Below are positions 1 to 38,149 of a stretch of DNA of 38,149 nucleotides, piece by piece. Numbering within the stretch: the first letter of the stretch is position 1; every line of letters begins with the position of its first letter. The position numbers and the translations under genes are program-made. Source of the stretch: an uncultured Woeseiaceae bacterium (GTDB lineage: Bacteria > Pseudomonadota > Gammaproteobacteria > Steroidobacterales > Woeseiaceae); the NCBI GenBank assembly GCA_947259285.1, contig CAMYMR010000039.1, forward strand, positions 1 through 38,149. Direction: 5' to 3'. The notes under the pieces were generated by a model. The model saw only the letters and a list, made by a program, of their open reading frames with translations. It ran no database searches and was not told the DNA's origin.

Positions 1-3000
1 AAGGAAGACAAACCGCTGCCAAAATCGTCAAGGGCGAACTGACAACCCATATCTCGTAAGGCATCAATGAGTTCGCCGGCTTCGGATATATTGCGGATAA
101 CAGCCGTCTCGGTTATTTCAAAATTGATCGTGCCCGGCGGTAACGGCGACTTGGCAACGGCGCTTTTCAGGAAATCCGCGAAACGTCGATCGCCAACGCT
201 GCTCCCGGACAGGTTGATCCAGTATTTTCGATGAGCAGCCTCGAACGCGTGGTGCACAAAAAGCATCTTGAACAAGCTGGTAATTACCCATTTGTCGAGC
301 TCCACGCTCATGCCGTAACGTTCGGCGGCCGGCAGGAACGCACCGGGAGGAATCAGCTTACGAGTTTCAGGGTCGCGCAGGCGAAGCAGGATCTCCAGGC
401 TCTCCGGCTCATCAACATCGTCATTCGTTGACTTAATGTGCTGGGCGTATATCGCGAAACGATTCTTGTCCATGGCTTCGCGCAGCCGCTGTACCCACCG
501 GACCTGTCCACGGTGCGCCCGTGCCGAGTCCTTCTCACCCGAAACCATATGCACTCGATTTCGGCCGGCCTCCTTTGCAGCGTAGCAGGCGGCGTCGGCA
601 AGCTGCTGCAGTTCGCTGATATCGCCCACGTCCGGATCGATCGGAAGGCCGCCGATGCTAACGCCGATACGATAGGTCTCAACGTCCCAGTGGAAACGAT
701 AGTCCTCGATGCTCTGCCGGATCGACTCCGCGATACGCGCCGCTACTTCTGTTGGACATTCCCAGAGAATAATCGCAAATTCGTCACCACCGAGTCGGCC
801 AACGATGTCGTCGTTTCGCACGCTGTCTTTCAGAATGTCACTAACCGCACGCAGCAGCTGATCACCAGCCGTGTGTCCCGATGTGTCATTAACGACCTTG
901 AATTGATCGAGATCCATGAACATGAGGTAACTCTTGTTTTTCCCCTCACTACTGGTCTGCCACGCGCGCTCGAGTTGCGATTCGAACGCACGGCGATTCA
1001 GCAATCCCGTCAGCTCGTCATAGCTCGCCTGGTACTCAAGCTGCACCGTCAGTTGCATTGATTCGGTGACGTCCTGGACCTGCAGCACGCTGTACAGGAA
1101 CTCGCCCGCTTCCGATGCGACCACCGAAAGATTCAGGAGCGCCTGTATTTCTTCACCGCCTGGTCCGATGCACATGACCTTTTCATGAAGACTATCCTGC
1201 TCTGATTTGACGACGATTTCGTACTGTTCATCGAAACGCTCAGCATCGTCTTCGCCAATCGCGTCCGAAAACTTACGGCCAAGCAATGCGGGCCAGAACA
1301 TACTCTGTAGTGCGGGATTGGCGTCGAACAATACGCCGTCCGCGTCGAGAAGCCCCATACCGATTGGAGCGTTTTCGAACGCGTTCAGGAATCGCATTTC
1401 AAACTCGGCACGCGCGTCTATTTCCTCGGATAAGCGCTCGTTGGTAACCTCCAGTTCCTGCCGGGCTTTCTCAATCGACTCGGTGCGCTCCGCTACCTGT
1501 GCGCGCAACGTATCGTTCAGCCACTGAATATTTCTTGTGCGATAGGCCATGAACGCGCGCAGGATCAGGATTACGGCCACCGCAAACGCCAAAAGGAACC
1601 AGCCCTGCTGCCAGAAGAAAGGTAATACGGTAAAGCGAAGGCTGGCGACCTGACTGCTCCATTCGCCTCCGGCATGGCGCGCTCGTACAACGAATTCATA
1701 CGAGCCGGGCGGAATCCTTGGATAGCTTACCGATCGACTTGTGGTAGGAGATCCCCAATTGCTGTCCACGCCGTCGAGCTTATAGCTGTACTGCATGCCT
1801 CGAGGATTCTGGAGGGAGATTGCTGCGTATTCGATACGCGCACCGAGCTCTCGCGGCTCGATTTCTTCACTGTCCAGTATTTGATGACCGCTGAGCTGCG
1901 ACTCCGCACGCACAATAGTGGGGGAAGGCTCGATCGGCCGAGGCATCGGCTGTGAGATATCCATGCGTGCCACACCGTCCACCGTGCCCACCCAGAGGTG
2001 GCCGTCGGAGTCGATAAAGGTGGCATGCACGTTGGTTTCTAAACCAACGAATCCGGCTTGCTGATTGTAATGAGCAATGCCTGGCACGCCCGGCACGAAT
2101 TGATAGAGGCCTTGTTCGCCGCCAACAACGATCGTTCCGTTATCCAGCGGCTGCGCGAGATAAACCGTCTGATCCGACACCGGGGTAACCCCCCCGTAGT
2201 CGGTGAACCGCTCACCATCAAAATGGTAAAGACCACCTTCTTCGGTGGCGATCCATGCTGATGTCGGACTCGTCACGCTGATGTGGTTAAACAGGCGCTT
2301 CGGTAAAGCGCTTCCCGGACTCAACGTGACTTCATCGTAACCGCCTTCTGCCGCCGGCATCAGGCTGACGATTTCGTAAGCGGTGTTTACGGCGCTTTTG
2401 TCGCCACCAATTATTCTTTGTTGAAAGTCGCCATCCGCATCGGGAAGCAGCTGTACAATGCCAACCTCATCGGCGCCGTACCAGACGCTGCCGTCGTCGG
2501 CAACATCTAACGAATAGACTGACGTGTTATCCGGCGTATCAAAACGGGTGATCGATTTCGTGTCGGGCTGATACCTGAAGACCCCGCTGCCAATCGTCGA
2601 GTACCAGATCCCCCCGTCTCGAGCAACATCCAGGTCGAGTATGTCGGCGCCGTTCGATCCCGGTATGTGGGTAGCTGCCATCGCATCGACATTGACAAAG
2701 TACAGGCCATGGCCGGTGATGCCTGCCCAAATATCGCCGTTCGCGTCCGCGACGATGTCGCGAACTGCGCCTTTCGGAATATCTGCCGCCTCCCCGACAA
2801 CAAGCAGCGATTCATCGTGCCGACGCATGATCAGTTTCGCGTCGGTGCCAAACCAGAACCGGCCATGCCGATCCTCGGCGGTCGCCCACACCGTTACGGG
2901 GTCAAACTCCGTTCGCAGCCGAAAGTGCTGGAAGCGATCGCCCAGGAACCGGATCAGCCTCGATCCGCTTGACAGCCAGAGAGAGCCTTCACGATCGACA

Positions 3001-3893
3001 AACATCGAATTGACGTCATCGGTTCCCGTGTAGCGACGTAACTCGGCACTTCCGTTATCCGCGGCAGCGGATTGAACCTGAAAATTGAACAGCTCGTTCT
3101 TCGTCGCCACCCAGACCAGGCCACCGCGATCCGTCACAATGCTGACAATCGGGTTCTTCGAGTCGATCTTGACGCGCGGGATCGTCGCTCCGTCCTGCCA
3201 CACCCCGACCTGGCCGGTCTGGTTCGCTATCCAGAGTGTGCCGGTGGCATCGACGTGAATCTTGCGCACGGATTGCTCGAGCAATTCGAGGGTCGGCTGC
3301 GGTTCCAGGTCGAGCCTGTATAGCCCCGTCGTTGATTCAACCCAGACCTTGTCACCGGTCACAGCAAGGTCGGTGATGCCAGCCTTCTTGTCGCCGACCA
3401 GATACTCAATGCTATGCGTGCGGCCATCACTGGTAATCTCGACGATTCCAACGTCTTCGATGACCGCGAGTCGACGCTCGCCGGTTGATTCGATATCGAG
3501 CACCGGTTTGATCATGTTCTCTGGCGGCTCGATGACATGCGCCAGGCGGGCGCCTTGAAATGCCGTGATGCTGCCACGCGCGTCCCCGACCCACACCGAG
3601 TTCTGGTCACTCACGTAAAGCGCCGTCAACGAATTATTTGGCAGACCGTCAGCGATCGTGTACTGATCGAATTCTCTTCCGTCGTAACGATTCAGGCCGC
3701 GCGCGGTCGTGAACCAAAGGTAACCAGCCTGATCCTGCTCGATATCGACAACGTTCGACTGCGTGAGACCATCGAGAACCGTGTAGAAACGGAACGGTGC
3801 TTCCGCCGACCCGTTCGACGCCAAAACGGGCGTCGAGAACAGAGGCGTCAGTACTGCCAGGGCCATCGCACGAAAGACAATCTGCAGCTTCAC
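1..3893 (-). CDS. Membrane sensor: beta-propeller, Y_Y_Y, PAS, GGDEF and EAL domains (C-terminus off window)
   Basis: Predicted periplasmic-sensing protein that makes and/or breaks c-di-GMP. About 1297 residues are visible, and the reading frame leaves the window inside the EAL domain. Order: signal peptide (residues 1-26); Reg_prop-type propeller repeats with GLTQ/GLPNNS and WVG/WFTT motifs (about 30-680); Y_Y_Y domain (about 690-750); one membrane helix (about 758-780); short coiled coil; PAS (about 830-940); GGDEF (about 960-1120) with intact GGDEF and an upstream RNDD inhibitory site; EAL domain from about 1140, with ETE and DDFGSG motifs. The EAL signature reads E-I-L. Start: GTG at 3893, which gives a full signal peptide; an in-frame ATG at 3866 would remove its basic N-terminus. 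No strong ribosome site is seen. It is divergent from the GAF-GGDEF gene. The family is clear; the ligand and net enzymatic direction are unknown. Confidence 0.9.
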   Translation of the reverse strand, partial: MKLQIVFRAMALAVLTPLFSTPVLASNGSAEAPFRFYTVLDGLTQSNVVDIEQDQAGYLWFTTARGLNRYDGREFDQYTIADGLPNNSLTALYVSDQNSVWVGDARGSITAFQGARLAHVIEPPENMIKPVLDIESTGERRLAVIEDVGIVEITSDGRTHSIEYLVGDKKAGITDLAVTGDKVWVESTTGLYRLDLEPQPTLELLEQSVRKIHVDATGTLWIANQTGQVGVWQDGATIPRVKIDSKNPIVSIVTDRGGLVWVATKNELFNFQVQSAAADNGSAELRRYTGTDDVNSMFVDREGSLWLSSGSRLIRFLGDRFQHFRLRTEFDPVTVWATAEDRHGRFWFGTDAKLIMRRHDESLLVVGEAADIPKGAVRDIVADANGDIWAGITGHGLYFVNVDAMAATHIPGSNGADILDLDVARDGGIWYSTIGSGVFRYQPDTKSITRFDTPDNTSVYSLDVADDGSVWYGADEVGIVQLLPDADGDFQQRIIGGDKSAVNTAYEIVSLMPAAEGGYDEVTLSPGSALPKRLFNHISVTSPTSAWIATEEGGLYHFDGERFTDYGGVTPVSDQTVYLAQPLDNGTIVVGGEQGLYQFVPGVPGIAHYNQQAGFVGLETNVHATFIDSDGHLWVGTVDGVARMDISQPMPRPIEPSPTIVRAESQLSGHQILDSEEIEPRELGARIEYAAISLQNPRGMQYSYKLDGVDSNWGSPTTSRSVSYPRIPPGSYEFVVRARHAGGEWSSQVASLRFTVLPFFWQQGWFLLAFAVAVILILRAFMAYRTRNIQWLNDTLRAQVAERTESIEKARQELEVTNERLSEEIDARAEFEMRFLNAFENAPIGMGLLDADGVLFDANPALQSMFWPALLGRKFSDAIGEDDAERFDEQYEIVVKSEQDSLHEKVMCIGPGGEEIQALLNLSVVASEAGEFLYSVLQVQDVTESMQLTVQLEYQASYDELTGLLNRRAFESQLERAWQTSSEGKNKSYLMFMDLDQFKVVNDTSGHTAGDQLLRAVSDILKDSVRNDDIVGRLGGDEFAIILWECPTEVAARIAESIRQSIEDYRFHWDVETYRIGVSIGGLPIDPDVGDISELQQLADAACYAAKEAGRNRVHMVSGEKDSARAHRGQVRWVQRLREAMDKNRFAIYAQHIKSTNDDVDEPESLEILLRLRDPETRKLIPPGAFLPAAERYGMSVELDKWVITSLFKMLFVHHAFEAAHRKYWINLSGSSVGDRRFADFLKSAVAKSPLPPGTINFEITETAVIRNISEAGELIDALRDMGCQFALDDFGSGLSS

Positions 3894-4049
3894 TCAGGGA
3901 TCTCACTGGAATCAATAGCTTACTTAGGGCTAAATCGGCCGTTTTTTGGATTTCTTGAGTTCCCGAGACAGGTTTTTTTGAGTAATAGCAAGCTCAAGTT
4001 ATTCAGCATGTTGCCGATAGCCGGGTATTGCTTCTGTCGAGAGCTGTCA

Positions 4050-4748
4050 ATGCAAGGGCCACTACCGCCAATCGATGAAACAGCCCGGCTGATGAGCCTG
4101 CATTCCCTGCGGATCATGGATACACCCGCGGAGGAGCGCTACGACAGACTGACGCGGATGGCGAAGCGCCTGTTCAACGTGGAAATCGCCCTGGTGAGCC
4201 TGGTCGACTCTGACCGCCAGTGGTTCAAGTCTAAACAGGGCCTGGACGCCTGTGAGACGAGCCGCGCAATCTCCTTTTGCGGCCACGCCATACTGAAGAC
4301 CGAGGTGTTTGTGGTCAGCGATGCCGCTCTCGACAGTCGCTTCGCGGACAACCCCCTGGTGGGGACGCCAGCCGAGATCGCGTTTTTCGACCTCGATGGT
4401 TTTAAGGCGGTCAATGACACCTACGGTCATGCGGCCGGCGATGATCTACTGCAACACTTTGCCAGGCTGCTGGTGAAGTGCTTCCGCACCGCCGATGCGG
4501 TCGGGCGACTGGGTGGCGATGAGTTTGTTGTCTTTCTCAGCAACTCCTGCGGGGGAGCAACAGCCGCCCTCGAGCGGCTGCAGGAAATGGCGTTGCGGAC
4601 CGAGTGTGAGATTCGAGAAAAACTTGCCTGGAGTGTAGGCACTATTGCGTTTGACCCGGACCGACATACGACGGTGGAGAGTATGTTGGCTGACGCTGAC
4701 TCGAACATGTACGATGACAAGCTGAAAAGACGCGCGGCAAACGGCTAA
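4050..4748 (+). CDS. Truncated GAF-GGDEF diguanylate cyclase-like protein
   Basis: 232 residues. Residues 1-104 match the first half of a sensor GAF domain of the type starting with ETARL and TPAEERYD, with the CETSRAISFCGHA segment. At about residue 105-110 the sequence jumps straight into the middle of a GGDEF domain (FFDLDGFK, then VND..GH..GD). The GAF C-terminal half, the linker and the GGDEF N-terminus with its usual LTGL.NRR motif are absent. Relatives are about 320-340 residues, so roughly 100 are missing, in frame. The GGDEF motif (155-159) and the RTAD inhibitory site (146-149) remain. Start: ATG 4050 just before the GAF homology; the open frame extends further upstream but without family match. 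Probably non-functional or altered, because part of the GGDEF fold is gone. A rhomboid gene follows 27 nt downstream. Confidence 0.75.
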   Translation: MQGPLPPIDETARLMSLHSLRIMDTPAEERYDRLTRMAKRLFNVEIALVSLVDSDRQWFKSKQGLDACETSRAISFCGHAILKTEVFVVSDAALDSRFADNPLVGTPAEIAFFDLDGFKAVNDTYGHAAGDDLLQHFARLLVKCFRTADAVGRLGGDEFVVFLSNSCGGATAALERLQEMALRTECEIREKLAWSVGTIAFDPDRHTTVESMLADADSNMYDDKLKRRAANG

Positions 4749-4775
4749 CAGAACAACCGGGGGCGCAAGACGGCA

Positions 4776-5393
4776 TTGCTTCAGAATGGGCAAATCGCGG
4801 CGCCCGGCATCATGGCGCTCACCACGGCAATCAGCCTTCTCGGGCTGTTTTACCTGCCAAAAATCATCGACCAGAGCCTGTTTCGGCCTTTCTACTTCCT
4901 GCAAGAAAAGCAGTACGCCACGATGATCCTGAGCGGATTCGTGCATGCGGACGTCGGGCACCTGCTGTTTAACATGTTTACCTTCTATTTCTTCGCGTTT
5001 CCGCTGGAGCGCTTCATCGGAACGATTCCGTTCCTGATCCTGTACTTCGCCGGCCTCTTGCTAAGCCACACATGCACCTATTTCAAGCAGCGGCACAATT
5101 CTGCTTATGCATCGCTCGGCGCATCCGGTGCCATCTCTGCGGTGCTGTTTGCGTACATCGTCTACTTTCCCGCCACCACACTCATGATAGTTCCTGTTCC
5201 TGTGCCGATCCCCGCGGTACTTTTTGCGGTTGGCTACGTGGGCTATTCGTACTGGGCGTCGACACATTCTCGCGGGCGCATCAACCATGACGCGCATCTT
5301 TGTGGTGCACTGAGCGGAATCGGCTTCGTCGGAGTAACCGACCCCACCGCCTTTGTGGATCTGGCAACAACAATCGGGGCATTGCTGAGATAG
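4776..5393 (+). CDS. Rhomboid family intramembrane serine protease
   Basis: Integral membrane protease of about 205 residues that cleaves transmembrane segments of other proteins. Visible hallmarks are H57-x4-H62-x3-N66 in the first conserved helix (GFVHADVGHLLFN), the nucleophile serine S117 in GASGA, and the partner histidine H174 in HDAHLCGALSG. About six hydrophobic segments alternate with short loops, as in the six-helix bacterial core. The start is uncertain. TTG at 4776 follows a purine-rich stretch (gggggcg). ATG at 4812 would give 193 residues and begins at the first membrane helix. It lies 27 nt after the truncated GAF-GGDEF gene and may be co-transcribed with it. Substrate unknown. 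Confidence 0.88.
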   Translation: MLQNGQIAAPGIMALTTAISLLGLFYLPKIIDQSLFRPFYFLQEKQYATMILSGFVHADVGHLLFNMFTFYFFAFPLERFIGTIPFLILYFAGLLLSHTCTYFKQRHNSAYASLGASGAISAVLFAYIVYFPATTLMIVPVPVPIPAVLFAVGYVGYSYWASTHSRGRINHDAHLCGALSGIGFVGVTDPTAFVDLATTIGALLR

Positions 5394-5429
5394 CCCTACA
5401 CGGCAGCCCGGGACGCTCGATCTACCGTT

Positions 5430-5509
5430 CCGAGGCAAGCAAAATTCTGTAGCACGACTGCCGGAGACCCGAGGCAAGCAAAATTCTGTAGCACGACTGC
5501 CGGAGACCC
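5430..5509. repeat. Tandem 39-bp direct repeat (two copies)
   Basis: A 39-nt unit occurs twice head to tail (5430-5468 and 5469-5507), and identity continues for two more bases to 5509. It sits in the 215-nt gap between the rhomboid stop and the ygfK start, about 100 nt upstream of that ATG. The copies are identical, so the duplication is recent or maintained. No clear sigma-70 promoter could be aligned in the gap. Confidence 0.9.
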
Positions 5510-5608
5510 TGTTGCCTGCGGCAATTGCGTATATCTACGATTCGGTCATTAGCGGTTCAATTGATCGTAATTAATCGGATGATTCGGAACGACGGGAGGC
5601 AGACGATC

Positions 5609-8600
5609 ATGTCCGAGTTGTTCCGACCAATCTCAACCGAACGACTCACGGCCTGGCTGTTCCAGGAATTGGAGCGCCACGACTCCATCCTCGGGATTCC
5701 GCGCCAGCAGTTTTTTGTTCCGCGCGAAGACTCGCCTATGCGAGGCGAAATCTATGGGCATCGGCTGCATACGCCCATAGGCCCTGCCGCGGGCCCTCAT
5801 ACACAGATGGCGCAGAATATCGTGGCGGCCTGGTTGTGCGGCGCGCGGTACATCGAATTAAAAACCGTACAAACCCTTGACGAATTGGACGTCAGCAAAC
5901 CCTGCATCGACATGGAGGACGAGGGCTACAACGTCGAATGGTCGCAGGAGCTGAAAGTCTTCGAGTCTTTCGATGAGTACCTTCGGGCCTGGGTACTGAT
6001 TCATGCGCTGCATCACCACCTGGGTTTCCCAGGAGACAATCCGGGAATCGTCTTCAATCTAAGCGTTGGATACGACCTCGACGGCATCCGGCAGCCGAAC
6101 ATGCAATGGTTCCTCGACCAGATGCAGGATTGCTCGGAGTACAAGGAGTCCATCGTCGAGCAGGTCGCAAGATATTTTCCTGCGGTGCGGGACCTGGAAA
6201 TACCGGATCGCCTTTCCGACAACGTCACCTTGTCGACCATGCACGGCTGTCCCCCTGATGAGATCGAAGCCATCAGTACTTACCTGCTTCGCGAACGGCG
6301 CTTGCACACGCTGGTGAAGTGCAATCCAACACTGCTCGGTCCCGAGCGTTTGCGGACTATCCTGAATGACGACCTCAAATACGTGGATGTCGTCGTACCG
6401 GACGTGGCATTCGATCACGATCTGAAGTATTCGGCGGCTGTCCCGATGTTTCGCAACCTCAAGGCCGTTGCAGAGCAGCATGAACTCGAATTTGGCGTGA
6501 AGCTTTCCAACACGCTGGAGGTCGAGAACGTCCGTCCCGTGTTCGACACGGCTGAGAAGATGAGCTATCTCTCGGGGCGTCCATTGCACGCCATAACCGT
6601 CAGCCTGGCGCATGAACTGGTGGAGGAGTTTGCTGGCGAATTACCGGTTTCTTTTTCGGCGGGCGCAAACGCGTTCAATCTGCCTGCATTGCTGGCTGCC
6701 GGTATGTCAACAGTGACGATCTGTTCGGATCTTCTCAAAACCGGCGGATACCTGCGACTGCTCGACTGTATCGATTCCATCGACAGGGCATTTGCGAAGG
6801 CGGGGGCCGAGAGCATCGACGAATTCACTGTAAGATCGGCTGAAACCAGCGATCGACCTTTGCCGCGCATCACAGCGGCGAGACTGAACCTGCAGCGCTA
6901 CGCGAACGAAGTCCGTGCCGATGCTAACTACAGGAAAGACCGGCTCGACACGTCACACACGAAAACCTCGCGGCCACTCGAGTATTTCGACTGTATCAAA
7001 GCGCCCTGCGTGGACGAGTGCCCGCTGCATCAAAAGGTGCCGATGTACATGGACGCGGTACGCAGAGGCTCAATCAGTCGGGCCCAGGACATCGTCAAAG
7101 CCGACAATCCGCTCCCCTGCATACTGGGCCGAATTTGTGACCATTTGTGTGAGCGGGTCTGCGTTCGTACCCACATCGACGAGCCGCTCGCAATCCGGGA
7201 CATCAAACGCTTCATCATGGATCGGCCGGTAGAATCGGATAGCATCGAGGTGCCGGTGCAATCCGGCAAGAAGGTCGCGGTCATCGGCTCGGGTCCCGGC
7301 GGTATATCGGCGGCGACCGAACTCGCCCGCGGTGGATTTGCCGTGGAAATTTTCGAGCAGCATGCCTACCCCGGCGGCATGGTTGGCGGCGCAGTTCCGG
7401 AGTACAGGCTCCCGCAGGCCGTGTTCGACCAGGATTTCGCACCGCTGCGGAAACTGGGCGTCGAAGTCCACTATAAGCAGCGCGTTGGGCGGGATGTCCG
7501 GCTTTCGCAGCTGCGCGAAGCCGGTTTCGATAACATCATCATCATGGTTGGGGCGCAGCGCAGCAAGACCCTGTCCCTCGCCAACGAAGACTGTGACGGC
7601 GTCGTCGACGCGCTGCATTTTCTGCGCCGTTCCCGGGAGGATCGCGCGCTTGGGCTAGGCGGCCGAGTTGGCGTTATTGGCGCCGGCGATACCGCAATGG
7701 ACTGTGCGCGCGTTGCCAGACGTCAGAACAGCCGCCGGGTGACCTTGATCTATCGCCGCACTGTCGATCAGATGCCGGCCGATCGGGAAGAAGTTGCGCA
7801 ACTCATCGACGAAGGCGTCGAGGTGCTCGAACTGGCCAAGCCGCAAGGGCTTGTCGTCGAAGACGGCAAACTGCGTGCACTGCTGTGCCGGCGCATGAAG
7901 TATGCAGGCGACCGCGATGCCACAGGCCGTAAGGTTCCCCACGAAGTACCCAACTCAGACTTCGAGGTGCCGTTGGACACCCTCATTTTGGCGATCAGCC
8001 AGCACGCTGTTCTCGACTTCTTCGGCCGGGAACCCATCGAGGTTAATGATCGCGGGTACATCAATGTCGACCCGGTGACGTTCGAGACGTCCGTGCCAGG
8101 CGTCTATGCGGGCGGTGATGTCGCCAATGATGGCCCCTCCTCCATCGTCAAGGCGGCTGCCGCCGGAAAAACGATCGCCGACGCGATCATGCGTGGGCAT
8201 CGCGTCAGCAGCGACTCGGTCGAGCCGGCGCGACGTGACAAAGCGATGCTGCTGCGACACCGTGGTCAGAGGCAGCCTCGGGTCAATGCGCCACAGCGAC
8301 CCCGCGGTGACAGGGACAACTTTGAGGAAGTGGTCCTCACCTACTCCGAGCGACAGGCACGAGAAGAAGCCGGACGGTGCCTGGACTGCGATACGTTCTG
8401 CAGTATCTGTGCCGGCGTGTGTCCGAATATTGCGCTGCAGACATACGAGACAGAGCCTTTTGAGGTTCGCCTGCCGAGAATCAGCCTCGTTGACAGCGAG
8501 ATCCGTATCGATCCGGGGAACACCTATCGTGTTGCGCAGCCATTCCAGATCGCCGTGCTCACGGACTTTTGTAATGAATGTGGCAATTGCACGACATTCT

Positions 8601-8989
8601 GCCCGACGTCTGGTCATCCGTATCGCGACAAGCCCCGCCTCTACCTTGACCGTGAGGATTTCGAATCACAGCAAGACAATGCCTTCATGGTATTCAAAGA
8701 CAACGATACCTGGGCTATAGACGCACGATTGCAGGGAGCCGATCACCGTGTCGAATTGAACGGAAAACTGGACTACGCCGGACCCGCCTTCACGGCAAGC
8801 ATCGATCCGCAAACGTTCAAAGTGGAGTCCGTGAAAGCAACGGGAGTCGACGGCTCCTACTCACTGGAGGCTTGTGCATCCATGTTCGTGTTGCTAAACG
8901 GGTTGCGGAAATCGCTACCCTTCCTGCCAGCAGCGCGTCGACAAGCGGCAACGAAGGGACGAATCGAGCACCCGGGATACGAGGAATAA
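5609..8989 (+). CDS. ygfK: YgfK-type Fe-S/flavin oxidoreductase (putative selenate reductase subunit family)
   Basis: 1126 residues; E. coli YgfK is about 1030. The N-terminal third is a dihydroorotate/dihydropyrimidine-dehydrogenase-like barrel (motifs GPAAGPHTQMAQN, MHGCPP). A cysteine cluster near residues 461-500 (C..C..C and CILGRICDHLCERVC) resembles the glutamate-synthase small-subunit Fe-S region. It is followed by two dinucleotide-binding sites (GSGPGG near 560, GAGDTA near 690). The C-terminus carries two further Cys groups (CLDCDTFCSICAGVCP near 924, CNECGNCTTFCP near 988). Start: ATG 5609 with GGGAGG at 5594-5599; an upstream TTG extension has no homology. First gene of the operon, 1 nt before ssnA. 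In E. coli clusters it accompanies the molybdenum hydroxylase and is thought to deliver electrons to a purine-like substrate; the exact reaction is not set by sequence. Confidence 0.93.
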   Translation: MSELFRPISTERLTAWLFQELERHDSILGIPRQQFFVPREDSPMRGEIYGHRLHTPIGPAAGPHTQMAQNIVAAWLCGARYIELKTVQTLDELDVSKPCIDMEDEGYNVEWSQELKVFESFDEYLRAWVLIHALHHHLGFPGDNPGIVFNLSVGYDLDGIRQPNMQWFLDQMQDCSEYKESIVEQVARYFPAVRDLEIPDRLSDNVTLSTMHGCPPDEIEAISTYLLRERRLHTLVKCNPTLLGPERLRTILNDDLKYVDVVVPDVAFDHDLKYSAAVPMFRNLKAVAEQHELEFGVKLSNTLEVENVRPVFDTAEKMSYLSGRPLHAITVSLAHELVEEFAGELPVSFSAGANAFNLPALLAAGMSTVTICSDLLKTGGYLRLLDCIDSIDRAFAKAGAESIDEFTVRSAETSDRPLPRITAARLNLQRYANEVRADANYRKDRLDTSHTKTSRPLEYFDCIKAPCVDECPLHQKVPMYMDAVRRGSISRAQDIVKADNPLPCILGRICDHLCERVCVRTHIDEPLAIRDIKRFIMDRPVESDSIEVPVQSGKKVAVIGSGPGGISAATELARGGFAVEIFEQHAYPGGMVGGAVPEYRLPQAVFDQDFAPLRKLGVEVHYKQRVGRDVRLSQLREAGFDNIIIMVGAQRSKTLSLANEDCDGVVDALHFLRRSREDRALGLGGRVGVIGAGDTAMDCARVARRQNSRRVTLIYRRTVDQMPADREEVAQLIDEGVEVLELAKPQGLVVEDGKLRALLCRRMKYAGDRDATGRKVPHEVPNSDFEVPLDTLILAISQHAVLDFFGREPIEVNDRGYINVDPVTFETSVPGVYAGGDVANDGPSSIVKAAAAGKTIADAIMRGHRVSSDSVEPARRDKAMLLRHRGQRQPRVNAPQRPRGDRDNFEEVVLTYSERQAREEAGRCLDCDTFCSICAGVCPNIALQTYETEPFEVRLPRISLVDSEIRIDPGNTYRVAQPFQIAVLTDFCNECGNCTTFCPTSGHPYRDKPRLYLDREDFESQQDNAFMVFKDNDTWAIDARLQGADHRVELNGKLDYAGPAFTASIDPQTFKVESVKATGVDGSYSLEACASMFVLLNGLRKSLPFLPAARRQAATKGRIEHPGYEE

Positions 8990-8990
8990 A

Positions 8991-10313
8991 ATGAGCTCGC
9001 TACTGATCACCAATGGCCATCTAGTGACCCTCGATAAAGAAGATCGCTTTATCCAGGGCGGCAGCATCTACGTCGTCGGTGATCAGATCATGGATATCGG
9101 GGACTTCGCCCCGGGCACCTATCAAGCTGACCGAACGATCGACGCGCACGGCAAGCTCGTCATGCCGGGACTGATCAACGCTCATCACCATCTCTATTCG
9201 ACCTTCGCCCGCGGATTTACGCCGCCCGGCCCACCGGCAACAAATTTCGAGGAAAACCTCAGAAACCTGTGGTGGAAACTGGACGCCGCACTTGATACCG
9301 ACGACGTGTATTTCTCCGCTTTGCTGGCCATCATGCATGCGGCTCGGGCCGGATGCACAACCATCATCGATCATCACGCCTCGCCGTCGTGTTGGGAGGG
9401 AAGCCTGGATCAGGTCGAGCGTGCGTTCCGGGATGTCGGTTTGAGCGGCTGCCTCTGTTACGAGGTCTCCGATCGAAACGTGGCAGGGGAAGGTATCGAG
9501 GAGAACGAACGCTACATCCGCAAATGCCGTGACTCGGACGACAAGCAGATGGCGGGCATGTTCGGTCTGCACGCGCTGATGACGCTGGGTACCCGGACAC
9601 TCGATCGCTGCGCCGATATCGGTAATGCACTCGACGCAGGATTTCACGTGCACGCGGCCGAAGACGAAATCGACGTCAAGATCACAATGGACCGCTATGG
9701 ACGACGCATCATGGACCGGTTCCTGGACTTCGCCATTCCCGGCCCCAAGACGATATTCGTGCATGGGGTCCATTTCGGCCGCCGCGAGCTGGACCTGCTG
9801 CACTCCACCGACTCCATGCTCGTCAACGCCCCGGAATCGAACATGAACAACGGGCTCAGCGTTGCGCCGATCCTGGACATGCTCAAACACGGCGTCACCG
9901 TCGGTGTCGGTACCGACGGCATGTCCTCGCACCTGATATCCCAGGCGCGCGCCATGTATCTGCACCAGCGCACCTATCACCGCGATCCAACGGTGGCGTT
10001 CTCCGAGGCCTGCGAGATTCTCCTGAAAAACAACCGCAGCATCTGCGACCGCCTGTTCGAGGAGCCCCGCGGCGTTCTTGCCGGTGGTCACCTCGCCGAC
10101 ATCATCGTTTCAGACTACGTGCCGTTCACACCATTGAATGCGGAGACATTCTACGGACACCTGCTGTTCGGACTGAGCTTTGCCCGGGTTCATACGACGA
10201 TCGCGCGAGGTCGGGTGATCGTCGAGGATGGCCAACTTGTGCACCTGGATGAGGATGAGATCCGTGCGCGTTGCGCCGAACGCGTACCTAGAATTTGGAA
10301 TAGAATTAAGTAA
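8991..10313 (+). CDS. ssnA: SsnA-type amidohydrolase / aminohydrolase
   Basis: 440 residues, matching the usual length of about 440. This is an amidohydrolase-superfamily metal enzyme related to guanine/cytosine deaminases and chlorohydrolases. Metal ligands are visible: NAHHHLYS near residues 62-69, HVHAAEDE near 219, HGVHF near 258 and GTDGMSS near 307. The start is 1 nt after the ygfK stop, and the ribosome site GAGGAA lies in the last codons of ygfK, so the two are translationally coupled. The ygfK-ssnA-ygfM-xdhD order equals that of E. coli. The likely role is deamination or hydrolysis of a heterocycle in the purine-type pathway; the substrate is not proven for the family. Confidence 0.92.
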   Translation: MSSLLITNGHLVTLDKEDRFIQGGSIYVVGDQIMDIGDFAPGTYQADRTIDAHGKLVMPGLINAHHHLYSTFARGFTPPGPPATNFEENLRNLWWKLDAALDTDDVYFSALLAIMHAARAGCTTIIDHHASPSCWEGSLDQVERAFRDVGLSGCLCYEVSDRNVAGEGIEENERYIRKCRDSDDKQMAGMFGLHALMTLGTRTLDRCADIGNALDAGFHVHAAEDEIDVKITMDRYGRRIMDRFLDFAIPGPKTIFVHGVHFGRRELDLLHSTDSMLVNAPESNMNNGLSVAPILDMLKHGVTVGVGTDGMSSHLISQARAMYLHQRTYHRDPTVAFSEACEILLKNNRSICDRLFEEPRGVLAGGHLADIIVSDYVPFTPLNAETFYGHLLFGLSFARVHTTIARGRVIVEDGQLVHLDEDEIRARCAERVPRIWNRIK

Positions 10314-10336
10314 TAAGTTATTGTAAAGGAAGGTTT

Positions 10337-11221
10337 TTGGTCAGCTACTGGAAACACTACCACACGCCCGAAACGGTCGAGGAAGCGATCGCCGCCTTGC
10401 GCGGATACGATGGCCGCGCTCGCGTCATCGGTGGTGGAACGGACCTGCTCGTGGAGACACGGCGAGGTCTGCGGCGGCCCTTCGAGGCCATCGTGGACGC
10501 GTCACGCATCGCCGGCCTGAATACCATCGAGCGGGACCCGCAGCACATTGTGATCGGCTGCGGCGTGACTCACACCCAGATCGTCAACGATCCGAATATC
10601 CAGCGTCACGGCGCCTGCCTGTCCGAAAGCTGCGGCGTCATCGGCGGGCCTCAGGTACGCAATGCAGGCACGCTCGCGGGCAACGTGGCCCACGCGCTGC
10701 CCGCGGGCGACGGCAGCATTGGCCTGCTGGCACTGGCTGGTGAAGTCGAAATCACCAGCACCGCCGGTCGTCGCTGGGTGGCGGCCAAAGACACCTTCGT
10801 TGGCCCGGGCAAGAGTGTGATCGACCGGCACCGGGAGGTGCTGACACGCTTACGCTTCAAGCCCACCGGAACAGGCGAAGGGTCGGCGTTTCATCGCGTG
10901 ATGCGGCCGCAGGGCCTTTGCTTGCCCATCATATCGATGGCGGCACGACTGACTGTCGATGGCGACCGCATCGTGGCGGCAAACGTCAGCATGGGACCAG
11001 TCGGCCCCGTTCCGTGGTTTGCCGAACCAGTGGCGCAGGCGCTGATCGGCGGGCCCGCAACGGATGCGCAATACGAAAAAGCAGTCGACGTCGCGCTTTC
11101 GAACGTTACGCTGCGAACCAGCAAGTACCGAGCCACCGAGGAATACCGCAGGACGATGGTCCGGACCTATCTCCCGATCATCCTGGCCACGGCCGCCGAA
11201 CGCGCCGGAGCAAAGCGATGA
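10337..11221 (+). CDS. ygfM: FAD-binding subunit of molybdenum hydroxylase (YgfM/CoxM type)
   Basis: 294 residues. It carries the FAD subunit of a xanthine-dehydrogenase-type enzyme and passes electrons from the Fe-S clusters to the acceptor. Two FAD-binding signatures are visible: RVIGGGTDLL near residues 30-40 and GGPQVRNAGTLAGN near 103-116, followed by ALPAGD. The C-terminal CO-dehydrogenase flavoprotein domain is present. Start: TTG at 10337, placed behind AAGGAAGG (10327-10333); no in-frame ATG fits the family start. Its stop overlaps the next start by 4 nt (ATGA at 11218-11221), so it is coupled to the Fe-S subunit. Confidence 0.92.
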   Translation: MVSYWKHYHTPETVEEAIAALRGYDGRARVIGGGTDLLVETRRGLRRPFEAIVDASRIAGLNTIERDPQHIVIGCGVTHTQIVNDPNIQRHGACLSESCGVIGGPQVRNAGTLAGNVAHALPAGDGSIGLLALAGEVEITSTAGRRWVAAKDTFVGPGKSVIDRHREVLTRLRFKPTGTGEGSAFHRVMRPQGLCLPIISMAARLTVDGDRIVAANVSMGPVGPVPWFAEPVAQALIGGPATDAQYEKAVDVALSNVTLRTSKYRATEEYRRTMVRTYLPIILATAAERAGAKR

Positions 11222-11832
11222 GCAGGCTGAAGATGACGGTAAATGGCGTTGCGATCGACATCGACGTACCGGAATCGCGGTACCTGTCGGAGGTACTGCG
11301 CGAGGATCTGCGGCTGACCGGGACCAAGATCGGGTGTGCCGAGGCTGAGTGCGGTATCTGCACGGTACTGGTGGATGGCATTGCGGTCGTCAGCTGCGTC
11401 TTCCCCGCATTCAAGGCGCAGGGCGCGAGGGTGGAGACCATCGAAGGGCTGTCAAACAACGGAAGACTGCATGCATTGCAGCAGGCATTCCTGGATCACG
11501 GCGCAGTGCAATGCGGTATCTGCACACCCGGTTTAATAATGACTGCCAAGGGGCTGTTGGACACCAAGAATGCGGCGGGCGAAGCGGTGACCGAGAACGA
11601 TATCCGGACTGCGCTTAAAGATTCGTACTGCCGCTGTACGGGCTATCAGAGTGTGATCAATGCAGTTCTCCAGGCGTCTGGTGAAGAGGTTGCACCGTAT
11701 ATTCCGGAAACCGGAACGCCCGGCACGGCTGTCGGCAAGCCGCGACCCAACCCGAATGCGTGCCCCATGCCCGGATACTTTCAATCGACACCGCGGCTGC
11801 GAAGCGCCTCGACGGCGTGCACGCAGTGCTGA
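11218..11832 (+). CDS. xdhD: [2Fe-2S] portion of molybdenum hydroxylase, 5' part of a broken xdhD-like fusion
   Basis: 204 residues as read. Residues 1-160 hold both [2Fe-2S] clusters: ferredoxin-like C40, C45, C48, C60 and the helical-domain C99, C102, C138, C140. After a linker, the frame enters what is normally the N-terminus of the Mo-cofactor domain (AVGKPRPNPNA, residues 175-181). At about 11758 homology stops, and the remaining 23 residues are unrelated read-through to TGA 11830. The next part of the Mo domain continues in another frame from 11760. E. coli XdhD is one polypeptide with this order, so I read 11218-13919 as one gene interrupted by a deletion of about 80 nt (not a multiple of 3). 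In E. coli XdhD the cluster cysteines are lost; here they are all present. A natural split into two subunits is the alternative, but the second part then lacks its first strand and a ribosome site. Confidence 0.8.
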   Translation: MSRLKMTVNGVAIDIDVPESRYLSEVLREDLRLTGTKIGCAEAECGICTVLVDGIAVVSCVFPAFKAQGARVETIEGLSNNGRLHALQQAFLDHGAVQCGICTPGLIMTAKGLLDTKNAAGEAVTENDIRTALKDSYCRCTGYQSVINAVLQASGEEVAPYIPETGTPGTAVGKPRPNPNACPMPGYFQSTPRLRSASTACTQC

Positions 11833-13919
11833 CGCACGAGGATATTCCCGGCCGCAATGCACACGGCGTAGTGAGCGTCGACTGGCCCGTGCTATGCGGT
11901 CGCAAAGTTCGCTACGTGGGCGATGCGATCGCGATCGTGGCGGCGGACAGCGATGAAATCGCGGCGGCAGCACTGCAGCTGATCGACGTCCGGTACGAGG
12001 AACTCCCGGCGGTCACCGACGCCATCGACGCCCTGAAACCCGACGCGACGCTCGTTCACGAGGAACGTCCGGACGGCAACCTCCTGAAGCACATCAAGGT
12101 CAGGAGAGGCGATCTCGATCGCGGCTTCGCCAACGCCGACGTGATTGTCGATCAAACCTACAGGACGCCCACGACGGAACATTTGTTCCTCGAGCCCGAA
12201 TGTTCGATCGCCGTGCCCGCCGACTACGATCCGGCGAACTTCGGCGGCCGCCGCGATGGCCACGCGGTACGAGGCGACACAGCGAAACACGACAAGACGA
12301 CGATTTACGTCGGCAGCCAGATTCCCTACTCGGACAGGGACCAGGTTGCCGCCACGCTGGGCGTCGCACCCGATGCGGTACGGGTCGTGGCCACGCTCAT
12401 GGGCGGAGGATTCGGCGGTAAAGAGGACATCGCGGGGCAGATCCACGCGGCGTTGCTGGCCGAGGCAACTCAGCAACCCGTCAAGATGCTGTACTCACGA
12501 CAGGAAAGCCTTATGGTGCATCCGAAGCGGCATGCCACCGTCATTCGCATGCGTACCGGCGCCACACGCGAGGGCAAACTGACGGCCCTGGAGGCAACCC
12601 TGTACGGTGATGGCGGTGCCTACGCCAGTCTGAGTGAAAAGGTGCTGACCCGCGCCACGACCCACGCGACCGGGCCATATGAGGTACCCAACGCCAAGGT
12701 CGACTGTTTTGCCATGTACACCAACAACGTTCCGTGCGGCGCATTTCGGGGTTTCGGCGTCACGCAGAGCTGCTTCGCGGTGGAGAGCAACATGGATATG
12801 CTGGCCGAAAAGCTCGAACTCGATGCGATTGAATTTCGTCGCATGAACGCGCTCGATGTCGGATCGGAGACCGCGACCGGTCAGGTCATGCGGGAAAGCG
12901 TTGGCCTTAATGCCTGTATCGATAAAGTCGATCACGACATGCGCAGCGGGGATTTCCGCTGGAGCTGGGCCGAAGGGCATCGACAATTCGCGTGGGGCCT
13001 GGCCCTGGGTTACAAGAATACCGGCCTTGGCGGCGGCGCGCCGGACAAGGCGACGGCCGAAGTCGAGGCCTGGCAGGATTCGGAAAGCGGACTGATGGCC
13101 GAGGTGAGAATCTCCTCGGCGGAAATGGGCCAGGGCCTGCCGGGCGTGCTCGCGGTTTGTGCGGCAGAAGAACTGGGCATCCCGCCGGAGCGGGTGAACG
13201 TTCTATTGGGCGACACCGATTACTGTCCGGATGGCGGACCGACGACAGCCAGCCGCCAAACTTATGTCAGCGGCAATGCGGTGCGTCTCGCCGCCAGACG
13301 CGTGGCGGAGCAACTGCCGACGACGGATTCTCCGCTGAGAATCAAGGCACAGCACGAATACTGGGCACCGAAAACGATGCCACTTGGTAAGGGCGGAGAC
13401 ATGCATGTGGCATTCGGCTTCTGCGCGCAAGCAGCGCTCTGCGAGATAGACATGCATACCGGCGAGGTCAGCGTTCAGAAGATCATCGCCGCGCACGATG
13501 TTGGCCGCGCCATTAACCCGCTGACACTCGAGGGGCAAATCGAAGGCGGCATCGTGATGTGCATCGGCTACACGCTGAGCGAACACTACATCCAGGAAGA
13601 CGGAAAACCTTGGACGACGGTGATGGCTCGCTACAAGGCACCGAGCATCACGCACGCGCCCCGGATTATTTCTCATATTGTTGAGCACAGCACTTCTACC
13701 GGCCCGTTTGGCGCGAAAGGCGTGGGCGAACTGCCGAGTATCCCGACCAGCCCGGCCATCACCAATGCGATCTATCGCGCTACCGGCGTACGAGTCCGCA
13801 GCCTGCCAGTGGACCAGGATGAATTGCTACGAGCGATCAAAAAGGGCGCCACCGATATCGAGCTCGCCTGGGGCGACCGGAAGCCCATCCCCAACATTGA
13901 TCTCGGAGGGGAACAGTGA
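11760..13919 (+). CDS. xdhD: Molybdopterin-binding portion of molybdenum hydroxylase, 3' part of the broken xdhD-like gene
   Basis: 719 residues if begun at GTG 11760, which has no ribosome site. It starts abruptly at PHARILSID, about 25 residues into the a/b hammerhead domain. Core features are intact: MGGGFGGKEDI (cofactor-binding), GAFRGFG with the substrate-site arginine, DGGPTTASRQTY, AAHDVGRAINP, and the catalytic glutamate in GAKGVGELP near the C-terminus. Around 13300-13330 the usual stretch of about 55-60 residues between the NAVRLAAR helix and the Y.AP segment is nearly absent. Known role of the family: hydroxylation of purine-like rings. The 4-nt overlap with the next gene (GTG 13916/TGA 13919) keeps it in the operon. 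Activity is doubtful unless the junction is an assembly error. Confidence 0.82.
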   Translation: MPHARILSIDTAAAKRLDGVHAVLTHEDIPGRNAHGVVSVDWPVLCGRKVRYVGDAIAIVAADSDEIAAAALQLIDVRYEELPAVTDAIDALKPDATLVHEERPDGNLLKHIKVRRGDLDRGFANADVIVDQTYRTPTTEHLFLEPECSIAVPADYDPANFGGRRDGHAVRGDTAKHDKTTIYVGSQIPYSDRDQVAATLGVAPDAVRVVATLMGGGFGGKEDIAGQIHAALLAEATQQPVKMLYSRQESLMVHPKRHATVIRMRTGATREGKLTALEATLYGDGGAYASLSEKVLTRATTHATGPYEVPNAKVDCFAMYTNNVPCGAFRGFGVTQSCFAVESNMDMLAEKLELDAIEFRRMNALDVGSETATGQVMRESVGLNACIDKVDHDMRSGDFRWSWAEGHRQFAWGLALGYKNTGLGGGAPDKATAEVEAWQDSESGLMAEVRISSAEMGQGLPGVLAVCAAEELGIPPERVNVLLGDTDYCPDGGPTTASRQTYVSGNAVRLAARRVAEQLPTTDSPLRIKAQHEYWAPKTMPLGKGGDMHVAFGFCAQAALCEIDMHTGEVSVQKIIAAHDVGRAINPLTLEGQIEGGIVMCIGYTLSEHYIQEDGKPWTTVMARYKAPSITHAPRIISHIVEHSTSTGPFGAKGVGELPSIPTSPAITNAIYRATGVRVRSLPVDQDELLRAIKKGATDIELAWGDRKPIPNIDLGGEQ

Positions 13920-15385
13920 ACCTGATACCCGAAATTCGCGAAGAAGTACGGCGAAAGAGCATCAAACGCGCCCGCGCGCAACGGATTCTCTTGCCGACGT
14001 TCGCGCAACTCAAGGACCCGACATTGGCGCCGGATGGGATCAAATCCCGGTTGAAAGAGGTCGGTCTCTGGGACATCGACCCGGCCAACCTTTTCCGCAT
14101 AACATGGAAGAACGAACCTGTCGAACACGGCGGCGGATTCGGAGAAGGCAACTGGATCGAGTTCCCACCCACTCTGACCGGTATCGACGCCACTATTGTC
14201 GGTATCGTCGGCCAGTGGTTTCCGACGGGCGCTCACAAAGTCGGGGCAGCCTACGGCTGCCTGGTGCCACGCCTCGTGACCGGGGCGTTCGACCCCGATA
14301 CGCAGAAGGCCGTATGGCCGTCCACCGGCAATTATTGCCGAGGCGGTGCTTATGACTGCGCCCTGCTCTCCTGCCCGGCCGTCGCCATTCTGCCCGAGGG
14401 CATGAGCCGAGAGCGCTTCGAATGGCTGCGCGCGATCGGCACCGATGAAATCATCGCCACGCCCGGTACCGAGTCGAACGTCAAGGAGATCTACGACCGC
14501 TGCTGGGCGCTCCGCAAAGAGCGCGGCGACGCTGTCGTCGTTTTCAACCAGTTCGAGGAATTCGGCAACGCCATCTGGCACTACCAGATGACCGGTTCGA
14601 TCATCGAGGAAATATTCCAGAATCACTACTCGACCGGGCGACGCCTTTCGGGCTACGTCAGTGCGACGGGTTCTGCCGGGACGATAGCGGCGGGCGACTA
14701 CCTTCGTACCCGGTATCCGGACATTCGCGTGGTTGCGACCGAAGCTTTGCAGTGCCCGACACTCCTGCAGTTCGGATTCGGTGAGCACCGGATAGAAGGC
14801 ATCGGCGACAAGCACGTCCCGTGGATTCACAACGTGCGCAATACCAATCTCGTGGCCGCCGTCGATGACGAGCAGACCATGCAGCTCATGCGCCTGTTCA
14901 GTGAGGACGACGGGCACGCCTGCCTTCGCCGCGAGGGCGTCGACGAGGACCTGTTGCAGAACCTGAGTGAGATTGGCATTTCCGGCCTTTGTAACCTCGT
15001 TGCCAGCATCAAGGCCGCACGTTATTACGATATGGATAGTCGCGATGTGATCTTCACGCCGATCACAGACTCGATGGAGCTGTATGCGTCACGCAGACAG
15101 GAAATGAAGGACGCGCACGGTCCGTACAACGCTCACCTGGCAGACCAGCACTACGGCCGCTACCTGCTGGGGACCACGGCGGACAACGTCCGCGAACTCA
15201 CCTATGCCGACCAGAAAGCGCTGCACAACTTCAAGTACTTCACGTGGGTGGAACAACAGGGACGTACATCCGATGAATTGCGGCAGCTCTGGGATGCTGA
15301 CTACTGGAAGGCGGTTTTCTCGCAGGACGTTGTGGACGAGTGGGACCGTCTGATCGATGCGTTCAACAACGATGGAGACATCTGA
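13916..15385 (+). CDS. PLP-dependent lyase/thiolase-like enzyme (cysteine-synthase fold)
   Basis: 489 residues, fold-type II PLP enzyme. The Schiff-base lysine is K108 in FPTGAHKVGAAYG. A substrate loop reads STGNYCRGGA, and the phosphate-cupping loop is ATGSAGT near residue 252. It occupies the position expected for E. coli ygeX (diaminopropionate ammonia-lyase, about 400 residues) but does not resemble YgeX. It is longer, the lysine sits in TGAHK, and the C-terminal region rich in aromatic residues (HYGRYLLGTTADN) is not found in YgeX. Start: GTG 13916 behind GGAGGGG, overlapping the xdhD stop. The stop overlaps the ygeY start by 1 nt. Inferred role: breaking down the amino acid released by the pathway. 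Confidence 0.85.
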   Translation: MNLIPEIREEVRRKSIKRARAQRILLPTFAQLKDPTLAPDGIKSRLKEVGLWDIDPANLFRITWKNEPVEHGGGFGEGNWIEFPPTLTGIDATIVGIVGQWFPTGAHKVGAAYGCLVPRLVTGAFDPDTQKAVWPSTGNYCRGGAYDCALLSCPAVAILPEGMSRERFEWLRAIGTDEIIATPGTESNVKEIYDRCWALRKERGDAVVVFNQFEEFGNAIWHYQMTGSIIEEIFQNHYSTGRRLSGYVSATGSAGTIAAGDYLRTRYPDIRVVATEALQCPTLLQFGFGEHRIEGIGDKHVPWIHNVRNTNLVAAVDDEQTMQLMRLFSEDDGHACLRREGVDEDLLQNLSEIGISGLCNLVASIKAARYYDMDSRDVIFTPITDSMELYASRRQEMKDAHGPYNAHLADQHYGRYLLGTTADNVRELTYADQKALHNFKYFTWVEQQGRTSDELRQLWDADYWKAVFSQDVVDEWDRLIDAFNNDGDI

Positions 15386-16578
15386 TGAGCAGCACTTATT
15401 ACGAGCAGGCAATGGGTGTCAAAGCCGACCTCGTCAATTTCATGCAGGACATCATTCGCATACCGTCATTAAGCTCGGACGAAGGCGCCGTCGTGGATCG
15501 CATCCGCGAAGAAATGCTGAAGATTGGCTATGACGAGATCACGGTCGATCCAATGGGCAACATTCTCGGCCGCATTGGATCCGGGCCTCGCATTATCGCG
15601 TTCGACGGCCATTGCGACATCGTCGACGTGGGCGATCCGGATCTGTGGGAGCGTGACCCGTATTCGGCGGAAATCGAAGATGGCATCCTCTACGGGCGTG
15701 GTGCGAGCGACATGAAAGGCGGTGTTGCGTCCAGCGTCTACGCCGGCGCGTTGCTGAAGAAACGTGGCGTGCCCGATAACGTGACCTTCTATGCCACCGC
15801 GACTATTCAGGAAGAAGACTGTGACGGGCTTTGCTGGCAGTACATCATCAACGAAGGCGGCCTGCGCCCCGAGCTCGTCGTTATAACCGAACCCACCAGC
15901 CTCCGCATTTACCGCGGCCATCGTGGGCGCATGGAGATGGAGGTGCATACATCCGGCATTTCCTGTCATGGCTCCGCGCCCGAGCGCGGCGACAACGCTG
16001 TTTACAAGATGGCCGGCATCATCGCCGATATCGAGAAACTCAATGAACGACTCGCGCCGCGCGATCCGCTCGGCAAGGGCACGGTGACGATCAGTGAGAT
16101 TCGCTCGACCTCTCCGAGCCTCTGTGCCGTCGCGGATGGCTGCACGATACACCTCGATCGAAGGCTGACGATTGGTGAGACCGAAGACACCTCGGTTGCC
16201 GAGATCGAGGCGCTGCCGTCGGTCAAGGCCGCCAACGCGACCGTCACCGTGCTGGAATATGAGGTGCCAAGCTACACCGGTCTCAGGTACCCGACTCGCA
16301 AGTACTACCCGACGTGGGAGACCAAGGAAGACGAGCCACCCGTGATAGCCGCAATGGCCGCCTTTAGAAAGACCTTCAACAAGGCGCCGGAGATCGGATA
16401 CTGGACGTTCAGCACCAATGGCGTCGCCACGGCCGGAATGCATCACATTCCAACGATCGGCTTTGGTCCGGGCCACGAACGCTTTGCTCATGCGCCAAAC
16501 GAGCAAACCGAAATAGAGCACCTGGTCAGCGCAACCGCGTTCTATTCAGCGCTGGTCGATGAATTCGCCAGGGAATGA
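15385..16578 (+). CDS. ygeY: YgeY-type M20 family metallopeptidase/deacylase
   Basis: 397 residues (E. coli YgeY about 403). Zinc-dependent hydrolase of the M20/ArgE/DapE group. Metal and catalytic motifs are in place: FDGHCDIVDVGD near 72-83, GRGASDMKGG near 110-119, QEEDCDG near 148-154, EPT near 175 and a C-terminal FGPGHERFAHAPNE with the last histidine ligand. Start ATG 15385 overlaps the upstream stop (TGATG), with GGAG just before. In current models of the E. coli-type purine pathway this enzyme removes a ureido/carbamoyl group from an intermediate; that comes from the family literature, not from the sequence. Confidence 0.92.
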   Translation: MSSTYYEQAMGVKADLVNFMQDIIRIPSLSSDEGAVVDRIREEMLKIGYDEITVDPMGNILGRIGSGPRIIAFDGHCDIVDVGDPDLWERDPYSAEIEDGILYGRGASDMKGGVASSVYAGALLKKRGVPDNVTFYATATIQEEDCDGLCWQYIINEGGLRPELVVITEPTSLRIYRGHRGRMEMEVHTSGISCHGSAPERGDNAVYKMAGIIADIEKLNERLAPRDPLGKGTVTISEIRSTSPSLCAVADGCTIHLDRRLTIGETEDTSVAEIEALPSVKAANATVTVLEYEVPSYTGLRYPTRKYYPTWETKEDEPPVIAAMAAFRKTFNKAPEIGYWTFSTNGVATAGMHHIPTIGFGPGHERFAHAPNEQTEIEHLVSATAFYSALVDEFARE

Positions 16579-16597
16579 TTACAGGAGACCCATCAAA

Positions 16598-17599
16598 GTG
16601 ACTCGCACAGCAAAACCGGTTCCTGACCATATGAAAGGCCGCGACTGGCTAATGACACAGGACTGGTCGGATCAGGAGATTGAACTGGCACTCGAGACGG
16701 CAGATCAGTTGAAGGACGAATTCAAGGCCGGAGTGCCCACGCTGCACCTCGCGCACAAGACGGCCTTCCTCATCTTCTTCGACAAATCGACGCGCACGCG
16801 TAATTCGTTCGAGGCGGGAATGACACAGCTGGGCGGCCACGCGCATTTCATCGATGCGGAGACATCCCAAATCGCGCACGGCGAAAGCCCCAAGGACATG
16901 GGCACCATTCTCTCCAGCTACGGGCACGGCATCATGATTCGACATGACCTGGTGCCGGGCGAAGGACAGAGTTACATGCGCGAGGTTGCGCGCCATGCGT
17001 CGGTGCCGGTCGTCAACATGCAGTGCGACGTAGACCACCCCTGCCAGAACCTAGCTGACTTAATGACGATTCGAGAAGAATATGGTAAGGACCTGAACAA
17101 TATAAAAATTGCTGTGTCCTGGGCCTATGCACCCAGCTACGTCAAACCGATGTCGGTCCCGCAGGGCCTGATCATGCTGATGACGCGTTTCGGCATGAAC
17201 GTGACGCTGGCCCACCCGCCCGAGTATCAACTGATGGACGAGCCGTTGCGGCTTGCCCGCGAAAATGCCGAGCGGTCGGGCGGCAACTTCGAGGTGGTCG
17301 ACAATATGGAAGACGCCTTCGCCGACGCCGATATCGTTTATCCGAAAAGCTGGGGCGTTGAGTCTCTGTTCAGCAATCCGGAAGAAGCGATGCGAATTGC
17401 ACAACAGTATCGTCACTGGATTTGCGACGAGGCAATGATGGCGCGTGCCAAGGAGCGAGCCATTTACATGCACTGCCTGCCGGCGGATCGCGGCGCCGAA
17501 GTAACCGATGCTGTTATCGACGGCCCGCAATCACGCGTCTATCCGGAAGCCGAAAACCGCCTGCACACGGCGAAGGCCCTGATGGCACTGACAATGTAG
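16598..17599 (+). CDS. ygeW: YgeW-type carbamoyltransferase homologue
   Basis: 333 residues. Member of the aspartate/ornithine carbamoyltransferase superfamily. The carbamoyl-phosphate site STRTR is at residues 64-68, HPCQ at 147-150, and HCLP at 292-295. The second-substrate region differs from true ornithine transcarbamylase, as in YgeW. Start: GTG 16598 behind AGGAG (16583-16587); an upstream ATG at 16559 would run back into ygeY. Followed 14 nt later by carbamate kinase, an arrangement seen when a carbamoyltransferase runs backwards, phosphorolysing a ureido compound to carbamoyl phosphate for ATP synthesis. E. coli YgeW is about 396 residues, so this one has a shorter N-terminus. Confidence 0.92.
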   Translation: MTRTAKPVPDHMKGRDWLMTQDWSDQEIELALETADQLKDEFKAGVPTLHLAHKTAFLIFFDKSTRTRNSFEAGMTQLGGHAHFIDAETSQIAHGESPKDMGTILSSYGHGIMIRHDLVPGEGQSYMREVARHASVPVVNMQCDVDHPCQNLADLMTIREEYGKDLNNIKIAVSWAYAPSYVKPMSVPQGLIMLMTRFGMNVTLAHPPEYQLMDEPLRLARENAERSGGNFEVVDNMEDAFADADIVYPKSWGVESLFSNPEEAMRIAQQYRHWICDEAMMARAKERAIYMHCLPADRGAEVTDAVIDGPQSRVYPEAENRLHTAKALMALTM

Positions 17600-17613
17600 G
17601 GGCGGATACACAC

Positions 17614-18582
17614 ATGACTACTCATGCCAAGAGACGGACCGAGGCCCCCCTGGCCGTCATCGCGATTGGCGGCAATTCACTGATCAAGGACCATGAACAC
17701 ATGGACGTACTGGATCAGTACCGGGCAGCTGGCGAGACCAGTCACTATATTGTCGACGTCGTAAAACACGGCTACCGGGTATTGGTGACCCACGGCAACG
17801 GACCTCAAGTTGGATTTGTCCTGTTGCGATCCGAGCTGGCCCGAGACGTCATTCACCAGGTACCGCTGGCCAACTGTGTCGCCGATACGCAGGGGTCGAT
17901 CGGGATGCAAATCGCGCAGAGCCTGCAAAACGAGTTCTTTCGCCAGGGTATCGACCAGCAGGTCATCGCGCTGGTAACCCAGTCGGTGGTCGACGAGGCC
18001 GATCCAAGTTTCAGCGACCCCAGCAAACCCATCGGCCCTTTCATGAGCGAGGCAGAGGCGCGTCAGCACGAGCGAGATGACGGCTGGGCGGTGGCGGAAG
18101 ATGCGGGCCGCGGATGGCGTCGACTGGTCGCGTCGCCGACACCCATCAAGATCATCGAGTTGCCGACGATTCAGACGCTGCTGGACGGCGGCACGCTGGT
18201 CATTGCCGCCGGCGGTGGTGGCGTGCCGGTCGTCTTCAAACCGGATGGCACCCTGCGGCCCCGTCCCGCGGTCATCGACAAGGACGCCGCGTCCTGCCTG
18301 CTGGCCTGCGAACTCGGGGCCTCCAAGTTCATTATCTCCACCGATGTCGACAAAGTCGCCCTTAACTTCGGAACACCGCAGCAGGTCGACATCGACCATA
18401 TGACCGCAGCCGAATGTCGCCGTTACCTTGAGGCAGGACATTTCGCACCGGGCAGTATGCTGCCGAAGATCGAGAGCGCGCTGAGGTTTCTCGAGCAAGG
18501 CGGTGAAGAAGTCATCATCACACAGCCGCACCAGCTGTCCGAGGCTGTGCAGGGAATCCATGGCACGCATATCGTGCCCTGA
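17614..18582 (+). CDS. yqeA: Carbamate kinase (YqeA type)
   Basis: 322 residues. Converts carbamoyl phosphate and ADP to ATP, CO2 and ammonia. The amino-acid-kinase fold is visible: AIGGNSL near residues 18-24, THGNGPQVG near 68, AAGGGGVPVV near 200, IDKDAAS near 222, TDVDKVAL near 245 and a C-terminal APGSMLPKIE signature near 282. Start: ATG 17614 after a GGGGCGGA stretch, 14 nt from ygeW. It is the energy-yielding step expected for the operon. Confidence 0.95.
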   Translation: MTTHAKRRTEAPLAVIAIGGNSLIKDHEHMDVLDQYRAAGETSHYIVDVVKHGYRVLVTHGNGPQVGFVLLRSELARDVIHQVPLANCVADTQGSIGMQIAQSLQNEFFRQGIDQQVIALVTQSVVDEADPSFSDPSKPIGPFMSEAEARQHERDDGWAVAEDAGRGWRRLVASPTPIKIIELPTIQTLLDGGTLVIAAGGGGVPVVFKPDGTLRPRPAVIDKDAASCLLACELGASKFIISTDVDKVALNFGTPQQVDIDHMTAAECRRYLEAGHFAPGSMLPKIESALRFLEQGGEEVIITQPHQLSEAVQGIHGTHIVP

Positions 18583-18594
18583 GGGAGTCAACGC

Positions 18595-19772
18595 ATGAAG
18601 GGCTATCGTTGTTTTTCCTGCGGTGAAACGCAGGCCGCAAAATACACCGGGTGCCTGTGCCCATCTTGTGGTGGCAATCTCGATATCGCCTATGACTACG
18701 CGGCGGTCGCTCGAAACATCGAGCGACTGGGTATCGATCGCGCCAGGTACATTTTCACCTTCGCGCCGTTTCTCCCGGTCAAGACGCCGGGCAAGCATTT
18801 CGCGTTACGAATAGGAGCAACGCCGTTATACCCGGCGAATCGGCTCGGCGCTCTGTTGGGACTTCGGAATCTCTTCCTGAAGGACGATACGGTGAATCCG
18901 AGCGCGTCCAGCAAGGATCGCGCCAGCGCTATCGTTGTTCGCAGGGCCATGGACATCGGCGCGGACATCGTTTCCGTCGCGAGGTTCCCGAGAGTGCGCC
19001 TGCGGCGAAGCTCGCGCAGGCTTTATCATTTGGCGCCACGGTTCTCGCAGTCCGCGGCAACTATGATGACGCGTTTGATCTCTGCCGGGCCGCCTCCGAT
19101 GAATTCGGCTGGTTTAATCGCAGCACCGGCTATAACCCGTTTACTCGCGAAGGCAAGAAAGTCTGCGCATACGAAATCTGGGAGTCGCTGGATGGACGGG
19201 TGCCGGATCGCATCGTGGTACCAACCGGGGACGGCAACCTGCTGAGCGGCATGTGGAAAGGCTGGCGGGATCTGAAAGGAATTGGACTGATCGATCGAAT
19301 GCCGAAGATCGACTGTGCTCAGTCGGAGGGCAGCGCTGCAATCAGTAATTCGGTTCGTAAAATTCGCCAAAGTAGCGCGGCCGAAGTGGACTGGTCGAAC
19401 ATATCTGTAGACCAGGTCGAGGCAAACACCATTGCTGATTCGATCTCCGTCAACCGGCCGCGGGATGGACTGGCTGCCGTGCAGGCGATTATCGAGTCGG
19501 GGGGTCAGACGGTTACGCTTGCCGAAGAGGAGATTCTTGCCGCAATACCGGAAATGGCAAGGCGTTCCGGTGTGTTTCCCGAACCGGCAGCGGCAGCGCC
19601 CTGGGCCGCCGTAAAGAAGATGGTACGGGACAAGATGATCGATGCCGACGAACTCGTTGTCTGTCTCGTATCGGGCAGTGGCCTGAAGGACATCGGCAGT
19701 GCCCGGCAGATCGCGCCTGAACCGCTGGTTATCGATCCGACGATCGACGCGGTCCGGGCCGCCCTCAAATAA
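18595..19772 (+). pseudogene. Threonine-synthase-like PLP enzyme, interrupted by a deletion/frameshift
   Basis: Two frames together give a zinc-ribbon threonine-synthase-like protein. Frame 1 (18595 to about 18980) has C6-x2-C9 and C22-x2-C25, IGATPLY, and the PLP lysine K107 in SSKDRAS, ending at GADIVS. Frame 2 (about 18981 to 19772) resumes at PESAPAAKLAQ and runs through GNYDDAFDLC, NPFTREGKK, VVPTGDGN and VSGSGLKD to the natural C-terminus. Missing between them is the STGNAAAALAG-type segment, about 25 residues, which holds part of the PLP/substrate site. The loss shifts the frame, so translation from 18595 ends in 216 residues with a foreign tail. Starts 12 nt after yqeA with GGGAG, last gene of the operon. 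A sequencing or assembly error is the alternative. Confidence 0.85.
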
Positions 19773-19955
19773 ATGGCATGGCCACCCATTCGCGGCTGAT
19801 CAATGCCCCAGACGCTATAGAGTCGCGGGGTGGCGTTGCCCCGTTGTGGCATGGTTAAAACGGCCTCGCGCTTGCGGACAAAGATTTGCGGAAATTACCT
19901 AGCCTCGTTTCAGGGACATCGTCGTAAAGTCACTCTGTCAGCCCGATAAATTCAA

Positions 19956-20031
<76 letters not shown>

Positions 20032-20041
20032 ACTACCTGTG

Positions 20042-20098
20042 GAAAAGGGGACATTCTGCATTTTGCGTAATACGCAAAATGCAGAATGTCCCCTTTTC
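20042..20098. repeat. Perfect 28-bp inverted repeat with 1-nt centre, downstream of tRNA-Ala
   Basis: Arms 20042-20069 and 20071-20098 are exact reverse complements around A20070. The outer arm begins GAAAAGGGGACATTC and ends with the complementary CCCCTTTTC. It could act as a bidirectional terminator for the tRNA and for the small minus-strand gene ending at 20101. The symmetry and the GGGGACA core also resemble REP-type palindromes spread by RAYT transposases in gammaproteobacteria. Only one copy lies in the window. Confidence 0.9.
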
Positions 20099-20100
20099 GC

Positions 20101-20304
20101 CTAGTCGACGAGTTCCAGCTTGTTCGACGCTATTTCGCCGTTCGGCATCAAGATAAAATGATCCAGGTTAAAGCCGATGTAAAAGCTTCCGGTCTCATCC
20201 GGATTCTCGGTTACCTTGATCTCGTCAGGCCTGACCGTCCGCCGTACGTATTGGCTAAACAGCTTGGCGATGCTGGGTTTCTCTGCTGCGATAACGATAT
20301 CCAT
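20101..20304 (-). CDS. Small hypothetical protein (67 aa)
   Basis: 67 residues beginning MDIVIAAEKPS. Start: ATG 20304 behind GGGAG with 8-nt spacing; a longer frame upstream to 20388 lacks support. The composition is mixed and acidic, with no membrane segment or cysteine. The stop sits 3 nt from the end of the 28-bp palindrome. I do not recognise the family. The good ribosome site and isolated position argue that it is a real gene. Confidence 0.55.
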   Translation of the reverse strand: MDIVIAAEKPSIAKLFSQYVRRTVRPDEIKVTENPDETGSFYIGFNLDHFILMPNGEIASNKLELVD

Positions 20305-20487
20305 GATCGACTCCCGTTCCACACTCCTTTGTATCGCCTGTAGATTAGTACCGAGTCGCTTAACGCAAGGTGAAATTTGCATGAACAAGCCCTGAATTCG
20401 CGAGATTACTATTGAAACTTTTTGGTCCCGAAAAGCATCTATTTATCGTGTAATCTGCGTGCCAAGACACCCGATCAGAGCCATTCA

Positions 20488-22695
20488 ATGGGATTGCTAG
20501 CCGAACTCCGACGCCGCAGCGTTTTTCGCGTGGCCGCCGCATACCTTGTTGTAGGATGGCTCCTCACCGAGGTGTTGACGACCATTCTCCCTGCCCTGGG
20601 CGCACCCGAATGGACCGCGCGGGCGGTGATCCTGATTTTCGCATTTGGATTCATTCCAGCCGTAGTCTTGTCGTGGTTCTATGAACTGACACCCGACGGG
20701 ATTGTCCGTGATCACGGCATCGACCCGGACGATACGGGAAATGTTCGAACAGGCAAGAGGTTGGACAACATAGCCGCGGCGATGGTCGTGCTACTGATCA
20801 TCCTGGTTGGACTTTTCGCCGCTCGGCAAACCTCCGATGACGGGGACTTTGTTGATATCGCCGTCAGCAGCGCGTCGGTCGCCGTGCTGCCCTTTGTCAA
20901 CATGTCCAACGACAAAGACAACGAGTACTTTTCAGACGGCCTGACCGAGACCCTGCTGCATATGCTCGCGCAGATTCCCGACCTTAAAGTCGCCGCAAGA
21001 ACATCGAGCTTTGCGTTCAAGGGCAAGAACCTCGGTGTTCGAGAGATAGCACGTGCCCTCGAAGTGGCCCACGTCCTCGAGGGCAGCGTGCAGCGCGCCG
21101 GCGATAACGTGCGTATTACGGCCCAGCTCATTCGTGCCAGTGACGGCTTCCATGTCTGGTCGGCCAGCTACGATCGAGAGCTGGACGACATCTTTGGTAT
21201 TCAGGACGAGATCGCCGAAAAAGTTGGTTACGCTCTCTCAGTCTCGCTGCTCGGCGCCCCCGAGTTTGATCGCCTGTCCAGCCTGTCCACGACCAACCCG
21301 GACGCCTACGACCTGTATCTCAGAGCCCGCAAAGAACGCGCCACATACTCCTATGGTGGCTTGCAGGCTGCCGAAGATCTACTCAAGGGCGCGCTACTGA
21401 TAGACCCGGATTTTATCGATGCAAAGACGGAACTCGCCATGGGTTATTTCCACCATGTCGAAACAGGGCTGATGAATCCGGAGGACGCCTATGCAGAAAT
21501 CATTGCGATTACAGACCAGGTTCTCGCGACACGCCCCGACGATGTAGTTGCGACAGCGGCATCGATTTTCGCCAATGCGGCGGTGAAAGCGACTGAAGGC
21601 GACACCAGCGTCATGCCGGAGCTGATCAGCGAGCTGGAGCAGGTTGTTGTTAAAGCCCCCAAGGAATGGCAGCCACGAATCCTTCTTGTTCGTGCCTATC
21701 AGGGGATGCAGCAAAACGACGAGGCCGTGCGAGTTTTAGAGGACGCTTTGGTTCAAGACCCGTTCAATCCATCGATTCACTACGAACTTGGCACCGCCTA
21801 TATGAGGCTGCAACGCTGGGACGACGCGCGTGCCTCGTTGGAAAAATCCCTCGAAATAGAGCCTCTGCAGCCAAATGCCTATACGAATCTGGGTACGATC
21901 AGCCTGCAGTCGGGAGACGGCGTTAACTTCGTGCAGCAGTTTCTCAACGCCATCAACGTCGATCCCAAAGATCACGAGCTGCCGGGCATCCTCGCTGCGT
22001 TTCTCTACCAACTCGAGTTGGTGGACGAGGCCGACGATTTTCGGGCACGGGTCCGGGCGCTCGCGCCGACGAGCGCGATCGGCTATCGCATCGAATTATT
22101 GCGTGCGATAAGTCTCGGGGACGAGGCCGCAAGCATTGCGAGCGCGCGCCGTGCTATCGAGGATGGCATCGACGATCGTCAATTCGCCTATAACGGCGCC
22201 GTTCGCCACCTGCTGAGAAACGCAGTGCGGAGCGATACGATTGAGCAGGAAATCCGCTGGATTAGCGACCGCGCGCCCGGCATCTTCGACATCGAGGCGT
22301 CGTTGGTACCGCAAAAGTATCGGCGCGCGCAGGGGATCGCTTTCGGCGCGTGGTATGTGTCGTTGCCGCGAGAGGAGCTAATGAGGCGCCTCGACCTCCT
22401 GCTTGAATTCGGAGCGTCGCTTGGTTTCGATCCAACGGCGAATCCTGCAACCTACCTGAATATTCTGGCGCTGCGCGGCGAGACGGAAGCGGCTATAGAG
22501 GTCGCGCTGGAGCGGGTCTTCAGTCGACCAGTAACAACAAATCCTGGCTGGCGCGACAATTTTGCGCAAACGCATTTCTCAGATATCGCTGCCGATCCTC
22601 GAATCCAGGCGGCACTGCAGCGCTGGGAAGAAGAAGAAGCCAGTTTACGCGGACAGGTCCGCGCGTACTTCGCCGACCTGCGTGCCGCCAGTTGA
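20488..22695 (+). CDS. TolB-like/FlgO-domain membrane protein with TPR repeats
   Basis: 735 residues. The N-terminus (MGLLAELRRRSVFRVAAAYLVVGW) is the usual start of this group. Three membrane helices lie at about 15-35, 48-68 and 98-117. Then follows the conserved SVAVLPF...FSDGLTETLL domain (about 135-275), which contains ARTSSFAFKG and VLEGSVQR. The rest (about 290-735) is TPR-like helices, for example NPSIHYELGTAYMRL. Relatives often carry an N-terminal adenylate-cyclase or CadC-like DNA-binding domain; here there is neither, so it is more likely a scaffold or stress-sensing protein. Start: ATG 20488, chosen by homology. Convergent with the next gene, with only 13 nt between stops. Confidence 0.85.
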   Translation: MGLLAELRRRSVFRVAAAYLVVGWLLTEVLTTILPALGAPEWTARAVILIFAFGFIPAVVLSWFYELTPDGIVRDHGIDPDDTGNVRTGKRLDNIAAAMVVLLIILVGLFAARQTSDDGDFVDIAVSSASVAVLPFVNMSNDKDNEYFSDGLTETLLHMLAQIPDLKVAARTSSFAFKGKNLGVREIARALEVAHVLEGSVQRAGDNVRITAQLIRASDGFHVWSASYDRELDDIFGIQDEIAEKVGYALSVSLLGAPEFDRLSSLSTTNPDAYDLYLRARKERATYSYGGLQAAEDLLKGALLIDPDFIDAKTELAMGYFHHVETGLMNPEDAYAEIIAITDQVLATRPDDVVATAASIFANAAVKATEGDTSVMPELISELEQVVVKAPKEWQPRILLVRAYQGMQQNDEAVRVLEDALVQDPFNPSIHYELGTAYMRLQRWDDARASLEKSLEIEPLQPNAYTNLGTISLQSGDGVNFVQQFLNAINVDPKDHELPGILAAFLYQLELVDEADDFRARVRALAPTSAIGYRIELLRAISLGDEAASIASARRAIEDGIDDRQFAYNGAVRHLLRNAVRSDTIEQEIRWISDRAPGIFDIEASLVPQKYRRAQGIAFGAWYVSLPREELMRRLDLLLEFGASLGFDPTANPATYLNILALRGETEAAIEVALERVFSRPVTTNPGWRDNFAQTHFSDIAADPRIQAALQRWEEEEASLRGQVRAYFADLRAAS

Positions 22696-22708
22696 ACGGC
22701 TTATTCGA

Positions 22709-24034
22709 TCAGACGACCCGGGTTCCCTGGATTGCTCGTTTGATGGCCTCAGTCAGGCTGCCATCAGCAGCCGGCAAGCTGTAGCCAATCCGCATAGTCG
22801 GTTTTTCGATATCGATTAGTCGCGTGAGATCAATTGGTGTAGCAACCAAGACCAGGTCGCACTCCACCGCATTGATCGTCTCCTCCAGATCGCGGATCTG
22901 TACCTCGCCGTAGCCCATCGCCGGGAGCAGATCACCGATATCCGGATATTCTTCGAAGGTTTCGGCTATCTCGCCCACTGCCCACGGCCTCGGATCGACC
23001 AGTTCGCTCGCGTGGTTTTCAGTGGCGGCCAGCACGCCGGCGCCAAACGGCATCCCGCCGTGGGTCGTGGTTGGCCCGTCTTCGATGACCAACACGCGTT
23101 TGTCGGCGATGGCGCTCGGATCCGGAACGTGCAGTGGCGATGGCCGTCGCAGTATCATCGCGTCGGGATTGAGCCTGTTTGCATTGTTTTCGATCGCCGT
23201 GATATTTGCCTCATCGGCATAGCCGGTCTTGCTAATGATAATGACGTCGGCTCGCTCGAAATTGACCGTCCCTGGAAAATACTCAAGTTCGTGCCCCGCG
23301 CGATGCGGATCGGTTACCGTGATCCAGAGGTCCGGTTTGTAGAAAGGCGTGTCATTGTTGCCGCCATCCCAGACGATGACGTCGGCTTCCTCTTCCGCCT
23401 CGTCCAGGATTGCAGCGTAATCGGCCCCCGAATAGACAATTACACCGTTATTGATGTGCGGTTCGTACTCTTCCCTCTCCTCAATCGTGCAATCGTGCCG
23501 TTCGAGATCTCTATAGGTTGCGAAGCGCTGTACAGCCTGCTTCGCCAGATCGCCGTAGGGCATCGGGTGCCGAATGGCAACGGTCTTCTTGCCGAGCTGC
23601 TTGAGAATGTCGGTAATTCGGCGCGACACCTGGCTCTTGCCGCAACCCGTTCGTACCGCCGTTACTGCAATCACCGGTTTGGTTGACCGCAACATGGACG
23701 CGTCGACGTCGAACAGCGAGAAAGCGACGCCATGCGACTCGACGCGCTTTCGGCGCGTTTCGATGTAGTCAAGCGTGATATCCGAATACGCAAAGACAAC
23801 TTCGTCAATCTCGTTGCCCTTCAATAGTTCGTCGAGTTCCTCTTCCGGAACGATGGCTATGCCGTCAGGGTACAGCGCGCCGGCCAGCGCGGCGGGATAG
23901 CGGCGATCCTCGATATGAGGAATTTGCGTCGCGGTGAACGCCACGACCTCGACGTCCCTCTTGTCCCGATAGCAACAGTTAAAGACATGGAAGTCACGAC
24001 CCGCGGCCCCCATGATGATGACCTTGCGGCTCAT
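22709..24034 (-). CDS. Cyclic 2,3-diphosphoglycerate synthetase-like P-loop protein
   Basis: 441 residues. P-loop GCGKS at 130-134 in TAVRTGCGKSQ, an N-terminal Rossmann-like half (VIIMGAAGRDFHVFN) and later motifs WDGGNNDTPF and SKTGYADE that define the cDPGS-like family. In methanogenic archaea the namesake enzyme uses ATP to cyclise 2,3-bisphosphoglycerate. Bacterial members are widespread but mostly uncharacterised and may do another phosphorylation-type reaction. Start: ATG 24034 behind AGGA. It is divergent from malic enzyme across 243 nt. It lies about 3 kb from the purine-type operon; any link is inference. Confidence 0.85.
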   Translation of the reverse strand: MSRKVIIMGAAGRDFHVFNCCYRDKRDVEVVAFTATQIPHIEDRRYPAALAGALYPDGIAIVPEEELDELLKGNEIDEVVFAYSDITLDYIETRRKRVESHGVAFSLFDVDASMLRSTKPVIAVTAVRTGCGKSQVSRRITDILKQLGKKTVAIRHPMPYGDLAKQAVQRFATYRDLERHDCTIEEREEYEPHINNGVIVYSGADYAAILDEAEEEADVIVWDGGNNDTPFYKPDLWITVTDPHRAGHELEYFPGTVNFERADVIIISKTGYADEANITAIENNANRLNPDAMILRRPSPLHVPDPSAIADKRVLVIEDGPTTTHGGMPFGAGVLAATENHASELVDPRPWAVGEIAETFEEYPDIGDLLPAMGYGEVQIRDLEETINAVECDLVLVATPIDLTRLIDIEKPTMRIGYSLPAADGSLTEAIKRAIQGTRVV

Positions 24035-24200
24035 GGTGATTCCTGGAGATAAAGCGGCACGTACGCAAATGCTACGCGCTCTTCAAATTCCGTCCGATAA
24101 GAACTTGTACGTAGCGGGCTGCTCCAGGGAATCTTGGATCAGCTATTTCACGGCTGCGCCGGTGACGAATCGGCCTAGGTGAATTCCGGAATACCAAAAC

Positions 24201-24230
24201 CCGGCAGACGGAGTATTTTCATGCTGCCGG
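24201..24230. promoter_or_regulatory. 7-bp inverted repeat upstream of malic enzyme
   Basis: CCGGCAG (24201-24207) and CTGCCGG (24224-24230) are exact complements with a 16-nt spacer, ending 47 nt before the malic-enzyme GTG. A 10-bp palindrome ATTCCGGAAT lies just upstream (24183-24192). Either could be an operator or a 5'-leader hairpin in this divergent region. Confidence 0.4.
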
Positions 24231-24277
24231 CCTATGCCCGTGCATTCACTGTAGGCTTCACAAGATAAGGAACTGTC

Positions 24278-25921
24278 GTGATCAACAAAACGCCCTCACC
24301 CCTGTATTCAGGCGTGAAAATCCTCCACGATCCCGTCCGCAACAAAGGCACCGCATTTACGGATGCAGAACGCGACGCCCTCAATTTGCGCGGGCTGCTA
24401 CCACCTCGGGTGCACTCAATGGCGGAGCAAGAGCTACGGGTGCTGGGCAATATCCGAGCCAAACCGACCGACCTCGAGCGGTATCTCTACCTGGTCGCGC
24501 TGCAGGACCGTAACGAGAACCTGTTCTATCGCGTTGTCATGAACAACATCGAAGAGATGATGCCGCTCATCTATACGCCGACCGTCGGCAAAGCGTGCCA
24601 GGAATTTCAGCATATTTTCCGGCAGTCGCGGGGATTCTACGTATCGTTGCAGGATAAGGGTCGCATCAAGGAAATGATGCAGAACTGGCCGCACAAGAAT
24701 GCTCGCATCATCGTTGTCACCGACGGTGAGCGCATTCTGGGCCTGGGCGATCTTGGCGCTGACGGAATGGGCATTGCGATTGGCAAACTTGCGCTGTATA
24801 CGGCCTGCGCGGGCATATGTCCCACCCGATGCTTGCCGGTCATGCTGGACGTCGGCACAAACAACGAGGCTCTGCTGAACGATCCGCTTTACAACGGACT
24901 TGAGCGCCGTCGTGAGCGAGGCGAGGAATACGATGCACTGTTCGCAGAGTTCCTGGAGGCGGCCACGGAGGTATTCCCCGGCATGCTCATTCAACTCGAA
25001 GACTTCGGTAACACGAACGCGTTTCGACTGCTTGAACAATACCGGTCAACGTACTGCCTGTTTGACGACGACATCCAGGGCACCGGGGCTGTTGCTGTAG
25101 CCGGCATTATTGCGGCAATGCGTATTATGAGAAGCAATTTATCGGATCAGAAGATACTGTTCCTGGGTGCCGGCGAAGCCGGTATCGGCGTCGCCGATGT
25201 GTTTGTTGCGGCCCTTAAAGAGGGAGGAATAAGCGAGAAAGAAGCGCGCCAGCACTGCTGGTTCGTCGACAGCAAGGGACTCCTGGTGGCTGGTCGCGAC
25301 CGCATCGAACCGCACAAGAAACCGTACGCGCATGAACACGAGTACATCCCGGACCTACTGGGTGCGATAAATGCGCTGCAACCAACGGCCATACTCGGCC
25401 TTTCGGGACAGCCAGGCACCTTTACTCAGGATGTCGTCGAGACGATGGCGAAGATCAACGAACGCCCCATTATATTCGCTCTGTCAAATCCGACCTCGAA
25501 AGCCGAATGCACTGCCGAACAGGCCTATACCTGGAGTGACGGACGAGCGATCTTTGCCAGCGGCAGTCCGTTCGATCCGGTGAAGCTCGGCAACCAGACC
25601 TTCGTACCAGGTCAAGGCAACAATGCCTATATATTCCCGGGTGTTGGGCTGGGCGTCATTGTAAGCCGCTCTCGGGTCGTTACGGACGAGATGTTCCTGG
25701 CCGCGGCACATTCATTAGCCAACCAGGTGACGGAATCTGACCTTGAGCGAGGCCGAGTCTATCCGGCGTTGGCCCAGATTCGGCAGGTATCCGCACTCAT
25801 AGCTCATGATGTCGCGAAGATGGCCTACGACAATGGCTTGACCGACCGCGAGAAACCCGACGACATCCTTGCTGATATTCACGAGAATATGTACCAGCCG
25901 GTCTATCCACACTACGCTTGA
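24278..25921 (+). CDS. maeA: NAD-type malic enzyme
   Basis: 547 residues, close to E. coli MaeA (565). Oxidatively decarboxylates malate to pyruvate. Visible: PLIYTPTVGKACQ near 91, VTDGERILGLGDLGADGMGI near 148, the catalytic lysine in GKLALYTACAGI near 169, metal ligands in QLEDFGNTNA near 233 and FDDDIQGTG near 258, and the dinucleotide site LGAGEAGIG near 290. Start: GTG 24278 behind TAAGGA. NAD rather than NADP is inferred from family resemblance, not proven. It could handle pyruvate produced by the operon, but the gene is separate and may be housekeeping. Confidence 0.94.
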   Translation: MINKTPSPLYSGVKILHDPVRNKGTAFTDAERDALNLRGLLPPRVHSMAEQELRVLGNIRAKPTDLERYLYLVALQDRNENLFYRVVMNNIEEMMPLIYTPTVGKACQEFQHIFRQSRGFYVSLQDKGRIKEMMQNWPHKNARIIVVTDGERILGLGDLGADGMGIAIGKLALYTACAGICPTRCLPVMLDVGTNNEALLNDPLYNGLERRRERGEEYDALFAEFLEAATEVFPGMLIQLEDFGNTNAFRLLEQYRSTYCLFDDDIQGTGAVAVAGIIAAMRIMRSNLSDQKILFLGAGEAGIGVADVFVAALKEGGISEKEARQHCWFVDSKGLLVAGRDRIEPHKKPYAHEHEYIPDLLGAINALQPTAILGLSGQPGTFTQDVVETMAKINERPIIFALSNPTSKAECTAEQAYTWSDGRAIFASGSPFDPVKLGNQTFVPGQGNNAYIFPGVGLGVIVSRSRVVTDEMFLAAAHSLANQVTESDLERGRVYPALAQIRQVSALIAHDVAKMAYDNGLTDREKPDDILADIHENMYQPVYPHYA

Positions 25922-25941
25922 ACAGAACCGGGTGGACGCGG

Positions 25942-26409
25942 TCAATCGGCAGCGTCAAGTTCCAGGGTCATGAATCGACTGAACGGATCGTCACGGTAGC
26001 TGCCAAACGGACCGCAGTCGTAAAAGCCGAATTTCCGGTAAAGCGAATCGGCCGCAGCAAAGGCCGGTCCGGAGCCGGTTTCCAGGCTCAAGCGAGCGTA
26101 ATGGCGCGCCCGGGACACATCGATCAAGTGCTGTAGCATCGCCTCGGCCACGCCGCGCCGCAGGTATCGTCTGGCGGTTCTCATCGACTTGACCTCACCG
26201 TGCCGATTGTCGAGTTCTTTCAGGGCGCCACATCCGAGCAGGCACTCTCCATCCCAGACGGTCCAGAACGTGATGTCGGCTGCCCGAAGCCCGTTTATAT
26301 CCAGCGCGTGGACACTCTCCGGTGGTGTATGGCGGGCCATGCCATCAAGATGCTCGCTCAATAACTGTGCGACCTCTGGACTCGACAAGTCGTCTTCGAT
26401 GATTCTCAC
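25942..26409 (-). CDS. GNAT family N-acetyltransferase
   Basis: 155 residues from GTG 26409 (MRIIEDDLSS...). Acetyl-CoA fold hallmarks: GCGALKEL strand 4, the R-R-x-G-V-A loop (RYLRRGVAEAMLQ) that binds the pyrophosphate, and LSLETGSGPAF/YRKFGF near the C-terminus. This end matches the small GNAT group with the GPFGSY motif. An in-frame ATG at 26463 would add 18 hydrophobic residues not expected in the family. The ribosome site is weak for either. Convergent with malic enzyme, 20 nt apart. Substrate unknown. Confidence 0.88.
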   Translation of the reverse strand: MRIIEDDLSSPEVAQLLSEHLDGMARHTPPESVHALDINGLRAADITFWTVWDGECLLGCGALKELDNRHGEVKSMRTARRYLRRGVAEAMLQHLIDVSRARHYARLSLETGSGPAFAAADSLYRKFGFYDCGPFGSYRDDPFSRFMTLELDAAD

Positions 26410-26530
26410 TGCAAGCTTATGACCTAAAGAAACGAATAATAACCACCGCCGGCAGTGCGCCACAAACCGTGCTTGAAGATCGCGTCAATAAGACCCGGCG
26501 AACGTTCCTGACCTCGCAATCGTCGCCTTC

Positions 26531-26559
26531 TTGGGAACGATCTTTGTATACTCTATGCT
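26531..26559 (+). promoter_or_regulatory. Candidate sigma-70 promoter for the DUF4197 gene
   Basis: TTGGGA (26531-26536) and TATGCT (26554-26559) are 17 nt apart, each 4 of 6 to consensus, 28 nt before the ATG. An alternative TATACT lies at 26547 but without a suitable -35. Confidence 0.4.
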
Positions 26560-26586
26560 GGCTCCTGTTCACATAGGGATGACGAT

Positions 26587-27348
26587 ATGTACCAACACAA
26601 GGCATCGGCGAGGCCCCGACGTAGACCCCCCCTGGTGCCGCTAGTCCTCATCGTTACGCTCATCGGAATCGGGGGCAACGCATCGGCCGACTGGCTCGAC
26701 AAGCTAAAGGGACTGGTTGGCGGCGCAGACGAAGAGCAACAGTCCCTGAGCAACGATGATATCGGCGGAGGACTGAAAGAAGCGCTTCGCGTGGGCACGG
26801 AAAATGTCGTCAATAACCTGGGCGTTACCGACGGTTTTAATCTGGATCCGACAATTCGCATCCCGCTACCGGAGCAACTCGGTCAGGTGAAGGATGTTCT
26901 GGGGAAGATCGGCATGGACTCGATGTTGATCGATCTCGAAACGCGCCTGAACCGCGCCGCGGAAGCCGCGACACCGAAGGCCAGGCAACTGTTCCTCACG
27001 GCGATAAGCGAAATGACGTTGGACGATGTCATGGCCATTTACAACGGGCCGGAGGATTCAGCAACGCAGTACTTCAGATCGAAGATGTCTGGGCCCTTAG
27101 CAGTCGCGATGAAACCGGTTGTCGATGAAAGCCTGGCCGACGTCGGCGCGGCGAAAACATACGATGACGTCATGGCCCGCTACAACTCCGTGCCATTCGT
27201 ACCCAAGGTGGACGAAGACCTGGGTGACTACGTCGTCGAGAAGAGCATGGACGGAGTCTTCTACTACCTCGCCAGGGAAGAAGCTGCTATTCGCCAGGAT
27301 CCGGCAAAGCAGACAACGGAACTGCTAAAACGCGTATTCGGCCAATAG
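26587..27348 (+). CDS. DUF4197 family exported protein
   Basis: 253 residues. A basic N-terminus and hydrophobic stretch (about 14-33, ending NASA/DW) look like a signal peptide, so it is probably periplasmic. The mature part matches DUF4197: GGGLKEALRVGTENVVNNLG near 58-77, IRIPLPEQL near 91, and the MTLDDVMAIYNGPEDSAT segment near 143. Function unknown for the family. Start: ATG 26587 behind AGGGA. Convergent with the NYN gene. Confidence 0.88.
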   Translation: MYQHKASARPRRRPPLVPLVLIVTLIGIGGNASADWLDKLKGLVGGADEEQQSLSNDDIGGGLKEALRVGTENVVNNLGVTDGFNLDPTIRIPLPEQLGQVKDVLGKIGMDSMLIDLETRLNRAAEAATPKARQLFLTAISEMTLDDVMAIYNGPEDSATQYFRSKMSGPLAVAMKPVVDESLADVGAAKTYDDVMARYNSVPFVPKVDEDLGDYVVEKSMDGVFYYLAREEAAIRQDPAKQTTELLKRVFGQ

Positions 27349-27403
27349 GCACATTCGAATTCGTGCGTCCGTTATCGCGGAGAGTACTGGTGCAGTATCC
27401 GGG

Positions 27404-28210
27404 CTAAGCAGTGACTGAGCGAATGATGTAGCCACCCGAGCGCTCGTCGAGCTGGAGCTCCAGCTGACCGCGCGTCTGCGCTTCTTCCAACAGCTTGCTG
27501 AATGAATCGAAGCCGTAGTAGCCCTCATTGAAGCTCGGATTAACGCGTTTTAGCGCCTGTTTGACCATCGATCCCCAAAGTGTGTCCTGGTCGCCGCGCT
27601 CCGCGTTTAATGCCGCCGCTACCTCGAGAGCCTGATCGATGCCCTCTTGCTTGAGGTCTTTCGATCTGCTCTTGGCGGTCTTGCGTTTGGTCGTGCGTCC
27701 CTTTGCCGGCTTCGGCGCCTTCTTCTTCTGGGCATGCTGTCGCGCAATGTCATCATAGAAAATGAAATCATCGCAGTTCTTGACCAGGAGATCCGATGTC
27801 GAGTTCTTGACACCAACGCCGATCACCGTCTTCGCGTTCTCTCGCAGCTTGCTTACGAGCGGCGAAAAATCCGAGTCGCCGCTGATAATTACAAATGTGT
27901 TGACGTGCGACTTGGTGTAGCAAAGATCAAGCGCATCAACGACCATTCGTATATCGGCCGAGTTCTTTCCCGACTGACGCACATGCGGAATATCGATTAA
28001 CTCGAAAGCCGCCTCGTGCATGGTCGCCTTGAAGTCCTTGTAGCGTCCCCAGTCGCAGTAGGCTTTCTTTACAACGATGCTTCCCTTAACCAGCAGTCGT
28101 TCGAGCACCCAGTTGATATCGAACACCGGATGCTTTGCGTCCCGAACACCCAACGCGATGTTCTCGAAGTCACAAAATAGGGCGAGATTATTGTCGGACG
28201 AACCGGACAT
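27404..28210 (-). CDS. NYN-domain nuclease with C-terminal LOTUS (OST-HTH) domain
   Basis: 268 residues from ATG 28210; a TTG at 28228 directly after the upstream stop could add six. N-terminal NYN/PIN-like RNase domain (about 8-150) keeps the acidic residues in FCDFENIA, KNSADIRMVVDAL and ISGDSDFSPLV, which would bind metal. A lysine-rich linker (about 155-185, QKKKAPKPAKGRTTKR) follows. The C-terminus (about 195-268) resembles the OST-HTH/LOTUS RNA-binding fold seen behind NYN domains (GSMVKQALKRVNPSFNEGYYGFDSFSKLL). Predicted to bind and cut RNA. The stop of the 80-aa gene upstream adjoins it, so the two form an operon. Confidence 0.88.
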   Translation of the reverse strand: MSGSSDNNLALFCDFENIALGVRDAKHPVFDINWVLERLLVKGSIVVKKAYCDWGRYKDFKATMHEAAFELIDIPHVRQSGKNSADIRMVVDALDLCYTKSHVNTFVIISGDSDFSPLVSKLRENAKTVIGVGVKNSTSDLLVKNCDDFIFYDDIARQHAQKKKAPKPAKGRTTKRKTAKSRSKDLKQEGIDQALEVAAALNAERGDQDTLWGSMVKQALKRVNPSFNEGYYGFDSFSKLLEEAQTRGQLELQLDERSGGYIIRSVTA

Positions 28211-28228
28211 GATCTTGTGATGATTCAA

Positions 28229-28471
28229 TCAAGTTTTCTTGGATTTGGCGATTACGAGCTGTGCGCGAGCACGTTTGCCCATCCGCCGTTCGTTCAATTG
28301 AGCAACGATTAACTCGGCAGCTTTGGTGACGGTCTTGAGGTTTCCCTGTCGAAATCCGCGAATGGTGTTGGGGCCTTGAACGATTACGTAGCTGTGCCAC
28401 TCAGACGCGTCCGAATCTGCCGGCGGATCCATAGGCTTTACAGAAGAGACTTCGAAGTCGTGCTCAATCAT
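28229..28471 (-). CDS. Small hypothetical protein in operon with the NYN-LOTUS gene
   Basis: 80 residues, beginning MIEHDFEV. A polar N-terminal half contains WHSYVIVQGPNTIRGFRQG, and the C-terminus is basic (NERRMGKRARAQLVIAKSKK). The WHSYVIVQGPNTI segment suggests a small beta domain. No family recognised. It ends immediately before the NYN gene, which strongly suggests co-expression and possibly a physical or regulatory partner. No clear ribosome site precedes ATG 28471. Confidence 0.65.
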   Translation of the reverse strand: MIEHDFEVSSVKPMDPPADSDASEWHSYVIVQGPNTIRGFRQGNLKTVTKAAELIVAQLNERRMGKRARAQLVIAKSKKT

Positions 28472-28525
28472 GGTGTGTGTGTCGTCTCGGCGTGCGCGAC
28501 GTAAACGGGTTCTCCAAGAGGACCT

Positions 28526-28541
28526 ATCACTATACAGTGAT
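28526..28541. promoter_or_regulatory. 16-bp operator-like dyad upstream of the NYN operon
   Basis: ATCACT and AGTGAT flank a 4-nt centre (28526-28541). On the minus strand it overlaps TATAGT (28529-28534), a good -10 match, though no convincing -35 lies 17 nt away. It is 55 nt upstream of the 80-aa gene start. The position suits a repressor site. Confidence 0.4.
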
Positions 28542-28622
28542 TAGCCGAAATAGGCACTACCGGTACTGGCGGGGCGCTCCATCGCCCGCGGCTGAATGGC
28601 CGCCGCGCAAAACCCTGTCACT

Positions 28623-30677
28623 TCATCGAACACCCATTTCTTCAAGGAGATGGTCTGCGCCGTAGATTGATCCCAGTGACTCGAGCATTACCTCCGGGTG
28701 CACGGCAATCGTGCGATTCAGGGCCTGGTCAAACCAGAAGGAACCGGATATGGAGTGAATGTTGCCGTCAAAGACAAGACCTACAACCTTGCCATCCTTG
28801 TCAATCACCGGGCTGCCGGAGTTGCCGCCGATGATGTCGGTAGTGCCGACATAGTTGAACTTTATATCGCCACTCATCGTCATCCTTGCGTCCGACCAGC
28901 TATCCGGGAGACGGAACGGCGCGTCGCCGGTAACCCTGGGGAACAGCTCTGAGACGGTCGTCCAGGGCCGCACATCGACGCCCTTTTCATTCCATCCCTC
29001 ATGCGCACCGTAGCTGACACGAAGTGTAAACGTGGCATCCGGGTAGTCGCTGGTTCCCTGTATTGCAAAGCGCGCCTTTGCGATTTTCTCGTAGGCCAGA
29101 TCAATCGGCGCTTCCACCTCGTCTTCATAGCGTTTTCGCAACTCACGCGCCTGCGTGTCGACGCGAAGCGCCAGCTGAATCATTGGGTCGGCAGATGCAG
29201 CGAGCGTTTCACGGTCCGCCTGCCAAAGTTTCGCTCGAACCGCCGGGTCGGCCAGCTCTGTGCCGCCAACCAGCTGGCTGGCCAGTGACTCAGGCGACTC
29301 ATTACCGAGGATCTGGTGCACGAAAGGCGAGTCAGGCCCCAGGAATTCGCGCATTTTGTCCAACGAGAAAGAGAGTTGCAGTGTTTCCAGCTCGGGATAG
29401 AAAGGGCGATCGGCCAACGTCAGTTGTTCAGTTCGTGGCAGCGCCGCCTCCGTATAGGGTCTGAGACGCTTTTCGTTCTCCTTTTCCAACTCGGCAGCCC
29501 TTCGAATCAGAGTGCGCGCATAGTTGAACAGCCTGCCGCCGAATGCGGCACCGGCCTCGATGAAGAGGTAGTCATCCCGGAACTGAAGGTACGTCGCGTT
29601 GGCGCGCCCGATGTCGTCCCACGCAGAACCAACCTCGTCGGCAAGTTCGGGGTCCGCCGCGACTGCTTTCTGTAACTCCAACTCGGCCGCTTCTTTTTGC
29701 GAGAACAGAGCGTCGTCGTGTAATGCATCCAGCCGCTTACGCTGCACCTTGATACCGTTTTCGATCGTCTGCAGCGGTTCCTGCACTGTGCGGTACGCTT
29801 CCCCGCCGGCAGCTGCGTACTGGATATACCGACCACGTAGCTCAACGTAGCGCAATAACCAATGTGGAATGGAAACGTTACGCCGGAACTTGAGGTCGGC
29901 GACGGTCAGCAATCGCTGCGTGTTGCCCGGATGGCCGGCGACAAACATCGCCTCGCCTACGTCGAGGCCTTCGCTACGCCATTCGAGATAGTTGGGCGTG
30001 GCGGCAGGATTGCCGTCTTCATAAACGCGCAACAGTGCCATATCCAGGCACCATCGAGGAAAATTGAAATTGTCAGGATCTCCGCCAAAGGCCGCAATAT
30101 CACGCTCCGGAGCGAATACCAGGCGCACGTCGTCATAGCGCTTGTACTTGTAAAGCCAATGCTGTCCACCGTTGTAGAGGCTTACCGATTCACACTTAAG
30201 GCCTGACTTTTCCTCACAGTCCTGCACGGCCCGCTTTAAGTACTGTCGCCGCGCTTCGCCGGCCTCCGCGTCCCTCTTCCCAGCCGTCGCCTTCGCAACT
30301 TGCTCCGATATTTCTTCGGTCTCCGTCAATACCGATATCCGGTCAGTGGCGCATGACAATTCCTCTTGCTTTGCCGCCGCGAGAAAGCCATCGGCTTCCA
30401 GATTTCGCTCCGTCGAAGAGTTCTGTGAAATACAGGAGATCGAGCAGTGGTGATTAGTCAGCACCAGGCCATTGGGTGATATGAATGAAGCGCTGCAACC
30501 GCTATCCATCCGAGCCACAGAACGCTTGACCGTTTCCAGCCAGTCGTCAGTGATATTTACGCCATACGTTTCCTTTAGGGTCTTTTTCGGAAAGTTGTCC
30601 AAGGTCCACATGCCTTCGTCGCCAATCGATGGCACCGATATCGCAAGCAGCGTGACAAGCAATAAGAGGTTTTTCAT
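28623..30677 (-). CDS. S46 family dipeptidyl-peptidase
   Basis: 684 residues. Signal peptide at 1-19 (MKNLLLLVTLLAISVPSIG), so exported to the periplasm. Chymotrypsin-fold catalytic residues by family position: H77 in LTNHHC, D212 in FPRWCLDMALLR and S620 in GGNSGSP. The helical insert between the two halves (about 290-560) is typical of DPP7/DPP11-like enzymes that remove dipeptides from the N-terminus. I could not assign acidic versus hydrophobic specificity from the S1 region. The neighbouring genes have no obvious peptide role. Start: ATG 30677. Confidence 0.93.
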   Translation of the reverse strand: MKNLLLLVTLLAISVPSIGDEGMWTLDNFPKKTLKETYGVNITDDWLETVKRSVARMDSGCSASFISPNGLVLTNHHCSISCISQNSSTERNLEADGFLAAAKQEELSCATDRISVLTETEEISEQVAKATAGKRDAEAGEARRQYLKRAVQDCEEKSGLKCESVSLYNGGQHWLYKYKRYDDVRLVFAPERDIAAFGGDPDNFNFPRWCLDMALLRVYEDGNPAATPNYLEWRSEGLDVGEAMFVAGHPGNTQRLLTVADLKFRRNVSIPHWLLRYVELRGRYIQYAAAGGEAYRTVQEPLQTIENGIKVQRKRLDALHDDALFSQKEAAELELQKAVAADPELADEVGSAWDDIGRANATYLQFRDDYLFIEAGAAFGGRLFNYARTLIRRAAELEKENEKRLRPYTEAALPRTEQLTLADRPFYPELETLQLSFSLDKMREFLGPDSPFVHQILGNESPESLASQLVGGTELADPAVRAKLWQADRETLAASADPMIQLALRVDTQARELRKRYEDEVEAPIDLAYEKIAKARFAIQGTSDYPDATFTLRVSYGAHEGWNEKGVDVRPWTTVSELFPRVTGDAPFRLPDSWSDARMTMSGDIKFNYVGTTDIIGGNSGSPVIDKDGKVVGLVFDGNIHSISGSFWFDQALNRTIAVHPEVMLESLGSIYGADHLLEEMGVR

Positions 30678-30832
30678 AGGATGTATACCACCTTATATTT
30701 GATCTGTTCGTTCCTCACACCGGATTAAGGCATCGAAATGCTCGGGAAGGGTTTTACGATGGGCGGAGTTTACAACGTCAACCAGCCGGCCCACCTTCGT
30801 TCGTCAATAATCATCGATGATATGGTAGTCGA

Positions 30833-31273
30833 CTAGCCTTCTCCGATGTCCTCATTCCACAGCGCGGGGTTTGCTGCAATAAAGTCGCGCATCATGCGCC
30901 GACAGGACGGATCGTCGACAATCTCCAGCTCCACGCCACGCGACCGCAGCAGTTCCTCCGGCCCGCAAAAAGTCTTGTTCTCGCCGACCACGACTCGTGG
31001 AATTCCGTAAAGAAGGATAGCGCCACTGCACATGTCGCACGGCGACAGCGTCGAATACAGTACCGCTTTCCTGTAATCGCTCGCCTGCAGCCGTCCCGCG
31101 TTTTCCAGGCAGTCCATTTCCGCATGCAGCACCGAGCTTCCTTTTTGAATCCTCTGATTATGGCCGCGACCCACAATGCGGTCGTCGATCACCAAGACCG
31201 AACCGATAGGGATTCCGCCGGCGCGTTCCCCTTCACGAGCCTCTTCAATCGCAGCAGCCAGATAAGTATCCAT
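30833..31273 (-). CDS. Yeast Fcy1-like cytosine deaminase
   Basis: 146 residues. Zinc-dependent deaminase of the CDA fold: ligands H50, C79 and C82, proton shuttle E52 (HAE...SPCDMC). The match to yeast cytosine deaminase, as I remember its sequence, extends beyond the zinc site: GGIPIG, GRGHNQRIQKGS, TLSPCDMC, YGIPRVVVGEN and the C-terminal NEDIGEG, with all four residues offset by exactly 12. Bacteria usually use CodA (an amidohydrolase) for cytosine, so this is the eukaryote-like type. The start is 9 nt after the aldo/keto reductase stop, so it is probably co-transcribed. A general nucleoside deaminase is the alternative. Confidence 0.85.
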   Translation of the reverse strand: MDTYLAAAIEEAREGERAGGIPIGSVLVIDDRIVGRGHNQRIQKGSSVLHAEMDCLENAGRLQASDYRKAVLYSTLSPCDMCSGAILLYGIPRVVVGENKTFCGPEELLRSRGVELEIVDDPSCRRMMRDFIAANPALWNEDIGEG

Positions 31274-31282
31274 AGCCCGCGC

Positions 31283-32248
31283 CTATGGGTTTCCGAATAT
31301 GCGATCGATCTCGAGCATTAGCTCCGGCGTGAAGCTGTCCACGAATCTCAGCGCTTCCAAGTTTTCGTATAGCTGCTGTACGCGGCTTGCGCCGGTTATC
31401 ACGGTACTGACACGTTCGTTTTGCAGGCACCAGGCTAAGGAGAGCTGCGCCAGGGTTGCACCGATCTGATCCGCAACAGGCTTCAGCGCCGCAACGATCG
31501 CCAGGCGATCGTTATTGGTCAGCTCTTTGCGCAGCCATTCATACCCTTCAAGCGCACCGCGGCTGTCGCCTGGAACTCCGTCGTTGTACTTGCCTGTCAG
31601 CAATCCCGATGCAAGCGGGCTCCAGGTTGTCGAACCATAACCGTATTCGTCGTATACCTGTTCATACTCCCGTGCAAAGCGATGCCGCTGAAATAAATTG
31701 TAGACCGGCTGCTCAACTACCGGTTTATGCAGATGATGGCGCTCCGCAATATCGATTGCGCTCAGGATATCCACCGCCTCCCATTCGGAGGTGCCCCAGT
31801 ACAGCGCTTTGCCTCGCTCGATAATGTTGTGCATGGCCCAGGCAGTTTCCTCGATCGAAGTGGACGGATCCGGCCGGTGGCAAAAAAGCAGATCGACATA
31901 GTCCAGTCCCAGGCGCCCAAGCGAACCATCGATAGCCTCAAGCAGGTACTTTCGGTTTAACGTGTTTTGCTCATTGGGCGACTCGTGGAGTCCCCAGAAA
32001 AGCTTTGTCGAAACCAGGTAGCTGCCCCTCCTCCAACCGAGCTTTTTCAGTGCCGCACCCATCACTCGTTCCGACTGGCCGGCCGCATAGTTCTCGGCGT
32101 TGTCAAAAAAATTGATGCCCGCCTCATAGGCCGCGCCCATCATTTCGACCGTCGAGTCGATGCCCGCCTGCGTATGAAATGTCACCCAGGAGCCAAACGA
32201 TAGCTCGCTGACCTGGATGCCAGCTTTGCCTAAATGCCGATACCTCAT
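31283..32248 (-). CDS. Aldo/keto reductase (K+ channel beta-subunit-like, AKR6 group)
   Basis: 321 residues. NADPH-dependent carbonyl reductase. The catalytic tetrad is visible: D49 and Y54 (FFDNAENY), K82 (STKLF) and H124 (LLFCHRPD). The C-terminal [20 protein letters not shown] segment fits the cofactor-binding region of the voltage-gated K+ channel beta-subunit/YghZ group. Start: ATG 32248 with GGGAGAA upstream. It is the first gene of a two-gene unit with the cytosine deaminase. Substrate unknown. Confidence 0.93.
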
Positions 32249-32604
32249 GAGTTCTCCCGCGCGAAACGACGTCGCCCGCTAAGCAAATGATCTTCTTGAT
32301 TTAACATGATGTTCGCAGTGATTCGAGGACCCCATTTCGCCTGCTTGCCGCGCAATGGCCCGGTTTTTTGCGAATTTCCCGCAACTACCGGAGGCCCATT
32401 ATGTTAAGTATCAATGACTTAGAAACCTTCTCTGATCTTTTTTTTAAATAAACTTCCAATCACAGCGAATTCTGTATCAGAATGTTGATTCGCACCCTGC
32501 CGGGGGCGCGGCGGCCAACGCAGCTCGGCTCGCAGACTGGACACTATAGATCCAGATGCCCTCGGGACAAGAATAATTACATGGTTATATAGGGGGGTTG
32601 GTGC
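32249..32604. other. 356-nt intergenic region
   Basis: Lies between the divergent aldo/keto reductase and AAA-FHA genes. It holds T-rich tracts (GGTTTTTTGCG near 32371, TTTTTTTTAAATAA near 32440) and one short frame with a strong ribosome site (32401-32451). No RNA gene, transposon remnant or clear sigma-70 promoter was found. Confidence 0.7.
32401..32451 (+). CDS. Possible 16-residue leader peptide
   Basis: ATG 32401 to TAA 32451, peptide MLSINDLETFSDLFFK. A consensus GGAGG (32390-32394) sits 6 nt upstream, better than that of many genes here. It precedes the AAA-FHA start by 154 nt. No run of a single amino acid suggests classical attenuation. The evidence is only the ribosome site and frame. 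Confidence 0.25.
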   Translation: MLSINDLETFSDLFFK

Positions 32605-35421
32605 GTGGCGCGAGCCCAGGAAGACCTCGAAGCAACACCGACGTATCTCGAATTCTTCGGGATGACGCGGGCACCATTCGCCCGTGTTGCCGAACCCGCC
32701 GCGATATTCCACGCAGAGCAATACTCCCTGCTGTACGAGTACCTGGCTCGTGCGTCGACGAGACCGGACTGCCTCATCGTCGTCTGCGGCGCTGACGGAT
32801 CGGGAAAGACATCGCTGCTCAATCGTTATATTGCCAGCCTCGGCGAGGAAGCCTTTTTTGCATGTTTCGACGAGAACTGCAGCGATTCGACGCAGTTTCA
32901 CTGCGGCTTGCTAAGACAGCTTGGCTTTAACGATATTACCGGGTCGCTCAATGAACTGCAGCACATCTCGCGGGAGTTTCTCGTTCATCGTGGCCTGGCC
33001 GGCGATCACGTCCTGCTCCTCGTCGACAATGCTCACCTGATCAGTCCATCGGTTTTAGAGCAGCTTCGTTGGCTCTCCGACATCAAAGCGAACGACCGGC
33101 GAACGGTAAGCATCGTGCTGTCCGGTAACTCGGACCTGCCGCGAATTATGGATTCGCCCGCCATGCGATCCCTGCGGTTCCAGGACCACGTGGACTTCAA
33201 CATTCGCGTCTATACCAACCAGGAGACTGACGAATACGTCAGGCACCGTATGAGGCTGGCTGGCAGCGCCGACTCCGCAAAGTGGTCGAGCGACTCACGT
33301 GCGCTGATACACCGATTTTCGGGCGGAATACCCGGTCTGATAAACCGACTCTGCAATTGCGTGCTGTCAGAAGCCTGTGCACAGGAGACGCGCGTCATTA
33401 CTGAGGAACTTATTCGCAACGTCGCCGAAGAACACAAATTCGTGCCACACGTGATTCCGCTGCATTGCAGGGGCCGGCGTCATTCCGACCGCCCGGAGGA
33501 ATCGGCGACCTCCGATTCGCGCACGGAAGAACGCATTAGTCCGCGAGAGGTCGTCCTCAGGCCAACTGAGGAAATGCTCAGGTCTGACCCAGGTGCGCCC
33601 GCAGCCGAAGTTGCGGAGCTCAAGGCGCAGCTCGCGTTGCTCTCTGAGCAGATTGCCGAATTGAAAGCCGACAGGGAGAAAGCCCTTCTGGACGTTGCCG
33701 CACGTGATGGCGATATCAATGCGCTACTCGACAAGATCGCGTCACAGTCCAAAGCCCTTGAGAAGCGTGCGGCCGCTGAACGTAAAGGTGCCAAGGAAAT
33801 CGAGCGACTGAACCGAGCATTATCGGAGAGCGCTACGACACTGCGGGAGAATAAGAAACAATTGGCGAATCTCGCTGCAGAACTCAAGACCGAACGATCG
33901 GCGGCGAAGAAAAACAGCGACGAACTGCAGCGGTCGGTCCAGAGCTTAGAAAAACTGGAAGGGTTGAAATCTGAACTGCGATCCGAAATCAAGGATCGGG
34001 CGGCGGAGCTCAAGGCGCTTAAAGCGGAGCTAAAGAAAAACACGGCAGAGGCCGCGAGCACGCTGAAATCTCGCGACAAGACAATCGCTGATCTCGAAAA
34101 ATCGCTGAAAAAGCTCCAGGCAGATCGCGACTCGCTTCAATCTGCCGCCAGCGCCGTGGAGGATTTGCAGACGTCGCTCGACAAGGTTCAAAAGGAATCG
34201 GATTCACTGCGCTCAGACGCGGCGGCCGTCAAAGAGCTCAAAGAAACATTGAACCAGGTTCAAAAGGAATGCGATTTACTGCGAACTGACGCAGCGGCGA
34301 AGCGCGATCTGGAAAAGTCCCTGGACGAGGCTTTGAGCGAATGCGAGGCGCTGCGCGCTGACGCGTCCGCAAAGGAGCAACTCGAGACGTCGCTGGACGA
34401 AATCCAGAAGGAATGCGACGCGCTGCGCGCTGATGCATCCGCAAAGAAAGAACTCGAAGCATCGCTCGACGAGATCCAGAAAGAATGCGACGCGCTTCAC
34501 GCTGACGCGTCTGCAAAGAAAGAACTCGAAGCATCGCTCGACGAGATCCAGAAAGAATGCGACGCGCTGCGAGCCGACGCGTCCGCAAAGAAAGATCTCC
34601 AGACGTCGCTCGATGAGGTCCAAAAAGAATGCGACGCGCTGCGCGCTGACGCGTCCGCAAAGAAGGAACTCGAGACGTACCTCGACGAGATCCAGAGGGA
34701 ATGCGAGGCGCTCCGAGCTGGCGCCTCTGCAAAGCAAGAACTGGAGACGTACCTCGACGAGATCCAGAGGGAATGCGAGGCGCTCCGAGCTGACGCCTCT
34801 GCAAAGCAAGAACTGGAGACGTACCTCGACGAGATCCAGAAAGAATGCGAGGTGTTACGTTCAGACGCTGCAAAGGTTAGTGAACTGCAGGATGCGTTGA
34901 TCAGTGTCGAGAAGGAATGCGATTCGCTCCGTTCAGCCGCGTTAGCCATCAAAGATCTGAAAAAATCCGTGGACGAGAAAGATCTGCGTATTGCGGAACT
35001 GCAGCGCGACCTCGAAGCCTACGCTGAAGAAGTTACAGCAACGCGGGCCATGCTCCTGACTGAACGGACGGGCTCAGACGCGGACGCCAGTTCGGACGAT
35101 ACTGGGTCGCTGAAACAAATCGCCAGCCTGGCGACGATCGAAATTCTCAAGAATGGCAAGACCAGACAATTATTTGAGATTGAGCCCGGCCAATCACGCA
35201 TTATGATAGGCAGGAGCGATGACAGCGAGCTGTGCCTCGACAGTAAATTCGTGAGTCGCCACCATGCATTGATCTTCGTTAATGGAGATCGAGCTCACAT
35301 AGAAGATCTTCGCAGCTATAACGGCACCGTGGTGAATGGAAGAAAGACTGCGCGCTCCGATCTGCATCCGGATGATGAAATCCTCATCGGTGACTTCAAA
35401 CTTCGTATCGTCAGCATCTAG
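32605..35421 (+). CDS. AAA+ ATPase (ExeA/GspA type) with long repeat coiled coil and C-terminal FHA domain
   Basis: 938 residues. (1) Residues 12-290 are an ExeA/GspA-like AAA+ domain: FFGMTRAPFA, Walker A GADGSGKT (62-69), Walker B LLLVDNAH (137-144). (2) About 325-495 is a charged coiled coil. (3) 496-783 is twelve consecutive 24-residue repeats. (4) About 845-938 is an FHA domain with GRSDD, SRHHA and YNGTVVNG, the phosphothreonine-binding residues. No membrane segment or signal peptide, so it is cytoplasmic. Start: GTG 32605 behind AGGGGGG. A kinase-regulated scaffold or motor is likely, but no kinase or secretion gene lies nearby. ExeA itself helps insert the secretin; the coiled-coil plus FHA combination is unlike ExeA. 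Confidence 0.9.
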   Translation: MARAQEDLEATPTYLEFFGMTRAPFARVAEPAAIFHAEQYSLLYEYLARASTRPDCLIVVCGADGSGKTSLLNRYIASLGEEAFFACFDENCSDSTQFHCGLLRQLGFNDITGSLNELQHISREFLVHRGLAGDHVLLLVDNAHLISPSVLEQLRWLSDIKANDRRTVSIVLSGNSDLPRIMDSPAMRSLRFQDHVDFNIRVYTNQETDEYVRHRMRLAGSADSAKWSSDSRALIHRFSGGIPGLINRLCNCVLSEACAQETRVITEELIRNVAEEHKFVPHVIPLHCRGRRHSDRPEESATSDSRTEERISPREVVLRPTEEMLRSDPGAPAAEVAELKAQLALLSEQIAELKADREKALLDVAARDGDINALLDKIASQSKALEKRAAAERKGAKEIERLNRALSESATTLRENKKQLANLAAELKTERSAAKKNSDELQRSVQSLEKLEGLKSELRSEIKDRAAELKALKAELKKNTAEAASTLKSRDKTIADLEKSLKKLQADRDSLQSAASAVEDLQTSLDKVQKESDSLRSDAAAVKELKETLNQVQKECDLLRTDAAAKRDLEKSLDEALSECEALRADASAKEQLETSLDEIQKECDALRADASAKKELEASLDEIQKECDALHADASAKKELEASLDEIQKECDALRADASAKKDLQTSLDEVQKECDALRADASAKKELETYLDEIQRECEALRAGASAKQELETYLDEIQRECEALRADASAKQELETYLDEIQKECEVLRSDAAKVSELQDALISVEKECDSLRSAALAIKDLKKSVDEKDLRIAELQRDLEAYAEEVTATRAMLLTERTGSDADASSDDTGSLKQIASLATIEILKNGKTRQLFEIEPGQSRIMIGRSDDSELCLDSKFVSRHHALIFVNGDRAHIEDLRSYNGTVVNGRKTARSDLHPDDEILIGDFKLRIVSI
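34090..34953 (+). repeat. Twelve 72-nt in-frame repeats (24-aa coiled-coil unit)
   Basis: Each unit encodes about 24 residues of the form ELEASLDEIQKEC plus DALRADASAKK. Central copies (34378-34809) are nearly identical at DNA level, for example 34660-34731 versus 34732-34803; the edge copies diverge. Ten of the 12 carry a cysteine at unit position 13. Repeats of this kind expand or contract by slippage. Confidence 0.92.
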
Positions 35422-35454
35422 CCGACTATCCTAATTCCTGGCCGCGCCGGTCGA

Positions 35455-36066
35455 TTACCCGGATACACGTTGCCGCAAGGCCGAGCCAAAACCTGCAACG
35501 AGCCCGCCAAGCAAAACGAGCGCCAGAGACAGGGGCAAGATACCAAGCATGTTGCGGACAATACCGTGCAGGCCGAACCAGGCCTGTGGGTTTTGCAACC
35601 ATAAAAATAGCGGCGAGACGACGCTAAGAGTAGAAACCGATTTCCAGTTGCCTGTCTTCAGATAGCCGAATACCTGCAGGCACAGAACTCCGAGTCCCGC
35701 CAGGACAATCAGGAGACCGATCAGAATGACGACTACCGTCAGGAATCGTTTGAAGTTGTAGCTGAGCCTGCTTATCCAGTTTCGACCCTGTCGATCGTCA
35801 TCGATACGGCGTCTTATAAGAACGCCATTCTCTTTGGTTGTCGCTCGCTCTTCTTTCTTGAACCAGAAATACGCAGCAAGCGACAGGCCGAACGCGGCCA
35901 TTGCTGCCAACGCAAGGATGTAACGCCGATCGAACTCAAAAGAAGCGCCCGCAACCACCCATGCTCCCGCCACTGCCCCCGCTGTTAGCAACAGGACGAC
36001 CAGCGCTTTTTGCAGACGCTCTTTTGTGGGGATGACTCGCCGGGCGAGTAGCGGGTTTGTCTCCAT
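35455..36066 (-). CDS. Hypothetical four-helix membrane protein
   Basis: 203 residues. A short basic N-terminus (LARRVIPTKERLQ) is followed by four predicted helices at about 21-41, 49-67, 109-131 and 173-194. A basic/acidic cytoplasmic loop (KKEERATTKENG...RRRIDDDRQGRN) separates helices 2 and 3. No family recognised. Convergent with the AAA-FHA gene (33 nt), so the two are not one unit. Start: ATG 36066. Confidence 0.75.
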   Translation of the reverse strand: METNPLLARRVIPTKERLQKALVVLLLTAGAVAGAWVVAGASFEFDRRYILALAAMAAFGLSLAAYFWFKKEERATTKENGVLIRRRIDDDRQGRNWISRLSYNFKRFLTVVVILIGLLIVLAGLGVLCLQVFGYLKTGNWKSVSTLSVVSPLFLWLQNPQAWFGLHGIVRNMLGILPLSLALVLLGGLVAGFGSALRQRVSG

Positions 36067-36108
36067 CAGCTGATTCTAAACATAAAACCGAAATCCGTAG
36101 AATCCGAA

Positions 36109-36137
36109 TTGAGATGCCTGGACTTTCCGCCTAGTAT
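36109..36137 (+). promoter_or_regulatory. Candidate sigma-70 promoter
   Basis: TTGAGA (36109-36114, 5/6) and TAGTAT (36132-36137, 4/6) with a 17-nt spacer, 27 nt before ATG 36164 and its AGGAG site. It is the best promoter match in the window. Confidence 0.5.
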
Positions 36138-36163
36138 GGGAGCACAGTCACTAGGAGATAGTC

Positions 36164-36544
36164 ATGCGACATCAGCTAATTGAAGCGCTCACTTTTCCAA
36201 AGCTACTGGTACAGGAACTCATAGAAGAGGGCAATTTCCCGCATAAGAACCTTTACTCCGCGACGGGTGAACGCTGCAATCACTGTGATCTGACGGGTGA
36301 CTGCACCTGGCGGCACTGCCTGCAGGACTTTCGCGAGGTTGATAATGTTCCGACGGAAATGCTGAGTGCTGCGCTGCGCGAAGGCATCAAGCTTGTCGAA
36401 TCGTTGCACAATGAACTACGACACGATGAGACAACCTGCACTTGCGAGACCTGTATCTGGATCAGAAACGCCGAGCATTTGACGGAAGAGTGCGAACACC
36501 ATTTGCCTCACGTGGAACCGGCTTTCGGCGTACAGGAACAATAA
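36164..36544 (+). CDS. Cysteine-rich small protein (possible metal-binding)
   Basis: 126 residues. Eight cysteines: C38-x2-C41-x5-C47-x4-C52 and C92-x-C94-x2-C97, plus C110. Histidines lie close by (H40, H51, H112, H113). The spacing suggests two zinc- or Fe-S-binding clusters. The helical middle (EMLSAALREGIKLVESLHNEL) separates them. No signal peptide. Family not recognised. Start: ATG 36164 with AGGAG 8 nt upstream and a good promoter. It converges on the DUF2779 gene with stops 6 nt apart. Confidence 0.7.
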   Translation: MRHQLIEALTFPKLLVQELIEEGNFPHKNLYSATGERCNHCDLTGDCTWRHCLQDFREVDNVPTEMLSAALREGIKLVESLHNELRHDETTCTCETCIWIRNAEHLTEECEHHLPHVEPAFGVQEQ

Positions 36545-36549
36545 GCGCC

Positions 36550-38040
36550 TCAGGCTGCGGCGCTGGAGAAGAAGCGCACCAGTTCGACCATCGCTGCCGT
36601 ATCAAATCTGCAGTACCGCAGCAGCTGCTTCTCCAGTTCAGCTTTGCGCTCCGGCGTGGTTGTCGGGATGATCGCTTCCAGGAAGCCGTCCGACGCGCCC
36701 GCCCCTTCGCTGATGCCTTCGAGTCGCGCGTAGTCCATCAATGGCGAGACCGTGGGCAATACTGCTTTGATCGACCAGGAGCCCAACATCCCGGGATGGT
36801 AATAGTTGGCTTTGACGATTGGATACAGGTCAAACAACCGATCAATGATCCGCTGCAACGGACGCTCGAGTTCCGGACAGTGTTTGATCAGTCCATTCAG
36901 TACCTGTTTCTCGTAGCTCGTATACGTAATCACTGGCCCGGCATCGCCAAGGCACTCAACAAGTTGACGGGCGAGTCGTCGCATCGGTCGATCGCCGGAC
37001 AGATCGAGGAACTCTTCATGCCGCATACGCTGGTGGGTTCCGTCTCCGCTGCCATCGTCGATATGACAAGACCACTGCACGGGAACAGCCTCGTAAGGGC
37101 GGGTATCGGTCCAGAACGGCACTGCCGGGGCGATCGTTTCAAAGTCCAGGTAGTAACGTGGGTATGATAGTGCCATAAGCACCTGGCGAGCGCCGTCGAG
37201 TAGTTCCGCTTCGCCGCTTTGCGTTACGCGGTGAATGCGTCGCTGCGTCTCGGCGATTATGGTTGCGGCATCCACGTCGCGAATGTCGGTGTAGCCGAGC
37301 GCCACGTAATCGCCCAGCTTCGCCTTGCTGCCACCGAGGCCGGCGATCGGATACTCAGCATCAGTGGGCCAACAGGAACTCATGAATTGGCATTCGTAAG
37401 GCTTGTTGCACTGTGTACCAACCTGGACATCGGGCATCGCTCCGGTCACCGCATCGTGCGCTCGCTCAACGAGCGTTTCGACAGTGGGTTCAACAGCACG
37501 AACCTCGTCTGTCAAATCGACCTCGACGAGTAAGCCGTCGTATTGGCCATCGCCGCGGTAAACAAAACGATTGTCGATATGCGCCAGCGATATCGATGAA
37601 ACCGGTATGCCGTCCTCACGCAAGACCCAGTCCTGAATCGCGCAGTCGAGCAGGTGATAGTCCTTTACGGAGGTCGACGCCTTGACTTCAACCGCACGCC
37701 ATCCGTCTCCCTCTGGAATAAGAACGTCAACTCGCACCAATACGTTGGCGTGCCGAAAGGTTGCTTCGAAAATCGGGAAGTCTGGACCATCGGCAATCAC
37801 CGCCGCCGTTTCCCGTAGCATGACGTTGATATTGCGATTAAACGGTATCTCGACTGACCTCGCCGAACCATACAGAGCTTGTGCTACACGACCCACCTGC
37901 TGTCCGGTAGCAAATAGAGATTTAGTATGAGCCGAGACCTCCGCCAGTTCCGGGCGGTGCTTTTCCAGGAATAGCTTCTTCGGGCACTGCCACGCGGAAA
38001 TGATCCGGGACTTAGAGAGGTAGGGTCTTCTTGCCGCCAT
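36550..38040 (-). CDS. DUF2779 protein: Cas4-like Fe-S nuclease domain plus DEDD exonuclease-like domain
   Basis: 496 residues. N-terminal part (1-225) resembles PD-(D/E)xK nucleases of Cas4/AddB type: D105, E118-x-K120 (DVLIPEG...VEVKAST) and four cysteines, C19 then C211-x5-C217-x5-C223, positioned to hold a [4Fe-4S] cluster. The C-terminal part (about 295-496) is DUF2779, which has DEDD-like acidic positions: D299-x-E301 in YYLDFET, the TYTSYEKQVLNGL segment and RYCRFDTAAMVEL near the end. Start: ATG 38040. No cas gene or defence neighbour is visible, so a role in DNA repair or defence is open. Confidence 0.88.
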   Translation of the reverse strand: MAARRPYLSKSRIISAWQCPKKLFLEKHRPELAEVSAHTKSLFATGQQVGRVAQALYGSARSVEIPFNRNINVMLRETAAVIADGPDFPIFEATFRHANVLVRVDVLIPEGDGWRAVEVKASTSVKDYHLLDCAIQDWVLREDGIPVSSISLAHIDNRFVYRGDGQYDGLLVEVDLTDEVRAVEPTVETLVERAHDAVTGAMPDVQVGTQCNKPYECQFMSSCWPTDAEYPIAGLGGSKAKLGDYVALGYTDIRDVDAATIIAETQRRIHRVTQSGEAELLDGARQVLMALSYPRYYLDFETIAPAVPFWTDTRPYEAVPVQWSCHIDDGSGDGTHQRMRHEEFLDLSGDRPMRRLARQLVECLGDAGPVITYTSYEKQVLNGLIKHCPELERPLQRIIDRLFDLYPIVKANYYHPGMLGSWSIKAVLPTVSPLMDYARLEGISEGAGASDGFLEAIIPTTTPERKAELEKQLLRYCRFDTAAMVELVRFFSSAAA

Positions 38041-38120
38041 GCGAAAGAGAATACAGGAGTACCGGGGCGTGGATCGACGGTGCTATGATCCGCGCTGGCT
38101 TTGTCTGACGGAGCAGATCC

Positions 38121-38149
38121 TTGAAAGCATTTATCGCATTTTCCCTCCT
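38121..38149 (+). CDS. Possible start of a secreted/membrane protein gene (truncated by window)
   Basis: TTG 38121 opens a frame KAFIAFSLL that looks like the beginning of a signal peptide, with GGAG about 9 nt upstream and TATGAT at 38084-38089 as a possible -10. Only about nine codons are visible, so this is tentative. Confidence 0.3.

Follow-up and report, generated by a model that had tools for sequence, protein, structure and literature searches.

The window analysed here, a whole contig of 38,149 nt from a metagenome-assembled genome (MAG) of a Woeseiaceae-type gammaproteobacterium (completeness 84.8%), carries a real operon, all of whose genes share one strand from 5609 to 19772 (+). 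With a probability of roughly two in three, we read it as a reductive uric-acid degradation operon in a variant form that does not depend on selenium, carried by a Woeseiaceae-type facultative anaerobe of marine sediment.

Operon Organization and Conservation

Gene identities were assigned with NCBIfam and Pfam profiles against curated cut-offs. The features are as follows.

5430..5509, no strand: exact tandem duplication of 39 bp in the ygfK leader, ahead of the gene
5609..8989 (+): ygfK, Fe-S flavoprotein reductase, predicted to reduce yanthine (2,8-dioxopurine)
8991..10313 (+): ssnA, amidohydrolase, predicted to open the ring of dihydro-yanthine
10337..11221 (+): FAD subunit of the molybdoenzyme in the ygfM position (PF00941, PF03450)
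11218..11760 (+): Fe-S (5') part of the fused Fe-S/Mo gene (PF00111, PF01799); the ORF continues out of frame to 11832
11760 (+): 85-nt deletion in comparison with L047; frameshift, start of the Mo domain lost
11760..13919 (+): Mo (3') part of the fused gene, enzyme in the XdhD position (PF01315, PF02738, PF20256), predicted urate-to-yanthine reductase
13916..15385 (+): palpA, 489-aa cysteine-synthase-like PLP enzyme (PF00291), candidate YgeX replacement
15385..16578 (+): ygeY, predicted M20-family hydrolase of a ureido/acyl amino acid
16559..17599 (+): short YgeW-type transcarbamylase, 38% identical to E. coli YgeW
17614..18582 (+): carbamate kinase, yqeA-type (PRK12352, 376 bits, cut-off 266)
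18595..18983 (+): threonine-synthase-like PLP gene, 5' part (PF00291, weak)
18983..18984 (+): 67-nt deletion in comparison with L047; region of the STGNAGSS loop removed, frame shifted
18984..19772 (+): threonine-synthase-like gene, 3' part (PF00291, 80 bits); listed ORF 19200-19772

One nucleotide separates ygfK from ssnA, and 23 nt separate ssnA from the FAD subunit gene. The FAD and Fe-S frames overlap by 4 nt, the Mo part and palpA by 4 nt, palpA and ygeY by 1 nt, and ygeY and the transcarbamylase gene by 20 nt; the carbamate kinase follows after 14 nt (the ATG at 17614 being taken as start) and the next gene after a further 12 nt. A scan for promoters and terminators gave fewer sites than in shuffled sequences, none of them of use. 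In all 31 gammaproteobacterial loci (L060-L090) the matched genes lie on one strand in the same order; all ten blocks are present in 15 of them, the other loci being partial. The set of single-strand cistrons described in the initial annotation stands in strand and tight spacing, and its conservation goes beyond chance, but its Fe-S and Mo "cistrons" are one split gene.

YgfK is also found in 21 other genomes of the same genus. All blocks recur in the same order in 9 of 20 fetched same-genus stretches, the rest being partial, and ygfK adjoins ssnA in 16 of the 20; a misbinned contig is not favoured because of these 21 genomes and this conserved order. In several of the 22 YgfK-positive genomes (e.g., G189, G214, G224, G256, and G272), YgfK sits at the end of a contig, and only part of the operon is covered.

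YgfK, SsnA, and YgeY

YgfK passes TIGR03315 (880 bits, cut-off 835) and is 35% identical to E. coli YgfK over 1094 columns, with 18 cysteine positions in common with the E. coli protein in 15/15 aligned rows. SsnA passes PRK07203 (492 bits, cut-off 444) and is slightly below the cut-off of TIGR03314 (452.6 against 455.5); its residues H65, H67, H219, H221, H258, and D309 are invariant in 33/33 rows, E. coli included. YgeY passes PRK13004 (556 bits, cut-off 321), shares 54% identity with E. coli YgeY, and has H76, D109, E144, and H369 invariant in 36/36 rows.

The family names of TIGR03315, TIGR03314, TIGR03526, and TIGR03311 (putative selenate reductase YgfK, selenium metabolism protein SsnA, selenium-dependent XDH) would fit an operon of selenium or selenate metabolism. 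SelD was searched for in 14 of the 22 YgfK-positive same-genus genomes, the own included, and exceeds its cut-off of 125 bits in one; the 13 others lie at 50-77 bits, the own at 56. Because SelD is below cut-off in 13 of 14 genomes, a selenate reductase or selenium operon was rejected, and we regard it as highly improbable; the reactions of the E. coli enzymes are, moreover, now known (PMC12507026).

The Molybdoenzyme and Two Broken Genes

The Fe-S and Mo parts are halves of one gene, since they form a single uninterrupted frame in each of the 28 L060-L091 loci with matches to the two, and the window lacks 85 nt between them relative to L047. A three-subunit molybdenum hydroxylase with separate Fe-S and Mo genes was rejected in view of this fused frame, which, like the position of the gene, agrees with E. 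coli XdhD. The fused protein of the intact relative L060 (928 aa) scores best with TIGR03311 (Se_dep_XDH; 786 bits, below the cut-off of 830) and reaches 301 bits with the XdhD model TIGR03313, whose cut-off is 1102. The best NCBIfam model for the FAD subunit is XdhB, below cut-off, and the YgfM model TIGR03312 gives 23 bits (cut-off 241.5). The Mo enzyme falls in a different clade from E. coli XdhD in a tree that carries a long-branch warning, and XdhD Glu606 has no match in the alignment, its position aligning to a variable loop.

The initial annotation had named the absence of any ring-opening hydrolase and of molybdenum-cofactor synthesis genes as counting against its reading. Both are present: moaA is above cut-off in 21/22 genomes and the maturation factor XdhC/CoxI (PF02625) occurs in 14/14 (the genomes searched for SelD), the own included in each case, and SsnA counts as a ring-opening hydrolase in its own right; this objection falls.

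The last gene is also split, which had been missed: it is one threonine-synthase-like gene cut by a 67-nt deletion, and in relatives it is whole (23/25 loci have an ORF of 380 aa or more). Since the 85-nt deletion splits the Fe-S/Mo gene and the 67-nt deletion removes the cofactor loop, the window copy is broken or misassembled, and the operon in this MAG may be non-functional. A rival reading is that the window holds a decaying operon with no working pathway in its host, regardless of the relatives. Both frame-breaking deletions hit required regions, the start of the Mo domain and the PLP loop of the threonine-synthase-like enzyme; no repeat was seen by eye at either junction, and outside the two deletions the operon aligns to L047 with small indels only, nearly all compensated. 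MAG contigs can nevertheless carry assembly errors, and the eight remaining genes are open; we place the chance of decay somewhat short of even.

The Transcarbamylase and the Carbamate Kinase

Judged by its sequence, the transcarbamylase is a loop-trimmed relative of YgeW. It has the motifs STRTR, SQIAHGE, HPxQ, DIVYPKSW, and HCLPAD and the proline-rich loop WAYAPSYVKPMSVPQG, a mark of the knotted transcarbamylase group according to PMC4581275. A second mark of the group is missing, the 120s region being 11 residues shorter than in YgeW; the extended 120s loop, the 240s insert, and the C-terminal extension are all absent, and the protein scores below both YgeW cut-offs (259/453 and 241/500). 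Its tree carries a long-branch warning. The nearest structures to its model are ornithine and acetylornithine transcarbamylases, which does not decide its function; an entry that we take to be of YgeW type comes only at rank 34. The carbamate kinase is 44% identical to E. coli YqeA.

The extended 120s and 240s loops are named in PMC4581275 as setting the second substrate. The operon might degrade another N-heterocycle or ureido compound (another oxopurine, a methylated purine, or a hydantoin) by the same chemistry, with changed first and ureido-cleaving enzymes. The parts that set specificity do diverge most, the Mo enzyme being in another clade than XdhD and the transcarbamylase lacking the extended loops; there is no HyuA or urate permease, and an oxidative route for urate is already encoded in the own genome. 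Yet YgfK, SsnA (by PRK07203), and YgeY pass curated cut-offs and keep conserved residues, and in other phyla a true YgeW occupies the place of the short enzyme beside palpA, which suggests the same substrate class. Another substrate seems to us unlikely, and uric acid is retained as the predicted one.

Two PLP Enzymes as Candidate Replacements of YgeX

YgeX was found in none of the 23 YgfK-positive genomes (E 1e-20; the E. coli control was positive) and had no match in the best 80 of 418 palpA loci. Two other PLP genes stand in the operon, and the initial annotation, besides overlooking both gene breaks, had not seen them as substitutes. The product of palpA (a name coined in this work) has Lys108 in FPTGAHKVGA invariant in 33/33 rows; a structure search places its fold nearest O-acetylserine sulfhydrylase and cystathionine beta-synthase, without deciding its function. 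It has no BLAST match to YgeX.

Outside Gammaproteobacteria, the best 80 of 418 palpA loci include 49, among which palpA pairs with YgeY in 24 (14 of these without other pathway genes), has a threonine-synthase-like match in 20, some of them weak, and stands without other pathway genes in 7. In Planctomycetota and Kiritimatiellota, palpA adjoins YgeW- or YgeY-type genes; the YgeW-type ones are 59-64% identical to E. coli YgeW, and the one checked, in L125, is over the YgeW cut-offs. The Kiritimatiellia locus L108 holds ssnA, an XdhD-clade enzyme, palpA, ygeY, a short transcarbamylase, carbamate kinase, and a threonine-synthase-like gene together; a YgfK of half length and a partial match to a hydantoinase lie at its edge. 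The selected verrucomicrobial palpA neighbours, by Pfam, are a glycosyltransferase, Hsp20, a chemotaxis receptor, a kinase, MTHFR, and a sulfate permease, with no further pathway gene among them, and plasmid homologues of palpA sit in different surroundings.

These data leave room for a different division of labour, in which the threonine-synthase-like enzyme is the diaminopropionate lyase and palpA performs another step, for example, a beta-elimination on ureido-alanine. In BLAST, YgeX is weakly matched by the threonine-synthase-like protein (22% over 196 aa, 5e-9) and not by palpA, and the two PLP genes co-occur in many loci, as in the 20 of 49 above. Against this, palpA pairs with YgeY, the diaminopropionate-producing enzyme, in 24 of the same 49. 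We hold this alternative to be plausible but would sooner bet against it, and keep palpA as the candidate lyase.

Hydantoinase, Permease, and Oxidative Urate Genes

As first annotated, hyuA, ygeX, yqeB, and yqeC are missing from the window, and hyuA from the operon. The genome search then suggested for hyuA, selD, and purine permeases came out negative in the own genome (84.8% complete), with no D-hydantoinase (best match 204 bits, cut-off 393), no SelD over cut-off, and no NCS2 urate/xanthine permease; the latter occurs in 2/22 relatives. The best hydantoinase-search match is a dihydroorotase (PRK09236, 669/535).

An unlinked D-hydantoinase is above cut-off in 19/22 relatives. It is not tied to the operon, because it is also present in 9/14 YgfK-negative genomes (a control set of 14 of 20 listed genomes; Fisher p 0.09 against the YgfK-positive ones). 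In relative G056 it looks like a gene of a pyrimidine locus, since its neighbours are PreT-like, PreA (PRK08318, 698/335), and an NCS1 permease. A dedicated hydantoinase partner of the operon was rejected on these two grounds, its pyrimidine-type neighbours and its being nearly as frequent without YgfK.

The own genome encodes most of the oxidative urate pathway. Contig C69 carries XDH, XdhC, urate oxidase (PF06181), PuuE, OHCU decarboxylase, allantoicase, and ureidoglycolate lyase, and the steps by which we recognised the pathway (XDH, urate oxidase, OHCU decarboxylase, allantoinase, allantoicase, and ureidoglycolate lyase) were all found; no hydroxyisourate hydrolase was recognised on C69. 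Full-length PF06181 is present in 22/22 YgfK-positive same-genus genomes against 9/14 YgfK-negative ones (Fisher p 0.005, relatedness ignored).

Proposed Pathway and Its Implications

On the genes established above, with their order, conservation, absences, and breaks, a pathway can be proposed whose reactions would be those of the E. coli and C. difficile uric-acid enzymes (Li et al. 2025, PMC12507026). The molybdoenzyme in the XdhD position, with its FAD subunit, would reduce urate to yanthine; YgfK would reduce yanthine, and SsnA would open the ring to ureidomethyl-hydantoin. A D-hydantoinase borrowed from an unlinked pyrimidine locus may open the hydantoin, which is the weakest step. The short YgeW-type transcarbamylase would then split one ureido group with phosphate, the carbamate kinase would turn carbamoyl phosphate into ATP, and YgeY would take off the second ureido group. 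Finally palpA, with the threonine-synthase-like enzyme as helper or partial substitute, could cleave diaminopropionate to pyruvate and ammonia instead of YgeX. The reductive route would be used without oxygen and the oxidative pathway of the same genome with oxygen. The YgeX substitution, the borrowed hydantoinase, and the anoxic use are our own proposals.

Percudani (PMC12990295) asks whether anaerobic urate breakdown is a metabolic innovation of long standing that gut bacteria adopted later, or a recent adaptation to the gut, and inclines to the second answer. We offer, tentatively and with more doubt than conviction, that the gut is not the main place where reductive uricolysis was invented, and that Woeseiaceae, abundant in marine sediment, and several other environmental phyla have a parallel form of it, for the most part free of selenium, with palpA and a threonine-synthase-like partner for YgeX, a loop-trimmed knotted transcarbamylase for YgeW, and an oxic/anoxic switch with the oxidative uricase pathway in the same cell. 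The conserved Woeseiaceae operons and related loci in Planctomycetota, Kiritimatiellota, Verrucomicrobiota, and Myxococcota are tree material for this question of origin (PMC12990295). If the substitutes work, they would add one lyase type and one transcarbamylase type to the pathway, provide selenium-free parts for probiotics that break down urate, and point to anoxic sand and mud as a sink for purine nitrogen. A genome with both oxidative and reductive urate genes would offer an oxygen switch open to testing.

The widened range suggested initially holds in that the operon occurs in an environmental proteobacterium, but SsnA clusters were already reported in 2025 in Chloroflexota, Actinomycetota, and others (PMC12507026). 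Its placement outside fermentative organisms is doubtful, because Woeseiaceae are described, in the available part of PMC8443593, as facultative anaerobes with hydrogenogenic fermentation. The available parts of PMC8289736, PMC9960530, and PMC6917582, Woeseia papers bearing on purine, draw no link between Woeseia and uric acid, and PMC12175321 on Woeseiaceae does not mention purine, urate, or allantoin. Our literature search returned nothing combining Woeseiaceae with urate, or ygeX and ygfK with marine sediment, and nothing on anaerobic uric acid degradation in Planctomycet taxa; for ssnA and ygfK in metagenome-assembled genomes, the match concerns gut cohorts.

Comparison with Known Systems

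The E. coli anaerobic purine/uric-acid set (XdhD-YgfM, YgfK, SsnA, HyuA, YgeW, YqeA, YgeY, and YgeX; PMC12507026), to which the operon was first likened, is indeed its closest match, though YgeX is absent, HyuA unlinked, and the NCS2 permease lacking in the own genome. YgfK, SsnA, YgeY, and carbamate kinase agree by family, the order ygfK-ssnA-FAD-fused Fe-S/Mo follows E. coli ygfK-ssnA-ygfM-xdhD, and the YgeW-type transcarbamylase adjoins carbamate kinase in both. Unlike E. coli, the genes form one operon instead of two, two other PLP enzymes are candidate replacements for the absent YgeX, the window is without hyuA, a urate permease, yqeB, yqeC, and ygeV, the Mo enzyme belongs to another clade, the transcarbamylase is short, and SelD is rarely above cut-off (1/14).

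The C. difficile-type variant (UacX, UacY; PMC12507026) has SsnA, YgeY, and a molybdoenzyme in common with the window, whose operon is without the UacX and UacY families and has YgfK and the transcarbamylase/carbamate kinase pair. Selenium-dependent xanthine dehydrogenase (TIGR03311) is the best-scoring family of the fused L060 protein, below cut-off; SelD exceeds its cut-off in only 1 of the 14 genomes searched. With the knotted carbamoyltransferase YgeW (TIGR03316/PRK07200), the window enzyme shares the CP-binding motifs, the proline-rich loop, SQIAHGE, and DIVYPKSW, while having 346 aa against 396 through its trimmed loops and C terminus. The PLP fold type II enzymes O-acetylserine sulfhydrylase and cystathionine beta-synthase share the fold and the PLP-lysine region with palpA, which, at 489 aa against about 310 and about 20-26% identity, is set apart by conserved long N- and C-terminal parts.

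Composition and conservation of the operon

The genome that carries the window (3.2 Mb in 166 contigs, 84.8% complete; the window is the entire contig G000:C39) holds the following operon:

5609 to 19772, + strand: operon of ygfK, ssnA, molybdenum-hydroxylase FAD subunit, Fe-S part, Mo part, palpA (489-aa cysteine-synthase-like PLP enzyme), ygeY, transcarbamylase, carbamate kinase and threonine-synthase-like PLP gene

Gaps or overlaps between its genes are 1-23 nt, which bears out the tightly spaced one-strand run that the initial annotation had read as nine cistrons for purine or uric acid use. YgfK, YgeY and carbamate kinase passed the curated family cut-offs, as did SsnA with one of two models; the transcarbamylase scored below those for YgeW. 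Identities to E. coli K-12 proteins were 35% (YgfK), 33% (SsnA), 54% (YgeY), 38% (YgeW), 44% (YqeA) and 29% (XdhD), and palpA had no match among the K-12 cluster proteins.

YgfK was detected (E 1e-100) in 23 of the 296 genomes of the order: this one, 21 others of the genus and one of another family. Among 20 fetched stretches, ygfK adjoins ssnA in 16 and all blocks occur in the same order in nine, the remaining stretches ending at contig edges or showing less. A palpA search of the named-genome collection gave 418 relatives, the best 80 of which were kept (31 gammaproteobacterial, 49 others). Within these 80, the matched genes lie on one strand and in the same order in 31/31 gammaproteobacterial loci, and 15 of the 31 have all ten blocks. 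The closest named operon matches are Woeseiaceae MAGs (90%); others are filed under Chromatiales, Lysobacterales or just Gammaproteobacteria. The organism is thus probably a gammaproteobacterium of Woeseiaceae type.

Several other features were seen in the window. An exact 39-bp tandem duplication (5430-5509, 2.1 copies) lies just upstream of ygfK. Just after tRNA-Ala(CGC) (19956-20031), a perfect inverted repeat of about 26 bp was found by eye at 20042-20098 (GAAAAGGGGACATTCTGCATTTTGCG and its complement, 5-nt loop). A 72-bp tandem repeat array (34339-34931, 7.1 copies, 87% match) sits within a 938-aa ORF (32605-35421). No Pfam match was obtained for the three ORFs tested in 438-3033 (438-1061, 1207-1527 and 2641-3033).

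Apparent gene breaks and the molybdenum enzyme

The Fe-S and Mo parts form a single uninterrupted frame in all 28 loci that match both, so the two cistrons first proposed are one fused gene, and the enzyme is built as a fusion like E. coli XdhD. Compared with the relative L047, the window lacks 85 nt at the Fe-S/Mo junction and 67 nt in the last, threonine-synthase-like gene, where relatives carry an STGNAGSS loop. In 23 of 25 loci the gene is open over 380 aa or more; of the two exceptions, one has 360 aa and the other runs into a contig end. Because these stretches are missing, the window copy is either decaying, with breaks in two places, or misassembled.

The intact fused Mo protein of a gammaproteobacterial relative (L060) had Se_dep_XDH as its best family, with a score below the cut-off (786 vs 830). 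The Mo protein of locus L125 passed at 964, and its transcarbamylase passed the YgeW cut-offs. In the Mo tree, which gave long-branch warnings, the window type clusters with enzymes of Verrucomicrobiota and Planctomycetota, whereas E. coli XdhA/XdhD and the XDH of the window's own genome lie elsewhere. SelD was over the cut-off in one of 14 YgfK-positive same-genus genomes.

No HyuA was found in the own genome at its 84.8% completeness. D-hydantoinase was over the cut-off in 19/22 relatives and also in 9/14 YgfK-negative genomes; in the relative G056 its gene adjoins PreT/PreA and an NCS1 permease. NCS2 permease was found in 2/22 relatives and not in the own genome.

The palpA family

The predicted structure of palpA (pLDDT 86.7, pTM 0.90) models well as a cysteine-synthase / cystathionine-beta-synthase fold. 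A PLP-type lysine, which from the family we take to be the PLP lysine, is kept in 33/33 alignment rows.

Homologues on plasmids of Bosea vaviloviae (46%) and Rhizobium sp. NXC24 (43%) have surroundings unlike the operon, with M20 hydrolases and transporters, and in Bosea also methylenetetrahydrofolate reductase and aminomethyltransferase. The palpA family is therefore wider than uricolysis.

Within the fetched stretches, the 49 loci outside Gammaproteobacteria had at least two other pathway families (19), YgeY alone (14), one other (9) or none (7), counts that include matches down to about 23-30% identity, some of which may be paralogues. In eight Planctomycetota, Kiritimatiellota or Myxococcota tree loci the neighbouring transcarbamylase is nearer E. 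coli YgeW (45-64%). A Kiritimatiellia locus (L108) has ssnA, an XdhD-clade enzyme, palpA, ygeY, a short transcarbamylase, carbamate kinase and the threonine-synthase-like gene together, with a half-length YgfK and a partial hydantoinase match at the stretch edge. In a Kiritimatiellae locus (L092), ssnA (69%), an XdhD-clade enzyme, a MTHFR_2-family gene and palpA stand in a row. A Phycisphaerales locus (L116) has a GltD-like protein followed by a PreA-like DHO_dh/Fer4 protein, a pair resembling the UacX variant (PMC12507026). At 9926-12691 of L116, palpA and transcarbamylase matches fall inside one 921-aa ORF call on the strand opposite to the palpA match; this is an overlapping call, and palpA and the transcarbamylase gene may be neighbours or a fusion.

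Oxidative urate route

The same genome also carries genes of an oxidative urate route:

G000:C69 (L167), 3119-12021: most of a gene cluster for the oxidative breakdown of purine/urate (XDH, XdhC/CoxI, PF06181 urate oxidase, PuuE, OHCU decarboxylase, allantoicase, ureidoglycolate lyase)

Scores against cut-offs were 625/467 and 1226/850 for the XDH small and large subunits and 512/425 for PuuE; no hydroxyisourate hydrolase was identified on this contig. Full-length PF06181 occurs in 22/22 YgfK-positive same-genus genomes, own included, vs 9/14 YgfK-negative ones (Fisher p 0.005, relatedness ignored). The oxidative and reductive routes could form an oxic/anoxic pair, which fits the description of the Woeseiaceae in PMC8443593 as facultative anaerobes that use oxygen, nitrite and fumarate and also ferment.

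Comparison with the known pathway

Li et al. 2025 (PMC12507026) showed for E. coli that urate is reduced to yanthine by XdhD-YgfM and that YgfK together with SsnA then yields ureidomethyl-hydantoin. HyuA opens this compound, one ureido group is taken off by YgeW and one by YgeY, and diaminopropionate is split by YgeX to give pyruvate. Ureido-cleavage order and pathway origin are still open questions (Percudani, PMC12990295). PMC12507026 places SsnA in Pseudomonadota, Bacillota, Chloroflexota, Actinomycetota, Spirochaetota and Elusimicrobiota, a list from which Planctomycetota, Kiritimatiellota, Verrucomicrobiota and Myxococcota are absent. That survey scored any PF00291 neighbour as YgeX and so would not have separated palpA from YgeX.

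The operon is best read as a variant of this pathway by which a generalist of marine sediments would carry out reductive uricolysis without selenium; we infer both reactions and substrate. Its order ygfK-ssnA-FAD-fused Mo equals E. coli ygfK-ssnA-ygfM-xdhD. By the features given in PMC4581275, its transcarbamylase shares the CP-binding and proline-rich motifs of YgeW, but three elements of YgeW are absent: the extended 120s loop, the 240s insert and the C-terminal extension. YgeX was found in 0/23 YgfK-positive genomes at E 1e-20 (E. coli control positive) and had no match within the best 80 of 418 palpA loci. Whereas the E. coli pathway has YgeX, the operon has two other PLP genes instead, and palpA and the threonine-synthase-like gene seem to take its place.
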